Shown here: one piece after another, positions 1 to 64,000 of the stretch
Layout: each line of letters starts with the position of its first letter
Numbering within the stretch: the stretch's first letter is position 1
Assembly: GCA_019931185.1 (NCBI GenBank)
Contig: JAINDK010000010.1
Coordinates: 1 to 64,000, forward strand
Direction: 5' to 3'
Source: Bryobacter sp. CoA8 C33
Lineage (GTDB): Bacteria > Acidobacteriota > Terriglobia > Bryobacterales > Bryobacteraceae
DNA length: 64,000 nucleotides
Notes under the pieces: model-generated
Seen by the model: the letters and a program-made list of their open reading frames with translations, nothing else
Databases searched by the model: none
What the model was told of the DNA's origin: nothing
Position numbers and translations under genes: made by a program

Positions 1-130
1 CCCCGGAGTCGGCCAGCAAAAGTATGCGGGCTCTTTCGGCCATGCGCACCGGCGTCTTGCGCCCGGTGGCCCAGGCCGCCAACGTCGCTTTTTCATCGGT
101 GGTCAGTTCAACTTGGGGCGCAACTCGCAT
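1..130 (-). CDS. IS630-type transposase, N-terminal fragment cut by the window edge
   Basis: Reading leftward from ATG at 130 gives 43 codons with no stop before the edge. The peptide begins MRVAPQVELTTDEKATL and continues with WATGRKTPVRMAERARILLL. A short acidic lead followed by a helix-turn-helix rich in 'RxAxRARILLLA' is typical of the DNA-binding N-terminus of IS630/Tc1-type transposases. The catalytic DDE domain would lie outside the window, so completeness cannot be judged. Terminal inverted repeats were not identified in 131-307. Family assignment is from pattern recognition only. Confidence 0.65.
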   Translation of the reverse strand, partial: MRVAPQVELTTDEKATLAAWATGRKTPVRMAERARILLLADSG

Positions 131-307
131 CGGGAATCCGGCTCCTCGATTATAAAGATGCGCCAATCCTGATTGTGGTCGCTATTTATGAAGCACTGCA
201 CTGGCGCGGCTCCGCGCCCAACTCGGCCCGCAAGAAAAACTGCCCCAGTGTCCTCCACAACACATACGACAAGAAACACGCCAGAATATGAGCCTCCTGC
301 GCTCTTC
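131..307. other. Intergenic stretch beside the IS630 fragment
   Basis: No convincing gene is seen between the start of the transposase fragment and the stop of the S9A peptidase. If the insertion is recent, its outer end and a TA target duplication should lie here. No matching partner repeat is visible because the other end is outside the window. Confidence 0.4.
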
Positions 308-2404
308 CTATAGCAGCGGTTCGACTCCCAGCTCCTTCATGAGGAAGCTGTACATGTCCCTGGTGAGTTCAATCGATTTGCTCAAGTTGCTCGCCCCATG
401 ACCGGACATGGTCTCGATGCGGATGAGCGCCGGACGCTCCTTGGCAGCTTTTTCCTGTAAGGTGGCCGCGTATTTAAAGCTGTGAGCCGGCACGACACGG
501 TCATCGTGGTCCGCTGTCGTCACCATGACCGAGGGATATCGCTGGCCGGCGCGGATGTTGTGCAGCGGAGAATAAGCAAACAGAGCCCGAAACTCGGCGG
601 AATTATCGGCCGAGCCATAATCGCCAATCCAACCGGCCCCGGCCGTGAACTTGTGGAATCGCAGCATGTCCATTACGCCCACGTTGGGCAGGGCTGCCCG
701 GAACAAGTCCGGCCGCTGATTGATGACGGCACCCACCAGGAGTCCTCCATTCGACGTACCGGTCAACGCCAATTTTTCCTTGTTGGTGTAGCGATGGGCG
801 ATCAACCACTCGCTGGCGGCGATGCAATCATCAAAGACATTTTGCTTTTTCAGTTTCGTTCCCGCTTCATGCCAAGCTTCGCCATACTCGAGCCCACCCC
901 GCAGATTGACGCTTGCATAAACAAAGCCCTGTTCCAGCAGCGCCAGCCGCAGACTGTTGAACGTCGGCGGGACGTTGATGGCAAAGCCGCCATATCCATA
1001 GAGGAGGGTGGGATTGCCGCCGTCCAGTTTCAAACCTCGCTTGTGGATCAAAAACATCGGCACTTTGGTTCCATCTTTGCTGGTGACGAAGACCTGTTTG
1101 GTTTCCAGGGCATCCATCTGGAAGCCGGGGATGGCGGGGGAGAAGAATAAACTGGCCTGGCCAGTCGCCATGCTGTAGCGATAAAAGGAGGGTGGTGAAT
1201 TGAAACTCGAGAAGAGGTAGAAGAAATCCTTGCTGCCGGCCTCCTTGACGACATAAGAAAGAGTTCCTACTCCGGGTAAAGGCATTGGTCCTTCCGGCGC
1301 GCCATCGAGCCGGAAGCGCTCGACCACGCTCACGACATGCCTGGTGTAGCTGACAAACAGCTTACCGTCGGCAACCCAAGCCTCCTCCATCGCCTGTTCG
1401 GATTCGTGCACAAGAGGTTTTTCGCTTAACAGGCCCGTTCCCATGCCGAACTTCAAGATCTGTCCCCGTGGCGCCTTCGCCGTCGTGAGGATCAACAAGT
1501 TCTCCCCGTCGGCCTCGACTACTCTCCAAGTATCATCTGTCATCTCGGCGGCGACCGGCACAAATTTCCAAGGCTTGCGGCGCAGATCCACGACCAACAG
1601 TCCGTTGCCCTTCTTGCCCGTGCTGGCATCGGCAAACTCGAGAGCTCCAAACCGCTCGTCCTCGGTCACACTAAGATTGTGATAAGAGAGGGGCCGGGAG
1701 GGAGATTCATAAACCAACTCGTCCTGCTCCTGGCTCGTTCCGGCCCGGTGGTAGTAGACGCGATGAAACTTCATTTGCCCGGTTAGTTCCTTACCCTTTT
1801 CCGGGGCTGGATAACGGCTATAGAAAAAACCCGGGCCGAACCAGGCCAGCTCGGTGAATTTGAGCCATTCGAGCTTTTCCGGCAACAGCTTCTTCGTGCG
1901 CAGATCCATGACATAGGCTTGGCGCCAATCCGAGCCGCCCGAGGAAGTCTGGTAGGCCAAGTACCTTCCGTCCTTGGAGATCGAAACACCGCTGACGGCG
2001 ACTGTCCCGTCGGTGGAAAGAGTATTCGGGTTGAGAATCAGTTCGGGTTTTCCGTGCAGGCCTTTCTGCACGAACCAGGAGGACTGGTTATCGAGGCCGC
2101 TGTTCCGGCTCGTATAGAACAGGTCGCCGCGCGGGATCAGGCGGTCGAGCTTGGGATAATTCATCAATGTCTTCAACCGCTCGCCCAGCTTGGCGCGAAA
2201 CGGCACGCTAGCCCAATACTGATCGGTGTAGGCGTTTTGCCGCCGCACCCATTCGGCCGTCTCCGCGCTGCGATCATCCTCGAGCCAGCGATAAGGATCC
2301 TCGATCGGGACGCCATGGTAGTAATCCACCTGGGTCACTTTTTTTGTTGTGGGCCGCTCAGCCGCCAAATAGAATGCGCCAATCAGCATCAGTGCAACCT
2401 TCAT
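308..2404 (-). CDS. Prolyl oligopeptidase family serine peptidase (S9A)
   Basis: 698 residues, the usual length for prolyl endopeptidase, which cleaves short peptides after proline. The N-terminus MKVALMLIGAFYLAAE looks like a short signal peptide, so an exported enzyme is likely. The segment VDYYHGVPIEDPYRWLEDD is the family's N-terminal hallmark, followed by a beta-propeller region. The C-terminal alpha/beta hydrolase domain carries the nucleophile in GTSNGG (Ser about 551), the acid in DHDDRVVP (Asp about 634) and the His in SGHGAS (about 669). The gene lies 11 bp downstream of a second S9 peptidase on the same strand and is probably co-transcribed with it. Confidence 0.93.
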   Translation of the reverse strand: MKVALMLIGAFYLAAERPTTKKVTQVDYYHGVPIEDPYRWLEDDRSAETAEWVRRQNAYTDQYWASVPFRAKLGERLKTLMNYPKLDRLIPRGDLFYTSRNSGLDNQSSWFVQKGLHGKPELILNPNTLSTDGTVAVSGVSISKDGRYLAYQTSSGGSDWRQAYVMDLRTKKLLPEKLEWLKFTELAWFGPGFFYSRYPAPEKGKELTGQMKFHRVYYHRAGTSQEQDELVYESPSRPLSYHNLSVTEDERFGALEFADASTGKKGNGLLVVDLRRKPWKFVPVAAEMTDDTWRVVEADGENLLILTTAKAPRGQILKFGMGTGLLSEKPLVHESEQAMEEAWVADGKLFVSYTRHVVSVVERFRLDGAPEGPMPLPGVGTLSYVVKEAGSKDFFYLFSSFNSPPSFYRYSMATGQASLFFSPAIPGFQMDALETKQVFVTSKDGTKVPMFLIHKRGLKLDGGNPTLLYGYGGFAINVPPTFNSLRLALLEQGFVYASVNLRGGLEYGEAWHEAGTKLKKQNVFDDCIAASEWLIAHRYTNKEKLALTGTSNGGLLVGAVINQRPDLFRAALPNVGVMDMLRFHKFTAGAGWIGDYGSADNSAEFRALFAYSPLHNIRAGQRYPSVMVTTADHDDRVVPAHSFKYAATLQEKAAKERPALIRIETMSGHGASNLSKSIELTRDMYSFLMKELGVEPLL

Positions 2405-2415
2405 CGCTTCTTCTC

Positions 2416-4425
2416 CTACTGCCCGGCAACATGAACTGAAGTATTCGTGGGCTTGAGGTACTTTGCGTACCAGTCGAGGTAACGCTGCATGCGGTCGCGC
2501 TGAAAGCTGGGCCGCAGGATCCCATGGTTCTCGCCGGGATAGATAATGAGCTGCGTCTCCGTCCCGACATTCTTGAGCGCCTGGTACATCTGTTCGCTGC
2601 CGAGCAGGGGAACATTAAAGTCGCGGTCGCCGCCGAGAAACATGGTGGGAGTCTTGATCCGTTTAGCCTCGAGGAAGGGGTAGCTGATCTTGACCCAGCG
2701 TTCGAGACCCTTTTCCCAGGGTGGGCCAATCTCCTGGTCATACTGACGGATGTACTGATCATGACCATAGAAGGCGAGCGGAAAAGCAACGCCAGCACCG
2801 CTGATGCCGGCCTTGAAGCGCTGGTCGGTGGCGATGAGGTAATTGGTCAGAATCCCACCGTAGCTCCATCCTCCGACGCCGAGACGCTCCGGGTCGGCCA
2901 CGCCGATCTTGACTGCATGATCGATACCGGCATGGAGATCGATTACTTCCTTGTTGCCCCAGTCTCCAGCAATGCTGACGGTGTATTGCTGGCCACGACC
3001 GCTACTGCCGCGGTAGTTGACATTCAAGACAGCGTAACCCTGAGCGGCAAAGATCTGCTCTTCGATGCGAAAGCTGTGCTGGTCTTGCGCGTTCGGTCCA
3101 CCGTGAATGCGAAGAAGAGTGGGTGCCTTGGTTCCCTGCGCATATCCGATCGGCTTGAATAGCAGGCCGTGGGCTTCATTTCCATCGCGTCCCGTGAAGG
3201 TAACTTCCTCGGGCGTGACCAATTTGACATCCTTCAAAACCTCTTCGTTGTGGGCGGTCAGCTTGCGCAGGGAGCCGCCCTCGATCACGTGCACCTCGCC
3301 CGGCATGGTGTCGGTTGCCACCAGGGCGGTCATGCAGGCGCCGGCCCGGTCGATTGAGGACATAGCCAGCTTGCCGCCGATCATACGCTCCACGGTGCTG
3401 CCGTTGACATGCACCTTCGCCGGATAAACGTTCATATCATCGGCCACGAGAAATTCAAGAGAACGGCCATCCGGGGTGAATTGTGGGCTGTTGACGCCGC
3501 GGTCGAGGTCAGCGGTCAGGATTTTCGGCGTGCCTCCATCGGCGCTGACCAGCGCCAGCCGGTTCATGTTGTATTCGCCCATCTTGTGTTGGCTGCCGAC
3601 CAGGTAGGCCACCCACTTGCCGTCCGGGCTCCAAACGGGTTGTGTGTCCTGCCCCGTAAAGGAAGTGAGCCGTTTGGGCGTGGCCCCAGCCTTGGCATCC
3701 ACAACCCAGATATCATTGTTCGGAACCCGGTCCCAATTGGCGTCGCGGTTGCTTTGGAAGAGCAGTTTGGTGCCATCCGGGCTCCAGGACACGGCGGTTT
3801 CCTCAAAGTTTTCGGCAGTCACCAATTCGAGCTTCTTCGTGGACAGATCGTACAGGTAGATGCGGTTCTTTTTCGTGCCCGTCAAATAGCCTGAACCATC
3901 ACGCTTAAAGCTGTAGCGGTCGATCACGATCGGCTTTGGCTTCTCGGCGCCGGCCGGGGCCTCGGCTTTTCTGTCCTCTTCGTCTTCGCGCAAAACTACC
4001 GCCAATTGCCTGGCGTTCGGCGACCATTCAAAAGCGCTCAGGCGTCCCTTGAAGTCTGTCAACTGTTGGGCTTCGCCTCCCCGCCTGTCGATTATCCAAA
4101 CCTGCGTGCCTTTCGCCTTTCCCGGCCGGGAGCTTAAGAACGAGAGATACTTACCGTCGGGACTCCATTTGGGCGAGTTCTCGCTATCTGCCGATGCCGT
4201 GACCCTCAGATTTTCCTTGCCATCGGTGCTGACCATCCACACATCCGTGTCCCGTTTGTCACCGGCGGCATCCACGGTCGACACTGTGTAGGCAATCCAT
4301 TTTGCATCCGGGGAGCACCGCGGATCTCCCACGGTTTTTAGCTTGTGCATGGTTTCAATGGTGAATAGCTGGCTTTGGGCGAAGGCCAAGAGGGCGCACC
4401 CGGCGATAGCCATGATCAACTTCAT
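2416..4425 (-). CDS. S9 family peptidase, acylaminoacyl/dipeptidyl-peptidase type
   Basis: 669 residues from ATG at 4425; the frame also opens at an upstream TTG (4443), but the ATG gives a clean signal peptide (MKLIMAIAGCALLAFAQ). The N-terminal two-thirds is a WD40-like propeller with repeated 'SPDGKWIAY', 'WSPDGKYLSF' and 'WSPDGTKLLF' blades. The C-terminal hydrolase domain has GWSYGG (nucleophile Ser about 521), GGDRDFNVP (Asp about 602) and GENHG (His about 634). Probably a periplasmic oligopeptidase that works alongside the downstream S9A enzyme. It lies 23 bp downstream of the oxidoreductase gene, so the three may form one operon. Confidence 0.92.
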   Translation of the reverse strand: MKLIMAIAGCALLAFAQSQLFTIETMHKLKTVGDPRCSPDAKWIAYTVSTVDAAGDKRDTDVWMVSTDGKENLRVTASADSENSPKWSPDGKYLSFLSSRPGKAKGTQVWIIDRRGGEAQQLTDFKGRLSAFEWSPNARQLAVVLREDEEDRKAEAPAGAEKPKPIVIDRYSFKRDGSGYLTGTKKNRIYLYDLSTKKLELVTAENFEETAVSWSPDGTKLLFQSNRDANWDRVPNNDIWVVDAKAGATPKRLTSFTGQDTQPVWSPDGKWVAYLVGSQHKMGEYNMNRLALVSADGGTPKILTADLDRGVNSPQFTPDGRSLEFLVADDMNVYPAKVHVNGSTVERMIGGKLAMSSIDRAGACMTALVATDTMPGEVHVIEGGSLRKLTAHNEEVLKDVKLVTPEEVTFTGRDGNEAHGLLFKPIGYAQGTKAPTLLRIHGGPNAQDQHSFRIEEQIFAAQGYAVLNVNYRGSSGRGQQYTVSIAGDWGNKEVIDLHAGIDHAVKIGVADPERLGVGGWSYGGILTNYLIATDQRFKAGISGAGVAFPLAFYGHDQYIRQYDQEIGPPWEKGLERWVKISYPFLEAKRIKTPTMFLGGDRDFNVPLLGSEQMYQALKNVGTETQLIIYPGENHGILRPSFQRDRMQRYLDWYAKYLKPTNTSVHVAGQ

Positions 4426-4448
4426 ATGCAAGCAGTGTAACAACTCGA

Positions 4449-5372
4449 TTAAGGCCGAATCAGCAGTTTGCCGCGGGTTCGTCCGGTCTGACTGGCCTCG
4501 AGCGCCGCACGGGTTTCGGTTAGGGAAAACTCCCGTTCGATGTTCATGCGCAGGGCCCCTTGCTCGACGAAGGAATTGATCCCGCGCAACCTCTGGCCGG
4601 AGGGTTGTATGCCAAAGACGGCAGTCTTCAACTTCCGTTCCCGCAGGACCTCGGCTGGGGGCAACTCATAAACGCTCGTTACGTAGCGCCCACCGGGCCG
4701 CAAGCCGCCAAGCGCCGCCATACCGGCCTTGATCCCGACGCAGTCCAAGAGCAGATCGATTGGCGGGACGGCCACGGCTGTCTGAGTTTGATAATCGATC
4801 GGTGTCGCTCCGAGTGCCGCGACGAATTCGAAGTTACGCCGGGAAGTGGTGGCCCATACTTCCGCGCCGACCGCACGCGCCAATTGAATGGCAGCCGAGC
4901 CTACCCCGCCCGCCCCGCCGAGAACCAGAACCCTTTCGCCCGCCCGTAGCGCCCCGTGCGTGAACAGACCATCCCAAGCCGTGATGCTGGCCACCGGCAA
5001 TGCGGCTGCCTCAGCCAGGCTGAATCCCGCGGGCGCTGGCGCCAGTTCGCCTTCGAGCATGAGTGCATACTCGGCAAAGGCACCGCAGCGCAACAGGTGA
5101 GGGTAACCGTAGATTGCATCCCCCGTGGACCACTCCGTGACGCCTTGCCCCACTTCCACCACCACACCCGAAAGATCGCAACCCAGCGTAAAGGGAAATC
5201 TCAGGTGCAACTGTTGGCGGAGAAACCCTTCGCGTAGCTTCCAGTCGACCGGGTTCACTGCCGCCGCGGCCACCCTGACCACGACTTCACCGGGGCCCGC
5301 AACCGGTTGATCCATTTCCTCAACGACCACGGCTGAAGGTCCGCCATAGCCATAAATCCGCGCCGCTTTCAT
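4449..5372 (-). CDS. NAD(P)-dependent alcohol dehydrogenase / quinone oxidoreductase-like protein (zinc-free MDR family)
   Basis: 307 residues. The N-terminal GroES-like half contains AVNPVDWKLREG and LGCDLSGVV, the pattern of quinone oxidoreductase-type MDR enzymes. The Rossmann half has the nucleotide-binding loop GGAGGVGSAAIQLA at about residues 150-163. The cysteine-rich structural zinc loop of classical alcohol dehydrogenases is absent. It ends with TGRTRGKLLI, the usual C-terminus of the subfamily. The substrate cannot be read from sequence. ATG at 5372. Confidence 0.88.
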   Translation of the reverse strand: MKAARIYGYGGPSAVVVEEMDQPVAGPGEVVVRVAAAAVNPVDWKLREGFLRQQLHLRFPFTLGCDLSGVVVEVGQGVTEWSTGDAIYGYPHLLRCGAFAEYALMLEGELAPAPAGFSLAEAAALPVASITAWDGLFTHGALRAGERVLVLGGAGGVGSAAIQLARAVGAEVWATTSRRNFEFVAALGATPIDYQTQTAVAVPPIDLLLDCVGIKAGMAALGGLRPGGRYVTSVYELPPAEVLRERKLKTAVFGIQPSGQRLRGINSFVEQGALRMNIEREFSLTETRAALEASQTGRTRGKLLIRP

Positions 5373-5409
5373 CCAGAGTTACGATGCCGGCCAGGGCAGG
5401 GAAGATGCG

Positions 5410-6522
5410 CTAAGGTTTGCGCGGCTTCGAGCCGTCCTCCTTGGGAACATCCTTTGTGATCGAACCTTCCTTGAACATCTCGCTGTCGAGCGCATCGGGA
5501 GTATCGAAGGAAATCGAGGTATCGGCGCCAAACTTACGGTAGTTCCGGAACTCAATGTCGTTGCGGATCAGCAAGCGTCCTTCCCGCATGCGAACCTCGG
5601 CCCGCAGCGGAAGCAAGAACGTGCTTCCGGCAATCTCGGTGTAATCGTAGTCCAGCATGTTGCGGGCGACCTGGATGGGAAAACTCGCGGGCAAATCGAG
5701 GGCCTCGAGTGTGACGCGGAGGATCATTCCGGACTTTGCGTCGGCGTAAATCAATCCCGTGTAACCGGGTGTGACGCTCATGGTCTTTTCGTATTGAATC
5801 GCCCACCGCGAGCGGGATTGAGGCACCTGGTAACGGATGACATGAGCCCGGTGCTTGCGCAATGTTCCCCAGCGCTCCCACTGGAAAGCTGTATCGCTGC
5901 GCGCCTCGAAAATTTCGCGCAGCATGTCGCCAAATTCACCGGTCGAGGTTGCTCCACCGAGCTTATCCCAGTCAATGTCCTTGTACTGATTGTTGACAAA
6001 CAAGATTTTCTTCTCTTCCTTGCGCTGGAAGTAGCTGAGCTTGGCGGTGATCGTGTCGGCGGCAACCCAATACTCGAGTCCAGCGGGATCGTAGAACCTC
6101 CGGGTGACTTGGGTGCAAAGGAAATCGGGCAAGCCCTTGTCGTAGTTCAGCGCATACTCCCGGAGTTCCTCAATCAACTTTCGCTGTTCGGCTTCGGTGG
6201 GAGGGGGGATCAGAGCCGCGACGGGTTGGTCGGCGGGACGAGTGCTCGCCTTGGGGGGCGGGAGTTTGGCGCTGGCCTCGGCCAGCAAGCGAAGCTGGTC
6301 ATAAGTCTTTGGCCCCATTCCACTGGCCAGCAATTCTTCAATCTGCCCGGGCGGCAGTTGTTCGGTGAGCAGCACCTTCTTCAAATAATTCGCCATCTGA
6401 TCGTCGCGGTGCTTGAGCCGCAAGGAACTCTTGACGAATTGCAGCAGTTGCTCGGAGGTAAATTTCATCTGCCCCCAGGCGCATCCCGCTGCGAGCGCCA
6501 GCAACAGCAATAAGGTCCTCAT
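5410..6522 (-). CDS. Exported protein of unknown function
   Basis: 370 residues beginning with a clear signal peptide (MRTLLLLLALAAGCAWG). An N-terminal helical region up to about residue 75 is followed by a proline-rich linker (PPPKASTRPADQP) and a C-terminal beta-rich domain with alternating hydrophobic strands such as GYTGLIYADAKSGMILRV. That pattern recalls outer-membrane lipoprotein-sorting (LolA-like) folds, but I do not recognise the family. No catalytic motif is evident. It sits between an MDR oxidoreductase and a DUF3108 protein, all on the minus strand with short gaps. Confidence 0.75.
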   Translation of the reverse strand: MRTLLLLLALAAGCAWGQMKFTSEQLLQFVKSSLRLKHRDDQMANYLKKVLLTEQLPPGQIEELLASGMGPKTYDQLRLLAEASAKLPPPKASTRPADQPVAALIPPPTEAEQRKLIEELREYALNYDKGLPDFLCTQVTRRFYDPAGLEYWVAADTITAKLSYFQRKEEKKILFVNNQYKDIDWDKLGGATSTGEFGDMLREIFEARSDTAFQWERWGTLRKHRAHVIRYQVPQSRSRWAIQYEKTMSVTPGYTGLIYADAKSGMILRVTLEALDLPASFPIQVARNMLDYDYTEIAGSTFLLPLRAEVRMREGRLLIRNDIEFRNYRKFGADTSISFDTPDALDSEMFKEGSITKDVPKEDGSKPRKP

Positions 6523-6558
6523 ATCTTAAGCATACGGCTTTGGGCTGGCGCCGGTTTC

Positions 6559-7287
6559 CTAACGCGAGCGCTCGAGTTGCAGGGTCACCGTGCCGATATA
6601 GAACCGCATCGCGATCCGGATCTGAGCCGGAATCTTGGCGGTGTCGTCGGTGAACCAGATATGGAGCCTGGCCTTGCGGGCATAAAGCATGCCATCAAAC
6701 AAGAAAGCCTCGCAGCGGACGGTGTTGAACTCCCCGGCCGGTGTCCGGATCTTTTCCCGGCCCTGGACCTCGACCCGGGCATTGACAAATTTCTTGCCGT
6801 CACTGACAGGAACATGCAGGGTTGTACCCGGCTCGAATTTCAGCCGCCGCAATTCGACAAGAGCTCCGATGACGTCGAAGGCACAGGAGGGAATCTCAGT
6901 CTCCCGGTTGATGATGGAGTTCTTGACCAGATCCCGTTCCTGGAATGCCGCCTTCTTAGCTGCGCGGTCGAAGGTTACGGCAGTCTCCCGTTTGCGGCCC
7001 CCTTCGCTGGCTCGCAGAAGGGTGGAAAGAGTGCAACCCTGTTCATCGAGGTTCGTGATGTATTCATTTCGAATGGGAAGCAGCTTGCTTACCAGACCTT
7101 GCGATTCCAATCCCACCAAAGCCTTGCCGCCGCGGGCCTCAGCCGGAGTCCATTTGAGAGAGGCACGTCCGGCATTGATCATCCGCCATTCTACCCGGTA
7201 GGCAAGATCGATAGGACGGTCTTGGCCCGTCATTGCGACAGGAATAATAGTAGGCAGCAGAAGCCACCACGGCAACGCGGTTTTCAA
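6559..7287 (-). CDS. DUF3108 domain-containing exported protein
   Basis: 242 residues reading from a TTG codon at 7287 (TTG AAA ACC GCG), which gives a signal peptide (KTALPWWLLLPTIIPVA). The mature part starts with LAYRVEWRMINAGRASLKW, the opening strand pattern of DUF3108 proteins, and continues with a beta-sandwich-like alternation (RCEAFLFDGMLYARKARLHI). Members are periplasmic or envelope proteins of unknown biochemical role. The gene lies just downstream of the respiratory operon but is separated from it by a stem-loop, so it is probably a separate or attenuated unit. Confidence 0.82.
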   Translation of the reverse strand: MKTALPWWLLLPTIIPVAMTGQDRPIDLAYRVEWRMINAGRASLKWTPAEARGGKALVGLESQGLVSKLLPIRNEYITNLDEQGCTLSTLLRASEGGRKRETAVTFDRAAKKAAFQERDLVKNSIINRETEIPSCAFDVIGALVELRRLKFEPGTTLHVPVSDGKKFVNARVEVQGREKIRTPAGEFNTVRCEAFLFDGMLYARKARLHIWFTDDTAKIPAQIRIAMRFYIGTVTLQLERSR

Positions 7288-7311
7288 ATTTAGATCATAC
7301 CCTCAAACGAT

Positions 7312-7351
7312 TCGCGTCTGGAACACCGGGCTAGGGAGAGTCCAGACGCGA
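7312..7351 (-). terminator. Perfect 11-bp stem-loop after the respiratory operon
   Basis: TCGCGTCTGGA (7312-7322) and TCCAGACGCGA (7341-7351) are exact inverted complements around an 18-nt loop. The structure lies 36 bp past the stop of the last oxidase gene (7388) and 24 bp before the DUF3108 start. Only a short, mixed T-rich stretch (ATCGTTTGAG) follows in the direction of transcription, so it is not a textbook intrinsic terminator. It could be a terminator, an attenuator or a 3'-end mRNA-stabilising hairpin. Confidence 0.55.
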
Positions 7352-7387
7352 GCTTCGACGTCAATCCGCAGAGATTGGTTTCGTTTT

Positions 7388-7825
7388 CTAATGTTTGGGC
7401 GCCACCGCGGGGGCGGCGGGTTTCGCCGGTGCGGCTGCAGCATCCACATTGAGGCTGGGCAGAGCCGGTTGATCAAGCGGACCCTTGTAAGTGGCTGGAC
7501 GGGTATCCCAGCGGGAGTCGGCATCGACCAAGCAGAAGCCCAAGAACACAGCCAGGAAGAGGAGCGTGCTGACAAAAATCAATCCGTTGATCGGCTTGTC
7601 GTCCTTCAAATGCATGAAGAACAAGGCCACGAGAGAAGCCTTGATGGTGGCAATCGTCATGGCGATCACTACGTTGGCCGTCGAGGAACCAAAGTTCACC
7701 TGAGCGGCTCCAACCGTGATGACGGTCAGCAGCAACAAGATCAGCAGGATGTAGAGATAACCCTTCCATCCATGCTCGTGGGTGTGTTCGCCGGAGTGGT
7801 CCAGTGTGTCCGTATGTGTGCTCAT
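7388..7825 (-). CDS. coxD: Cytochrome c oxidase subunit IV
   Basis: 145 residues with three hydrophobic segments (about residues 24-46, 54-73, 80-101) and the motif ALFFMHLKDD typical of the small prokaryotic subunit IV of caa3/aa3 oxidases. It is the last gene of the respiratory operon, 25 bp after subunit III. The N-terminus carries five His in 18 residues. The C-terminus is a low-complexity Ala/Pro tail ending APKH. Both features recur in other subunits of this operon. Confidence 0.88.
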   Translation of the reverse strand: MSTHTDTLDHSGEHTHEHGWKGYLYILLILLLLTVITVGAAQVNFGSSTANVVIAMTIATIKASLVALFFMHLKDDKPINGLIFVSTLLFLAVFLGFCLVDADSRWDTRPATYKGPLDQPALPSLNVDAAAAPAKPAAPAVAPKH

Positions 7826-7850
7826 GGTTGATTCTCTTCTTTCACTCCGT

Positions 7851-8573
7851 TTAGGTAATCAGGTACAACAGCGGGAACAGATAGATCCAGATCAGATCGA
7901 CCAAGTGCCAGTAGAGGCCGATCAGATCGACCGGAGTGAAGTACTCGCTGCTGTAGTCGCCCTTGATCGAGCGGATGATAAGGTAGGTGATCGCCCCCAT
8001 TCCGCCGAGGACGTGAAAACCGTGAAGCCCGGTCATCATGAAATAGAAACTGAAAAACACAAACATGTTCGGGACCGCGTCCGGGCCGGTATAGCTAAAG
8101 AATTTGCCCGGCAAAAGACCGTCATGCAGTTTGTGAGAATACTCGAAATACTTCACCACCATGAAGCCACCGGCGAAGCCCAATGTGAGCAGGAGATTGG
8201 TAATCAGCACGCCTCTTTTGTTCCCATTGCGGTTGTTGGAGGCAGCCCAAACCGCCATGACCATTGTGAAGGAACTGATCAGCAGGAAGCAGGTGTTGAG
8301 TGCTCCCAACTTCCAGTCGAGGTGGTGATGGCCGGCGACGAAAGCTTCCAGGTGCCGGGACTGCATAATGCCATAGCCGACGAAGAGACCGCCGAATAGC
8401 AAAATTTCCGTCGCCAGGAAGAGCCACATACCGATTTTGGAGGCATCGAATTGCTGCTCCATCGTCGTGAAATGGTGCTGGTGAAAGGGGTGATGTTCGT
8501 GGGCATGGCCTTCGCCATGCCCATCGCCATGCCCATCCTGCATGATTAGACTTGCGTCATGCGCTTGACTCAT
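7851..8573 (-). CDS. coxC: Cytochrome c oxidase subunit III
   Basis: 240 residues, heme-copper oxidase subunit III, with about five membrane segments. Recognisable patches are SKIGMWLFLATEILLFGGLF, MMTGLHGFHVLGGM and GLYWHLVDLIWIYLFPLLY near the C-terminus. The 34-residue N-terminus holds ten His with Gly/Asp/Glu spacers (HGDGHGEGHAHEHHPFHQHH), well above what the fold needs. 21 bp downstream of subunit I. Confidence 0.93.
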   Translation of the reverse strand: MSQAHDASLIMQDGHGDGHGEGHAHEHHPFHQHHFTTMEQQFDASKIGMWLFLATEILLFGGLFVGYGIMQSRHLEAFVAGHHHLDWKLGALNTCFLLISSFTMVMAVWAASNNRNGNKRGVLITNLLLTLGFAGGFMVVKYFEYSHKLHDGLLPGKFFSYTGPDAVPNMFVFFSFYFMMTGLHGFHVLGGMGAITYLIIRSIKGDYSSEYFTPVDLIGLYWHLVDLIWIYLFPLLYLIT

Positions 8574-8594
8574 GATCTTGTTTATCTCCAGAAA

Positions 8595-10247
8595 TTAAAC
8601 GGCGTCGGAAGGAACCTTGAAGTACCGGTAATCGTATGGGTTGTGCTCGATGGCCGGCTGGCCGGCGAAGTTGTGAGTGATCGGCGGAGACTGCGTCTGC
8701 CATTCGAGTGTTGTACCGCCCCAAGGATTGTCAGGGGCGTTCTTTGGCCCGCGCAAGGCACCCATCAAATTGACGGCCGCGATGAGCAGACCCGCTCCCA
8801 ATACCCAGCTGCCAAAAGTAGAAAACTGATGTAAAGGCTGGAATTGGTCGAGGTAGGTGTAATAGCGCCGGGGCATTCCCTGGCTGCCCATGAAGAACTG
8901 GGTCAAGAAGGTCATGTTGAAGCCAATAAAAACCAGCGCGCAAGCAATGCGAGCCACGGTTTCGTTGTACATCCGGCCGAACATCTTGGGCCACCAGTAG
9001 TGAAGTCCGCCCAGGAAAGCGATTACAGTGCCGCCCATCATCACGTAATGGAAGTGCGCCACCACGAAGTACGTATCGTGGAGATGGATATCGACGCTCA
9101 AGGCCCCCAGAAAGATTCCGGTCAACCCACCGATGCCGAACAGCAGCAGGAAGCTAGTCGCGTAGAGCATCGGGGTATTCAGTGAGATCGAAGCTTTGTA
9201 CATGGTCGCGATCCAGTTGAAGATCTTAATGCCCGACGGGATAGCCACCAGGAAGGTGAGGAAGCTGAAGATCGAAGCCGCCAGCGCGCTCTGCCCGGAC
9301 GTGAACATGTGATGGCCCCAAACCAGGAAGCCGATCAGAGCGATTGCCACGGAACTCAACGCTATCAGGCGATAGCCGAAGATGGTCCGCCGGCTGAAAG
9401 TGGGGATGATCTCGGAAATAATTGCCATGCCAGGCAGAATCATGATGTAAACGGCCGGGTGGGAGTAGAACCAGAAGAAGTGTTGAAATAAGACCGGATC
9501 GCCGCCAATTTGCGCATCAAAGATGCCGATGTTGAAGGCCCGTTCCATGATCAGCAGGACCATTGTGATGCCAAGCACCGGGGTGGCCAGGACCTGAATG
9601 ATGGCCGTGGCGTAAATGCCCCAAACGAAAAGTGGCAATTGGAACCAGCCCATGCCTGGGGCGCGCAACTTGTGCACCGTGGCGATGAAGTTGATGCCTG
9701 TAAAGATCGAACTGAAGCCGAGAACGAAAACTGACAGGGTCATCATCGTGACCGCGCCGCCTGTCGAGGTGGAATAGGGTGTATAGAAGGTCCAGCCCGT
9801 GTCCACGCCACCGACAACGATGGAGGTAACCGCCATAACCGCGCCGGCAACGTAAACCCAAAAACTGGCCAAATTCAATCGCGGGAACGCTACATCCTTG
9901 GCTCCCAGCATGAGCGGCATAACAAAGTTGCCTAAGGCGGCCGGTATGGAAGGAATAATGAAAAGGAAGACCATGATCGCCCCGTGCAGCGTGAATGCCT
10001 GGTTGTATTGTTCGGCGGTCATGAAATCTTCACCCGGATTCATCAACTCAAGGCGCACTAGGAGGGCAAAAACACCACCCACCAAAAATGCGAGGAGTAC
10101 AGCCCACAAATACATCACACCGAGGCGTTTGTGGTCGACCGTGGTCATCCACGACCAGATGCCCTTATGTTGGGGATCCGACAAGTAGTCGGCATGATGC
10201 CCGTGATCGCCGGTATGTACGGCTGGGGAAGCAATTACGTCTGCCAT
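8595..10247 (-). CDS. coxA: Cytochrome c oxidase subunit I, A2-type heme-copper oxidase
   Basis: 550 residues, 12-helix catalytic subunit that reduces O2 to water and pumps protons. Heme and copper ligands are all visible: LHGAIM (heme a), YSHPAVY and WGHHMF (CuB and the cross-linked His-Tyr), and [11 protein letters not shown] (heme a3 and heme a). The YSHPAVY form replaces the HPEVY glutamate of A1 enzymes, which marks the A2 group. K-channel Lys is in GIKIFNW; D-channel Asp and Asn are in [11 protein letters not shown]. Five His lie in the first 27 residues. 38 bp after subunit II. Confidence 0.97.
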
Positions 10248-10285
10248 AATTCGTTACCTCTGAATTCTCTCTGCTCTTGCTCTCT

Positions 10286-11230
10286 CTACTTCAACGACTT
10301 GATGTACGCGATCAGCGCCACCAGTTGCCGCTCGCGGATTTGGCCCTGATAGCTGGGCATAATCCCTTCGAAACCTTCCACGATCATTTGCTGCGGCTGC
10401 AGGATCGAGGTGCGGATGTAGTTTTCATCCACTAGAAATGATTTCCCATCCACCATTTTATGCTGTGCGCTCCAGATCCCCTTCCAACTGGGACCCTGAC
10501 CCTTCGTGCCGTCAATCGAGTGACACGTCGAGCAGCCGAGGTTGACATAGAGCGTGGCGCCCAGTTTTTCCGGGGGCAAGCCCTTTTCATCCGGGTCGCC
10601 CTCCTCGAGGAACTTTTCGTAATCCTGCTGGGAGACGACCTTTACCACGGCCTTCATTTCCGAATGCCCTTTGCCGCAGTACTCCGTGCAGGGGATAACG
10701 TAATCACCCACTTGCGTGGCGTGGAACCAAGTTTCGGTGTACCGGTTTGGCAGAACATCCTGTTTGATGCGGAAGCCAGGCACGAAGAATGCATGCAGCA
10801 CGTCTTCCGAGTGCATGATCAAGCGGACGGGCTTGTTGACCGGCACCCAGAGTTTGCCGATCGCTACGCTGCCGTCGGGGTAGCCGAAGGACCAAATCCA
10901 CTTCTTGGCGGTTACCTGAATCTCCATGGCACCATCCGGGGCCACGCCTGCTTGCATATAGGTGTTAAAGCCCCAAAAGAAAACGATCAGGCAAAGGATT
11001 AGCGGCAGGACAGTCCAGGTTAGTTCGAGTACCGTATGGTGCTCGATGTGTGCCGTTTTTTGATTGGCGGAGCGGCGTTTGTATTGGATGCAGAACAAAA
11101 TGGTCAGTCCGGCAATCAGGATGAAAAAGATGATGTTCAGCCAGAGAATGAACATGAACAGATCATCGACGCTTTGAGCCTTAATACTCGCCGCGCTGGG
11201 TAAAAACAAGTCTCTCAACCAGGTATTCAT
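10286..11230 (-). CDS. coxB: Cytochrome c oxidase subunit II with C-terminal cytochrome c (caa3 type)
   Basis: 314 residues. Two N-terminal membrane helices are followed by the CuA cupredoxin domain (His in DVLHAFFVPGF and CTEYCGKGHSEM at about residues 178-190), then a fused c-type cytochrome with CSTCH at about 232 and a probable Met ligand in EGIMPSYQGQ. The fusion defines a caa3 oxidase, where an electron donor docks to the attached heme. The start ATG overlaps the stop of the SCO gene (ATGA), implying translational coupling with its copper chaperone. Confidence 0.96.
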   Translation of the reverse strand: MNTWLRDLFLPSAASIKAQSVDDLFMFILWLNIIFFILIAGLTILFCIQYKRRSANQKTAHIEHHTVLELTWTVLPLILCLIVFFWGFNTYMQAGVAPDGAMEIQVTAKKWIWSFGYPDGSVAIGKLWVPVNKPVRLIMHSEDVLHAFFVPGFRIKQDVLPNRYTETWFHATQVGDYVIPCTEYCGKGHSEMKAVVKVVSQQDYEKFLEEGDPDEKGLPPEKLGATLYVNLGCSTCHSIDGTKGQGPSWKGIWSAQHKMVDGKSFLVDENYIRTSILQPQQMIVEGFEGIMPSYQGQIRERQLVALIAYIKSLK

Positions 11231-12159
11231 GAAGTGTGACTCTCACTCGTCGGGATACCGCCGGCTGGAAGCCCTGTGCTGCTGGCTCCGCCGGCGTCTC
11301 GCGCCAAGAGTTCTTGCCGCCAGAAACGGAACAGCACGAACCCCAAAATCAAAACCACCAATAATCCGCCCAGACGCATGACGTTGGTGGCAAACAACAC
11401 ATACGACTTCGCACTTGGGTCGTAGTGATAGCACATGAGCAACAATTTCTCGAAGCTCAAGCCAAATTTGTCCGCTGCCGCTTCCGTGAGCGCCAGCCTC
11501 AAATCCCGTTCCCGGAACTTGATTCCATACAAATACCGCGACACCATTCCGTTTGGCGTCAAGACCATAATGGCCGCGCTATGCGCATACTGCTTCTGGT
11601 TCGGGTCGTAGTTGTAGCGGAAACCCACCTGGGAGGCCAACTTCTTGACATTGCCGTTGTAGTCGACCAGAAAGTGCCAGCCTGCTCCCAAGGGCTTGTC
11701 GAAGTTGCTCAGGTAAGCCGCTTTCTTGTCCTGGGCCATTTCGATCGTCTCGGTCGGATCAATGGAAATCGTGACAACATCAAACTCTTTGCCCGGGGTC
11801 CACGCCAGCTCGCGCAGAACGCTCACTTGAGCGTTAAGGGTCAAATTGCACAACATCGGACACTTGTAGTAGACGAGATTCAGAATCACGGGACGGCCGG
11901 AGGCAAAAAATTCGGACAAGCGCCGGAGCTTGCCCCCCTCGGAGACAAACTCGAGATTCAGATCGATATTAGCTCCCAACTTTTCATCCACACCAACGCC
12001 AGTCATCTCACGTGGCATGGGTGTCTTGCTGTCCTCGAGAGCCCGTTTGCGTTCTTCGGGGTTTTTGGGTAATCCGATTACTTCGTTTTGGGCAGACAGC
12101 AAGGTACATCCGGCCCAGAGAGCCGTCAGGGTTGCCAATTGGTTCCAAAACTTTGCCAT
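11227..12159 (-). CDS. SCO family protein, CuA-site copper chaperone
   Basis: 310 residues from ATG at 12159. A longer frame from TTG (12180) has no better ribosome site, so the ATG is preferred. An N-terminal signal segment (LATLTALWAGCTLLSAQ) is followed by a thioredoxin-like fold with the copper-binding CPMLC motif and the distal His in YAHSAAIMVL. A C-terminal membrane helix lies near VMRLGGLLVVLILGFVLF. SCO proteins deliver copper to the CuA centre of subunit II, which is the next gene, overlapping by 4 bp. Confidence 0.92.
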   Translation of the reverse strand: MAKFWNQLATLTALWAGCTLLSAQNEVIGLPKNPEERKRALEDSKTPMPREMTGVGVDEKLGANIDLNLEFVSEGGKLRRLSEFFASGRPVILNLVYYKCPMLCNLTLNAQVSVLRELAWTPGKEFDVVTISIDPTETIEMAQDKKAAYLSNFDKPLGAGWHFLVDYNGNVKKLASQVGFRYNYDPNQKQYAHSAAIMVLTPNGMVSRYLYGIKFRERDLRLALTEAAADKFGLSFEKLLLMCYHYDPSAKSYVLFATNVMRLGGLLVVLILGFVLFRFWRQELLARDAGGASSTGLPAGGIPTSESHTS

Positions 12160-12192
12160 TCGGTTTGCCTGCGGATGCAAATTTCTTTTGAT

Positions 12193-12714
12193 CTAGTGTT
12201 TGGCTGCCGGTGCCGGAGCAGCAGCCTTCGGTGCCGGAGCGTTTCCGTCATTGGCGGCTGGTGCTGGCGCTGCCGCTGGATTTTTCCCCAGTGCTTTATC
12301 GATGACCGTTTGGAGGTTGGGATCTACTTCGTATGGCTTCACCGTCGAGTTTATTCCTCCGTAGAACGATTTGCCCTCTCCGCTTTCCTTTACCAGCAGG
12401 TCCATTGCCTTTTCGATGGGCAACTGGACGCTGCCTTTGGTTTTGTCGAGATACTTGAATTGCGTCAGCCGTTCCGTTTCATACGCGCGCACATCCTTGG
12501 TTTCCTGCCAGATCGGCACTTCCACTTCCATGTGCCGTGTATACTCCAATTGGCCGACATACCAGTAGTAAACGGCATAGCAAACAACAACGATCGAAAA
12601 TACGATGACGACGGTAAGCAGGCCGATTTTGAGGGCATTGGGCTCAGTTCGCTCGTATCCGATCTCCAAGGCTTGTTCCGGACTCAGGGGTTGAATGGGG
12701 TTTGATTCCGACAT
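12193..12714 (-). CDS. Small single-span membrane protein of the ACIII-caa3 operon, unrecognised
   Basis: 173 residues. One membrane helix (about residues 29-51, LLTVVIVFSIVVVCYAVYYW) leaves a short N-terminus inside and a long exported domain. That domain contains WQETKDVRAYETERLTQFKY and a conserved-looking FYGGINSTVKPYEVDPN, then a low-complexity Ala/Pro tail ending PAAKH. It lies between actF and the SCO gene, where other ACIII operons have small accessory genes. Its position and topology suggest an accessory ACIII or oxidase subunit, but I cannot match it to a named family. A GGAAAG ribosome site precedes the ATG. Confidence 0.75.
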   Translation of the reverse strand: MSESNPIQPLSPEQALEIGYERTEPNALKIGLLTVVIVFSIVVVCYAVYYWYVGQLEYTRHMEVEVPIWQETKDVRAYETERLTQFKYLDKTKGSVQLPIEKAMDLLVKESGEGKSFYGGINSTVKPYEVDPNLQTVIDKALGKNPAAAPAPAANDGNAPAPKAAAPAPAAKH

Positions 12715-12741
12715 ATCTGTCTTTCCTCTTGCTACTGCCGC

Positions 12742-13947
12742 CTATAAGTTATGATGGGCCAGTGCCTGATGAAGGCGCACATCACCGACCGGCACGATGG
12801 CGTGGTTCTTCAAGCGATTCCAGAAAAAGAATCCGTAGAAGCTGGCCACGGCAACCGGGGCTGTGACGTCCAGCCAATGGGGAGCGAAGCCTTTCGGGTG
12901 CAAAGTCGGCATGACGTTCCAATGGATATCCAGATAGTCGGCGACCAGCAGCCAAACGGCCATGAAGGCCAAAGTGCCGAGATTCCGCTTCGTCTTACGG
13001 GTGATCAGGAAGAAGAGCGGAAATACAAAGTGAGCAAAAACAAGCCACTTGGAAACATGAAGCCAACTGCCGACGAAACGGTGCTTGAACCAGATTGTCT
13101 CTTCCGGGATGTTGGCATACCAGTACAACATGTATTGACTGAAGCTCACATAAGTCCAGAAAACGGTAATGGCGAACATCCATTTTCCAAGGTCATGGTA
13201 GTGCTCTTCGGTGATGGAATTTTTCAGTACCCCCGCCCGGCGGAAGGCCAGTGAAATTAACACCAGGGCGCACATGGACGCTAAACCGCCCCCGGCGTAG
13301 ATATAGATTCCATACATCGTGGAGAACCAGTGAGGATCGAGGCTCATCAGCCAGTCGAAGGCGGCGAAGCTGGTTGCCAGGAATACCAGCAGCATGCCTG
13401 GGGCCGCGAAGCGGGAGGACGAATGCATGTGCCGGATGTCTTTGTCTTGATCCATGGCCGTCGAGTTGCGGTAGATGCCCCAAGCAAAAAACGTCCACAC
13501 CGCAAAGTAGATCCCGGCCCGCAGGATGAAAAAGTTCGTATTGAGCCAAGCCGCTTTTCCCTGCAGCACTTTGTCGTGGGCGACGGCCTCGGGGTGAGAC
13601 CAGTGATAGAGCTCATGGATGCCAAGGGCGACAGGAATGAACAAAATCAATCCGTAAGGGATCGTCATGGCCATGGTTTCGGAAAAGCGGCGAAAGGTCA
13701 CATTCCAAGCCGCACCGGCCAAATAGCCAGCCATCAAGAAGAACAGAGCCCCCAGCAAGATGCGGGTGCCCCACATGAAGGCGGCGAGATAGCTATGAAA
13801 AAACTGCTTGGCATCGAGAAAATAGCCGGCTGCCGTTGCCGTAGCGCTGATGAGAAAGCAAAACAGTATGATATTGCGGACCTTGGCCCAGAGGCCGGCA
13901 TCGAGCTCGAAGCTGTCCGTTTCACCGTGGTGGGGGTGTGCTGCCAT
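12742..13947 (-). CDS. actF: Alternative complex III membrane subunit ActF (NrfD-like)
   Basis: 401 residues with about ten hydrophobic segments. It resembles the quinol:cytochrome c oxidoreductase membrane subunit ActF, a paralogue of ActC. Recognised stretches include FFILRAGIYFAVWTFFAWG, LASMCALVLISLAFRR and FSQYMLYWYANIPEET, typical of NrfD/PsrC-related ACIII subunits. ActF contributes to the membrane arm of the complex and possibly to a proton pathway. The N-terminus has His at 4, 6 and 7. It lies between the monoheme ActE gene and the small unrecognised gene. Confidence 0.9.
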   Translation of the reverse strand: MAAHPHHGETDSFELDAGLWAKVRNIILFCFLISATATAAGYFLDAKQFFHSYLAAFMWGTRILLGALFFLMAGYLAGAAWNVTFRRFSETMAMTIPYGLILFIPVALGIHELYHWSHPEAVAHDKVLQGKAAWLNTNFFILRAGIYFAVWTFFAWGIYRNSTAMDQDKDIRHMHSSSRFAAPGMLLVFLATSFAAFDWLMSLDPHWFSTMYGIYIYAGGGLASMCALVLISLAFRRAGVLKNSITEEHYHDLGKWMFAITVFWTYVSFSQYMLYWYANIPEETIWFKHRFVGSWLHVSKWLVFAHFVFPLFFLITRKTKRNLGTLAFMAVWLLVADYLDIHWNVMPTLHPKGFAPHWLDVTAPVAVASFYGFFFWNRLKNHAIVPVGDVRLHQALAHHNL

Positions 13948-13970
13948 AATCCTAAATTCCTTTTCGACCT

Positions 13971-14579
13971 CTAGCGGAGGTCCGCCCGCAGTTCGGCAGG
14001 CACGTCTTCAATCGTTCCCCGGTCGCTACGCTGCAGAGCCCGCACATAGGCAACGATGGCCCAGCGGTCGGCCTCGAGAACTTGGTAACGGTAGCCGTGC
14101 ATGGTACGGCGGCCGTTGGAAATCACATCGTAAATTTCCCCATCAGGCATGGCGACGACGCGGTCTTCGTGCAGATTCGTCGGCAGCCAAAGCGTGCGCT
14201 TCGGCACCACACCTTGTCCGGAACCGGTCCGGTCGTGGCAGGGTGAGCAATAAGTGTTGAACTTCGTTTGTCCGGTCTTCAACAATTCGGGAGTGATTTT
14301 CACCGGTATACGGCCCAGGTATTGCCCATTGACGATGCCGCGAAAGGCGGCGTCGTCATCCTTCAAATGACCAACGGCGACGGTACCGGGAACAGGCATC
14401 CGGTTCGAGCGGTCGTCAGTAAAAAGACCCTTTCCGCGATACATTGTTTGCGGTTTGTATTTCTGCTGCCGGTCCATATCATCGTGCACTTCGAGCGGCG
14501 TGGAGCGGGTCGGGAAGTTGCCGCACCCGGTGAGGGCGAGCGCCGCCAGGCAAATTCCGAGTCCGGTTCGCGTATTCAT
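13971..14579 (-). CDS. actE: Alternative complex III monoheme cytochrome c subunit ActE
   Basis: 202 residues. The N-terminus ends in a lipobox (LAALALTGCGNFP), so it is probably a lipoprotein. One c-type heme site is present (YCSPCHDRTG), with a candidate Met ligand in the segment around RRTMHGYRYQV. Monoheme cytochromes of this type accept electrons within ACIII and pass them to the soluble or fused cytochrome c of the oxidase. It lies 6 bp after actD and 23 bp before actF. Confidence 0.9.
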   Translation of the reverse strand: MNTRTGLGICLAALALTGCGNFPTRSTPLEVHDDMDRQQKYKPQTMYRGKGLFTDDRSNRMPVPGTVAVGHLKDDDAAFRGIVNGQYLGRIPVKITPELLKTGQTKFNTYCSPCHDRTGSGQGVVPKRTLWLPTNLHEDRVVAMPDGEIYDVISNGRRTMHGYRYQVLEADRWAIVAYVRALQRSDRGTIEDVPAELRADLR

Positions 14580-14585
14580 TTTCGC

Positions 14586-15170
14586 TTAGTCCTCAACAAT
14601 CTCGGCGCTCGTGGCGCCCAGGCTCATCAGCAATTGCCGTGTTTCCACGGCGGAAAACTTTGGATCACTCTTTTCGACAACCAGCAGGAAGCCGTCATCG
14701 GTGGCGCGAGCAAATTTCGGGAATTGCATCGCCGGGTGGAAGAACTTCGGCAGCCCATTGAGAGCAAGCATCCCGAAAACGCACGTAAAGGCGGAGAAAA
14801 GCACGCTCAATTCGAACATGATCGGCATGGCGAACTCAAAGGCGAAGAGCGGCTTGCCGGCGATCACCAGGGGGTAGTCCACCGCGCCAGTCCACCATTG
14901 CAGCAGCACGGCCGTGATGGTACCGGTCAAGCCAATGCAAATCACGATGTAGCCTAGAATGGAGCGGGGGATACCGATGGCCGCTTCCATGCCATGCACG
15001 GGGAAAGGAGTTAGGGCGTCCAGTTTCGTATAGCCATGCTTGTGGTGCATTGCCTCCCCTGCATTGAGCAGGGCCTGCTCATCTTCGAATTCCGCCACGA
15101 CTCCCCAAAGCTCCTTGGGAGCATTGGGATCGAAGATCCGTTTCAATCCATCCATTTCGAGAAGCGCCAT
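14586..15170 (-). CDS. actD: Alternative complex III subunit ActD (DUF3341)
   Basis: 194 residues starting at ATG 15170 (MALLEMDGLKRIF). The same frame stays open upstream to 15974, but that part is antisense noise in the other frame of actC, and the chosen start sits 3 bp after the actC stop. It has the DUF3341 pattern: a soluble N-terminus with ELWGVVAEFEDEQALLNAG and PFPVHGME, then two membrane helices. ActD is a membrane-anchored ACIII subunit without cofactors. Confidence 0.9.
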   Translation of the reverse strand: MALLEMDGLKRIFDPNAPKELWGVVAEFEDEQALLNAGEAMHHKHGYTKLDALTPFPVHGMEAAIGIPRSILGYIVICIGLTGTITAVLLQWWTGAVDYPLVIAGKPLFAFEFAMPIMFELSVLFSAFTCVFGMLALNGLPKFFHPAMQFPKFARATDDGFLLVVEKSDPKFSAVETRQLLMSLGATSAEIVED

Positions 15171-15172
15171 CG

Positions 15173-16624
15173 CTAGGCCACCACCTTCATAATTTCGTCC
15201 CGTTTGACCGCCATTTGTGCTTCCACATGCTCGGGGAGGTGGCGGTGTTTGTCTCCTGCAATTACTCCTTTTACCTCCGAGATCGCAATGATCGGGACAA
15301 AGCGGGCAAAGAGCAGGAAGAGCGTCATGAATAAACCGAAGGTACCAACAAAGGTCAGAATATCTACGTAAGTGGGGCGGAAGTAGCCCCAGCTCGAGGG
15401 CAGGAAGTCCCGGTGCAAGCTGGTAACAATGATCACGAAGCGCTCGAACCACATTCCGATATTGATGAAGATGGAGATAACAAACATGAATGGAATGTTG
15501 GTGCGCAATTTTTTCGACCAGAAGAATTGTGGCGAAATTACATTGCAGGAAATCATGGACCAGTAGGCCCACCAGTAAGGCCCAAAGGCGCGATTGATAA
15601 AGGTGAAAAGCTCGTAGGGGTTGCCTGAATACCAGGCGATGAAGAATTCTGTACCGTAGGCATAACCGACGACCGTACCGGTGACAAGCATGATCTTGTT
15701 CATATTTTCCAGGTGCTTGATCGTCACCAAGTGTTCGAGATGAAACCACTTGCGGAAGATCACCATCAGTGTCATCACCATCGCGAAGCCGCTGAAGACG
15801 GCGCCGGCGACGAAGTACGGGGGGAAGATGGTGGTGTGCCAGCCGGGCAAGACCGAGGTAGCGAAGTCGAAACTGACGATGGTATGTACGCTGAGCACAA
15901 GCGGGGTCGAAAGACCGGCTAGCAACATATAGGCCATTTCGTAATTGGTCCAGTGTTGCGCCGATCCGCGCCATCCCAAGCTCAAAAATCCATAAATTTT
16001 CGCGCGGATCCCCGTGGCCCGGTCACGCACCGTAGCCAGGTCGGGAATCAATCCCACGTACCAGAACAGCGCCGATACGGTACCGTAAGTGGAAATCGCG
16101 AACACGTCCCACAACAGCGGGGAGCGGAAATTCTGCCACATCGCCAAATCCGTGTTGGGTACCGGAAAGAGCCAGTAGGCCCGCCATACCCTGCCGACGT
16201 GAAAGACCGGGTAAAGGCCGGCGCAGGCGACGGCGAAAAGCGTCATGGCCTCGGCTGCGCGGTTGATCGAAGTACGCCATTTTTGCCGGAAGAGAAAAAG
16301 GATGGCTGAAATAAGCGTCCCGGCATGGCCGATACCGATCCAGAACACGAAATTCGTAATGTCCCAGGCCCAGCCGACAGGAGAGTTATTGCCCCAAACA
16401 CCGACGCCGGTGGCGACTTGATAGCTCAACATGCCAAAGAGCATGATCAGCGTGAGGAAGCTGACAATGAAGGCAATCCACCAAGCCCGGCTTGTCTTGG
16501 CTTCAATGATCGAAACCACATCCTCGGTGACTTCCTTGTAGCCGGTGGGACGGGTTCCCTTGTCGAGAACCAGCCGTGGCGAGATTGCGTCAAGGTCGGA
16601 GTTGGTAAGTGTAAGATTTGCCAT
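15173..16624 (-). CDS. actC: Alternative complex III membrane subunit ActC (NrfD/polysulfide reductase family)
   Basis: 483 residues, about ten membrane helices. The sequence fits NrfD-like ActC, which binds quinol and interacts with the iron-sulfur subunit ActB. Recognisable parts are [39 protein letters not shown] and [15 protein letters not shown]. The gene is immediately followed by actD and preceded 27 bp upstream by actB, as in other ACIII operons. Confidence 0.94.
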
Positions 16625-16651
16625 TTGGGTTGACTCCTCGCTGTCCTCTCT

Positions 16652-19624
16652 TTAGTGTGCCGCCGCGGCGGGGGCTTTCTTTTCGCCCGCCAGCTCCGGA
16701 TTTAGATTCTTGAGTTTGGCCAGATACGTGGTTCGGGGCCGGACATTCAACTCAGCCAGAAGCGCATAGTTGCGCGGACTAGCCTTGGCCTTGGAGACGG
16801 CCGACTCCACGTCATTGATATTGCCGAAGGAAATCGCATCGGCCGGACAGGTTTGCTGGCAGGCTGTTTGGATCTCTCCGTCGCGCACCTTGCGGCGACC
16901 GGTGGGATCTATCTTGGCGTTGATCTTACCCTCGGCGATGCGCTGCGTGCAGTAGGTGCATTTTTCAATCACCCCACGCATGCGGGTACTGACATCGGGA
17001 TTCGAAGCCAGATTCTCCACCTCGGTCTTTGCTTTGGTCCAGTTCAGGTAGTTGAAGCGCCGTACCTTGTACGGGCAGTTATTCATGCAGTACCGGGTGC
17101 CAATACAGCGGTTGTAGGCCATGTCGTTCAGGCCCTCGGGCGAATGGACGGTCGCCGCCACGGGACAAACGCTTTCGCAGGGGGCGTTTTCACACTGCTG
17201 GCAATTCAGCGGTTGTACCGCCACGGTGGCTTCATCTCCGTCACCGGCGTAGTAACGGTCGAGGCGAATCCAGTGCATTTCGCGGCCCATGGCCACGAAC
17301 TTCTTTCCCACCATCGGGATATTGTTTTCACTGAAGCAGGCGATGAGACAGGCGTTACAGCCTGTGCAGGAATTCAGATCGATTGCCATCCCCCACTGAT
17401 AGCCCTGATCGTATTTCCAATCCGTGAACAAGCTTTCGAGGGCCGGCCCGGGCACGGACTGGGCGAATTTCGGATCTTTCTGGAAGTCTTCGAGTGTCGC
17501 TTCCCGCACGATCGGGCGGCCATTTTGGGAATCCCCTTCGGGGTCATCCTGGGTCCGAACAAGGAAGAAAGTCTCTGCCGCCTTGGTGGCTTGGACCGGT
17601 GCGTAGCCCATGCCGGCCGTGGTGCGCAGCTTGTAGGCATTGAATCCAGCACCCTTGCCGACGCGTCCGGCGTGCTCCCGTCCATAGCCAAGAGTGACAC
17701 CCAACACACCATCGGCTTGGCCGGGCACCACAATGACAGCGGCTTCGACGCTGGCGCCTCCGACATTAAGCGTTACCATGTCGCCTTCTTCGCCAATAAA
17801 GCCCATGGAGACCTTCAGGCTTTCCGCCGTCTTCCTTGACATCGTCACGCAATTGTCCCAGACGACCTTGGTCAGCGGGTCCGGCATTTCCATCAGGAAG
17901 GCATTGTTGGCAAATCGTCCGTCATAGATCCCGGCGGCAGGCAGAAATACGAGTTCCGTTTCGTTCGATGGGCTCGGAACGGGTTCGGCAGCGACTTTCT
18001 TCACATCGACACTGATCTTCAGCGCCGCGGCGGCGGAGCCTTCGACGAGACCGTCGTGCAGGACCTTGCGCCACTGCTTTTCCTGATCCCCGGCAAAGCC
18101 GGCAGTCCAATGGTTCTTAACAATGTCGTAGGCCTTGGTAACCGACAATCCAGCCAACTCGGAAAGGACTTCCGGCGCGGTTTTGCCGCCATATAGAGGA
18201 GCAATCACCGGTTGTTGGATGGAAGCCGTGCCGTCGGCTGAGCGTCCATCTCCCCAGGCCTCGAGATAGTGAGCTTGAGGCAGGCACCAGTGGGCCAGAA
18301 CTCCGGTCTCATCTTGTTCGAGACCGAGATGAATCAACGTCTTGACGCGTTTGGCTCCGTCGGCGAAATTGACATCAGCCGGCAGTGTGTAGGCGGGGTT
18401 GCCACCGAGCACGACCAGGGTAGATATCTTTCCCTCCGCCAATGCGCTCTTGAAGGCAGCCAACGCTTCGGCCTGGGGCGGCGCCAGAGGCGCGATCAAA
18501 TTCACCGTTGCGCCCAAATTACCCAGCACCTGATTGATGGCCAGCGCCAGAGCATGCACGATCGGCGCTTGGCGCGGTCCGGCGGTGACAAGGCTCTTGC
18601 CGGCATTCTTCTTCAAATCCTTGGCGACGGCAGAAGCAAACTTCCTGCTGCCTTCCCCGCCCACGTTGATTTCCCCCTCCGCACTGACGAGCTTGAGCAC
18701 CTCCGCGGCAAAGGCCGCCACTTCGCTTGGCTTCAGCCGCAGGCGATGGTCGGCCATTCCACCGGTCAGTGAAAAATGCCCCTCGACAGCATAAAGGCGA
18801 TTCATCGACTCGCCTTCTTTCACCTTGCGCTTTTGGCTGAATAGCTTCGTCGGCAAAACCGTCGTCGCATCCACACCGAGGAAGTCGTGATCCAGGGCCA
18901 GGACCACATCCGCCTTGTCGTAGGCATAGACGGCATCAGCCGCCGTGCCGGTAGCCTGTTGCGCGCCCAGAACGGCATTGTCGTGGTTCAACGGCTCCCA
19001 GTGCAACCACAAAGCCTTCGGCCACTTTTTTGTTGCTGCCGCGACAACGGCTTTCCAGCTATCTCCCGCACTGCGCTCACAAACGAAGGCCAGGCCCTCG
19101 CCTTCACCGGCTTGGGCGAAGTGATCCCGGGCAAAAGCGCGAAATGCCTCCCAGGTGGAAGCATTGCCGTTTTGAATTACCTTCGTTAACCGGTCCGGGT
19201 CAAACAAACCGAGGACAGTTGCCTGGGAATAAGCATTGGCCGCGCCTTTGGAGGTAGGATGCACCGGATTGCCTTCCACCTTGGTGGGCCGTCCGTCGTT
19301 GGCTTCAATTCGCAGGCCCTGGGCCACGCCGCCGAGGTTGTAGATCGTGTTGTAGAACTGTGGTTTTCCGGGAATCAGATCTTCCACGCCCTGAGAGAAA
19401 CTCACAATGTTCTGCACAGGCCGTCTGCAGCTCACCAGACCGGCCAGACCCGCCCCGGCAGCCATCAACTTCAATACGTCGCGCCGGCTGGAAGGGTCTA
19501 TTTCATCGGATTCCGCCCCAGCCGCCGGCGCCTCGTTGGTCCAGGCGTGAAACTCCTCTCTCTGGCTCAACAGATCAAGGGGGATGCGCTTTCTTCTTGC
19601 GTTGCTGATTTGTACGAGACTCAT
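16652..19624 (-). CDS. actB: Alternative complex III iron-sulfur subunit ActB (Tat-variant molybdopterin-oxidoreductase-like)
   Basis: 990 residues. An N-terminal extension precedes a Tat-like motif at about residue 46 (SRRDVLKLMAAGAGLAGL), as in the 'TAT-variant-translocated' family. The large middle part resembles a molybdopterin oxidoreductase domain; in characterised ACIII it holds no molybdenum. Residues about 751-927 form a ferredoxin-like domain with several cysteine groups: CTGCNACLIAC, CQQCENAPCESVC, CIGTRYCMNNC, CTYC and CQQTC. These are expected to bind the [4Fe-4S] and [3Fe-4S] clusters that carry electrons from quinol to the heme subunits. The C-terminus is a short Ala-rich tail ending AAAAH. 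Confidence 0.95.
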   Translation of the reverse strand: MSLVQISNARRKRIPLDLLSQREEFHAWTNEAPAAGAESDEIDPSSRRDVLKLMAAGAGLAGLVSCRRPVQNIVSFSQGVEDLIPGKPQFYNTIYNLGGVAQGLRIEANDGRPTKVEGNPVHPTSKGAANAYSQATVLGLFDPDRLTKVIQNGNASTWEAFRAFARDHFAQAGEGEGLAFVCERSAGDSWKAVVAAATKKWPKALWLHWEPLNHDNAVLGAQQATGTAADAVYAYDKADVVLALDHDFLGVDATTVLPTKLFSQKRKVKEGESMNRLYAVEGHFSLTGGMADHRLRLKPSEVAAFAAEVLKLVSAEGEINVGGEGSRKFASAVAKDLKKNAGKSLVTAGPRQAPIVHALALAINQVLGNLGATVNLIAPLAPPQAEALAAFKSALAEGKISTLVVLGGNPAYTLPADVNFADGAKRVKTLIHLGLEQDETGVLAHWCLPQAHYLEAWGDGRSADGTASIQQPVIAPLYGGKTAPEVLSELAGLSVTKAYDIVKNHWTAGFAGDQEKQWRKVLHDGLVEGSAAAALKISVDVKKVAAEPVPSPSNETELVFLPAAGIYDGRFANNAFLMEMPDPLTKVVWDNCVTMSRKTAESLKVSMGFIGEEGDMVTLNVGGASVEAAVIVVPGQADGVLGVTLGYGREHAGRVGKGAGFNAYKLRTTAGMGYAPVQATKAAETFFLVRTQDDPEGDSQNGRPIVREATLEDFQKDPKFAQSVPGPALESLFTDWKYDQGYQWGMAIDLNSCTGCNACLIACFSENNIPMVGKKFVAMGREMHWIRLDRYYAGDGDEATVAVQPLNCQQCENAPCESVCPVAATVHSPEGLNDMAYNRCIGTRYCMNNCPYKVRRFNYLNWTKAKTEVENLASNPDVSTRMRGVIEKCTYCTQRIAEGKINAKIDPTGRRKVRDGEIQTACQQTCPADAISFGNINDVESAVSKAKASPRNYALLAELNVRPRTTYLAKLKNLNPELAGEKKAPAAAAH

Positions 19625-19651
19625 CGTTACTGATCCTTTTCCCCTCTAGCT

Positions 19652-20305
19652 CTAGCGATGGCATCCGCCGCAATGCACGGGCGGGTTGATGTTCTTGGCC
19701 TTGACGATTTCCATGCCGATTTCGGCTCGCGTCTTGCCCGCCGGCGGTTCCCAGTCGAGCTTGGTCACCAATTCAGCCGGCCGCAGGTTGGGGGCAGGAT
19801 TGCGGTGGCATTCCAGGCACCAGCCCATGTTGAGCGGCTGAACCTGGGTAATTTCCACCATTTGATCGACCCTGCCGTGGCAGCTGACGCAGCTCACCCC
19901 CGCCGTCACATGCGCGGAGTGGTTGAAGTAGGCATAGTCGGGAAGATTGTGTACTTTCACCCATTTCACCGGCTCCCCGGTCGCATAGCTTTTTCGAACT
20001 GGCGCTAGAAGCGCGGAATCCGATTTGACCCGCGTGTGACAGTTCATGCAAGTCTCCGTGGAAGGGATCGCCGCATGAGCCGCCTTTGCCACCGTGTTAT
20101 GGCAGTAGTAGCAGTCCATGTTCAAGTTGCCCGCGTGCAACTTATGGCTGTAGGGAACGGGTTGCTCGGGGCGATACCCGGTGTCCTGAACGACAGGCAA
20201 AGTGAAATAGGTGTAAGCAGCTACACCGGTTAAGATCGAGAATCCCAAAAACGCGCCTGCGGCGCGAATCAGGAAGTCAAGCGACTTGGGGAAGATCGGC
20301 TTCAT
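19652..20305 (-). CDS. actA: Alternative complex III pentaheme cytochrome c subunit ActA
   Basis: 217 residues. An N-terminal membrane anchor or uncleaved signal (FLIRAAGAFLGFSILTGVAA) precedes five CxxCH heme sites: CYYCH, CMNCH, CVSCH, CLECH and CGGCH, the last three residues from the end of the motif-rich C-terminus. Five hemes match the pentaheme ActA of known ACIII. It is the first gene of the operon; a candidate promoter lies about 70 bp upstream. Confidence 0.94.
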   Translation of the reverse strand: MKPIFPKSLDFLIRAAGAFLGFSILTGVAAYTYFTLPVVQDTGYRPEQPVPYSHKLHAGNLNMDCYYCHNTVAKAAHAAIPSTETCMNCHTRVKSDSALLAPVRKSYATGEPVKWVKVHNLPDYAYFNHSAHVTAGVSCVSCHGRVDQMVEITQVQPLNMGWCLECHRNPAPNLRPAELVTKLDWEPPAGKTRAEIGMEIVKAKNINPPVHCGGCHR

Positions 20306-20376
20306 TAGGCTTCCTCGGTACTATTCCGAACCCTAGGGGTTTTAGACACACTGGGTCCGCATACTTCTAAACTACA

Positions 20377-20406
20377 AATATACCTGTAGACTTTCTCGTC
20401 AGGCAA
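20377..20406 (-). promoter_or_regulatory. Candidate sigma-70-type promoter of the act-cox operon
   Basis: On the minus strand TTGCCT (20406-20401) and TATATT (20382-20377) are separated by 18 bp. Transcription would start near 20370 and leave a leader of about 65 nt before actA. The match is good but not perfect, and the region is AT-rich compared with its surroundings. The stretch 20306-20513 holds no gene that I would call. Confidence 0.45.
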
Positions 20407-20513
20407 GAGGATTTCTTCTCTGGGCAGAATTTTTGCTGTGAAACAAGAATTTTTTCCACATCCCTCCGCAGGGCTTATCGGTTTTAGCAGAACGAAATGA
20501 GAGCATTTCATGA

Positions 20514-21923
20514 CTAAACGTCAGTAGAATCCGACTCCGCCTGCGGCGCATCCGGCGCGTCGACGGCAGGCAAAAGCCGCCGCATCAGCTCAAGCCGAGC
20601 TTGTGATTCTCGTTTTGCCGCCAGATTGGTCCACTCGTTCGGATCAGTTGAGCGATCATAAAGCTCTTCATCACCATCACGATACCGAATATATCTCCAG
20701 CCTTGCCTCAAGTCTCCGGTGCGCACGGCATGATTTCCCCGCCCATAGGTAGTCAGCACCGGCCGTTGCCATTTCGCGCGCGGATTCGCAAGAAGGTGCA
20801 TCATCGAGACGCCGTCCTGCTGGCCGGCCGGCCCTAAGCCTTCCAACTCGACCAGTGTGGGATACAGATTGATCATGCTGACGGCAGAGTCACAGGTGCC
20901 CCCCGGCCGGGTCACACCCGGAGAACGGATCATTAACACATTCCTGGTGGATCGCTCCCACAATGTGAATTTTCGCCAATGCAGCTTTTCTCCCAGATGC
21001 CAGCCATGGTCGCTCCACAGCATGACCGTGGTGTTTCCAGCATGCGGACCCGTCTCCAAGGCCCGCAGCAAGCGTCCCACCATCGCATCAGCAAAGGAAA
21101 TAGATGCCAAATATGCCTGAACCGCTCGCCTCCAGGCTCCCGCGTCCGTGATTCGCTCATGATCGCGGTTTTGCTTTGCCATTCTCACTCCGGCCGGTGG
21201 AATGTCGTTCAAATCATCCGCTTTAACAATCGGTAGAGAAATATTGTCTATTGGATACAAATCAAAATACTTCTTCGGAACATGCCAAGCCAAATGTGGT
21301 TTTGTGATGCCACAGGCGAGAAAGAGCGGCGCGGGCTGTTTTCGGCTCAGATGCCCGGCCACCCACCCGGCCGTTTCGTAATCCAGCATTTCCTCATCGC
21401 CGCCGGCGGTTGGACCGAAGTCAAAACTTCCTTGAGATGCTTGGCCCGCCTGTGGGCCGGGTGTGGTGAAGCGGGCCCGGTCCTTGGTCACACGATAGTC
21501 ATCCCAGCCCTTGCGATCCGCGAACTTGCCATAAGTTCCATGATAAATTTTTCCTGATCCGAGAGTGACATAGCCAGATTGTTTAAAGTGCTGATTTAAG
21601 GTGATTACACCGTCCAACGGAACTGCTCTCGAGTACGGCTGGTTGTTGTTATATACCCCTGTTGCCGCTGGCAGCCGTCCAGTCAGGATGGCCGTCCGCG
21701 CCGGATTGCACAAGGGCGCCGCGCAATGCGCGCTGCGGAACAATACTCCTTGGCTTGCCAGTTGATCGAGGTTGGGTGTCTGGACTCCCGGATAGCCTCC
21801 CAGGCATCCGACCCAATCATTCAGATCGTCAATAGCGATGAACAGGACATTCCGCTTGGGCTTGGCCGCCGCCCGGGCAAATACATAGGGAATCCCGGCG
21901 AAACATTCTCTTCGGCTGAACAT
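20514..21923 (-). CDS. Sulfatase, iduronate-2-sulfatase-like
   Basis: 469 residues. The N-terminus MFSRRECFAGIPYVFARAAA looks like a Tat/Sec export signal. The mature part begins with NVLFIAIDDLNDWVGCLGG, the calcium-binding DD motif of iduronate-2-sulfatase-like enzymes. The formylglycine signature is CNPARTAILTG, where the Cys is converted for catalysis. Further metal and substrate residues appear in KIYHGTYGK and WSDHGWHLGE. It hydrolyses sulfate esters, probably on polysaccharides; the substrate is not predictable. It is read toward actA, with a gap of 208 bp that contains the operon promoter. Confidence 0.92.
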   Translation of the reverse strand: MFSRRECFAGIPYVFARAAAKPKRNVLFIAIDDLNDWVGCLGGYPGVQTPNLDQLASQGVLFRSAHCAAPLCNPARTAILTGRLPAATGVYNNNQPYSRAVPLDGVITLNQHFKQSGYVTLGSGKIYHGTYGKFADRKGWDDYRVTKDRARFTTPGPQAGQASQGSFDFGPTAGGDEEMLDYETAGWVAGHLSRKQPAPLFLACGITKPHLAWHVPKKYFDLYPIDNISLPIVKADDLNDIPPAGVRMAKQNRDHERITDAGAWRRAVQAYLASISFADAMVGRLLRALETGPHAGNTTVMLWSDHGWHLGEKLHWRKFTLWERSTRNVLMIRSPGVTRPGGTCDSAVSMINLYPTLVELEGLGPAGQQDGVSMMHLLANPRAKWQRPVLTTYGRGNHAVRTGDLRQGWRYIRYRDGDEELYDRSTDPNEWTNLAAKRESQARLELMRRLLPAVDAPDAPQAESDSTDV

Positions 21924-21941
21924 GCCGCTATTCTATCGACA

Positions 21942-23036
21942 GTGCCTCTAGCTCGCAGTGTCGGTCCCGCAATTGTGCTGTTGTACTTGCTTTGGGCGAG
22001 CCTCGCTTTCAATGAGATTTCACCCAATGGCTATTACAATTACTTGGCCCGCGGTTGGATCCAAGGGCAACTCCACATCCCGCTGAATCCAGCTGAGTTT
22101 AAAATGGATGATATGGTGTTGTTTGAGGGCAAATACTACTTGTACCATGGGGTGGGACCCTGTCTGTTTGCCTTTTACCCATACCGGTTGCTAACGAAAC
22201 GCGATTTGCCCGAGCCCGTGGCGGTTTTTCTCTTCGTGGCTCTCGCCTATTTCTTGAATCTGCTGACGCTGCACAAGCTCCATCCGCAGCCTCCCCCGCT
22301 GTACGCCCTTGCCCTGGGCCTTGGCTCGGGAATTCCATTTTTGCTGCACCGCATTTGGGTCTACGAAGTGGCGATCGCCTTCGCCTGGCTGACGGTTTCC
22401 GCAAGCCTCGCCTGGCACGCGCACCAGCGGCATGTGCTCTCCGGGCTCTGCGCGGGTCTGCTGGCGCTTTCGCGGCCGCATCTTTTGATTCTGGCTCCCG
22501 CACTCGACCGTCGAGCCTGGCCATGGGTGTTCGCCGGTGTCACCACCGCTTTTGCGCACAACTACCTGCGTTTTCATTCACCCTTCGATTTTGGGCTGGC
22601 TCACCTGATCGCCGGCCCCGGCCAGCAGCTACCTGCCTTTTCCCCCACGCATATTCTGCCCAGTCTGTACTTGTTTCTCGCCGAATGGCCCCGGCTGCAA
22701 TCGCAGTTTCCCTTCTTCTTTCTGCATCGTGACCCCCCAATTCCACTTCCGCCCAACTTTTTTCATGAAAACATGCTGGGCGCGCTCTGGCTCGCACCCT
22801 TTGTTCTCGCGCGGCGCCCGCTTTGGCGCTGGGGGCTGCCCGCTCTGGCCGTGCTCATCTTCCTTTCCAGCACTGGGTGGGTCACGGAGAGATACCTCAT
22901 TGACTTCTTGCCGTTACTGGTTTTGGCCAGCCTCGCGGGAAGCGGTCCACGGCGGCTGAGTGAGATTCTCATCTGCCTGTCGCTTCTGCTTAACGTGCTG
23001 CTCCACTTGCAGGGACCATACAACCACTTACACTAA
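21942..23036 (+). CDS. Multi-span membrane protein, possibly GT-C glycosyltransferase-like
   Basis: 364 residues if read from GTG at 21942; an internal GTG at 21975 is an alternative. The frame is open from 21726, but that part overlaps the divergent sulfatase and has no membrane or motif signal. About eight to nine hydrophobic segments are seen, with soluble loops holding NGYYNYLARGWIQGQLHIPL and GKYYLYHGVGP. These loops resemble acidobacterial dolichol-phosphate-type glycosyltransferases, but no signature residue allows a firm call. Its start is only 18 bp from the start of the sulfatase gene. Confidence 0.68.
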   Translation: MPLARSVGPAIVLLYLLWASLAFNEISPNGYYNYLARGWIQGQLHIPLNPAEFKMDDMVLFEGKYYLYHGVGPCLFAFYPYRLLTKRDLPEPVAVFLFVALAYFLNLLTLHKLHPQPPPLYALALGLGSGIPFLLHRIWVYEVAIAFAWLTVSASLAWHAHQRHVLSGLCAGLLALSRPHLLILAPALDRRAWPWVFAGVTTAFAHNYLRFHSPFDFGLAHLIAGPGQQLPAFSPTHILPSLYLFLAEWPRLQSQFPFFFLHRDPPIPLPPNFFHENMLGALWLAPFVLARRPLWRWGLPALAVLIFLSSTGWVTERYLIDFLPLLVLASLAGSGPRRLSEILICLSLLLNVLLHLQGPYNHLH

Positions 23037-23046
23037 TTAGAAGCCC

Positions 23047-23394
23047 ATGCTGCAATCTGTTATCGCCGTACTACCTTCACTTGATCTCGACGAGACCATC
23101 GAGTTCTACAAGAAACTTGGCTTCTCCGTCTGGTCCCGGCACGAGGATGACTACGCCATCCTGGCCCGGGAATCACATGAAATTCATTTCTTCCTGATGG
23201 GGCATCTGAATCCCAAGGAAAGCTTTTTCGGCTGCTATCTTCGAGTGTCCTTGGTCGACCAACTTTATGCCGACTTCGTGGCGGCGGAAGTCCCCAACCT
23301 TCACCCCATTGAAATCAAGCCTTGGGGCATGCGCGAATTTGCACTGATCGACCCGCATGGAAATCTTCTGCGCATTGGCCAGGAAATCGAATAA
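23047..23394 (+). CDS. VOC (glyoxalase/bleomycin-resistance) family protein
   Basis: 115 residues with the two beta-alpha-beta-beta-beta halves of the vicinal oxygen chelate fold. Typical stretches are VLPSLDLDETIEFYKKLGFSV at the start and MREFALIDPHGNLLRIGQ at the end. The final motif is that of bleomycin-resistance-like and glyoxalase-like proteins. The actual substrate is unknown. It lies between a membrane protein and an enolase-superfamily gene, all on the plus strand with short gaps. Confidence 0.88.
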   Translation: MLQSVIAVLPSLDLDETIEFYKKLGFSVWSRHEDDYAILARESHEIHFFLMGHLNPKESFFGCYLRVSLVDQLYADFVAAEVPNLHPIEIKPWGMREFALIDPHGNLLRIGQEIE

Positions 23395-23408
23395 ACTCAT
23401 CTTCACCG

Positions 23409-24527
23409 ATGCTCTCACGCCGTGCTCTTCTCTCGGCTCCCTTGGTGATTGCCGCGCAGCAGCGAAAATCGCTGAAGATCGTTGCCCTCGAGACGGATCT
23501 CACGATTCACCCACCGCGCAAGCCGACCTACGACGCATTGCAGACACTGGGTGTGAACTCCGGGACGGTTACCCTGCGGCTTCGCACGGACGCGGGCATC
23601 ACCGGTTGGGCCCAATCCAACTTTGGCGCGATCGAGGGAGGTCCCCAAGCCCTTCGCGCCCTTCTCGAACATGAGGTCAAGCCTCTCATTCTCGACCAAG
23701 ATCCCGCGCTGCCGAAGGCGATTCGCGCCCGCCTGCAGCGAGGTCTTCAATACCAGGGCCTGACCGGGTTGACCAACTTCGCCCTTGCCGCCAGTGACAT
23801 TGCCGTCTGGGATATTCTCGGAAAGCACGCCGGCATGCCGGTTTGGCGCATGCTTGGCGCGGCGCGCGACCGGATGCCCGTCTACTCGATGTGTGGCTGG
23901 TATTACGACAACGACAACGATTTATCTCAATACAAAGCTCAGATCGAGACTGCCTTAAGCCAAGGTTATCAGGCTATCAAGATCAAAACCGGCAAGTATT
24001 CCTTGGCCGATGATGAACGCCGCATCCGGCTCGCTGTCGATCTCGCAGGGCAGGGGCGCCGGGTCATGCTCGATGCGAATCAGGTATTTAACCGCAATGA
24101 AGCTCTGCGTCGTGGCCGCCTCTATCAGCAGATGGGTGTCTTCTGGTATGAGGAGCCGCTGCCCCCGCATGACATGGCCGGCTACGCCGAACTGGCCGCC
24201 GAACTCGATGTTCGCATCGCCACGGGAGAAAACCTTTACCTGAAGCACCAGTTCAACGACCTGATCCAGCGTCGTGGCGCCGATATCGTCCAGCCGGATA
24301 ACCGCCGCGCTGGTGGCGTTACGGAATGGCTGGAAATCGCCGCGATCGCCGATGCCGCCGGCCTTGATTTGGCCAGCCATGGCGGCGGCGACGTCAATAT
24401 GAATATGCTCTGCGCCATCCCCAACGCGATTTACATGGAAAGTTCCGGACCGCAGCCGCGTATGATCGACGGTGAAGTTACCGCGCCGGAGACTCCCGGC
24501 ATGTCCACTGAACCCAAAGGCAAATAA
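23409..24527 (+). CDS. Mandelate racemase/muconate-lactonising enzyme family protein (enolase superfamily)
   Basis: 372 residues from ATG at 23409 (MLSRRALLSAPLVIAAQQ, a Tat-like signal). A longer open frame to 23322 overlaps the VOC gene and is not used. The barrel domain has the catalytic KxK motif in AIKIKTGK, metal ligands in VMLDANQ, WYEEPLPPHD and ATGENLY, and a late His in DLASHGGG. The pattern fits acid-sugar dehydratases or related racemases. Which sugar acid is used cannot be told from sequence. The stop is 2 bp before the next start, so it is probably co-translated with the acyltransferase. Confidence 0.88.
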   Translation: MLSRRALLSAPLVIAAQQRKSLKIVALETDLTIHPPRKPTYDALQTLGVNSGTVTLRLRTDAGITGWAQSNFGAIEGGPQALRALLEHEVKPLILDQDPALPKAIRARLQRGLQYQGLTGLTNFALAASDIAVWDILGKHAGMPVWRMLGAARDRMPVYSMCGWYYDNDNDLSQYKAQIETALSQGYQAIKIKTGKYSLADDERRIRLAVDLAGQGRRVMLDANQVFNRNEALRRGRLYQQMGVFWYEEPLPPHDMAGYAELAAELDVRIATGENLYLKHQFNDLIQRRGADIVQPDNRRAGGVTEWLEIAAIADAAGLDLASHGGGDVNMNMLCAIPNAIYMESSGPQPRMIDGEVTAPETPGMSTEPKGK

Positions 24528-24529
24528 CT

Positions 24530-25612
24530 ATGCTCTCCACCCGGCTTGAAGCTTTGGATGCCTTCCGTGGGCTGACCATATTCCTGATGGTTCTGGTCAA
24601 CACGCCTGGCTCCGAGCAGTTTGTTTATGCTCCGCTGCGCCACGCTGATTGGCACGGCTGGACTCTGACGGATGCCGTCTTTCCGAGCTTCGTCTGGATC
24701 GTTGGGCTGGCCCTCACCCTTTCTCTCGGCCGCAAATTGGAGCAAAATGTCCCCCGGCCGACCCTCGTGCGGGACATCCTCCGCCGCACGGTGATTCTCT
24801 TCACTCTGGGGCTGTTTCTTTACTCCTTTCCCACTTTCCCCCTCGAGACATTTCGTATCCTGGGCGTTCTGCAGCGAATCGCCTTGTGCTATTGCGCCGC
24901 GAGTTTGCTTTTTCTCTATCTCCCCCTGCGCGGCCTCCTCATCGCCGCCGGATTCCTGCTGGCGGCCTACTATGCCATCATGACCTTTATCCCCGCCCCC
25001 GGCTATGCGCCGGGCGATCTGTCCGTTGAAGGCAATCTCGCGCACTATCTGGACAAACTCATATTGGGCCGGCACAACTACGCCAACACCAAGACCTGGG
25101 ACCCGGAGGGCATTCTCTCCACACTCCCGGCGATTGCTACTTGCCTGTTGGGCGTGCTGGCTGGGCATCTTATCAAGACTGGTTTCCATGTTGATGCCCG
25201 CGCCCGGAAGCTCGCCTTAATTGGCGCTGGCCTTGCCGCCTCCGGCCTGATGCTCAACACCTGGCACCCCATCAACAAGAAGATCTGGACCTCTTCCTTC
25301 ACGCTGTTCATGGCCGGCCTTGATTTTCTGCTTTTTGCCGCAATGCTTTGGCTCATCGATCACCGCCGCGTGGTGCGCCCCTTCCGGCCCTTTGCCATTC
25401 TCGGCATGAATGCCATTGCAATTTATATGACCAGTGAGTTACTGATCACCCTTCTCGATCAGATCGGGGGCAGGGAGGCCATTTACCAGAATGTTTTCCT
25501 TGCTCTTGCTTCGCCCTTGAACGCCAGCTTTCTGTTTGCCTTGACTTATGCGCTGCTGCACCTAGCTTTGGCTTACCTGCTTTACCGCCGCGGCTGGTTT
25601 TTGCGCGTTTAG
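24530..25612 (+). CDS. Heparan-alpha-glucosaminide N-acetyltransferase-like membrane protein (DUF5009/DUF1624)
   Basis: 360 residues, about ten membrane helices. The N-terminus LEALDAFRGLTIFLMVLVN and the loop TLTDAVFPSFVWIVGLAL are hallmarks of the HGSNAT/YeiB-like family that moves acetyl groups across membranes onto sugars. The C-terminal half includes FAILGMNAIAIYMTSELLI, also typical. The gene follows an enolase-superfamily enzyme with 2 bp between. Its last 51 bp overlap the convergent MFS gene. Confidence 0.87.
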   Translation: MLSTRLEALDAFRGLTIFLMVLVNTPGSEQFVYAPLRHADWHGWTLTDAVFPSFVWIVGLALTLSLGRKLEQNVPRPTLVRDILRRTVILFTLGLFLYSFPTFPLETFRILGVLQRIALCYCAASLLFLYLPLRGLLIAAGFLLAAYYAIMTFIPAPGYAPGDLSVEGNLAHYLDKLILGRHNYANTKTWDPEGILSTLPAIATCLLGVLAGHLIKTGFHVDARARKLALIGAGLAASGLMLNTWHPINKKIWTSSFTLFMAGLDFLLFAAMLWLIDHRRVVRPFRPFAILGMNAIAIYMTSELLITLLDQIGGREAIYQNVFLALASPLNASFLFALTYALLHLALAYLLYRRGWFLRV

Positions 25613-26839
25613 GCTCAGGCCGATGACGCCACCCACCAGGGCCAAGGCCGCCAGCAATCCGAATACGTGCTCATAGCCGCTTCTCAAATTGCCTGCCGCG
25701 CGCGCGGCGTCGAGCACTCCGGCAAAGTAACCCGGAACGAGAAAGCCGCAAATTCCCCATGCGCTGAACAGCAAGCCGTAATTCGCACCGACATGTTTAG
25801 CGCCGAAAAAATCCGCGGTCAGAGCTGGCATCAGGGCCAGATATCCTCCATAGCTCCAAGCCACCAGGCACATGCCCAGCAGCAGGAGGCTGAAGCCTTC
25901 CGCGGTCCGCAGCACCGCCGCGCAGGCCACCACGCTGACGCCGCACATTCCCAGCAGCGCCGTTTGCCTTCCCCAGCGGTCCGACACACCGCCCCAGGCC
26001 AATCTTCCCAGTCCATTGAAAATGCTCATGACGCCCAACCCGGCGCCGGCCGTCATCGAGGCGCCTCCCCTGGCAGCTTCGCGCAACAAGGGAGAAGCTT
26101 CTCCGATTGCCGTCAATCCGACCGAGGTACCCAGAAAATAAACAGCCCACAAGGCCCAAAAGCGCCAGCCTCGCGTCATCTCGGCTGGTCCTATTTCGGT
26201 CATCGTCATTTTGCCGGCAGCCGGAGTCCAGCCTTCGGGTTTCCAACCCGCCGGCGGCACCGCGTACAGCTGCGCCGCGCCGACTACCCCAACCAGAAAT
26301 AAACCAGATAGAACAAAAAATGTTTTTGGGATGGTCTCGTTCATGACCGCGACATTCTTGCCGATCATCCACTCGAGCCAAGGCCCGAAAACAAGCGGCC
26401 CAAGCCCGAAGCCCATCACGGCAAGCCCGACAATCATTCCGCGCCGGTCGGGGAACCACTTTACGCACATCGCAATCGGCGTTACATAGGCAAATCCGAC
26501 GCCTACTCCGGCAATCACACCATAGCCCAAAACCAGTCCCTGCACAGTCTGATGCAGCAAACCCGCCACCGCACAGCCCAGAGCCAGCAACATTCCGCCC
26601 ACGCTTGCCACCAGGCGGGGTCCCTTCCGGTCCTGCCATAAGCCCGCCACGATCATGCCAGCGGCAAAAGCCAGCAGCGAATAACGGTAGGGCATCACGC
26701 TCTGAGCGCGCGACCAGCCGTGCAACTGCTCGAGTGGTCCGCGAAATACGCTCCAACTATAGAGAATCCCCAATAGAATCTGCATCAGGATCGCCGCTGC
26801 CGCATAGCGAACCCGCCTCACTTGCTTTGTTTCAGCCAC
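25562..26839 (-). CDS. MFS transporter, OFA (oxalate/formate antiporter-like) family
   Basis: 425 residues starting at GTG 26839. Twelve membrane helices are expected. The first helix AAILMQILLGILYSWSVFRGPL followed by the WS-rich loop is typical of OxlT/OFA carriers, and the signature DRKGPRLVASVGG is present in the loop between helices 2 and 3. The middle part has GVGFAYVTPIAMCVKWFPD, also characteristic. The likely substrate is a carboxylate. It converges on and overlaps the acyltransferase gene by 51 bp, so both C-termini are encoded by the same DNA. Confidence 0.88.
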   Translation of the reverse strand: MAETKQVRRVRYAAAAILMQILLGILYSWSVFRGPLEQLHGWSRAQSVMPYRYSLLAFAAGMIVAGLWQDRKGPRLVASVGGMLLALGCAVAGLLHQTVQGLVLGYGVIAGVGVGFAYVTPIAMCVKWFPDRRGMIVGLAVMGFGLGPLVFGPWLEWMIGKNVAVMNETIPKTFFVLSGLFLVGVVGAAQLYAVPPAGWKPEGWTPAAGKMTMTEIGPAEMTRGWRFWALWAVYFLGTSVGLTAIGEASPLLREAARGGASMTAGAGLGVMSIFNGLGRLAWGGVSDRWGRQTALLGMCGVSVVACAAVLRTAEGFSLLLLGMCLVAWSYGGYLALMPALTADFFGAKHVGANYGLLFSAWGICGFLVPGYFAGVLDAARAAGNLRSGYEHVFGLLAALALVGGVIGLSLNAQKPAAAVKQVSQS

Positions 26840-26865
26840 CCGCCCATCATATCCCTACCCCGAGT

Positions 26866-27828
26866 TTATTCCCGTGGTTTGGGCCGGATCCAGTCGCCGT
26901 AGCTGGAGCGCAAGAACTCCCTCAGCCAGCGGTCGCGGCGGTTTTTTACCTGATCGGCATCTTTTTCCGACCAGTCATGAAAGCCCAGCCCTGGTTTGGC
27001 TCCCAGCTTACCCTTCTCATACATCAGCCGGTAAAGCGGAGGAGCTCCGGCGTCGTTATAAAGATCCCGGGCGACATAGTCGCAAACCGTGAAGGCGTCC
27101 CGGCCCACGAGATCCTGATGCTCGAAAATTCCATAAACCGGCAGGCGCAGTCCGAAGCCGAGACTGGCTGCCCGGTCGACATCCTCCACGTTGGCGATTC
27201 CCTCGCTGATAATGTGCACTGCTTCCCGCACCATCGCCATCTGCAGGCGGTTTCCCAATTGTCCCGGCCGGTCTTTCTTGACGACCACCGGTACTTTCCC
27301 GCAACGCTCGAAAAGAGTCCGTAAGCCCTCAACGACCTGGTCCGCCGTCTTGTCCGAGCGCACGATTTCAATCAGCGGCATCAGGTGTGCGGGATTCCAA
27401 AAATGAGTCGTGGCGATTCGCTCCGGGTGCCGTGATTTCTCGCTCATCACCGTGATGCTGAGTCCACTGGTATTGGAAGTGATCCAGCACTCGGAGCTGA
27501 CAATAGCCTCTACTTGAGCGATCCAAGCCTGCTTCAATGCCATGTTTTCCGGAATCGATTCCACCACGAGATCGCGGCCGGCCAGAGCGGACTCGAAATC
27601 GTGGCTGGCATCGAGGCGCTCGATTGCCCCGTTGGCCTGCCTGGTGGTGATGATCCCGTTTTGCTCCAGCAGCAGCAGTTGCTCCCTGGCCATTTGCAGG
27701 GCATTCCAAGCACGGGCTTCACTCCGGCCCAGTATCGTCGTGCTTAGCCCGCCGAGAGCCAGTGTGCTGGCAATTCCCGGACCCATCATTCCCGTGCCGG
27801 CCACGGTCGCGCGATGAATTGATTCCAT
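26866..27828 (-). CDS. 3-hydroxyacyl-CoA dehydrogenase family protein
   Basis: 320 residues. The N-terminal dinucleotide fold has the loop GTGMMGPGIASTLA. The catalytic His is in TTHFWNPAHLMPLIEIV, matching the HFxNP motif of 3-hydroxybutyryl-CoA dehydrogenases, and SNTSGLSI is the usual NTS motif. The C-terminal helical domain includes KDRPGQLGNRLQMAMVREA. It would oxidise a hydroxyacyl substrate with NAD. The usual FFNP is here FWNP, and hydroxy-acid relatives such as lambda-crystallin types remain possible. Confidence 0.87.
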   Translation of the reverse strand: MESIHRATVAGTGMMGPGIASTLALGGLSTTILGRSEARAWNALQMAREQLLLLEQNGIITTRQANGAIERLDASHDFESALAGRDLVVESIPENMALKQAWIAQVEAIVSSECWITSNTSGLSITVMSEKSRHPERIATTHFWNPAHLMPLIEIVRSDKTADQVVEGLRTLFERCGKVPVVVKKDRPGQLGNRLQMAMVREAVHIISEGIANVEDVDRAASLGFGLRLPVYGIFEHQDLVGRDAFTVCDYVARDLYNDAGAPPLYRLMYEKGKLGAKPGLGFHDWSEKDADQVKNRRDRWLREFLRSSYGDWIRPKPRE

Positions 27829-27844
27829 CGCTCCAGCTTAAGCT

Positions 27845-29932
27845 TTAGTAGCGCCGGACGGTGGTTGAATACAAGGTGGAGTTTCCCGCCAGATCCCAGG
27901 CACGAACCTGAATCGCGTTGAATCCGACCGCAATATTGACGTCGAAGCTCCAACTGACGGTGCCATTGTTGACGACAGCCGAGGCGGCGCCGCTTTGATC
28001 GCCCGCCGAGTTTGTCCAGGTTACGTTCGTCACCGCGATGTTATCCATTGCCGTGCCGCGAAAAGTCAGCCGCGGCGCACTCGTGATAATAAAGTTACCA
28101 ATAGGTTGTTGAATTGTCATACGAGGGGGTGCCTTGTCTCCTTGAGGATCCGCCGGCGGCACGGGCGCCGGATTTGTTGTCTCGGTTCGTTGCACGGTCA
28201 AGCGCTGGCTGTTCGCGATCCCGCTTCGCGATGTCGCCGTGACCGTAATTACATTAGTTCCGGTCTCAAGCCCAACCGTGGCGGACCAGTTCTGTTGTCC
28301 GGTCGCCAAGCCGCTACGCCCTCGATCGGTTGTCCAACTTACTCCGGCGATACCGCTGCCGTGAGAAGCGGCGCCTCTTAGTTGGATTTCACTGGCTGAG
28401 GTAGTTTGACTGTTCGCCGCCGGGGAAGTGATGCTGAGCCTGACCTCGCCTTCGGCTTCCCGCAGGATCTGCACGGTCTGGTTCACCACTGCCGTGCCCA
28501 TCGTGGCCGTGATCCGGAGGCGGTTCGCACCTTGGCTGAGCGGTATCGATGCACAGGAAAAAATCGTATTGATGCTGTTTATCTGACAGGAACCACCGCT
28601 TGCTGAGGTCTCATTTCTCCAATTGATGCGCAGCCCCGAATCTCCTCCGGCAATGCTGCCGCTCAGGTTGACGCTGACGGCGGACACCTTGTCGCCCTCT
28701 GATGGGCTAGTAATTCGGATTGACAAGGGCGCTGGGCCTGGAGCATCCGCGGCGGCGTAAAGCTGGCGAATCGAGTCGATGTCCTGTTGCTTTAAGCCTT
28801 CGGAGCGTTGATAGTACGGGTACATGACCGACCCGGGAGTATCCGTGTGCCCGATTCCCAGAGAGTGTCCGATCTCGTGCAGCACGACGCTGTAAATGTC
28901 CCATTGCCCGCCGATCGACCACGACCAGGCATCATTGATATGTATGTCGCCGGCCAGCGGCTCCGGATTCGGATTAGCGGGATAGAAGCTGTGACCTAAA
29001 ACAGTAGAACCGCTGGTGAAAGGAAAGGCATCACCGTGCGCGCCGGTGGCAAAAAGGATATCGATGTTTCTTGCCGCGCTGCGCGCCGTCGATTCACTGA
29101 AACTTACCGCGACATACTTCGACCATTCAGCGAGAGCTCGTCTGATCTCAGCCTGGGTCTGCGCTACACCCGTGCGGCTTCCGAGGCTGCCAAACGAGTA
29201 GCTGAGGCTGGCCCGGCCACGGCCTGGACCATCCCAGCCCTCGCCGAAGCTGGCGGCCAGCATCGCTGCTTCGTATCCGCCGTTCAGTACCTCACCGCAC
29301 GTCAGGTACATCCCGCCCTTCTTCATCTCGGCCGGGGCGGGGAAGACATACTCCACCTCATCCCAAAGCGCGAGCGCCGCCATCCTTTCCGGTGTTAGTT
29401 CGACAAGCCGGTCCGATTCCACCAGTGAAAGGTTTCCGATGGATTGAATTCCTTCCGCGGCGAGTACTTCCTCGGCCTCCCAGGGCTCCACATCCTTGTG
29501 GAAGCGCACAATCAATAGAATCCGTTCCTGCTCCGTGGGAGCCTCAACGGTGCTCGCCTGAGCCGCCGCGATTTGTGGGCTCAACTTGTCCAGAGCTCCA
29601 ATAGGGGCTCGGTAACCAAATTGCAACCCTTCCCAATTCATTGCTTCCGGAGAGCTGATGATGTAACCGTTTCGTGGTACCGTCCCAAGAATGCGGGCTC
29701 CACGCCGCTCCCATTCGGCAAAATCGGCGCTCTCGCTTTCGATTTCCACCAGCCACCGCCAGCGAACGCCGCTCAAACTCCGGGGATGGCCAGTTGCTGC
29801 TTGAAACGGCAAGGCGGCTGGGCTATCCTTGCCGGTTTTTATCGTTCGGGTTTTCAAGCGTAATTCTCCTGCCTGCGCGACCGCGGCGAGAGAAACGCAG
29901 GCTGCCAGGAGGGCCAGTTTCATGCGTTTCAT
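27845..29932 (-). CDS. Matrixin-type metalloprotease (M10) with prodomain and C-terminal Ig-like repeats
   Basis: 695 residues from ATG at 29932; a TTG two codons upstream and an ATG at 29923 are alternatives. Signal peptide LALLAACVSLAAVAQA. Residues about 45-200 resemble a protease prodomain (RGARILGTVPRNGYIIS). The catalytic domain has the zinc site HEIGHSLGIGH at about residues 346-356 and the Met-turn in GSVMYPYY. The C-terminal 300 residues form repeated beta domains (SITSPAANSQTTSASEIQL and similar), probably for surface or polymer binding. It is transcribed divergently from the NHL-repeat gene. Confidence 0.88.
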   Translation of the reverse strand: MKRMKLALLAACVSLAAVAQAGELRLKTRTIKTGKDSPAALPFQAATGHPRSLSGVRWRWLVEIESESADFAEWERRGARILGTVPRNGYIISSPEAMNWEGLQFGYRAPIGALDKLSPQIAAAQASTVEAPTEQERILLIVRFHKDVEPWEAEEVLAAEGIQSIGNLSLVESDRLVELTPERMAALALWDEVEYVFPAPAEMKKGGMYLTCGEVLNGGYEAAMLAASFGEGWDGPGRGRASLSYSFGSLGSRTGVAQTQAEIRRALAEWSKYVAVSFSESTARSAARNIDILFATGAHGDAFPFTSGSTVLGHSFYPANPNPEPLAGDIHINDAWSWSIGGQWDIYSVVLHEIGHSLGIGHTDTPGSVMYPYYQRSEGLKQQDIDSIRQLYAAADAPGPAPLSIRITSPSEGDKVSAVSVNLSGSIAGGDSGLRINWRNETSASGGSCQINSINTIFSCASIPLSQGANRLRITATMGTAVVNQTVQILREAEGEVRLSITSPAANSQTTSASEIQLRGAASHGSGIAGVSWTTDRGRSGLATGQQNWSATVGLETGTNVITVTATSRSGIANSQRLTVQRTETTNPAPVPPADPQGDKAPPRMTIQQPIGNFIITSAPRLTFRGTAMDNIAVTNVTWTNSAGDQSGAASAVVNNGTVSWSFDVNIAVGFNAIQVRAWDLAGNSTLYSTTVRRY

Positions 29933-30037
29933 TTGCAATTTTTCAAGTTGTCTTCGTTGTGTGGCTTATCGTGCCGCCCGCATCAACTTGCTGCCAAATT
30001 TTTGGCGAATTTCACTTAGGCCCGGCCACTATTCCAT

Positions 30038-32569
30038 GTGAGGTACTGTTTTCTTCTCACCCTGGGGTTTCAGTTAACCGCTCAAACTCCTTGGGGACTG
30101 AGCACCATAGCTGGAGGAACGGAGGCGGGTGACGGCGATTTCGCTGCTAAGGCTTCAATCCGCTTTCTTCAAGGGGTGGCAACAGACGCCGCCGGCTTCA
30201 TTTACATCGCCGATGCCGATGACCATCGCATCCGGCGAATTGACACAAGCGGCCGCATCCAGACCATCGCCGGAGAAGGACTTCCGGGCTTTAGCGGTGA
30301 CGGTGGTCCTGCTTCCCGGGCACGCATCAATACGCCCTATGGCATCACCATAACCCCGGCTGGCGATATTGTGTTCGCCGATCTTGGAAATGCGCGCGTC
30401 CGCCGCATCTCCCGATCCGGCCAAATCGATACCCTGGTCGGCGGCGGTACGCGTGAGATTCCCGCGGCCGGCCAGTTCGCGGGACCACGTGAAGTACGAC
30501 TCGGGGCGCCGCGGAACGTACTTGCCTCAGCCAGCGGGTCTCTGTTCATTTCCGACTTCAGCGCCAACGTTGTACTCGAGTTGCGAAGCGACGGCCAACT
30601 AACGGCAATGCCCAACGCCAGTGTTGGTCTGAACTCGCCCGCCGGGCTTGCTCTTGACGCCGACGGTCAACTTCTGGTCGCTGACAGTGGGAACGCCCGC
30701 ATACGCCGTCTGCGTCGCGACGGGAAACTGGATCTTCTGCTTTCGGCCTCCGCGGCGGCTCCGCTTGAGCGGCCGGTCGGGCTGGCCCGCCAGCGTAACG
30801 GCAACCTACTGATCGCGGATACGCGCGGCGACTTCCTTTGGCAACTCGACCCCCAGGGCCGCACCAGCATCGTACCTCCCGGCGGCCGGGATGTTGCCAC
30901 GGACAGCTTTGACAACATCCTTACGGCTGGTGGTTCCTGGCTGCGCCGTATCAGTCCTCAAGGCCTCATCGAGATCCTCATCTCCAATACCTTCTCCCGC
31001 TTCCGCGGCGATCATGGGCCTGCTCTTGGCGCCCGCCTCAACCGGCCTCAAGGGATAGCTGTCGATTCCCGCGGGCAGATCTATTTCTCGGATACGGCGA
31101 ACCATCGCATCCGTCGAATCAACACCGACGGGGTCATTACCACCGTTGCCGGGCTCGGTGAACCGGGCTACCGCGGAGACGGCGGACCAGCCGCGAGCGC
31201 CCTGATTCACACGCCCACCTATATTGCGATCGACAGTCTAGACAACGTCTACTTCTCGGACTCGGGCAATCACCGGGTTCGCGTTTTCACGCCCGGAGGA
31301 GGCATTCAAACCGCGGTTGGCACGGGTCGGAATGAGTTCTCCTCCGACGGCCTGCTGGCCAGCCAGACTTCTCTTTCTCATCCCCAAGGTCTTGCGTTCG
31401 ATCGGGCTGGCCGGCTCTGCATAGCCGAGCGGGGTCAGCATCGTATCCGCCGTATCGAGGGGAATGGACGTGTCAGCACGATCGCCGGCAACTCGGTTCG
31501 CGGCGCGGCTGGGGATGGGTTCGAAGCAATCGCTGCCAGCCTCAATCAACCAACCGCCATCGCTCTCGATGCCCAAGGGAGTCTCTTCATCGCGGATTCG
31601 GGGAACCAAAGCGTACGGGCCGTCGACTCCGCTTCGGGCCGTATTCGTACCCTCATTCGCGATTTGGCCGGTGTTGAAGGCTTGGCCGCCACTCCCAATG
31701 GCGTGCTCTACATCAGCGAGACGCTGCGGCATCGCGTTCAATCCCTCAACCTGAACAACGAACTGACTGTGATCGCCGGCCGCACCAATGAAAACGGGTT
31801 CAACACCGACGCCGGGCCGGCTCTTTCGGTCACTCTCAACGAGCCCGCGGGTCTCGCCCTAGCCCCCGATGGCAGCCTGTTGCTGGCCGACCGTCTCAAC
31901 GACCGGCTGCGCCGCATCGAGCCGCCCATCGCGGTGCAGGCCAGTAATTCCTCCGTGTTTCGCGTTCTCCATGCCGCTACTTTTGCGGAAGGTCCCATCG
32001 CTCCCGGACAGCTTCTCACTCTTAGCGGCCCGGCGCTCGCCCGCCCGGACCTCGCCGAAATCACGATCGAGGGCCAAGCCGCCCCCATTCTGTTCGCTAA
32101 CCCGACCCAGATCAACTTCCAGGTTCCCTATGCCCTGAGTGGTCGCAGCCGCGTGCAATTGGATTTGCGCATGGGCGGGTCTCTTTTGTTTCGCGCTCAA
32201 ATTGATATGGCCGGCGCCAATCCTGCCTTTTTTGAGTCGGCGGGAGTAATTGTCGCCACCTTCCCCGATGGCCGCCTGGTCAGCGATGCCGCCCCCGGCC
32301 GCTCCGGTGACACGATCATTCTCTATGGAACCGGTGAGGGTTTGCTACGGGACGCGAGCGGCCTCCAAGTCACCTTTCTTCCCACCACGGTGGAAATCGC
32401 CGGAGTACCCGCTGACCTTCTCTACGCCGGCGCCGCTCCTGGCTTTGCCGGCCTGCTGCAGGTGAACCTTCGCGTGCCTGCCAACATCCGCCTTCGCGGC
32501 CGCGTCCCGGTCACGCTGCGCGTCGGCGCGTTTCGCAATCCGCCCAACCAGCTTCTCGTGATTCAATAG
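30038..32569 (+). CDS. NHL-repeat protein with Solibacter-type TIGR03437 C-terminal domain
   Basis: 843 residues from GTG at 30038, with a short signal peptide (RYCFLLTLGFQLTAQ). About ten beta-propeller blades recur with the pattern 'DxxNHRIRRI' and GDGGPA (for example DSGNARIRRL, DTANHRIRRI, DSGNHRVRVF). The last 200 residues match the pattern of the TIGR03437 domain: APGQLLTLSGPAL, FANPTQINFQVPY, DTIILYGTGEG and GLLQVNLRVP. That domain is greatly expanded in Candidatus Solibacter and relatives and supports the taxonomic call. An extracellular binding protein is likely; there is no catalytic motif. Confidence 0.93.
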   Translation: MRYCFLLTLGFQLTAQTPWGLSTIAGGTEAGDGDFAAKASIRFLQGVATDAAGFIYIADADDHRIRRIDTSGRIQTIAGEGLPGFSGDGGPASRARINTPYGITITPAGDIVFADLGNARVRRISRSGQIDTLVGGGTREIPAAGQFAGPREVRLGAPRNVLASASGSLFISDFSANVVLELRSDGQLTAMPNASVGLNSPAGLALDADGQLLVADSGNARIRRLRRDGKLDLLLSASAAAPLERPVGLARQRNGNLLIADTRGDFLWQLDPQGRTSIVPPGGRDVATDSFDNILTAGGSWLRRISPQGLIEILISNTFSRFRGDHGPALGARLNRPQGIAVDSRGQIYFSDTANHRIRRINTDGVITTVAGLGEPGYRGDGGPAASALIHTPTYIAIDSLDNVYFSDSGNHRVRVFTPGGGIQTAVGTGRNEFSSDGLLASQTSLSHPQGLAFDRAGRLCIAERGQHRIRRIEGNGRVSTIAGNSVRGAAGDGFEAIAASLNQPTAIALDAQGSLFIADSGNQSVRAVDSASGRIRTLIRDLAGVEGLAATPNGVLYISETLRHRVQSLNLNNELTVIAGRTNENGFNTDAGPALSVTLNEPAGLALAPDGSLLLADRLNDRLRRIEPPIAVQASNSSVFRVLHAATFAEGPIAPGQLLTLSGPALARPDLAEITIEGQAAPILFANPTQINFQVPYALSGRSRVQLDLRMGGSLLFRAQIDMAGANPAFFESAGVIVATFPDGRLVSDAAPGRSGDTIILYGTGEGLLRDASGLQVTFLPTTVEIAGVPADLLYAGAAPGFAGLLQVNLRVPANIRLRGRVPVTLRVGAFRNPPNQLLVIQ

Positions 32570-32574
32570 CGTTC

Positions 32575-32994
32575 ATGCGCCGCCGATTGCTGCTCTCTCT
32601 GCCAGGTTCCCTGCTTGCCGCCTCACCGCAGCAGGACGTTCTGGCCGCCCTCGAACGCTGGCGGAGCGCCACCCTTGCCGCCGATACCAAGACTCTGCTC
32701 TGGCTGATGCATCCCGATTTATGGTTCAGCCATTCCGATGCCCGCCTTGAATCACGCGATGAGTTCATCGCCGCTCTTTCCTCGGGACAGCTTCGCTATG
32801 AGCGCATCGATCTGGGCCCGCAGAAGGCTGCTGGTAGCAGTCTTGCCGCCTGGACCCGGGGAGACATGACGGCTACCGTGGTTCGTCCCAGCGGCGCCAA
32901 CACCTACAACCTGAATGTTCTTCATGTCTGGATCTTCGCTGACGGCCGCTGGCAATTGGCCGCCCGACAGTCCACGCGCCGCCTGAATCTCTAA
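32575..32994 (+). CDS. NTF2-like (DUF4440-type) protein, exported
   Basis: 139 residues. An N-terminal signal (RRRLLLSLPGSLLAAS) is followed by a cone-shaped NTF2-like fold: LERWRSATLAADTKTLLWLM, the short helix-strand FSHSDARLESRDEFIAAL, and a C-terminal sheet ending VWIFADGRWQLAARQSTR. Members are often small enzymes or binding proteins of unknown substrate. The stop overlaps the convergent DUF1501 gene by 4 bp. Confidence 0.82.
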   Translation: MRRRLLLSLPGSLLAASPQQDVLAALERWRSATLAADTKTLLWLMHPDLWFSHSDARLESRDEFIAALSSGQLRYERIDLGPQKAAGSSLAAWTRGDMTATVVRPSGANTYNLNVLHVWIFADGRWQLAARQSTRRLNL

Positions 32995-34382
32995 GCCAGG
33001 GCCGCCTTCACCACACTGCCGTGCACATCCGTCAACCGGAAGTGCCGACCCTGAAACTTGTAAGTCAGCTTCGTGTGGTCCACCCCCAGGCAATGCAACA
33101 GCGTTGCCTGAATGTCGTGCACATGCACCGCATCCTTTACGATGTTATAGCTGTAATCGTCGGTCTCCCCGATCACGGTACCCGGCTTGATGCCCCCGCC
33201 GGCCATCCACATGGAAAAGCACCGCGGATGGTGATCCCTGCCGTAGTTGGTTTCCGTCAATCGGCCCTGACAGTAAACCGTCCGGCCAAACTCCCCGCCC
33301 CAGACAACCAGCGTGTCCTTTAACAATCCCCGTTGTTTCAGATCGATCACGAGCGCCGCCGAAGCCTGATCGGTTGCCCGCGCCTGCAACTGTATGTCCC
33401 GTGGCAGGTCGTTGTGCTGGTCCCAACCGCGGTTGTAAAGTTGCACAAAGCGCACCCCCCGCTCGACAAGCCGCCGGGCCAGAAGACACTGCTGCGCAAA
33501 ACTCCCCGGCTTTTTCGCCTCGGGGCCGTACATTGCGAAAGTCGCTTCGTTTTCTTTCGACAAATCCATCAGTTCCGGCACCGAAGTTTGCATCTTGAAC
33601 GCCATCTCATACTGCGCAATCCGCGTCTCAATCTCGGGGTCTCCCACCACCCCCGCGCGCATCTGGTTCAGCTTTGTATTCAGATCCAGAATTCCTCGCC
33701 GCACCTCCGTGTCCATTCCGTCGGGATCATTCAGATACAGCACCGGGTCGCTGCCGGCGCGGAACTTCACCCCTTGATAGCTCGATGGCAAGAAGCCCGC
33801 CGACCAAAGCCGGCTGAATAGCGGCTGGTCGGTGTTGATCGCGCTCTTCTGGCTGATCATTACGACAAAGCCCGGCAGATTCTTGTTTTCGCTCCCAAGG
33901 CCATAGCTTACCCAGGAGCCGATCGAAGGCCGGCCAGGCTGCTGAAAGCCCGTCTGGATGAACGTAATGGCTGGATCATGGTTGATCGCCTCGGTGTGGA
34001 CGCTCCGGACCAGACAGATCTCGTCGGCGATCTTGTGATGCCACGGGATGATCTCGCTCATTTCCATTCCGCTTTGGCCCTGTTTGGCGAAGGAAAACAG
34101 GCTGCTTGCCACCGGGAGCGTTGATTGTCCCGAGGTCATTCCCGTAATTCGTTGCCCCATGCGAATCGAACCCGGCAGATCCTGTCCTTGGTGCTTCTTC
34201 AATTGCGGCTTTGGGTCAAACAGATCCAATTGCGATGGCCCGCCCGACATATGCAGATAGATTACGCTTTTCGCGGTCGGCTTGAAGTGCGGCGCGGCAG
34301 CCGGATTTTCCCCCGCCAGCGCCGCGAAGGCGGTGGCGCCAAAGCCCGTCAAGAATTGCCGTCTCGCCAGCTGCTCGTGCAT
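32991..34382 (-). CDS. DUF1501 domain-containing protein (sulfatase-like fold)
   Basis: 463 residues. The N-terminus ARRQFLTGFGATAFAALAG is a Tat-like signal. Typical family stretches are SVIYLHMSGGPSQLDLFDPKP near the start, HHKIADEICLVRSVHTEAINHD in the middle and WGGEFGRTVYCQG and RDHHPRCFSMWMAGGGIK toward the end. DUF1501 proteins are secreted, related to alkaline-phosphatase/sulfatase folds, and nearly always paired with a PSD1 gene, as here (4 bp apart). The biochemical role is unknown; polysaccharide breakdown is often suspected. Confidence 0.94.
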   Translation of the reverse strand: MHEQLARRQFLTGFGATAFAALAGENPAAAPHFKPTAKSVIYLHMSGGPSQLDLFDPKPQLKKHQGQDLPGSIRMGQRITGMTSGQSTLPVASSLFSFAKQGQSGMEMSEIIPWHHKIADEICLVRSVHTEAINHDPAITFIQTGFQQPGRPSIGSWVSYGLGSENKNLPGFVVMISQKSAINTDQPLFSRLWSAGFLPSSYQGVKFRAGSDPVLYLNDPDGMDTEVRRGILDLNTKLNQMRAGVVGDPEIETRIAQYEMAFKMQTSVPELMDLSKENEATFAMYGPEAKKPGSFAQQCLLARRLVERGVRFVQLYNRGWDQHNDLPRDIQLQARATDQASAALVIDLKQRGLLKDTLVVWGGEFGRTVYCQGRLTETNYGRDHHPRCFSMWMAGGGIKPGTVIGETDDYSYNIVKDAVHVHDIQATLLHCLGVDHTKLTYKFQGRHFRLTDVHGSVVKAALA

Positions 34383-34386
34383 CTCG

Positions 34387-37300
34387 CTACTCCTTGGTCA
34401 CCACTTCATCCAAATTCAGTACGGCGCTGGCCACACTCATCCACGCCGCCAATTCCACCGCGTTACGGTGCTCAACCTTCGATTCCCCAACTTGAATCAG
34501 CTTTGCCGCCGCCAGCGGATTCGCTCCGTAGCGTGCTTTCATTTCCTTCACGCTCGCAGTCAGCAATTTCAATTCGTTGGCATCGGGATACCGGGAAGTC
34601 GCCAAGCGGAACAAATAACGCAGGCGCTTTTGTTCCTCGGCCCCGCCTTCCTTGAGCGTCCTCTCGGCCAGCTTGCGCGCCGCCTCGAGATACGTCACAT
34701 CATTCATCAGCGCCAGCGCCTGCAGGGGAGTGTTTGTTACAGCCCGCCGCGCCACGCATTTTTCCCGGTCCGGTGCATCGAAAATCGCCAGTCCCGCCGG
34801 TGGCAGAGTCCGTTTCCAGAAGCTGTACATGCCCCTCCGGTACAAATCCTTGCCTGTCGACTGCACATAGCGTTGCGCGGAAAACTGAGCCCCGTAGGCA
34901 ACCTCTTCCCATAGGCCCGGCGGCTGGTAAGGCGACACGCTCTTTCCGCCGATTTCGGGATGCAACAACCCGCTCACCGCGAGCGCATTGTCGCGCACCA
35001 GTTCCGCCTGCAGCCGGAATCGCGACATCCTTGCCAGCAACCGGTTTTCCGGGTCCTTCTCTTTCAGCTCCGGTCTCATGGCCGAGCTTTGCCGGTATGT
35101 CGCACTCATCACAATCTCTTTGTTCAACCGCTTCAGGTCCCATCCCGATTCCACAAAATCCACCGCCATCCAATCGAGCAACTCCGGATGGCTCGGCAAC
35201 TCCCCCTGGCTTCCAAAGTCTTCCACCGTCTTCACCAATCCCGTGCCGAAAAACATTGCCCAGGCCCGGTTCACCGCCACGCGCGCCGTCAGCGGATGGT
35301 CTTTTGCTGTCAGCCACTGCGCCAGCCCCAAACGGTTCCGCGGCAACTCCGCCGGCATCGGGGGCAGGAAGCCCGGCGTTCCCGCCTCCACTTTTTCGCC
35401 CTTTTGGTCATACTGTCCCCGCCGCAGCAGGTACGATTCGCGGGGCCTGTCGAGTTCGCTCATGACCATTGCCGAAGGTACCTGCTCCTCCAGTTGCTTC
35501 CTCTCGGCTTTCAACTGCTTCAACCGTTTGTGCAACGCCTTCAATTCCTCCGGTGCATCATAGGTGAGGTAATACTCTCGCAACAGATCCATTTGCGCCT
35601 TGTCGCGATTGATGCCGCTGTGGAATAGCAGATAGCGGACCGGCTCCACCACGGCCAGCTGATGCGCCTCTGATTCGCTCAACACCCGCCCATAAATTCG
35701 CAACTCATCGAGCGAGCCGATCATCTGCTGAAAAACCATGGGTCCGCGGTTGGCGAACGCAATTCGTTCCTGGCTGCCGCTTTCCCTCATCGCCGCCGGC
35801 TTGCCGTTCAGCAGCAGCGCAAAGCGCCCCTCTCCTTCATGATTCAGCACAAAGTGTGTGAACTCGTTATACGGAAACGCCTCCAGGCTTTCATAAACTC
35901 TCCTGGCGCCCCGCGCGTCCGTCAGTGTCACCAGCAGATGCGCGCCCCGCCGCAAATCCCCAATCGAAAAAACCTCATCGTTGCCCACTTCGATCCCGGC
36001 GCCATTTGTTTTTTGGCTCCAGATCGTCATCGGCTCCAGCTTATTGCCGCCCCGGAACCAGAACGCAACGCTGAACGGCTTGTTTCCATCGAGCGCCTCC
36101 GGCATCGGAACCTCAATCCGCGCTGGTGCGTCCAGCACCGCGCTCTGTCCCACCGCGCCGCCATTTCCTGCCGGCGGCTGTCCCAGATAACGTCCATGCC
36201 GGTATGTCCCCGTCGCCTCGTTGAAATTTCCTTCCATCTCATAGTGCGCGAGTAATTCCGCGCGCGCCGGCGCTGCCAGCTGCTCCAGGCGTCCTTTTTC
36301 CCACTCCAACATCTTCCCCGGCACGTCCGCTTCCTTCATCTGCTTCTCCCGCCCCGCAATCGCTTCCTCCATCTCCCGCTCAAGAGTCGCCTGCAATTCA
36401 TTGGGCAGCTTCAGCACCGGCGCGGCATTCCCCTTCTGCCCGTCCAGCCCCTTCTCGGCAATGTTGTTGAAAAAGGCAAACATCCGGTAGAAGTCTTTCT
36501 GTTGAATTGGATCGTACTTGTGGTCGTGGCACCGCGCGCAGCCCACCGTCAGCCCCAGCCATGCCGTCCCCGTCGTCTCCACGCGGTCAATCACGTACTC
36601 CGTCTGATACTCCTCTGGAATCGCCCCACCCTCATAATTGATGACGTGGTTGCGGTTAAAACCGCTCGCCAGCTTCTGTTCCCGCGTCGCATTCGGCAAC
36701 AGGTCTCCCGCTAGTTGCCAAACCGTGAACTGGTCATAACGCATATTGCGGTTGAATGCTCCAATTACCCAGTCCCGCCATGGCCACATATCCCGGTGCG
36801 AGTCGATATGGTAACCATGCGTATCGGCATAGCGCGCTAGATCCAGCCAGTGGAGCGCCATCTTCTCTCCATAGCGTGGGCTCGCGAGCAGACGGTCTAC
36901 CTGCTTCTCATAGGCCTGCGGCGAACGGTCCGTCAAAAACGCATCCAACTCCGCCGGCGTCGGCGGTAGACCTGTAAGATCCAGACTCAAACGCCGCAGC
37001 AGAGTCGTCCGGTCCGCTTCCGCGGAGGGCGCAAGCTTGTCCTGCTCGAGCCGCGCCAGCACAAACTGATCAATTGCCCCCTTGGCCCATTTCTTAGCTG
37101 CCGAGGATGGTGGCGCTAGCTTCTTCGGCGCCACATAACTCCAATGCTCCTGCCACGGAGCACCCTCTTGCACCCAGCGTTTCAATGTTGCCACCTGAGA
37201 TTCGCTCAGCTGCACCTTGGCGTGGCGTGGCGGCATCTTTCGCGGCCCCCGCGTCTCAGTGACTCGCTCCAGAATCATGGACGCCTTCGGCACAGCCGAC

Positions 37301-37464
37301 TCCTTTTGGTCTAGCCGCAACTTCGCCATCCGCGTCGTCTCGTCCGGCCCATGGCACTGAAAGCACGCGTCGGAAAGAATCGGGCGTACCTCCCGCAGAA
37401 AATCGACCGGCTTTGGCGCCGCCAGCATCCCGGTCACAAACGTCAACAGCAGCAGTACAGGCAT
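34387..37464 (-). CDS. PSD1 and planctomycete cytochrome c domain protein (PSCyt1-DUF1549-LamG-DUF1553)
   Basis: 1025 residues with a signal peptide. Domain order: PSCyt1 heme domain (ACFQCHGPDETTRMAKLRLD) near residue 35; DUF1549 with DLTGLPPTPAELDAFL and YGEKMALHWLDLARYADTHG at about 155-215; a second possible heme site CARCHDHKYDPI at about 310; a LamG-like beta region about 410-600; and the C-terminal DUF1553 with RNRLGLAQWLTAKDHPLTAR and VARRAVTNTPLQALALMND. Such proteins pair with DUF1501 in Planctomycetes and Acidobacteria, usually near sulfatases or sugar hydrolases. It starts 39 bp from a divergent LamG/DUF1080-like gene. Confidence 0.94.
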   Translation of the reverse strand: MPVLLLLTFVTGMLAAPKPVDFLREVRPILSDACFQCHGPDETTRMAKLRLDQKESAVPKASMILERVTETRGPRKMPPRHAKVQLSESQVATLKRWVQEGAPWQEHWSYVAPKKLAPPSSAAKKWAKGAIDQFVLARLEQDKLAPSAEADRTTLLRRLSLDLTGLPPTPAELDAFLTDRSPQAYEKQVDRLLASPRYGEKMALHWLDLARYADTHGYHIDSHRDMWPWRDWVIGAFNRNMRYDQFTVWQLAGDLLPNATREQKLASGFNRNHVINYEGGAIPEEYQTEYVIDRVETTGTAWLGLTVGCARCHDHKYDPIQQKDFYRMFAFFNNIAEKGLDGQKGNAAPVLKLPNELQATLEREMEEAIAGREKQMKEADVPGKMLEWEKGRLEQLAAPARAELLAHYEMEGNFNEATGTYRHGRYLGQPPAGNGGAVGQSAVLDAPARIEVPMPEALDGNKPFSVAFWFRGGNKLEPMTIWSQKTNGAGIEVGNDEVFSIGDLRRGAHLLVTLTDARGARRVYESLEAFPYNEFTHFVLNHEGEGRFALLLNGKPAAMRESGSQERIAFANRGPMVFQQMIGSLDELRIYGRVLSESEAHQLAVVEPVRYLLFHSGINRDKAQMDLLREYYLTYDAPEELKALHKRLKQLKAERKQLEEQVPSAMVMSELDRPRESYLLRRGQYDQKGEKVEAGTPGFLPPMPAELPRNRLGLAQWLTAKDHPLTARVAVNRAWAMFFGTGLVKTVEDFGSQGELPSHPELLDWMAVDFVESGWDLKRLNKEIVMSATYRQSSAMRPELKEKDPENRLLARMSRFRLQAELVRDNALAVSGLLHPEIGGKSVSPYQPPGLWEEVAYGAQFSAQRYVQSTGKDLYRRGMYSFWKRTLPPAGLAIFDAPDREKCVARRAVTNTPLQALALMNDVTYLEAARKLAERTLKEGGAEEQKRLRYLFRLATSRYPDANELKLLTASVKEMKARYGANPLAAAKLIQVGESKVEHRNAVELAAWMSVASAVLNLDEVVTKE

Positions 37465-37503
37465 AGATCGCTGTTTGCCACGCTATCATAGAAAGCATTG
37501 CGC

Positions 37504-38139
37504 ATGCTCCGGTTGCTTGTTATCTTCCTGACTGCTTTCCCCCTCACTGGCCAGCGTGCCGCTGACCTTACGCCGCATAACGTCGAAATCTCCGACACCA
37601 CCTACCGCGGCAAATCCGCCGTTCGCCTCCTGGCCAAGCCCGGCGTTGCCAATGGGGAGAGCTACGCCGTTCTCAACAGCATCGTCTTCGAAAACGGCTC
37701 CCTCGAGGTCGATCTCTCAGGCCAACCCGGCCCCGCTGCCTCCGCGACGGCCCGCGGCTTCGTCGGCCTTGCATTTCGTCTTGTTGACGGCGGATACGAA
37801 TACGTCTACCTCCGCCCCACGAACGGCCGCGCCGACGATCAGGTTCGCCGCAACCATTCCACGCAATATGGCGCTCACCCCGGCTACGACTTTGACCGCC
37901 TCCGCAAGGAATCTCCCGAAAAATACGAAAGCTACGTGGATCTTGAGCCCGGAGTTTGGACGCGCGTGCGCATCGAAGTAGCCGGTTCCAAGGCCCGTCT
38001 TTATGTCCACGGCGCCTCCCAGCCTTGCCTCCTCGTAAACGACCTCAAATTTCCCGTGCGTCCCGGCGCGGTCGCCTTCTGGGTTGGCCCCGGCACCGAG
38101 GCCCACTTCACCAACCTCCAGATCAAAACCGGTAACTGA
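37504..38139 (+). CDS. Exported LamG/DUF1080-like protein
   Basis: 211 residues from ATG at 37504 (a TTG two codons upstream also opens the frame). Signal peptide LRLLVIFLTAFPLTGQ. The rest is an all-beta, concanavalin-like domain with FENGSLEVDLSG, GFVGLAFRLVDGGYEYVYLRP and VWTRVRIEVAGSKARLYVHG, the strand pattern of 3-keto-disaccharide hydrolase-like (DUF1080) proteins. Catalytic residues are not evident. Divergent from the PSD1 gene, so a shared role in polysaccharide use is plausible. Its end overlaps the convergent receptor gene by 17 bp. Confidence 0.82.
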   Translation: MLRLLVIFLTAFPLTGQRAADLTPHNVEISDTTYRGKSAVRLLAKPGVANGESYAVLNSIVFENGSLEVDLSGQPGPAASATARGFVGLAFRLVDGGYEYVYLRPTNGRADDQVRRNHSTQYGAHPGYDFDRLRKESPEKYESYVDLEPGVWTRVRIEVAGSKARLYVHGASQPCLLVNDLKFPVRPGAVAFWVGPGTEAHFTNLQIKTGN

Positions 38140-40753
38140 GATTCAAATACACGTTCACCCCCGGTGCGTCCATTCCCGAACCATGGACCCGGTAATTGCG
38201 ATCCAATACATTCTCCACCGCTCCCATCAACTGCCACTGCTCGCCCACTGGTAGCCCCATTCTCACCCCCAGCGCCGCCCAACCCGCTGTCGAGCGGTAC
38301 AGCGGAACGCGCACCGTGTCCCCCACCCCCGGCAAGACTCGGTTCTGTATCTGCAAGAGAGTTTCGCCCGTCGGTCGGAACACACCGGTGGCATCCACAT
38401 AAGGAGTGACCCGCGTTGCTCGGAAGAAGGTCGCGATGTCGCTGCGCCGGAAACTCGCCCCGATCCGCTCATCATCCATATCCCCTCCCGACAGCCGCCG
38501 TTGGACCCCCATGACGCTTAGTCCCACTTCGGTCCACGGCTTCCGCCCTCCTGGGCTATGCCGCAGCTTTACCGTACCTGCCTGCGGGGGCAGGCGCCTG
38601 ATATTCCGGTTCGGGTTCAGGTCCCGCCCCAGTATGTAGCTGTAGCTCGCCTCCAGGGTCAGCCGTCGCGTCATCGAATAAGCGCCCATCGTCTCCATGC
38701 CGTAATAGCGCGACGCTCCATCATTGACAAACGCCTTTACCGCCCTGGGGTCGAGCGCCGTCGCCACGGTCACCACGCCCTGCGCCCGCTGTGCCGCCGT
38801 TGGCGCAATCACTGTCACCGGCAGCCCCGCCAACTGCGCCGGCACATTTCCGGCCGGAAACAGCAGCGTCCTCCGCACGATCGGGTCGCTCAAGTCCGCG
38901 TTGAACAGTTGCACGCGTCCCCACCACCGCTTCCCGCTCAGCCGCACGCCAAACTCGTAGTTCATCAGCGACTCGGCCGCCAGCGCCCGCAGCGCCTGCC
39001 CCTTCGACAACGCCCCTTCTCCCGCATCCGTGCTCAACAGCGCCCCGGCGTTGATCACCTCGGAAGCAGGAATCTCATACCCCAGATCATTCAGCCCCAG
39101 CGCCCCCAGATCATTCAGGTTCGGCGCCCGAAACCCGCGGCTCACCACTCCATGCACCCCCAGCCACCCCGCAACGTCATACCGCAGACTTGCATGGAAC
39201 GTCGTATCGCGAAACCACAACGTATTCTGGGGGTCCGCAAACCGCACACTCGACCATCGCACTCCCCCCGCTGCCCGCAGCTTCCGGCTCAGTTGCACAC
39301 TCCCCTGTCCAAAAGCTCCGAAGTTTCCATACCGCGATCCCGCCGGATACAGCGCCCGCGGTCTCGTCACCACCCCACTTACCGGGTTCCTTACATCCCG
39401 GCTCGCATCGATGTGCTCGTCATACGCATCCCCCCCAAAGCTGTAAATCACCCTGCTCCCCCAATGCCCCGCTGCCTGCCCCGTGTATCCATAAACATTC
39501 ACGCGGGCCAGGTCGGTCGTCACTGCATCCGTAGCCAGCAGATTCTGCCGCACGCTCCCGTCGGTCTGCTGGTTAAACGAAAACGTCCCACTCACAGTAT
39601 CGAATCCCCTCTTGCCCAGGACCTCATGGCGCCCATAGAACCAGTTCAACTTCTGTGGCGTCAGGTCTGATCGCAACCGCCCCAATCCCCCCAGCAGATC
39701 TTTGTAGATTCGCGAATTCGTCTGCTCTCCCCGCTGGTAGTTCAGCGTCAGCAACTGGTCCGGCCGCAGCCGCACAGCCAGTTTCGTCTCCGCGCCATAC
39801 TGCCGGAATGCCGTATCCTGCTGCCGGTTCCCCACGAGATCCCGCACCGCCCCCAGCGGCATTCCGAAGAAGCGATGAAACACATTGCGCGAATCCAGTC
39901 CCCGCCCTCCGCGCAGATCATTGTGCGCCCGTCCCGACGCCCCCACCAGCCAGAACACCTTCTCATTCGAAATCGAAAACCGTTCCGCCGCCATACCTGA
40001 CAGGTCCGCCGTTGCCCCGGCCAAACTCACACGCCCATGCTTCTGCCAACCCCCGCTTCCGAACTCCGGCGCTTGCGTCGATACATGGATCGTTCCCCCC
40101 AGCGAATCACTCCCATACTGCACACCCGTTGGCCCCAGCAGCGCCTCCACGCGCTCGGCCTGGCTCGGCTCCAAAAACGCCAGATACTGGTTCGGCCCTG
40201 ATCGGAACGTCGAGTTATTGAAGCGGATCCCGTCCACTAGATTCAACACCTGATACCCAGTCAGTCCACGCAAAAACGGCGACACCTGCGCCGTGCTCGT
40301 TTGCTGCACCATCACATTCGGTAGCCCCTCCAGCGCATTCCCCACCGTCTGTAACGGCCGCGCCGCAATCTCCTCCCGGTTCACCACCGCCACCACATGC
40401 GCGCTGCTGGCCGATTCCTCCGCTCGCCCGCGCACCGCGCTCACCGTCAACCGCGTGTACACCGAGGCCGGCTCCAACTCAATCTCACCGCGATACTTGC
40501 CGTCCACCACCAGTTCCCGCCCCGCAAAGCCCTCTGTTTGGATTCGCAACTGTACCGTCCCGTGGCTGTCGCCCTCCCACACAAACCGCCCCTCACCATC
40601 CGTCTTCAGCGTTTTCAGCAGAGTCCCCGTACCGCTCCGGATCTCCACTATGGCTCCGGAAATGGCCCTCTTCTTCGGGTCTACCACGCGCCCCTCCACC
40701 TCACCCCACGCGCAACTCCCCCAAATCAATACCAGCGCCAGCAATCCCTTCAT
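38123..40753 (-). CDS. TonB-dependent receptor with N-terminal carboxypeptidase-regulatory-like domain
   Basis: 876 residues from ATG 40753 (MKGLLALVLIWGSCAWG); an ATG six codons upstream also opens the frame. Residues about 20-95 form a CarboxypepD_reg-like domain (VEGRVVDPKKRAISGAIVEI). The plug follows with LPNVMVQQTSTAQVSPFLRG and YGSDSLGGTIHV. The rest is an outer-membrane beta-barrel ending in NVYLNLSYRF, with the terminal Phe expected for barrel insertion. The cargo is unknown. The start lies 60 bp from the damaged ECF sigma gene on the other strand, which may once have regulated it. Confidence 0.92.
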   Translation of the reverse strand: MKGLLALVLIWGSCAWGEVEGRVVDPKKRAISGAIVEIRSGTGTLLKTLKTDGEGRFVWEGDSHGTVQLRIQTEGFAGRELVVDGKYRGEIELEPASVYTRLTVSAVRGRAEESASSAHVVAVVNREEIAARPLQTVGNALEGLPNVMVQQTSTAQVSPFLRGLTGYQVLNLVDGIRFNNSTFRSGPNQYLAFLEPSQAERVEALLGPTGVQYGSDSLGGTIHVSTQAPEFGSGGWQKHGRVSLAGATADLSGMAAERFSISNEKVFWLVGASGRAHNDLRGGRGLDSRNVFHRFFGMPLGAVRDLVGNRQQDTAFRQYGAETKLAVRLRPDQLLTLNYQRGEQTNSRIYKDLLGGLGRLRSDLTPQKLNWFYGRHEVLGKRGFDTVSGTFSFNQQTDGSVRQNLLATDAVTTDLARVNVYGYTGQAAGHWGSRVIYSFGGDAYDEHIDASRDVRNPVSGVVTRPRALYPAGSRYGNFGAFGQGSVQLSRKLRAAGGVRWSSVRFADPQNTLWFRDTTFHASLRYDVAGWLGVHGVVSRGFRAPNLNDLGALGLNDLGYEIPASEVINAGALLSTDAGEGALSKGQALRALAAESLMNYEFGVRLSGKRWWGRVQLFNADLSDPIVRRTLLFPAGNVPAQLAGLPVTVIAPTAAQRAQGVVTVATALDPRAVKAFVNDGASRYYGMETMGAYSMTRRLTLEASYSYILGRDLNPNRNIRRLPPQAGTVKLRHSPGGRKPWTEVGLSVMGVQRRLSGGDMDDERIGASFRRSDIATFFRATRVTPYVDATGVFRPTGETLLQIQNRVLPGVGDTVRVPLYRSTAGWAALGVRMGLPVGEQWQLMGAVENVLDRNYRVHGSGMDAPGVNVYLNLSYRF

Positions 40754-40812
40754 GACTTGCCAGACTAGCATTAAACAGTTTTCAAAACCGTGAATCTGAG
40801 ATGGACTGTTTC

Positions 40813-41376
40813 ATGAGCGACTCCGACATCACCCTGCTGCTTGACCAGTGGGGCCGTGGCGATCTCTCCGCCCTCGACCGTCTCGCGCCGCTCGTCTATC
40901 CACAACTGCACTCCATTGCCGCTTCCTATCTTCGTCGCGAGCGAAAAGGGCAGTTCCTGCAGGCCACCGGGCTGCTCAATGAGCTCTTCCTTAAATATCA
41001 AACCCGGCGCGAAGCCCGCTTTGAAAGCCGCGCCCACTTCTAAGCTCTCTACGAAAAGCTTATGCGTTTGGCTCTCATCGATCACGCTCGCTCGGCGGCT
41101 GCCAGCAAGCGCGGAAACGGCACACAACCCGTCCCCCTTCATGAGGAGATGCCATGGGTCGATGCCGCCGGCCCCGCCATGCTCGATCTCGACCGCGCCA
41201 TCTCCGAACTCGAAACCCTCGACCCCGAACAGGCCCGCATGATTGAACTCCGCTTCCTTCTCGGCTGCAGCGTCGAAGAAACCGCAGAGCTCCTCAGCGT
41301 TTCCTGCTCCAGCGTCGACCGCAAAGTGCGCCTCGCCCGCGCCTGGCTCTTCTCCCGTCTCCACGATTCTCCATGA
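40813..41376 (+). pseudogene. ECF-type sigma factor interrupted by an in-frame TAA
   Basis: Both halves lie in the same frame. From ATG 40813 (alternative 40801) the first half reads MSDSDITLLLDQWGRGDLSA and ends RFESRAHF, then TAA at 41041-41043. After it, ALYEKLMRLALIDHARSAAA runs to a normal C-terminus with the region 4 helix-turn-helix (FLLGCSVEETAELLSVS). Family members normally have HF(Y/F)A at the stop, so a single change of a Tyr codon to TAA explains it. The family is the TIGR02999-like ECF group usually paired with Ser/Thr kinases, and a kinase gene follows. Functional only if the stop is read through or the second half restarts at ATG 41062. Confidence 0.8.
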
Positions 41377-41427
41377 CCGCCACACTCCATTTGACGTTTT
41401 TTCCCCGTCTCCACGCCCTATCCGTTT

Positions 41428-43844
41428 ATGACTCCCCACGAGCGCTGGCTCCGCATTCAGGATCTTTGTGAACAGGTCGAGGCTCTTCCCGAGTCCGATC
41501 GCGACGCCTTCCTCACCCGCGCCGAACCCGACGAGTCCCTTCGCGCCGAAGCCCGCTCCCTTCTCCAATCCCTCGACGGCGAAAGCCTCACCCGCGTAAA
41601 CCTCGGTCACAATCCCGACCCCCTCTTCCGGAGCAGATTGCCGGCTTTCGCATCACCGGTCTGCTCGGCTGCGGCGGCACCAGCACCGTCTACGCCGCCG
41701 AGCGCACCATCAACGGCATCACCCAGCCCGTCGCCCTCAAGCTTTTCCATTCCTATCTCACCGGTGCCGCAGCCATCGAACGCTTTCAGCGGGAACAGGC
41801 CATGCTCGTCCGCCTCGACCACCCCTCCATCTGCCGCATGCTCGACGCCGGCCTCACCTCCTCCGGCCAACCCTATCTCGTCCTCGAGCGCATCGACGGC
41901 CTCCCGATCGACGAATACGCCAACACGCACCGTCTCCCCGTCCCCGATCGCATCCGCCTCATCCTCAGCGCCTGCGACGCCATCGCCGCCGCTCACCGCA
42001 GTTTCATTGCCCACCTTGACCTCAAGCCCGGCAACCTCTTCAACACCCCCGGCGGCCATGTCTGTCTCCTCGATTTCGGCACTGCCAAACTGATCGACCC
42101 CGTCCATCCCCTCACCAACACGCGCCATCTCACTCCCCTCTACGCCGCTTCCGAGCAGCTCCGGGGCGAAGCCGTCTCCACCGCCTGCGACGTCTACAGC
42201 CTCGGCATGCTGCTCTACGAACTTCTGGCCGGGGCCAACCCCTTCAGCGGAACCTCCCTCGCCGCCGTCGCCGAGCGCGCCGCCGGCGACTCCCATCCCC
42301 CCCGCATGGCCGCGCGCGTTACCGAACAGGCTGCCCGCGACCGTAACCTCACCGTCAACCGCCTCCGTTCCCTCCTCGACGGCGACATTGATCGCGTCGT
42401 CGCCCGCGCCCTCGCTCACGATCCCCACGATCGCTACCCCTCCATCACGGAATTTGCCGAAGACCTTCGCCGCTACCTGGAGAGCCGGCCCGTCCTCGCC
42501 CGCCGCCAGACGGCCGCCTATCGCCTCAGAAAGTACGTCTCCCGCAACCGCACCCTTCTCGTCCTCTCCGCTTTCCTGCTGCTTTCCGTTGCCATAGCTG
42601 TTCTGTTCGGCTGGCAGGAACGCCAGAAGGCCATCGCTCAGGGCAGGCGCGCCCAGGCTTCCTCCGACTTTCTCCTCTGGCTCATCTCCAGCTCCAATCC
42701 CATCTACGGTGGCCGCCGTGACATGACCGTCCTCGATCTGCTCTCTCGTGCCGACGAGCGCCTCGCCCGCGGCGATCTCGATGACGAGCTCGTCACCATC
42801 GAGCTCGAGACCAATCTCGGTTCCTATCTCTTCCAGTCCAGTTAGGAAGCCCGCGCCCTCGCCATTCTCGAGCGCGCCCGGCGCCGTTCGGCTCAGAACG
42901 ATGCCCCGAACACAAAGCTCACCATTGCCGCCACCTTTGCTTCCCTTCATCTCAGCCGCGGCGATTGTCCCGCCGCCATACGTGCTTCCTCCGATGGCGA
43001 CAACATCCTGTCTTCCCACCGGCGGGACATCCCCGCCTACCGCCAGATCGGGTTTCTCATCAATCGCGATCAGGTCCGCTCCGATTGTGAAAACGACCCC
43101 AGTGGCGCCCTCACGCTCGAGGCTGTCTCTCTCCTCCCACAGGTTCCCGACTCCGGTCTTTCCGCCGGCATGCCCGCCCCCCTGTTCAAGGCTCTCATCC
43201 TCAACGGCTACATCCGCCTCCTCGTGCGTCAGGCCAAACCGGCTGAAGCCCTCACCGTCGCGCGCCAGGCCCTCGATCTGGCCAGCCGCGCCCCCGACGG
43301 CCGTAACGTTCGCATCGCGCTACTCCAAGGCCGTGCCGCCGCTGAATACGCGGCAAAGGATGTCGCCGCCGCCGCCCAATCCCTCGAAGAGGCCGCCACC
43401 CTGGCGGAATCCACCGCCGCCCCCTTCGAAGCCATTCGCCTCAAAGTCATGGCGGGCCAACGCCTCGCCGAAGCCGGCAGAACAGACCGTGCTCTCGCCC
43501 TCGCCAATCAGGCCCTCACCCTCGCCGAAGCCGGCTCCGCCGAACTGACTCAAACCCGCTGGATGATTCTCATCGACGCTGCCATCACTTACTTCCGTGC
43601 TGGCCACTGTGAAAAAACTCCCGCCCTCCTGCGCGAAGCAGACCAGTTCACCGCCGGTAAAATGCCCCCGCAATGGAAAGGTAATCGCCTTGCCGTGGAG
43701 TGCATTTGTCACGCTCGCGCCGGTAAGTCCGCCGAGGCAAAAGTCATTGCCGATCAAGCGCTTGCCGCCGCCGGTGCTACCTGGGCGCCGAACTCGAGGT
43801 TCCGCAAAAAAGTAGAGTCAATACAAATGAAGGGCAGGGAATGA
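41428..43844 (+). pseudogene. Membrane Ser/Thr protein kinase with TPR-like tail, frameshifted and nonsense-mutated
   Basis: The N-terminus (MTPHERWLRIQDLCEQVEAL) is in one frame up to about 41630. The kinase domain continues in another frame: IAGFRITGLLGCGGTSTVYA (glycine-rich loop), PVALKLF (ATP Lys), IAHLDLKPGNLF and LLDFGTAK. So an indel lies near 41600-41630. A membrane helix (LLVLSAFLLLSVAIAVLFGW) precedes a sensor region that meets an in-frame TAG at 42843. The same frame then runs to 43844 with helical repeats (PAEALTVARQALDLA). The HRD Arg is replaced by Leu. Together with the damaged sigma factor upstream this is a decaying signalling pair, unless the lesions are sequence errors. 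Confidence 0.8.
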
Positions 43845-43876
43845 GGGGAAGGAGGGGCGAAACCGGCGGGGCCAAA

Positions 43877-43952
43877 TGGTGAGTCGGGTGGGATTCGAAC
43901 CCACGACCACCGCATTAAAAGTGCGATGCTCTACCAACTGAGCTACCGACTC
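43877..43952 (-). tRNA. tRNA-Lys (anticodon TTT)
   Basis: On the minus strand 76 nt fold into a full cloverleaf: acceptor GAGTCGG/CCGACTC, D arm GCTC/GAGC with the AGTTGGTA loop, anticodon stem TCGCA/TGCGG with loop CTTTTAA (anticodon TTT), T arm GTGGG/CCCAC with loop TTCGAAT, discriminator A and an encoded CCA. A TATACT (43972-43967, minus) 14 bp upstream could be its -10 element; no good -35 is seen. Confidence 0.97.
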
Positions 43953-43966
43953 ACGCAGACAATAGT

Positions 43967-43972
43967 AGTATA
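43967..43972 (-). promoter_or_regulatory. Possible -10 element for tRNA-Lys
   Basis: TATACT on the minus strand lies 14 bp before the tRNA 5' end, the right distance for a start point a few bases upstream of the mature tRNA. The -35 region (about 43990-43995) does not match consensus and overlaps the start of the divergent oxidoreductase gene. Confidence 0.3.
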
Positions 43973-43982
43973 GCAAGACAGC

Positions 43983-45011
43983 ATGAAAGTTGGACTCATT
44001 GGCACCGGCGCCATCGCCCATAAACACGCCCAGGCCTACAAAAACATTGGCTGGGAAATTGTTGCGGTAAACAACAAAACAGAATCGCGCGGTCGTGCTT
44101 TTGCCGAACAATGGGGCGGCGTCTTCCTACCCGATTGGCGCGACGTCTGCACCCACCCCGACGTCGACTTCATCGACCTCTGCACCTTCCCCGACGTCCG
44201 CCTTGAGCCCCTCAAGCTCGCCGCCGATCACGGCAAGCACATCCAGGTCCAAAAGCCCATCGCCATCAAGGTCTCTACCGCCGAAGAGATGGTCGCCTAC
44301 GCCCGCGCCAAAAACGTCCGCCTCGGCGTCGTCAGCCAGGGCCGCTTCAACGACGCCATGCTCTTCCTCAAAAAGGCCCTGGATGCCAACCGCCTCGGCC
44401 GCGTCTTCCAGATCGACGCCTACGTCAAATGGTGGCGCAGCGAAGAATACTACTCCCGGCCCATTAAAGGCTCCTGGGCGGTCGAGGGGGGCGGCTCCCT
44501 CATCAACCAGGGCATCCACCAGATCGACTGGCTGCTATACCTCATGGGCGAGGTCCAGCAGGTCTTCGCGCAATGGCATCTTGGCGTCCGCCACAAGATT
44601 GAAAGCGACGATGTTCTCAGCGGCCTCGTCCGCTTCGCAAATGGCGCCACCTGCGTCGTGCAAACTTCCACCGCCATGTGGCCCGGCTTCAATGAACGCA
44701 TCGAAATCCAGGGCACCCGCGGCTCGGCCATCCTCACCGGTGACCGCCTGACCTTCTGGAAGGTGGACGGCGAAGACCCCGGCGATCCCGCTCCCGTGGC
44801 CTCCGATGTCTCGAGCGGCTCCTCCGACCCCATGGCAATTTCCCTCGCTCCCTTCGAGCGTACGTTTCTGAATTTTGGCGAAGCCATCCGTACCGGCGCC
44901 GACCCTCTCATCAGCGGCTACGAAGGCCTCCGCGCCCTCTCTCTCGTGCAGGCTCTCTACACCAGCGCCCGCGAGAACCGCCTCGTCACCCTGGGGCCGG
45001 CTCGTGACTGA
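43983..45011 (+). CDS. Gfo/Idh/MocA family oxidoreductase
   Basis: 342 residues. The Rossmann fold begins VGLIGTGAIAHKHAQAYKN. The family's EKP-like motif appears as VQKPIAIK, and the conserved catalytic-region helix is GSLINQGIHQIDWLLYLMG with the HQID His. It would oxidise or reduce a sugar or cyclitol with NAD(P). The substrate is not predictable. It overlaps the start of homoserine kinase by 8 bp, which suggests co-transcription without an obvious metabolic link. Confidence 0.92.
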   Translation: MKVGLIGTGAIAHKHAQAYKNIGWEIVAVNNKTESRGRAFAEQWGGVFLPDWRDVCTHPDVDFIDLCTFPDVRLEPLKLAADHGKHIQVQKPIAIKVSTAEEMVAYARAKNVRLGVVSQGRFNDAMLFLKKALDANRLGRVFQIDAYVKWWRSEEYYSRPIKGSWAVEGGGSLINQGIHQIDWLLYLMGEVQQVFAQWHLGVRHKIESDDVLSGLVRFANGATCVVQTSTAMWPGFNERIEIQGTRGSAILTGDRLTFWKVDGEDPGDPAPVASDVSSGSSDPMAISLAPFERTFLNFGEAIRTGADPLISGYEGLRALSLVQALYTSARENRLVTLGPARD

Positions 45012-45921
45012 TCAACACCCGTGGTGGCGCCTCCGCGTGCCGGCCTCCAGCGCCAACCTCGGCCCCGGCTTTGACGCCCTCGGCCTTGCCCTCAGCCCCT
45101 ATCTGCTCTGCCGCTTCCGCCGTGCCTCCACGCTCGCCATCCGCGCCACCGGTCGCGACGCCGACCAGATCTCAACGGGCGCGGACAACCTCATCTGGCA
45201 AACCGCCCTCACCGTCGCCGAGCACACGGCCGAGTCCATGCCTCCGATCGAGCTCGAAATCGAGAACGAAATCCCCCTCGGCAAGGGCCTCGGCTCCAGC
45301 GCCGCCGCGCTCACTGCCGGCGTCATCATTGCCGATGCCATCCTCGGCCTCAACTGGAAAACCCACCGCATTCTCGACGAAGCCGCCCGCATCGAAGGCC
45401 ACCCCGACAACGTTGCCGCCTGTGTGCTCGGCTCCATTGTGGCCAGCGCCATGGATTCGAGCGGCATGACGCGCGCCGTCCGGCTTGAGCTTCCTCCCAG
45501 CTTTGAGGTCGCCATCGTCGTTCCCGACTTTCCTCTCCCCACATCGAAAGCTCGTGCCGCTCTCCCCGACAGCTATTCGAAAGCCGACGCCGTCTTCAAC
45601 GTGCAGCGATCCACTCTCCTCATTGCCGCCCTCGCCACCGGTACGATCACGGCCTTCCCCGCCGCTCTCGAGGACCGTCTGCATCAACCCTACCGCCAGC
45701 ACCTCGTACCCGGCCTCGAAGAGATCCTCAAGCTCCGCGCTCCCGGTCTGATGGGCTGCTGCCTCTCGGGCGCCGGCCCCAGCATTCTCGTCTTCTACGA
45801 AAAAGGCCACCGCTCTGTTGTCCGCCACGTGCAGCAGATCTTCGCCGCCCACGGCCACCAGGCCGAAATTTTCGATTCCGAAGTCGACCGCCAGGGCTAC
45901 CGTCTGATCGAGGAAGCATGA
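45004..45921 (+). CDS. thrB: Homoserine kinase
   Basis: 305 residues from GTG at 45004, overlapping the previous stop by 8 bp. The frame is open further upstream but that part is a shadow of the oxidoreductase. The family start LRVPASSANLGPGFDALGL is complete, the GHMP kinase ATP loop is IPLGKGLGSSAAALTAG, and the C-terminal GHMP motif is GCCLSGAGPSILVF. It phosphorylates homoserine on the threonine pathway; aspartate kinase of the same pathway lies 16 kb away. The stop overlaps the cyclophilin start (ATGA). Confidence 0.94.
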   Translation: MTDQHPWWRLRVPASSANLGPGFDALGLALSPYLLCRFRRASTLAIRATGRDADQISTGADNLIWQTALTVAEHTAESMPPIELEIENEIPLGKGLGSSAAALTAGVIIADAILGLNWKTHRILDEAARIEGHPDNVAACVLGSIVASAMDSSGMTRAVRLELPPSFEVAIVVPDFPLPTSKARAALPDSYSKADAVFNVQRSTLLIAALATGTITAFPAALEDRLHQPYRQHLVPGLEEILKLRAPGLMGCCLSGAGPSILVFYEKGHRSVVRHVQQIFAAHGHQAEIFDSEVDRQGYRLIEEA

Positions 45922-46490
45922 TCTCCCGCCGCCACACTCTTTCTCTTCTTGCCGCCGCTCAAACAGAAAAGAACCTCCGTGTTGTTGTCCGCTTCGAAAC
46001 AACGTTGGGTGATATTGTTGTAGCCCTCTCGGGCGACCGCGCCCCGGGCACCGTCGAAAACTTCCTTCGCTATGTCGACGCTGGCCTCTACGACGGCGGC
46101 GTTTTCCACCGCACCGTCAAGATGGATAACCAGCCCCAGTCCCCCGTCAAAATCGAGGTCATCCAGGGTGGCCCCAATCTCGAGAAGAAGCAGTCCTTTC
46201 CGCCCATCCCCCTCGAGCGCACCTCCCGCACGGGTCTCAAGCACGTCAACGGCGCTATCTCCATGGCCCGGTCCGGCCCCGACACCGCGACCGGCGACTT
46301 CTTCTTCTGCATCGGCGACCAACCCGAGCTCGACTTCGGCGGCAAGCGCAACCCCGACGGCCAGGGCTTTGCCGCCTTTGGCCTCGTGCTCAAGGGGCAC
46401 GATGTTATCCGCAAGATCCAGAAATCTCCGGCCACCGGCCAGCGTCTTAGTCCTCCGGTGAAGATCGATCGCCTCCGCCGCGTCGAATAA
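45918..46490 (+). CDS. Cyclophilin-type peptidyl-prolyl isomerase
   Basis: 190 residues. After a short N-terminus (MISRRHTLSLLAAAQ, possibly a signal) comes the cyclophilin fold: FETTLGDIVVALSGDRAPG, YDGGVFHRTVKM (catalytic-region FHR), EVIQGG and ISMARSGPDTATGDFFFCIG. The FHR and the Q of the active site are present. Start overlaps thrB by 4 bp. The last 44 bp overlap the convergent TPR-like gene. Confidence 0.9.
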   Translation: MISRRHTLSLLAAAQTEKNLRVVVRFETTLGDIVVALSGDRAPGTVENFLRYVDAGLYDGGVFHRTVKMDNQPQSPVKIEVIQGGPNLEKKQSFPPIPLERTSRTGLKHVNGAISMARSGPDTATGDFFFCIGDQPELDFGGKRNPDGQGFAAFGLVLKGHDVIRKIQKSPATGQRLSPPVKIDRLRRVE

Positions 46491-47000
46491 CCCCCAAGGC
46501 CGCCTCTTTCACTTCGTCGGCCTCATAGTCGCGCCCGTTCTCCCGGAAATACGCCTCAAGCATCGTGTATACCTCGAGGTCGTTCTCATCCATGCGCAGA
46601 GCCTCGTGGCACCAGTTTTGAAAAGCTCTTACCTCGTCGATGCGCAGGCTCAGCTTCGCCAGCAACTTGGCGATGGCGGCTGTTTCCCGACCTTCCTCGA
46701 TAGCATGTTCGAGTGCGGCAATGGCTTCCCCGATGTGCCCTTGGGCAAGCAAATGCAGCGCTTTCTGGTAGAACTCGTCCGGCATCAGTCCTTTTGCAAC
46801 TCGAAGCTTCCCAGGATTCTCTTGTAAGGGTTGGTTTCCCTGAGGTTGTGCGAGCCGATCAGTTTGCCTCCTTCGAGGACGGCGCGGTACTCATCGACGA
46901 GCAAGCGTGGATCACTTGTTGCGAACAGGAGCGTACCGCTGTCAACGGCACAGTTGGCGAGCGGATAAGCAAGCCGGATTTTCTTCGCCGTATTCTCCAA
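46400..47000. other. Switch point of strand composition (GC-skew sign change)
   Basis: Hand counts of 60-base lines on the plus strand: 36301 C30/G7, 42421 C25/G11, 45061 C29/G14, 46381 C21/G16, 46561 C19/G15, 46921 C15/G21, 47461 C13/G19, 48241 C13/G30, 50281 C8/G29. The sign holds whichever strand is coding (PSD1 and the receptor left of the point, the MFS gene right of it, are minus-strand). No gap large enough for an origin lies here, since the genes overlap or abut. Confidence 0.6.
46447..46785 (-). CDS. Small TPR-like helical protein
   Basis: 112 residues, all helical. The repeat-like helices ALHLLAQGHIGEAIAALEHA and HEALRMDENDLEVYTMLEAY follow the small/large residue pattern of tetratricopeptide repeats. 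No signal peptide, no catalytic motif. The start overlaps the stop of the SGNH gene as TGATG, which favours translational coupling. Its 3' end overlaps the cyclophilin gene by 44 bp. Confidence 0.72.
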   Translation of the reverse strand: MPDEFYQKALHLLAQGHIGEAIAALEHAIEEGRETAAIAKLLAKLSLRIDEVRAFQNWCHEALRMDENDLEVYTMLEAYFRENGRDYEADEVKEAALGVIRRGGGDRSSPED

Positions 47001-47924
47001 GCCCAAGCTTCCGCTGCAGGTCTTCCCCTTCATTTCGACCATCAAGTCCATGGCATACTCGCCATCGAGAATCATCGCCTTGCCGCTCCACTTGCCGTTG
47101 AAGGCATCGATGGCGGTTTCAGCGGTGGGCGTCAACACCTTGGCCGTGCCGAAATTTGGCCGCGCAAGGTTCGTCAAGGCGCCCGCGCGCCACTGTTCGA
47201 CGGCGAAGTGAGCTGCCTGCACCAGCCAGCGTTGTGTTTCGTCACTCATCTTCAGGCGCAGGATGACGCCATTGGTGCCCTCGCAAGTTCTCGCGGTCAG
47301 GATCTCGACAAAGACGCAAGCTGTCAGGTAGGAGCCTTGCGGGGAGGGATGGGATCCATCGGGATCAAAGAGTTCGATTTGCGGCTGCGTCTGGCGGATC
47401 CTTTGCCAAGCGAGCCCGGCGGGGGCAATAGAGGCGCCAATCTCGCGGGCCGCCTCGCTGTAGGCATAGTTGAGTCCGCTTTGAAATTCCGGGTGGGCTT
47501 TTCTCGCCCAGGTCAGGTAGAGCAGAGGCTTGGCGCCTTTGCGTTGAATCTCTTCATTCCAGAACCGGGTCCAGCGCAGCAAACCGGCGGGGTCATTGAC
47601 GCCCCAGCGGGCCTCGACATAGCTCTGGCCGAGGGTCGATTGATCCTGCAGCACTACGACATCCCACTTGCCCGAGCGGAGATCGGTGAGTGCCGGTGTG
47701 AGGTTCCAGAGATCTTCGAGCGTGGCGCCGCCCCGGGTGGTGGATTTGACCTCGAGCCTTCTGCCCGGCTGGGCATTGGCGAGGGCCATGACCATGGCGG
47801 GCATCTCGTTGAAGTAAGTATAAGAATTACCGAGAAACAAGACGCGCAACGGTTCTTCGCCAAGGGGGGAGTTGGGCTGGGCGAGGAGGATTCCGGTCCC
47901 AATGAGGAGGGCGGCAAAGCGCAT
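46785..47924 (-). CDS. SGNH/GDSL-type hydrolase, exported
   Basis: 379 residues. A signal peptide (RFAALLIGTGILLAQ) precedes RVLFLGNSYTYFNEMP, the block I motif with the nucleophile Ser. Block V is DGSHPSPQGSYL, with the catalytic Asp and His. The last 130 residues form an extra beta domain (GKAMILDGEYAMDLMVEMKG). Probably an esterase acting on polysaccharide or lipid esters. Divergent from the thioesterase gene with only 15 bp between the starts. Confidence 0.85.
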   Translation of the reverse strand: MRFAALLIGTGILLAQPNSPLGEEPLRVLFLGNSYTYFNEMPAMVMALANAQPGRRLEVKSTTRGGATLEDLWNLTPALTDLRSGKWDVVVLQDQSTLGQSYVEARWGVNDPAGLLRWTRFWNEEIQRKGAKPLLYLTWARKAHPEFQSGLNYAYSEAAREIGASIAPAGLAWQRIRQTQPQIELFDPDGSHPSPQGSYLTACVFVEILTARTCEGTNGVILRLKMSDETQRWLVQAAHFAVEQWRAGALTNLARPNFGTAKVLTPTAETAIDAFNGKWSGKAMILDGEYAMDLMVEMKGKTCSGSLGLENTAKKIRLAYPLANCAVDSGTLLFATSDPRLLVDEYRAVLEGGKLIGSHNLRETNPYKRILGSFELQKD

Positions 47925-47939
47925 GAGTGCTATTTTTAC

Positions 47940-48704
47940 ATGTCAGCGATGTCCATCAGCGTGTTCAGCCAGCCAGCAATAGTGGGATTTTTCGATGCCG
48001 ATCCGGCACTCCGGCTTGCCCCCACGGCCTACTGGCGAATTTTCCAGAACGCGGCGGCGGGCCATGCGTCTTTGCTTTCGGCGGCAACGGAGGAGCTGCG
48101 AAAATCCGGGCAGACCTGGATGCTGTCCCAGATGCGCCTGGAAGTGAGCCGCCACCCGCGGCTGGGCGATTCGATTGTGGTGGAAACGTGGCCGAGCACG
48201 CGCATCAAGGGGGCGCGGGCTTATCGGGACTATGTACTGAAGAGCGAGCGGGGGGAGGTGCTGGCTCGCGGCGCGAGCCTGTGGGTCATCGTGGATCTGG
48301 CCACACGCCGGCCAGTACGAATTCCCGATAGCCTCGCCGCGCTCTCGGTCGATCCCGGCTATGAGATCCCGGCACTGACGGGGGCTCTCGCTATGCCGAC
48401 GGGTGAGGCGAGCAGTGCGCATTTTCGTGCCGTGTGGAGCGATGCCGATCAGAATGAACATGTCAACAATGTGGCATTGTTGCGTTGGTCGGTGGATGCG
48501 CTTCCGCTCCAATTTCTCGAGCGGTCGGTGCTGGTCTCGGCCGAGGCGCAGTACCGGGCGGAAGTGTCCGTGGGGGAGCAAGTTCAGGTGAAGACCTCGC
48601 TGGCGGACAACACCGCCACGCAAAGCATCCACAGCGGGGAGCGTCTTGTCGGGCTGGTATGCTCACGTTGGCGGAGCTTAGATGCCCCGCCGGTCGCCCC
48701 ATAG
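47940..48704 (+). CDS. Acyl-ACP thioesterase (FatA/FatB-like double hot-dog)
   Basis: 254 residues from ATG at 47940 (alternative ATG at 47949). The second hot-dog half contains DADQNEHVNNVALLRW, the counterpart of the catalytic N-x-H and VNN motif of plant FatA/FatB. The first half has QMRLEVSRHPRLGDSIVVET and IKGARAYRDYVL. It would release free fatty acids from acyl carrier protein. A 663-codon open frame extends upstream to 46713 but is antisense to the SGNH and TPR genes. The 3' end overlaps queE by 27 bp. Confidence 0.85.
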   Translation: MSAMSISVFSQPAIVGFFDADPALRLAPTAYWRIFQNAAAGHASLLSAATEELRKSGQTWMLSQMRLEVSRHPRLGDSIVVETWPSTRIKGARAYRDYVLKSERGEVLARGASLWVIVDLATRRPVRIPDSLAALSVDPGYEIPALTGALAMPTGEASSAHFRAVWSDADQNEHVNNVALLRWSVDALPLQFLERSVLVSAEAQYRAEVSVGEQVQVKTSLADNTATQSIHSGERLVGLVCSRWRSLDAPPVAP

Positions 48705-49355
48705 GAGCACGTGGAGGCGCGGGGAGTAGCGATAGCCCTTCTCCTTGCAGAGCTCGGCGATCCAAAGCGATTTTTCCTGCAGGGCGGCGGCGGCCCTTCC
48801 TTCGGGCATCAGCAAGACTTTTTGCGCGGCGGCGCCGGTTGTCTCGACGATCGAATCGATTTCGGCGAGGTCTTGGGGACTGTCGACAACAAACTTCAGC
48901 TGGTAGTCGCAGTGGGCCATCAATTGCCGCAGCACCTGGGGCTGCAGGCGGAGTTTTTCATGCCGCTCCTCCCACTGGAGATCGCCAAAGGGTGTGGAAT
49001 TCCGCAACTTCGGCGAGATGCTCATGAGGTCGCAGTCGATGGTGCGATAGACCGTGCCGGCGGTCTCAATGGTAATGTGCAGCCCCATGCGGCGGAAGCC
49101 TTCGCAGAGCTTGACGCTGTCCTCAAAGAGCATGGGTTCGCCCCCGGTGAGCACGACATGGCGCGAGCCGCTGCGGCCTACTTCGTCGAGAATCCCGGTG
49201 ATTTCGCGCTGCACGCCCTCGGCCTTCCAACTCGTGTAAGGGGTGTCACACCAGACGCAGCGCAAATTGCAGCCGCTGGTGCGGACAAAGACGCTGGGCA
49301 CGCCCACTAATGTGCCTTCTCCCTGCAGGGAGTAAAAGATTTCGCTAATCAGCAT
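48678..49355 (-). CDS. queE: 7-carboxy-7-deazaguanine synthase
   Basis: 225 residues. Radical SAM enzyme with the CX3CX2C cluster motif in [16 protein letters not shown] and the family start [29 protein letters not shown] follows. It converts carboxy-tetrahydropterin to CDG in queuosine and preQ0 synthesis. The start overlaps the stop of queC by 11 bp; the end overlaps the convergent thioesterase by 27 bp. Confidence 0.95.
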
Positions 49356-50031
49356 AGACGAGAGGATCCTGAATTCCCGCCTCGGCGAAGCCCTTTAAGC
49401 GCAATTGGCAAGCGTCGCATTTGCCGCAGGGGCGGGCGCCATCAACGGGGTCGTAACAGGTGAAGGTCAAGCCGCAGTCGAGACCTAATTCGCGAGCCAG
49501 TTGGGTAATGCCGGCCTTGGAGAGGTGGATGAGCGGAGTGTGGATCTTGAGGAAAGCCTGGCCCTCGACGCCGGCTTTGGTGGCTAGATTGGCCATCGTT
49601 TCAAAGGCGGCGATGAATTCCGGCCGGCAATCGGGGTAGCCGGAATAGTCGATGGCGTTGACGCCAATGAACAGGTCGGCCGCGCCAAGGACCTCGGCCC
49701 AGGCCAGGGCCAGGGACAGGAAGATTGTGTTGCGGGCCGGGACGTATGTGACCGGAATGCCGGATCCCATATCAGTTTCGTCCCGGTCTTTGGGGACGGC
49801 GATGTCGCTGGTGAGGGCCGATCCGCCAAAGCTGCGCAGGTCGATGCGCAGGACTTTGTGTTCGACGGCGCCGAGCGCCTTGGCAACGCGGGCTGCTGCT
49901 TCCAACTCGTAGCGATGCCGCTGGCCATAGTCGAAACTCAGCGCGTAGCAGGCAAAGCCCTGGCGCCGGGCGTAGGCAAGGCAGGTTGAGCTATCCATGC
50001 CGCCTGATAACAAACAAACGGCCCGCCTCAT
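49345..50031 (-). CDS. queC: 7-cyano-7-deazaguanine synthase
   Basis: 228 residues. ATP-pyrophosphatase loop [17 protein letters not shown] at the N-terminus and the zinc-binding C-terminal cysteines in [37 protein letters not shown] is typical. It makes preQ0 from CDG, the step after QueE. The start overlaps the stop of the upstream MFS gene as ATGA, and queE overlaps its end, so the three are one coupled unit. queD and queF are not in this window. Confidence 0.96.
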
Positions 50032-51230
50032 GCGCGCTTCTCCTTGGGGTAGAACAGTGTCAGAACAAATCCGGCAATGGGGAAGGCCACGAGAGAGAAC
50101 AGGGCATTGTGAAGCCCCGTTACCGCCGAGATGCCGCCAATGAGGGGGATGAAGAGGAAGCCGGCCATGCCCCAGGCGAAACCCATCATGAGGGCGGAGA
50201 CGGTGCCGGCTTGTCCGGGGGCGAGTTGTTGCCCCATGAGCACGTTAACGGGAATGGTGAAGAGAAGGACTAGGCCGCCGAGGGCGAGGCCGAGGAGTGA
50301 AAGCCAGCCGGTGGTGAGGAAAAAGAGGGCGAGAAAGGGTACGCTGCCGATCATCGAGATCAAGATGGTGGTTCTGCCGCCAAGGCGGTTGGCGATGGTG
50401 CCGCCGGTAAAGCCGCCGAGGGCGCCGCAGGCCAGATAGAGGCTCAATGCCTGGCTTGCTTCGGTGACGCGGAAGCCTCTTTCCTGGGTGAGGTAGAGGG
50501 GAAGGAACTGCGTGAAGGTGACCTGCACGATGGAACGGATGAAGACGAGAAAATAGAGGATCGTGAGGGGCTTCCAGACCTGGCGCAGCGGCTCGATGGC
50601 GAAAGACTGTCTTTTGCCCTGGCTGCCCTCGAGCTCGGGAAGATAGAGCAGGAGCAACCCGCTTACCAGAACGCCTGGGATGGCTCCGAGCCAACTGCTG
50701 TCCAAGCCGAACCAATCGATAATGCCGGCGAAGAAGGTTGGTCCGAGGGCAAGGCCCAATGTGCCAGAACTAATGAAAACGGCCATCCAGAATGGTTTGT
50801 TGTGTTCCATGCCGGCGGTGGCGCGGGCGCTGGCCTGGGGATGAAAGCTCGAGATGCCGAGGCCGCCCAGGACAGCGAGGAGCATCACCAAGCCGTAGTT
50901 GGGCGCCAAGCCGACGAGGGCAACGCCGAGTCCGGCCACGGCCGGAGCCAGGGTCGTGAATAGTTGCGAGTGCAATTTGTCGGAGAGATAGCCGAAGCCG
51001 GGCTGCGTGACTGAATTGGCGAAGACGAACAAGCCGGCGAGGAAACCCGCCTCGGTGAGGTTCAAGCCCATGCGGGTGGCGAGGTGCGGCTGGAGGGCGG
51101 CGAGGGCGGAACTATAAACATCGACAAAAAAATGGCCAATGCACAGTAAAATAAGAGCAGCGTAGATACGGCGTGACGCCGGAACAATGGCGGGCTGCGA
51201 AGCGGCGAGCGGATAACTGCCAGAACTCAT
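50028..51230 (-). CDS. MFS transporter, fosmidomycin-resistance-like
   Basis: 400 residues from ATG at 51230 (MSSGSYPL). An upstream in-frame codon at 51272 would run into the divergent rlmB start and is not preferred. Twelve helices are expected, with [20 protein letters not shown] and FGYLSDKL in the first pair of helices, resembling Fsr-type drug exporters. It is the first gene of an overlapping unit with queC and queE, so a link to deazaguanine compounds is possible, though nothing in the sequence proves it. Confidence 0.82.
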
Positions 51231-51252
51231 GAAGGGGACAATCTCAGTATAA

Positions 51253-51969
51253 ATGGCTGTTCTGATTGGCATTCATCCTGTCCGCGAGGCACTGCTGGCC
51301 GGACGTCCCATTGACCGTGTGCTCGTCGCCAAGGGAGCGGGGGGGCCGCGCATTCAAGAGATCGTGGATCTTTGCCGCCAACACAAGGTAGCGCTTCGTT
51401 TTGAGCCGCGGGAAGCGCTGGACCGCTCGGCGGGGGGCACGGCGCGCCACCAGGGGGTAGTCGCCTTCGCGGCGGAAAAGCGCTACGACACCTTTGACGA
51501 CATATTGGCTCAGGAACTGATCGTGGTGCTGGATGGGGTGGAGGATCCGCATAACCTGGGGGCAATTCTGCGGACGGCGTCGGCTGCCGGGGCCGGGGCG
51601 GTGATCATTCCCGAGCGGCGAGCGGTGGGTGTGAATGAAACAGTGGCGAAGGCGGCGGCGGGAGCGCTCGAGCATGTTCCGATCGTGCGGGTGACGAATA
51701 TCGCGCAATCGCTCGAAAAGTTGAAGAAATCGGGGTTTTGGATTTATGGTCTCGATGAGCGCGGGGAGCGGAACTACACTGAGGCCGCGTTTGATCCGAA
51801 GTCGGTGCTTGTGTTGGGCGCCGAGGGCCATGGGCTCCATGACAACGTGCGCAAGGGTTGTGACTTCCTGCTGCGGATCCCGATGTCGGGCCCGATACCA
51901 AGCCTGAATGTCAGCGTGGCGGCCGGTGTCGTTCTGTTTGATTGGAAAAGGCAGCGAGGTAAGTTCTAG
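51253..51969 (+). CDS. rlmB: 23S rRNA (guanosine-2'-O)-methyltransferase, RlmB/TrmH family
   Basis: 238 residues. The N-terminal substrate-binding domain begins LIGIHPVREALLAGRPIDRV. The SPOUT domain carries motif 1 (LDGVEDPHNLGAILRTASAAG), motif 2 (VLVLGAEGHGLHDNVRKGCD) and motif 3 (IPMSGPIPSLNVSVAAGVVL) that form the SAM-binding knot. RlmB methylates G2251 of 23S rRNA. The stop directly abuts the ggt start. Confidence 0.93.
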   Translation: MAVLIGIHPVREALLAGRPIDRVLVAKGAGGPRIQEIVDLCRQHKVALRFEPREALDRSAGGTARHQGVVAFAAEKRYDTFDDILAQELIVVLDGVEDPHNLGAILRTASAAGAGAVIIPERRAVGVNETVAKAAAGALEHVPIVRVTNIAQSLEKLKKSGFWIYGLDERGERNYTEAAFDPKSVLVLGAEGHGLHDNVRKGCDFLLRIPMSGPIPSLNVSVAAGVVLFDWKRQRGKF

Positions 51970-53631
51970 ATGCGTTTCCTGGTTTTCCTATTGGTGAGTT
52001 CTGCTCTGGCGCGCGATCCGGTACGGACGCGCAAAGTGATGGTCGTGGCGCAGGAACCGATTGCGACCGATGTGGGCGTGGAGATCCTGCGTAAGGGTGG
52101 GAACGCGTATGACGCAGCGGTGGCTGTGGGCTTTGCTCTGGCGGTTACCTATCCGAGCGCGGGCAATATCGGGGGCGGGGGCTTTGCTCTGGTACGCACG
52201 GCCCGGGGAGAAAGTAGTTTTCTTGATTTTCGCGAGAAGGCGCCGGCGAAAGCTACGCGGGATATGTACCTGGACAGCAAGGGCCAACCGACGCGGGAAT
52301 CGGTGATCGGCTGGCGCGCGGCGGGTGTTCCGGGAACCGTGCGTGGCCTGGCGATGCTGCATGCGAAATACGGGAAGCTCAAGTGGGGGCAACTGCTGGC
52401 GCCTGCCATCCGGCTGGCCGATCGGGGCTTTGAGGTTTCCTATGCGCTGGCCCGGGGGTTGTCTTCGGCCGGTGCGAAGCGGATGTTGAGCGGGTTTGCG
52501 GAATCGGAAAGGCTGTACCGGAATGGCGGAAAACTTTTTGAGGCGGGTGACCGGATGCGTCTGCCGGAGTTGGCACGAACGCTGAAGCGAATTGCGCGCC
52601 GCGGTCCCGATGAGTTTTATACGGGAGAAACGGCGCGGATTCTGGCCGGGGAGATGGCACGCAATGGCGGGCTGATCACCGGGGAAGACCTGCGCAACTA
52701 TCGGGCCGTGGAGCGCAAGCCGCTCGTGGGGAACTACCGCGGGCACGAGTTGATCGCGGCGCCGCCGCCGTCCTCGGGTGGTATCGGAATGATTCATATG
52801 ATGGCGATGCTCGAGCGGCTCGACTACGCGAAAGCGGGCCTGGGCAGTGCCCGTCATGCGCACTTGCTGGCCGAGGTGATGCGCCGGTACTATGCCGACC
52901 GCAGCTTTTTTCTTGGGGATCCAGACTTTGTCAAGATTCCTCTGGCGCGGCTGCTGTCGGCGGAATATGCTGCCAGCCGCGCCGGGACCATCGAGCCGGA
53001 GCGGGCTACGGCATCGAGTGCGCTCGATCATGGTGTGATTCCACCGGAAGAATCTCCGGAGACAACGCATCTGTCGATCGTGGATGGGCAGGGAAACGCT
53101 GTGTCGCTGACCTACACGCTGAATGGGGGCTACGGTTGTGGGGTCACCGTGCCGAGGCTTGGATTTCTGCTGAACAACGAAATGGATGATTTCTCCGCCA
53201 AGCCGGGGACGCCCAACATGTTCGGCGCCATCGGGGGGGAGGCGAACGCGATCGCGCCCAACAAGCGTATGCTGTCGAGCATGACGCCCACGATCGTGAC
53301 GAGGAACGGCAAGCTGCTGATGGTTGTGGGGGCGCCCGGGGGCACGCGCATCATTACCGGTGTCATGCAGGCGATTCTGCATGTGCTCGACTTCAAACTC
53401 AACATGCAGGACGCGATCGATACTCCGCGGCTGCATCACCAGTGGAAACCGGATACGCTTTACCTGGAACGCGGCTGGAGTCCGGACACGGTGGCAATTC
53501 TTGAGCGTATGGGGCACAAGGTGCAGACTGGTATTGCCAGCGTCGCCAACGTGCATGGCATTCTAGTGGAAGACCAATGGCTTCAGGGTGCTCCCGATGG
53601 CCGCACCAACGGCAAAGCAGCCGGTTACTAG
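51970..53631 (+). CDS. ggt: Gamma-glutamyltransferase
   Basis: 553 residues with signal peptide RFLVFLLVSSALARD. The self-cleavage site and new N-terminal nucleophile are in ETTHLSIVDGQGNAVSLTYT, the second-subunit substrate site in LLNNEMDDFSAKPGTPN, MLSSMTPTIV and GAPGGTRIITGVMQAIL. It hydrolyses or transfers the gamma-glutamyl group of glutathione in the periplasm. It starts directly after rlmB. Confidence 0.95.
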   Translation: MRFLVFLLVSSALARDPVRTRKVMVVAQEPIATDVGVEILRKGGNAYDAAVAVGFALAVTYPSAGNIGGGGFALVRTARGESSFLDFREKAPAKATRDMYLDSKGQPTRESVIGWRAAGVPGTVRGLAMLHAKYGKLKWGQLLAPAIRLADRGFEVSYALARGLSSAGAKRMLSGFAESERLYRNGGKLFEAGDRMRLPELARTLKRIARRGPDEFYTGETARILAGEMARNGGLITGEDLRNYRAVERKPLVGNYRGHELIAAPPPSSGGIGMIHMMAMLERLDYAKAGLGSARHAHLLAEVMRRYYADRSFFLGDPDFVKIPLARLLSAEYAASRAGTIEPERATASSALDHGVIPPEESPETTHLSIVDGQGNAVSLTYTLNGGYGCGVTVPRLGFLLNNEMDDFSAKPGTPNMFGAIGGEANAIAPNKRMLSSMTPTIVTRNGKLLMVVGAPGGTRIITGVMQAILHVLDFKLNMQDAIDTPRLHHQWKPDTLYLERGWSPDTVAILERMGHKVQTGIASVANVHGILVEDQWLQGAPDGRTNGKAAGY

Positions 53632-53644
53632 GCAAACCGACAAA

Positions 53645-54502
53645 ATGGAACATGTTCTTTCCACACACATCTGCGTGCAGCACCGGCTGACGACAGTCTG
53701 GCTTGACCGGATCTGGGAAGCGGGGATTCCCGCGGTTGAAATTTTCTGCGCGCGCCAGCACCTTGATTATCGGAACAAAGCCCAGATCCAGGAACTGGGC
53801 CACTGGTTTCGCGATGCCCGGCTCACACTCCACTCCCTGCACATGCCGATGTACAGCGACGATCAGTGGGGACGGTCCAGCCCCAATGCCGTGATCACGC
53901 TCACGGAACTGTCGCGGCCGCGGCGGCAGGAGATGGTGGATGAGATCAAGCGCGCGCTCGAGGTTGCCGAGGTCATTCCTTTCCGTTTTGCGATCCAACA
54001 TCTTGGAGTGGGCGGGGAAGCCTTCAATCTCCGTAAGTGGGATGCAGCGTTTACGGCGCTTGAGGAATTGAATCTGTTCGCGCGCCAGCGGGGAGTGGAC
54101 ATTCTGCTGGAAAACATTCCGAATGCGTTCTCAAGCGGCGAGCGGCTGAGGGGCTTTATCGAGATGACTCATCTCAGGAATGATTTTTGTTTTGATACGG
54201 GCCATGCCCACATCATGGGTGGCATCGAAAACGAGTGGGACGCGATGAAGGAGCGCGTGCGCTCGACCCATGTGCACGACAACGACGGAACGAACGACAA
54301 TCATCGCTTTCCCTTTCTTGCCGCCGATGCAACCGTCAACTGGAGCAAGACAATGAATCTGCTGCGTTCCCGATCGGAACAATATCCCTTGCTGCTCGAG
54401 CTGCGCGAGCACCCCGATATACCCAAGGCCATTGAATCGGCCGCTGAAGTTTTCCGCCGTCTCGAAGACATCGAGCCCTGGCAGGAAGAGGAATCTGAAT
54501 GA
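53645..54502 (+). CDS. Sugar phosphate isomerase/epimerase family protein
   Basis: 285 residues from ATG at 53645 ([15 protein letters not shown]). The frame is open 19 codons further upstream inside ggt. It has the xylose-isomerase-like TIM-barrel pattern, with metal-site residues in [11 protein letters not shown] (Glu), [12 protein letters not shown] (Asp, His) and [13 protein letters not shown] (His, Asp). The substrate is unknown. The stop overlaps the asnS start as ATGA. Confidence 0.86.
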
Positions 54503-55812
54503 ACGACTGCCCTCGCGTTTCCATCAAATCGATTGGCCATTACGATGGCCAGACCGTGCGACTTTCCGGCTGGCTGTATAACTTGCGCCGGAGTGGCAAG
54601 ATCGCGTTTCCCATCCTGCGTGATGGTACCGGCTTTCTGCAGTGTGTGGCGGTGAAGGCCGAACTGCCCGAATCCACTTTTGAAGCGCTTCGCGAACTGA
54701 CGCAGGAGTCTTCGCTTACGGTAACGGGCAAGGTCCGTGCCGAATCCCGGGCGCCCGGTGGATACGAGTTGGATGTACAGGAAGTCACAATCCATCAGCG
54801 CATCCCCGAGGAGGACCCCTATCCGATCACGCCGAAGGAGCATGGCATTGACTTTCTGATGGACCGGCGCCATCTTTGGCTGCGTTCGAAACGCCAGTTT
54901 GCCATTGCGCGAATCCGCCATGAGGTGATCCGGGCGGTACGCGATTTCTTTGATGACAACGGATTCACGCTGGTCGATTGTCCGATCTTTACCCCCGCGG
55001 CCTGTGAGGGCACCTCCACGCTGTTCGAGGTCGACTACTTCGAGGATGAGAAAGTTTATCTAACGCAGTCCGGTCAACTTTACAACGAGGCCAACGCAAT
55101 GGCGCTCGGTAAGGTTTACTGTTTCGGGCCGACGTTCCGCGCGGAAAAATCGAAGACCCGCCGCCACTTGACTGAGTTCTGGATGGTGGAGCCCGAGATG
55201 GCATATGCCACGCTCGAGGATGTGAAGGAATTGGCTGAGGGGCTGGTGTGTTCGATCGTAGCTCGCGTGCTCGACCGGCGCCGGGAGGAACTGAAAATTC
55301 TCGAGCGCGACACGAGCAAGCTCGAGACCGTCAAAGGACCCTTCCCGCGGATGAGCTATGACGAGGCGGTGAAGATCCTGCAGGGCAAGGGAAGCACGAT
55401 CGAATGGGGAACGGACTTTGGGAATACGGATGAGACTTTGCTGACGGAAGGCTATGACCGCCCGGTGATGGTGGACCGGTATCCGACCGAAATCAAGGCG
55501 TTCTACTTTGAGCCCGACGCGGATCGGCCGGAACTTGCCTTGGGCGTGGATTTGATCGCGCCGGAAGGCTACGGGGAAATCATCGGCGGCGGACAGCGCA
55601 TTCACGACCTCAACCTGTTGCTGAAGCGGTTGGAGGAACACAAGCTGCCGCGGGAAGCGTTTGAATGGTATGTGGATCTGCGCAAGTTTGGCGCGGTACC
55701 GCATGGTGGCTTCGGCATGGGGATTGAGCGGACTGTTTCCTGGATGTGCGGCCTCGACCATCTGCGAGAGGCGATTGCCTATCCGCGGATGCTGTACAGG
55801 ACTCGTCCGTAG
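54499..55812 (+). CDS. asnS: Asparaginyl-tRNA synthetase
   Basis: 437 residues. The OB-fold anticodon-binding domain starts [20 protein letters not shown]. The class II core has motif 2 ([20 protein letters not shown]) and motif 3 ([20 protein letters not shown]). It charges tRNA-Asn. The presence of this enzyme suggests that asparagine is loaded directly rather than through Asp-tRNA-Asn. The start overlaps the preceding stop by 4 bp. Confidence 0.95.
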
Positions 55813-55818
55813 GCGCCC

Positions 55819-56730
55819 ATGCGGAAGGTTGCTATCATAGGCGCGCCGATGGATCTTGGCGCGGGCCGGCGCGGGGTCGATATGGGGCCGTCGGCGGTGC
55901 GCGCGGCGAGTTTGCATGCGCGTCTTGCCACGCTCGGCTATGAGCTGGAGGATTTAGGCAATATCGATGTGGTGCAACCGGAATCGATCGGCGCCAAGCC
56001 TTCTTCGGCCCGATTCTTGCCGGAGATTGCCGCCAGTTGCGCCCGGCTGGCGCGACTGGTGGAGCGAGCCGCTAGCAATGGGCAGTTTCCGTTGGTTTTG
56101 GGCGGAGATCATTCGATCGCGGCCGGGACGATCGCGGGGCTTGCGCGGCACTACCGGAAGACGAAGCAGCAGATCGGGCTGATCTGGATCGATGCGCACG
56201 CGGACATGAACACTCCGGCTACGAGTCCTTCTGGTAACGTGCACGGCATGCCGCTGGCGGCAACGCTGGGCATGGGGCCACAGGAGTTGACGCATCTGCT
56301 GGGGTACGCGCCGAAGGTGCGGCCGGGCAACACGGTTTTGATCGGGATCCGGGATGTGGATGAGCTGGAAAGCGCGATTGTCACCTCCTCTGGGGTGCAT
56401 GTGTTTACGATGCGCGAAGTTGACGAACTCGGTATGCGGACGGTGATGTCGCGGGCGATCGAGTATGCGGGCAGCGGTACGTTGGGCATTCATCTCAGCT
56501 TTGACATGGACAGTGTCGACCCCGATGATGCACCGGGAGTTGGCACGCCCGTCCGCGGTGGCCTGACTTATCGTGAAGCTCATCTAGCTATGGAAATGAT
56601 GAGTGATTCGGGCCTGCTCCGGTCACTCGAAGTGGTGGAAGTGAACCCCATCCTTGATACCGCGAATCGCACCGCTCTGCTCGCCGTCGAACTCATTGCC
56701 TCGGCGATGGGAAAAAGGATTCTCGCCTAA
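55819..56730 (+). CDS. rocF: Arginase (ureohydrolase family)
   Basis: 303 residues. The manganese site is spread over LVLGGDHSIAAGT (His), WIDAHADMNTP (Asp, His, Asp) and SFDMDSVDPDDAPGVGTPV (Asp, Asp). The start MRKVAIIGAPMDLGAGRRGV is typical of arginase. It hydrolyses arginine to ornithine and urea. Agmatinase is less likely because the N-terminal motif is arginase-like. The stop and the ddl start share TAATG. Confidence 0.93.
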   Translation: MRKVAIIGAPMDLGAGRRGVDMGPSAVRAASLHARLATLGYELEDLGNIDVVQPESIGAKPSSARFLPEIAASCARLARLVERAASNGQFPLVLGGDHSIAAGTIAGLARHYRKTKQQIGLIWIDAHADMNTPATSPSGNVHGMPLAATLGMGPQELTHLLGYAPKVRPGNTVLIGIRDVDELESAIVTSSGVHVFTMREVDELGMRTVMSRAIEYAGSGTLGIHLSFDMDSVDPDDAPGVGTPVRGGLTYREAHLAMEMMSDSGLLRSLEVVEVNPILDTANRTALLAVELIASAMGKRILA

Positions 56731-57710
56731 TGTCAATGCTCAATGTTGCAGTTGTGTACGGCGGCCGTTCCGGCGAACACGAAGTCAGCCTGCGTTCGGC
56801 CGAATCGATCATTGGTTATCTTGACGCTGCCCGCTTCACTGCCGCGCGCTACTTCGTCTCCCCTGACGGCAAGTGGTCTCCGTCGCCGATCCTGCCTGAA
56901 CCCGGCGCGAATCCGGGGATTGATGTCGTGTTTCCCATTACCCACGGCACCTTTGGCGAGGATGGCACGATGCAGGGTCTTTTTGAACTCGCCGATCTCG
57001 CTTATGTCGGGCCTGGGGTTCTGGGCAGCGCCGTGGCGATGGACAAGGAACTGACCAAACGGGTTTTGCGCGATGCCGGGGTTCCGATTGTCGACTTCCT
57101 GGTGCAGCGCCGTGGCGAGTTGAACCCGGCGGCCATCATCGAGCGGCTGGGCCTGCCGGTATTCGTCAAGCCGGCCAATCTCGGCTCGTCGGTTGGGATC
57201 AATAAAGCGAAAACGGTACAAGCGCTTGGTGAAGCCCTTGAAGAGGCCGCCCGTTACGATACGAAGATCATTATCGAGCGGGCTGTTTCGGGTCGTGAGT
57301 TTGAGTGCAGCGTTTTGGGCAATGAATACCTGGCTTCTTCTTTTCCCTGCGAGATTCTCCCGGAGCGGGAATTCTATGATTACGAGGCGAAGTACATTCT
57401 CGGGACGACGCGCATCGAGATGCCGGCGCAATTGGAGCGGGAGCAAACGGCGCGAATTCGCCAATTGGCGATCGATGCGGTGCGAGCACTCGATTGCGAA
57501 GGGATGGCGCGGGTAGACTTTCTTTTTGAAACGGCATCGGGACAGTTCTACGTCAATGAAGTGAATACGCTACCGGGATTCACTTCGATCAGCATGTATC
57601 CGAAAATGTGGGAACACTCCGGCATTGCTTATTCTGATCTGCTCACGCGGTTGATTGATCTGGCCCTGGCCCGGCACGCTCGCCGCAAAGCTACGCAATT
57701 CCGCCGCTGA
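56730..57710 (+). CDS. ddl: D-alanine--D-alanine ligase
   Basis: 326 residues. The N-terminal domain has [20 protein letters not shown], the ATP-grasp core has [17 protein letters not shown] and the metal site is [20 protein letters not shown]. It makes D-Ala-D-Ala for peptidoglycan. Translation is probably coupled to arginase through the TAATG overlap, although the two pathways are unrelated. Confidence 0.95.
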
Positions 57711-57712
57711 CC

Positions 57713-59221
57713 ATGCGCAGTCTGATCCTCATTGCCGCCCTCCAGCCGGTCCTGGCGCAGGACGATCCGTCGGGTTTGGCGGAGCACGTCCGCCGTTTTG
57801 TGGACGTGGTGTCGCTGGTGGAGCGTGAGGCCGCCGACGCTATCGACTTCAAGGCGTCGTTTGAGGGCGGGGTCTTGCCGGCGATGATGCGGCGGCTCGA
57901 TCCTCATTCCGTTTTCTTCAATAAGGATCAGTTTGAGCAGCTTCGGGAAATGGAGACGTCGACGCGCAAGGGATTTGGCTCGATAGTGAGCGTGTTGCCG
58001 GGCCGGGTGATCGTGTTGCAAACGATGCCCGCCAGCCCGAGCGAACGCGCGGGACTGCAACCGGGCGATGAGATCATTGCCATCAATAATGTGGCCCTAT
58101 CGCGCTTCGATATGGATCAGATGGTGGAGTATCTGAACTATACGCGGCAAAAGGACGCACTGCTGGCGGTGCGCCGCCAGAACTTTCCCCGCCCTCTCGA
58201 ATTCGTGCTTTCCCCGGCTACCTTGAACGCCCCTACGGTTGAGCGCGCGTTTTTTCTCGAGGCGGGCTTTGCTTACATCCGCGTATCGAGCTTTGAGGAA
58301 AAGACCGGGCGTGATCTTCGCAACGCGATCGATCGGCTCGGGGGGCAAGCGCTGAAGGGGCTCGTATTGGATTTGCGAAATAACCCTGGGGGCGTGTTTG
58401 CGAGTGCTCTCGAGACGGCTTCACTGTTTCTGCCGGCGGGCACGCGCATCACGAGCGTGCGGGGCCGGAACAAGAAGGACCAGAACCTCGATGTTCCCTC
58501 CGGAATGGAGCCGTATTCGTTTCCGCTGGCGATTCTGATCAATGAGAAATCCGCCAGCGGCTCCGAGGTGGTGTCGGCGGCGCTGCAGGAGCACAAGCGG
58601 GCCACGGTCATCGGTCTGCCGAGTTATGGGAAGGGTTTGGTGCAAAGTGTCTTTCCGGTGATGGGCGGCAATGGCTTGGCGCTGACGACGGCTTACTACT
58701 ACACTCCGAACGGCAGGTCGATTCAGCGCCGATTGGCCGATTCTCAGATTGACCCGACGCTGAATAGCGCCAAAGCGGGGGTGCAGCCGGATGTAGAGGA
58801 ATATCCGGAGCGTCCGACGCGGCTGCGGGCTTTTCTTGATGGCAATGGCCTGATCACCGCTTATGCCACTGAGTGGCTGCGCACGAACCCCAAGCCGGCG
58901 GCCGGGTTTCGTCTCCCGCGGATGGTCCTCGATCTTTACCAGCGCTGGTTGTCGGAGAAGAACATTCTGCCAAGCCTCGCGGAGTGGAGCGTGGATCGGG
59001 ACTGGGTGCAGAACCGGCTGGAGCAGGAAATCGTCAATCTAACTCTGGGTGTGGAGGCGGGCGATGAAGTGGAAGCGCGCCGGGATCCGCAAGTGCAGCG
59101 CGGATTGGCGGAGATAAGATCAAAGCATGAGAATCGTGTTGGCGCTGAGCATCCTCGGACTATCCCTGCCGGGGCAGACCGCGCCGACTTTCTCGCGCGA
59201 GATCGCTCCCATCCTTTTTAA
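57713..59221 (+). CDS. S41 family carboxyl-terminal processing peptidase
   Basis: 502 residues. The order is an N-terminal helical cap (signal [15 protein letters not shown]), a PDZ domain at about 85-145 ([20 protein letters not shown]) and the S41 core with the nucleophile in [17 protein letters not shown] (Ser about 281) and the general-base Lys in SYGKGLVQ (about 306). The last 32 residues overlap the following cytochrome gene by 95 bp, which is unusual. A one-base shift would end the protein at a TGA (59128-59130) overlapping the next ATG, the common arrangement, so the present C-terminus may reflect a small indel. Confidence 0.88.
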
Positions 59222-60429
59222 GCACTGTACGGGTTGTCACCGTCCGGGGGAGATCGGCCCCATGGCCTTCACCTCGTACAAGGAGATTCGTCCCTGGAGC
59301 CGGGCGATTCTGGCCGCGGTTCAGACGAGAACGATGCCTCCGTGGCATGCCGACCCGCACTACGGCAAATTCCGGAATGACTCGCGGCTTAAGCGACGCG
59401 GAAGTGGAAGCGATCGTTGCCTGGGCCAAGGGCGGTGCGCCGGAAGGGGATCCGAAGCTGACGCCAGCACTGCCGTCGTTTTTCGAAGGCTGGCAAATCG
59501 GCAAGCCGGATGCGATCTTCAGCATTCCCGAATTCACTCTTGGCAGTTCCGGACAGGATGAACAGCAAACTTTCTTCGTCGATACCAATTTCCTGGAGGA
59601 TGTTTGGGTGGATGCGGTTGAGATCCGACCCGGTAATCGTAAGGTGGTCCATCATGCCCATGTGTGGATCGCGAACCCCACGCCAGCCGCGCCTCGCGAG
59701 ACAGGTCCGAAGCGAGTGAGCTACACCTATCGTCAAGGCACGCGTGTGATGACGAAAGCTGACGCGCCGGTGATCGATGATGGGTGTTCTCATCCCGACG
59801 GGGGGCGCTGGCCGGGTGTCGTGACATCGGAACTCGGCGCGATGCTGTCGAGTTTTGTCCCGGGCAAGGCTCCCGAGACCTGGCCTGCGGGTATTGCCAA
59901 GCGCATTCCGGCCGGGGCGCGCCTGAAGTTCACCATTCACTATTCGAAATCGGCCAATCAAGAGGAGAAGGATACGACGAGTGTGGGTCTGCGCTTTGCG
60001 AAGGTTCCGGTGCGTCAGGAACTGCGTCGCATTGACCTTCACAACACGGCGTTTCGCATTCCGGCTCAGGCCCAGAACCACGTTGTCACAGCCTGCTATA
60101 CCTTCAACGAGGATGCTGATGTGCTCACTTATCTGGCGCACATGCATTATCGCGGGCGCAGCATGAAGTTTGAAGCGATTTATCCGGATGGAAGCACCGC
60201 AATCCTGCTCAACATTCCCCGCTATGATTTCGAGTGGCAGATCAAGTATCTGAACGCGACACCCGTGCGCATCCCCAAGGGCGCGCGGATCCGTCTGACC
60301 GCCACCTTTGACAACTCGGCAAACAACCGTTACAATCTCGACCCAAGTCAAGTAATCCGCTGGGGTGACAATACCATCGATGAAATGATGGATGGGTGGT
60401 TTGAGTTTGTCACCCCGCTCGCGAATTGA
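59127..60429 (+). pseudogene. Copper type II monooxygenase-like protein with N-terminal heme c, one-base frameshift
   Basis: Frame 1 starts at ATG 59127 with a signal peptide ([13 protein letters not shown]) and a heme motif [16 protein letters not shown], then [15 protein letters not shown]. The family normally continues '[19 protein letters not shown]', which is in the next frame here. An extra A at 59391/59392 (CTT AAGC) explains the shift. The rest, to 60429, holds VVHHAHVWI and the HMHYRGRSMKF copper-type motif of ascorbate-dependent monooxygenases. The product, if intact, would be a secreted copper oxidoreductase. It may be a real mutation or a sequence error. Confidence 0.75.
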
Positions 60430-60434
60430 AGAGT

Positions 60435-60800
60435 TTACTGCGGAACGGGCCGCCCCATCGACTTATAGATCCCCTCGATCATGGCAATGTTATCTTTGGC
60501 TTTTTGGTTTGTCTTGTCCACTTCCAGCACGCGGCGATAGCTTCTGAGCGCTGTGGGATACTTGCGGAACGGCGGCAGCTTATCGTTATACATGTAGCTG
60601 TCGCCCTGGCCCATCAGAGCTTCCGCCATTGCCTTTTTGATGATGGCGTCGGTTGGTTTGGCTTTGAGGGCAGGTTCCAATACCGCCACGGCTTCATCGT
60701 ACCTTTTTTCCTTTATCAACGCCTTGGCGTCATCTACTGCCTTGTTCGCTGCCAGCAGCATCGCCGTCGCCAGCGCCAGGGTCGCAATAGTTTTCTTCAT
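60435..60800 (-). CDS. Exported TPR-like protein
   Basis: 121 residues. A signal peptide (KKTIATLALATAMLLAA) is followed by helical repeats with the tetratricopeptide pattern: LIKEKRYDEAVAVLEPALKA and YPTALRSYRRVLEVDKTNQK. No catalytic motif. It is convergent with the copper-monooxygenase-like gene (5 bp apart) and divergent from the ferredoxin pseudogene. Confidence 0.85.
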   Translation of the reverse strand: MKKTIATLALATAMLLAANKAVDDAKALIKEKRYDEAVAVLEPALKAKPTDAIIKKAMAEALMGQGDSYMYNDKLPPFRKYPTALRSYRRVLEVDKTNQKAKDNIAMIEGIYKSMGRPVPQ

Positions 60801-60822
60801 AGTTTGATCTTAAAGGATTCTT

Positions 60823-61164
60823 ATGGAACGCCTGATTCAAATCCGCAATGCTATTGGCATAGACCATTTTGAGCGCCACGTTTTTCTTGTGCTGATCAGA
60901 CCGAGCCAAAATGCTGTTCGCAGGTCGAGTCCCTGCTTGCCTGGGAATACTGGAGGCGCCGACTAGACGAGTTGGGGCTAATCAAAGATCCGTCGATCGT
61001 CTTCCGCTCGAAAGCCAATGGTCCGCGGGTGTGTGAGCAAAACCCGATCGCCGTGGTCCACCCGGATCCGGTCTTGCATCGCTCAGCGAACCTGGAGGTG
61101 ATTGAAAGAATCATCCAATCACCTCATTGGAGGGGCTCCGCCGGAGAAACACCGCTCTCGCTAA
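60823..61164 (+). pseudogene. Decayed [2Fe-2S] ferredoxin
   Basis: No single frame is long, but three joined frames rebuild a ferredoxin. ATG 60823 gives MERLIQIRNAIGIDHFERHV up to FL; a one-base loss near 60888 moves to CADQTEPKCCSQVESLLAWE and on to RVCEQNPIAVVHPD; a two-base loss near 61119 moves to HLIGGAPPEKHRSR and TAA at 61162. Typical members read 'HLFLCADQ...KPKCC', then 'KANCLRVCEQGPIAVVYP', 'PEVIERIIQEHLIGG'. Here the third cluster Cys is Gly (KANGPRVC). So at least two indels and one ligand loss point to a true dead gene. It fills the 380-bp gap before cmk. Confidence 0.75.
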
Positions 61165-61166
61165 GC

Positions 61167-61172
61167 TATAAT
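61167..61172 (+). promoter_or_regulatory. Consensus -10 (TATAAT) of cmk, possibly leaderless
   Basis: A perfect TATAAT ends 8 bp before the cmk ATG, so transcription would start at or next to the ATG. There is no purine-rich ribosome site in the 16 bases before the ATG (CTATAATTTGCAATA). No good -35 is seen at 17-18 bp. The site begins 2 bp after the stop of the ferredoxin pseudogene. Confidence 0.45.
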
Positions 61173-61180
61173 TTGCAATA

Positions 61181-61855
61181 ATGGCGTTCGCTAGTCGTAT
61201 TATTGCCATTGATGGTCCTGCAGGGGCAGGGAAGAGCACGATCGCGCGCAGTCTAGCCACACGGGTAAACGCGATCTATATCGACACGGGGGCGATGTAT
61301 CGGGCGGTGGCGCTAGCGGCTTTGCGAGCCGGGATTCCTCTGACGGATATCGGGGCTTTGGAACGTTTAGCCCGCGAAGTCAGGATTGAATTCGTTGCTG
61401 GGCAGCGCACGGTGTTGCTCAACGGAGAAGACGTTACGGCGGCGATCCGCTGTCCTGAAATCTCAAGTGCGGCCAGCAAAGTTGCTGTTATCCAAGGAGT
61501 TCGAGCGGCGATGGTGGATTTGCAGCGGCGAATCGCCGAGCACCAGAGCGTAGTGATGGAGGGCCGAGACATTGGTTCGGTGGTTTTTCCAGATGCGGAA
61601 GTAAAGATTTATTTGGATGCCTCCTCGGAGACGCGGGTGCGGAGGCGGGCCGCCGACCTGGAGGCGGCGGGGCTAGCGGTGGATCTGGAGTCATTGCGGC
61701 GGGAGATTGAAGAACGTGACCACCGCGACCGGACGCGGGCCAGTTCGCCGCTGGTGCGAGCGCCTGGGGCCGCGTACATCGACTCGTCCGACCTGACCCC
61801 GGCCGAGGTGGAAGCGGCTCTGCTCAAAGTGATTGAAAGGAACTCCTCGACTTGA
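61181..61855 (+). CDS. cmk: Cytidylate kinase
   Basis: 224 residues. P-loop IDGPAGAGKSTIARSLA at residues 9-25, the CMP-binding stretch YIDTGAMYRAVALAALRAG, and GRDIGSVVFPDAEVKIYLDA with the lid Arg cluster that follows. It phosphorylates CMP and dCMP. The stop TGA overlaps the aspartate kinase start (TTGA). Confidence 0.96.
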   Translation: MAFASRIIAIDGPAGAGKSTIARSLATRVNAIYIDTGAMYRAVALAALRAGIPLTDIGALERLAREVRIEFVAGQRTVLLNGEDVTAAIRCPEISSAASKVAVIQGVRAAMVDLQRRIAEHQSVVMEGRDIGSVVFPDAEVKIYLDASSETRVRRRAADLEAAGLAVDLESLRREIEERDHRDRTRASSPLVRAPGAAYIDSSDLTPAEVEAALLKVIERNSST

Positions 61856-63261
61856 ACGACATTCTCGTCATGAAATTTGGCGGTACCTCAATGGGCTCGG
61901 CGGACCGCATGTGCATCGCGGCGCAAATCTGTGCCGATGCTCGAAAACACAGCAAAGTCACGATTGTTGTCTCGGCGATGAGCAAGATCACGGACTTGCT
62001 TCTGTCCACACTCCGCGCGGCCGAGGAAGGGGACCAGGAAGGCGTCAAGGAGAACATACGAATCATTGAGGCGCGGCACGTCGAGACTTGCCGGGAACTA
62101 TTGCCGCCGGACCGGCAAGAGCGGGTACTGGCGACGATTCGCGGATTGATTGAGGAGTTTGAGCGTATCTCGAGCGGGATTCTGATGCTCGCCGAGCGCC
62201 CGCCGCGCAGCGTCGATGAAGCCCTGGCTATCGGGGAGCGCCTGTCGGCGGCTCTGATGGCCGCCTGTCTGGAGTCCTCGGGGATCGCCGCAATTGCCAT
62301 CAACGCCCGTGATGTCGTTGTGACCGATTCAGTCTTTGGCAATGCCTCGCCACGAATGGATCTGACCAGCGAAAAGGCAGCAAAGCTTCTCCTTCCGAGG
62401 ATGGGAGCCGGGATGATCCCTGTTGTCACCGGCTTTAATGGCGCCACGGTCGACAACAAGCCAACTACTCTTGGGCGGGGAGGCAGTGACTTCAGCGCCT
62501 CCATTCTGGCCTCAGCGCTCAACGCCCGCGAACTGTGGATCTGGACTGATGTGGACGGAATCATGAGCGCCGATCCACGATTAGTCCCCGATGCGGCTGT
62601 ACTCGACATTGTGACTTACCGGGAAGCGGCTGAGCTTGCCTACAACGGCGCCAAGGTTCTCCACCCGCGCACGATTGCCCCGCTGGTTGAAAAGGGAATT
62701 CCAGTGTGGAGCAAGAACAGTTTCAATCTCGCCGCGCCGGGCACCAAGATCGTTCCCCATGCCGAGGGGGTTGGTCCGCGGGCGGTCACCTCGATGGCCA
62801 ATGTCGCATTGATTTCCATCGAACCGGCGAGCCCGGCCATTCAGGGCACCATGCTGATGGGGCGCGTGCTGGAATCACTCGGGCGGGCCAATATCGAGGT
62901 CCTGGCCTTTACCAGTTCCTCTTACCGGCAGAGCTTCTGCTTTCTGATTCGCAAAGACGAAGTGGATGCGGCACTTGATTCGCTCAAGGCGGAGCTAGCA
63001 CTCGAACTCGCCCATGAATACGTGCATCCGGTTGAGGTGAATGACAACGTGGGACTACTGGCTGTAGTGGGCGAGGGCATGGCCGGCCATCCCGGTCTGG
63101 CTGGCCGTGTGTTTACCGCCATTTCCGCGGAACAAGTCAACATCATTGCAATCGCGCAGGGATCGAGTGAGCTGACAATTTCTATCGTTGTGCGCCGAGA
63201 TGGCCTCGAGCGCGCGGTCAAGGCAGTTCACGCTGAATGCAAAATGGGCCATTCACAATGA
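61852..63261 (+). CDS. lysC: Aspartate kinase
   Basis: 469 residues from TTG at 61852, overlapping the cmk stop by 4 bp. An ATG at 61870 would drop the first beta strand, so the TTG is preferred. The kinase domain starts VMKFGGTSMGSADRM; GRGGSDFSASILASAL and WTDVDGIMSADPRLV are the substrate and ATP sites. Two ACT domains follow (about 320-469), including LAVVGEGMAGHPGLAGRVF, for feedback by lysine or threonine. It catalyses the first step to lysine, threonine and methionine. Confidence 0.95.
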   Translation: MNDILVMKFGGTSMGSADRMCIAAQICADARKHSKVTIVVSAMSKITDLLLSTLRAAEEGDQEGVKENIRIIEARHVETCRELLPPDRQERVLATIRGLIEEFERISSGILMLAERPPRSVDEALAIGERLSAALMAACLESSGIAAIAINARDVVVTDSVFGNASPRMDLTSEKAAKLLLPRMGAGMIPVVTGFNGATVDNKPTTLGRGGSDFSASILASALNARELWIWTDVDGIMSADPRLVPDAAVLDIVTYREAAELAYNGAKVLHPRTIAPLVEKGIPVWSKNSFNLAAPGTKIVPHAEGVGPRAVTSMANVALISIEPASPAIQGTMLMGRVLESLGRANIEVLAFTSSSYRQSFCFLIRKDEVDAALDSLKAELALELAHEYVHPVEVNDNVGLLAVVGEGMAGHPGLAGRVFTAISAEQVNIIAIAQGSSELTISIVVRRDGLERAVKAVHAECKMGHSQ

Positions 63262-63353
63262 ATCGCAAGAACATTCTCTACATCTGCACTGATCAATCCA
63301 TAATCCCATCGGTTAATGCGAGAAGATTTGCTGGTACAGAGTGTCGGTCTTGA
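63258..63353 (+). other. Short reading frame resembling a sulfatase N-terminus
   Basis: A 31-codon frame opens at ATG 63258, overlapping the aspartate kinase stop as ATGA. It reads MNRKNILYICTDQSIIPSVN. 'NILYICTDQ' is like the opening strand of sulfatases, where the Asp binds calcium. It stops at 63351 inside the sigma factor gene. It could be a remnant, a chance match, or a leader peptide for the sigma factor. Confidence 0.25.
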
Positions 63354-63894
63354 TAGCGATGAACACCTCGTTTCGCGCATTCGCCGTCGCGACGGCGAAG
63401 CGCTTCTGCTTGTTTACCGGCGCTACCGTTTACGGGTGTTTGCCCTAATCCTGCGCATTCTCAAAAATCGCCCTTTGGCCGAGGAAGTACTTCAGGATGT
63501 TTTTCAGCGGCTTTGGGACTATCACGAGAAATTTGACCCGGCAAAAGGCCAACTTTTGGCTTGGCTTCTGACGGTTGCCAGAAATCTTTCGCTGGATCAT
63601 AAGCGAAAAGAATCTCGAAGGGCCGCTCATCACGTATACCCTGACGGGATTGACCAATTGGATCCCGTGCCGGCGATGAATCCCTCGCTCGATCCGGCGA
63701 CAGTGCAGTCTCTACGGCAGGTGCTCGACACGCTTCCCGCCGAACAAAAGACTGTCCTTGAGTTGTCCTATTATGAAGGACTGACTCACCCAGAACTCGC
63801 TGAGCAACTTGGTGAGTCGCTGGGGACCATCAAGACTCGGATTCGATTGGGAATGGAAAAGATGAAGCACGCATTCCACCTCGGCTTGGCGTAG
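63316..63894 (+). CDS. ECF RNA polymerase sigma factor (SigK/RpoE-like)
   Basis: 192 residues. Region 2 holds LVYRRYRLRVFALILRILKN and the core-binding helix AEEVLQDVFQRLWDY, with LLAWLLTVARNLSLDHKRK after it. Region 4 has VLELSYYEGLTHPELAEQLG and SLGTIKTRIRLGMEKMK, the -35-binding helix-turn-helix. An anti-sigma gene begins 5 bp downstream, the usual SigK-RskA arrangement. The gene is intact, unlike the ECF gene at 40813. Confidence 0.94.
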   Translation: MREDLLVQSVGLDSDEHLVSRIRRRDGEALLLVYRRYRLRVFALILRILKNRPLAEEVLQDVFQRLWDYHEKFDPAKGQLLAWLLTVARNLSLDHKRKESRRAAHHVYPDGIDQLDPVPAMNPSLDPATVQSLRQVLDTLPAEQKTVLELSYYEGLTHPELAEQLGESLGTIKTRIRLGMEKMKHAFHLGLA

Positions 63895-63899
63895 TCAAA

Positions 63900-64000
63900 A
63901 TGAATTTACACTGTGAATTTAGAACAGCGGATTGGGATTCTCTTGCCTTGGGCGCACTTCCGGAGGAAGAAGCGGCCCGTCTTCTCACCCATCTGAGTAA
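63900..64000 (+). CDS. Anti-sigma factor, N-terminal fragment cut by the window edge
   Basis: ATG at 63900, 33 codons to the edge: MNLHCEFRTADWDSLALGAL and PEEEAARLLTHLS. 'ALGALPEEEAARLLTHL' is the zinc-finger-type helix found at the start of RskA-like anti-sigma factors, and it directly follows the sigma factor gene. The membrane and exported domains would lie beyond the window. Confidence 0.75.
   Translation, partial: MNLHCEFRTADWDSLALGALPEEEAARLLTHLS

What the first reader, a model, noticed from the sequence alone, without database searches (positions are those of the whole stretch)
46400..47000. Sharp GC-skew sign change without an origin-like gap
Counts of individual 60-base lines show plus-strand C over G to the left (36301: 30/7; 45061: 29/14) and G over C to the right (48241: C13/G30; 50281: C8/G29). 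The bias does not follow gene direction. A change from C-rich to G-rich is the polarity seen at a replication origin, yet the genes here are packed without a gap, and dnaA, dnaN and gyrB are absent. Alternatives are an inversion or recombination breakpoint, a contig join, or an unusual origin some kilobases away.
Basis: partly seen in the sequence, partly recalled or inferred. Interest (0 to 1): 0.6.

Follow-up and report, generated by a model that had tools for sequence, protein, structure and literature searches.

The report
Many origin-like skew jumps in Bryobacteraceae
This soil bacterium's DNA switches strand composition abruptly at a point where gene order is unbroken, and similar switches recur every few tens of kilobases in other sampled parts of its genome, a sawtooth that in human DNA marks many replication start sites but is unexpected in a bacterium with one origin.

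Summary
The switch is real: at 46,700 (range 46,600-47,100) skew runs from about -0.2/-0.3 to +0.1/+0.2, whatever the gene direction, beyond 20,000 permutations. It is no contig join or inversion breakpoint: congener G003 keeps gene order straight through it yet stays C-rich on both sides; in the right-hand block G000=G/G003=C outnumbers the reverse 954 to 186, just left it is 65 to 68. It is no conventional origin: skew fades to zero by 64 kb, then turns negative, no DnaA-box cluster lies there, and dnaA-dnaN-gyrB is on another contig. In 431 kb sampled from this genome, 7 strong up-shifts face 2 down-shifts, often followed by near-linear decline, like human skew N-domains. G003, G006 and G011 share the regional skew; one 200-kb control stretch of another family does not. 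Pooled, steep upward positions outnumber downward 40 to 7 (p=0.0018): clear in G000, weak in G006, not significant in G011. Best reading: dispersed, partly mobile replication initiation sites (confidence 0.5). Nothing here measures replication.

The parts
46600..47100 (.). Skew up-jump (best point 46,700), candidate fork-divergence site; lies in a 112-aa TPR-like ORF (46,447-46,785, -) and the 3' end of the next - gene
   Evidence: Segmented fit; cumulative minimum 47,096; TPR match, E 5.8e-5 but below Pfam cut-off
22000..46600 (.). C-rich left flank: plus-strand skew -0.12 at 22-24 kb growing to -0.31 at 40-42 kb (weaker, -0.04, at 28-30 kb)
   Evidence: linear trend preferred over one step for 6-46.6 kb
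47100..64000 (.). G-rich right flank: skew peaks at +0.19/+0.20 near 50-53 kb and declines to about 0 by 64 kb
   Evidence: linear trend preferred over one step for 50-88 kb of the contig
43875..59663 (+). Block spanning the jump that is collinear with G003 C18 (same order and orientation) but of opposite skew right of the jump
   Evidence: blastn; substitution counts
43877..43952 (-). tRNA-Lys (ttt), only tRNA in the window, 2.8 kb from the jump
   Evidence: of five G000 up-shifts compared, two have a tRNA within 4 kb, three do not
43983..45011 (+). Gfo/Idh/MocA-type dehydrogenase, GC3 skew -0.56
44875..45921 (+). Homoserine kinase thrB, GC3 skew -0.50
45918..46490 (+). Cyclophilin-type peptidyl-prolyl isomerase, GC3 skew -0.51
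46785..47924 (-). Protein with a sub-threshold match to DUF4886, GC3 skew +0.22
47952..48704 (+). Acyl-ACP thioesterase (both domains); start codon not fixed
48678..49355 (-). QueE-like radical SAM protein (below the equivalog cut-offs), GC3 skew +0.24
49345..50031 (-). QueC, GC3 skew +0.46
50028..51272 (-). MFS transporter, GC3 skew +0.46
51253..53631 (+). RlmB-type rRNA methyltransferase (51,253-51,969) and gamma-glutamyltransferase (51,970-53,631); GC3 skew +0.29 and +0.25

Best explanation
The jump is a place where replication forks, averaged over evolutionary time, diverge: a replication initiation site or zone. It is one of many dispersed along the chromosome. Between neighbouring sites forks arrive from either side with a probability that changes with distance, so leading-strand G excess declines roughly linearly from one site and becomes C excess before the next, giving the factory-roof profile. 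The sites are not marked by DnaA-box clusters and need not be the dnaA-dnaN locus; DnaA-independent or recombination-dependent initiation is possible. Sites turn over between species, partly: this one is absent from G003, whose nearest switch lies about 36 kb further along. Shown: a strong regional skew independent of gene strand, the jump, its creation by substitution in unrearranged DNA, repeated up-shifts in the same genome. Inferred: that fork direction is the cause, that many sites fire, how they fire.
For: Gene GC3 skew tracks that of opposite-strand neighbours within 8 kb: r = 0.74 in G000 (271 genes), 0.76 G003 (75), 0.59 G006 (821), 0.61 G011 (310), against -0.37 in the G028 control (99). 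Seven up-shifts against two down-shifts of at least 0.2 (6-kb means) in seven G000 contigs, 431 kb. Without C30 and G003, steep up positions outnumber steep down 40 to 7 (p=0.0018, 6 kb) and 46 to 7 (p=0.0115, 9 kb). C15 shows two successive roofs; in 11 stretches between up-shifts a line beats one step in 9, ties in 1, loses in 1. Across the jump the sister species is collinear, and G/C exchanges go 954:186 right of it and 65:68 left. Polarity is that of diverging forks (G-rich to the right), the same as at the 1,546 human up-jumps described in PMC4729899 (passages). Cyanobacteria that replicate from multiple origins without DnaA also have irregular skew (PMC7198777, passages).
Against: No replication data. 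Asymmetry is not significant in G011 alone (p 0.25-0.61) and by simple peak counts G011 has 4 ups to 7 downs; G006 alone gives p about 0.09-0.24; with 4-kb raw means the pooled test is p=0.22. Several up-shifts are ramps of about 10 kb, not jumps: 4 of 10 refined in G006 gave a steep slope with a negative step, as did 2 of the 8 starting points in G000 contigs; the first C15 shift is part step, part ramp; G003's has a range of 7.6 kb. Sharp down-shifts exist (C4 at about 5 and 33 kb). In 6 of 11 stretches a two-step model has the best BIC. No shared k-mer or DnaA-box enrichment at seven up-shifts. The T-with-G component expected of a leading strand is seen in G003, G006 and G011 but not in G000 (regional AT3 coefficient +0.01), and it is also seen in the G028 control (-0.31). 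A dnaA-dnaN-gyrB cluster with DnaA boxes is kept, as for an ordinary origin.
Confidence: 0.5

Rival explanations
1. One origin, scrambled chromosome: inversions and translocations have moved pieces between replichores, so the skew is a patchwork of old leading- and lagging-strand segments that relax slowly by mutation.
For: Sharp down-shifts exist (C4, G011); gene order outside the core block differs between G000 and relatives; the dnaA cluster is conventional; skew of collinear blocks correlates poorly between genomes (r=0.055 over 37 blocks, excluding G003).
Against: The window's jump has no break in gene order against G003, and the difference was made by substitution; a breakpoint older than the split would have to relax fully in one lineage and hardly at all in the other. 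Gradients over 40-50 kb and the up/down asymmetry are not expected. In G006 the switch near C53 50 kb lies in collinear DNA of like polarity (-0.16 to +0.09 in G000, -0.09 to +0.07 in G006).
Confidence: 0.25
2. A strand-specific mutation process other than replication (recurrent break repair, R-loops, or unknown) acts outward from hot spots.
For: No origin motif was found at the jumps and the effect is local, tens of kilobases.
Against: Recurrent end resection exposes the strand whose cytosine loss would give the opposite polarity (argument from general knowledge, not tested). RNase HI is present in 16 of 16 genomes searched, so the R-loop-driven replication of rnhA mutants is not expected. 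Gene strand explains 5-7% of GC3 skew in G000, G006 and G011.
Confidence: 0.15
3. Artefact or chance: contig join, foreign insert, or ordinary fluctuation.
For: Draft assembly of 138 contigs; C2, C3 and C4 are short contigs with extreme skew whose origin was not checked.
Against: Collinearity with an independently binned congener through the jump; housekeeping genes on both sides; 0 of 20,000 permutations; the same behaviour in three other genomes.
Confidence: 0.03

Closest known systems
Skew N-domains ('factory roof') of the human genome (PMC4729899, passages)
   Same: Upward skew jumps with origin polarity and roughly linear decline to the next jump.
   Different: Bacterial chromosome; spacing of tens of kilobases to about 100 kb rather than 0.5-3 Mb; much larger skew (third-position values up to 0.8); no replication map.
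Cyanobacteria replicated from multiple origins without DnaA (Synechocystis 6803, Nostoc 7120; PMC7198777, passages)
   Same: dnaA kept; skew profile lacks the single V shape.
   Different: There the multiple origins were shown by experiment and the skew is described as irregular; here there is no experiment but a strong, polarised, sawtooth skew.
Multi-switch bacterial skews proposed as multiple origins (Xia 2012, PMC3269012, passages)
   Same: Several polarity changes read as several origins; same caveats on rearrangement.
   Different: Those are AT-rich endosymbionts, a Mycoplasma and Synechocystis; the passages I saw do not test collinear relatives.
Canonical bacterial oriC (dnaA-dnaN locus with DnaA boxes)
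   Same: Same polarity of skew change.
   Different: No box cluster, no dnaA/dnaN/gyrB at the jump; in G006 the dnaA-dnaN locus has no skew switch.

Membership tests
Canonical bacterial oriC | Skew changes from C-rich to G-rich | tested here: met
Canonical bacterial oriC | Cluster of DnaA boxes | tested here: not met
   7 sites with up to one mismatch in 64 kb against 6.46 expected; one (46,405) near the jump; 4 boxes within 3 kb of seven up-shifts against 3.9 expected
Canonical bacterial oriC | dnaA/dnaN/gyrB nearby | tested here: not met
   They are on contig C19; the distance to the window is unknown because the assembly is in pieces
Canonical bacterial oriC | Single global minimum of cumulative skew | tested here: not met
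   Contig minimum elsewhere; several strong up-shifts in the same genome; whole-genome plot not made
Inversion breakpoint or contig join | Break in gene order at the switch relative to relatives | tested here: not met
   Collinear with G003 on both sides, equal gap
N-domain-like skew | Up-jumps sharper than down-jumps | tested here: inconclusive
   Met in G000 and pooled (40 v 7, p=0.0018), weak in G006, not in G011
N-domain-like skew | Roughly linear decline between jumps | tested here: inconclusive
   Line beats one step in 9 of 11 stretches, but two steps have the best BIC in 6 of 11; stretches were chosen between up-shifts
Multi-origin, DnaA-independent replication | Several initiation sites shown by marker frequency or fork mapping | not testable with these tools
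   No reads or cultures
R-loop (oriK-type) replication through RNase HI loss | Absence of rnhA | tested here: not met
   RNase H family in 16 of 16 genomes

The most novel reading that the evidence does not exclude
A lineage of soil Acidobacteriota replicates its chromosome from tens of dispersed initiation sites, arranged in N-shaped domains like those of human chromosomes, with sites gained and lost between congeneric species without any change of gene order. Extrapolating seven up-shifts in 431 kb gives of the order of 80 per 5-Mb genome (an extrapolation, not a count).
Probability: 0.35. Interest if true: 0.95.

Novelty: new variant of a known kind. Interest (0 to 1): 0.72.

Why it matters
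Bacterial chromosomes are taken to have one origin; [quoted passage not shown] If fork direction explains this skew, Bryobacteraceae would be a new multi-origin group outside cyanobacteria, with an unusually clear record of where forks diverge, and comparison of congeners would let one watch origins appear and vanish in unrearranged DNA. If it does not, a strong strand-biased mutation process of unknown cause acts on these genomes. Either way, finding origins by cumulative skew, or completing metagenome bins by skew, would fail here.

Tried and rejected
Gene direction as the cause: rejected for G000, G006 and G011. For G003, strand alone explains 33% because strand and region are confounded there; my first G003 gene calls (68% coverage) were biased by the skew itself and were replaced.

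DnaA boxes, tRNA genes, a shared k-mer, and a shared gene at the up-shifts: none found. tRNA scans covered the window and 102 loci; the distance to tRNAs was computed for five G000 up-shifts only. K-mers were tested on seven G000 up-shifts; the best p-values (about 1e-4 in 6,000-18,000 tests) are not significant. Genes next to the shifts: two-component hybrid kinase, TonB-type receptors, glycosyltransferase-like, P-type ATPase.

RNase HI loss: rejected. A fixed switch beside thrB: rejected; 38 of the 80 loci were profiled and show no common sign.

Refined fits that failed: from a start at 27 kb on C4 the fit moved to the down-shift at 32.9 kb; from 50.5 kb on C53 it gave a small negative step on a ramp.

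Dropped from counts: G000 contigs C3 (6.6 kb) and C5 (2.7 kb), too short; short contigs of G002, G004 and G007 were fetched but not profiled; G001 C92 (20 kb) is collinear with the left flank and C-rich but ends before the jump; G020 40 kb was only plotted.

Structure prediction and fold searches were not used; they do not bear on the question.

Full report
Observation. Two-kilobase skew is -0.17 to -0.32 over 38-47 kb and +0.08 to +0.20 over 47-54 kb. A segmented fit places the jump at 46,700 (46,600-47,100), size 0.33. Neither the window's cumulative range nor its largest 10-kb shift was reached in 20,000 randomisations each. Third-position skew changes from about -0.5 to +0.2/+0.5 across the jump in genes of both directions.

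Setting. The window is the first 64,000 bases of a 125,528-base contig (C30) of a 5.05-Mb draft genome in 138 contigs. Named relatives with the closest thrB are Bryobacter and Bryobacterales metagenome bins of the Acidobacteriota. Around the jump lie ordinary genes: a Gfo/Idh dehydrogenase, thrB, a cyclophilin, a TPR-like ORF, a DUF4886-like protein, an acyl-ACP thioesterase, QueE-like, QueC, an MFS transporter, RlmB and a gamma-glutamyltransferase. rpoB and rpoC lie at 88.7-97.4 kb of the contig.

It is local. To the right the skew declines to 0 by 64 kb and is mostly -0.05 to -0.15 from 74 kb to the contig end; to the left it weakens steadily from -0.31 at 40 kb to about 0 near 16 kb. A single conventional origin at 47 kb would give a lasting sign on each side.

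It is not a breakpoint. G003, a congener, whose contig C18 matches by length and coordinates the record 'Bryobacter sp. isolate Bin_54_2', is collinear with 26.9-63.2 kb of the window, except for a 3.5-kb stretch (40.4-43.9 kb) that is 0.4 kb in G003. The two aligned blocks that flank the jump are separated by 617 bases in both genomes. G003 is C-rich throughout this region; its own switch is at about 89-92 kb of its reversed contig, some 36 kb beyond the equivalent point, and is broad. In the right-hand block (47,305-59,663) G000=G/G003=C is 954 and the reverse 186; in 60,106-63,249 it is 185 to 58; in the three blocks just left it is 65:68, 50:82 and 103:121; further left 162:113 and 45:26; in rpoBC 240:108. 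The contrast was therefore made by base substitution in DNA whose order did not change. Which lineage changed was not determined.

It is one of many. In the same genome C15 shows two roofs in a row: up-shift near 5 kb, decline from +0.26 to -0.20 over 20-60 kb, up-shift at 66.2 kb, decline from +0.22 to about -0.29 by 108-120 kb; C53, C2, C4 and C19 each show one up-shift. These contigs were chosen for RNase H or DnaA-domain hits (C15, C53, C19) or by number (C1, C2, C4), not by skew. G006, a congener with a 4.26-Mb contig, shows up-shifts near 3,734, 3,848, 3,983 and 4,086 kb with declines between them, and others less clear, in a 1.0-Mb stretch; G011, another genus of the family, swings as strongly but with sharp falls too. 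G028, of another family of the order, shows little (200 kb around dnaA); that is one stretch of one genome, so the limits of the trait in the tree are not known.

Nature of the signal. A gene's GC3 skew is predicted by its opposite-strand neighbours (r 0.59-0.76 in four genomes, -0.37 in the control), while AT3 skew follows gene strand in G000, G006 and G011 (strand R2 0.71, 0.72, 0.50) but little in G003 (0.08). Regional AT3 goes with T where G is in excess in G003, G006 and G011 (-0.54, -0.23, -0.15) but not in G000 (+0.01); the control gives -0.31. The leading-strand signature is thus clear for G/C and mixed for A/T.

Shape. With strand-corrected GC3 and without C30 and G003, positions with a shift above 0.4 outnumber those below -0.4 by 40 to 7 (6 kb, p=0.0018) and 46 to 7 (9 kb, p=0.0115); by genome 27:3 (p=0.007), 8:3 (p=0.09) and 5:1 (p=0.35) at 6 kb. 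Raw skew gives p=0.22, 0.0065 and 0.011 at 4, 6 and 8 kb; an earlier test that included C30 and G003 gave 0.04-0.11. Neighbouring positions are not independent; the p-values come from sign flips of 30-kb or 50-kb blocks. A line is better than one step in 9 of 11 stretches, and a two-step model best in 6. Several up-shifts are ramps.

What is not at the jumps. DnaA boxes are at chance level. The dnaA-dnaN-gyrB cluster is on C19; near the dnaA-dnaN junction G000 and G006 share three one-mismatch boxes at the same spacing, two between the genes and one inside dnaA. In G006 no 6-kb shift above 0.085 lies within 20 kb of it. In G000 the cluster lies inside a G-rich domain whose up-shift is about 6.9 kb along the contig, beside an IS21-type helper gene.

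Turnover. Over 37 aligned blocks between G000 and G006 or G011 the skews do not correlate (r=0.055; 0.233 over 48 blocks with G003), but the picture is mixed: much of C15 and the C53 switch agree with G006 in sign, while C2, part of C53 and the window's left flank are opposite.

Mechanism. Diverging forks give the observed polarity. Many sites, with fork direction changing gradually between them, give the roof. Substitution in fixed gene order gives turnover of sites. I put this at 0.5; a scrambled single-origin chromosome at 0.25; another strand-biased process at 0.15. I found no account of such a pattern in Acidobacteriota in nine library searches, which cover open-licence papers only. A 2011 table lists 3 of 3 Acidobacteria chromosomes with ten or more skew switches (PMC3148964, passages), counted on 2-kb windows and not followed up in the passages seen; the Solibacter genome paper shows a cumulative skew in a supplementary figure that I could not see (PMC3174227, passages).

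Noticed in passing
L243/L244 (G000 contig C4), about 5 kb and 33 kb: Two sharp down-shifts (+0.28 to -0.12 near 5 kb; a fall near 33 kb) flanking an up-shift near 26-28 kb; a TonB-type receptor gene lies by the first.
   Followed up: partly
L018 (G000 contig C19) 5,835-6,605 and 9,660-11,701: An IS21-type helper gene lies beside the up-shift near dnaA, and overlapping genes on opposite strands there reach GC3 skew +0.77 and +0.73.
   Followed up: partly
L018:15340-15530 and G006 C3:1664622-1664813: Three one-mismatch DnaA boxes with identical spacing near the dnaA-dnaN junction in both genomes: a candidate oriC without a skew switch in G006.
   Followed up: partly
window 40,771-43,019: Two - ORFs with odd codon-position composition (GC1 0.80 in one) and no family match; probably wrong-frame calls over a gene read otherwise, or a novel protein. 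The stretch is absent from the collinear G003 contig.
   Followed up: partly
window 34,387-37,464: 1,025-aa protein of the planctomycete cytochrome type (PSCyt1, PSCyt2, PSD1, with a Laminin_G_3 domain).
   Followed up: no
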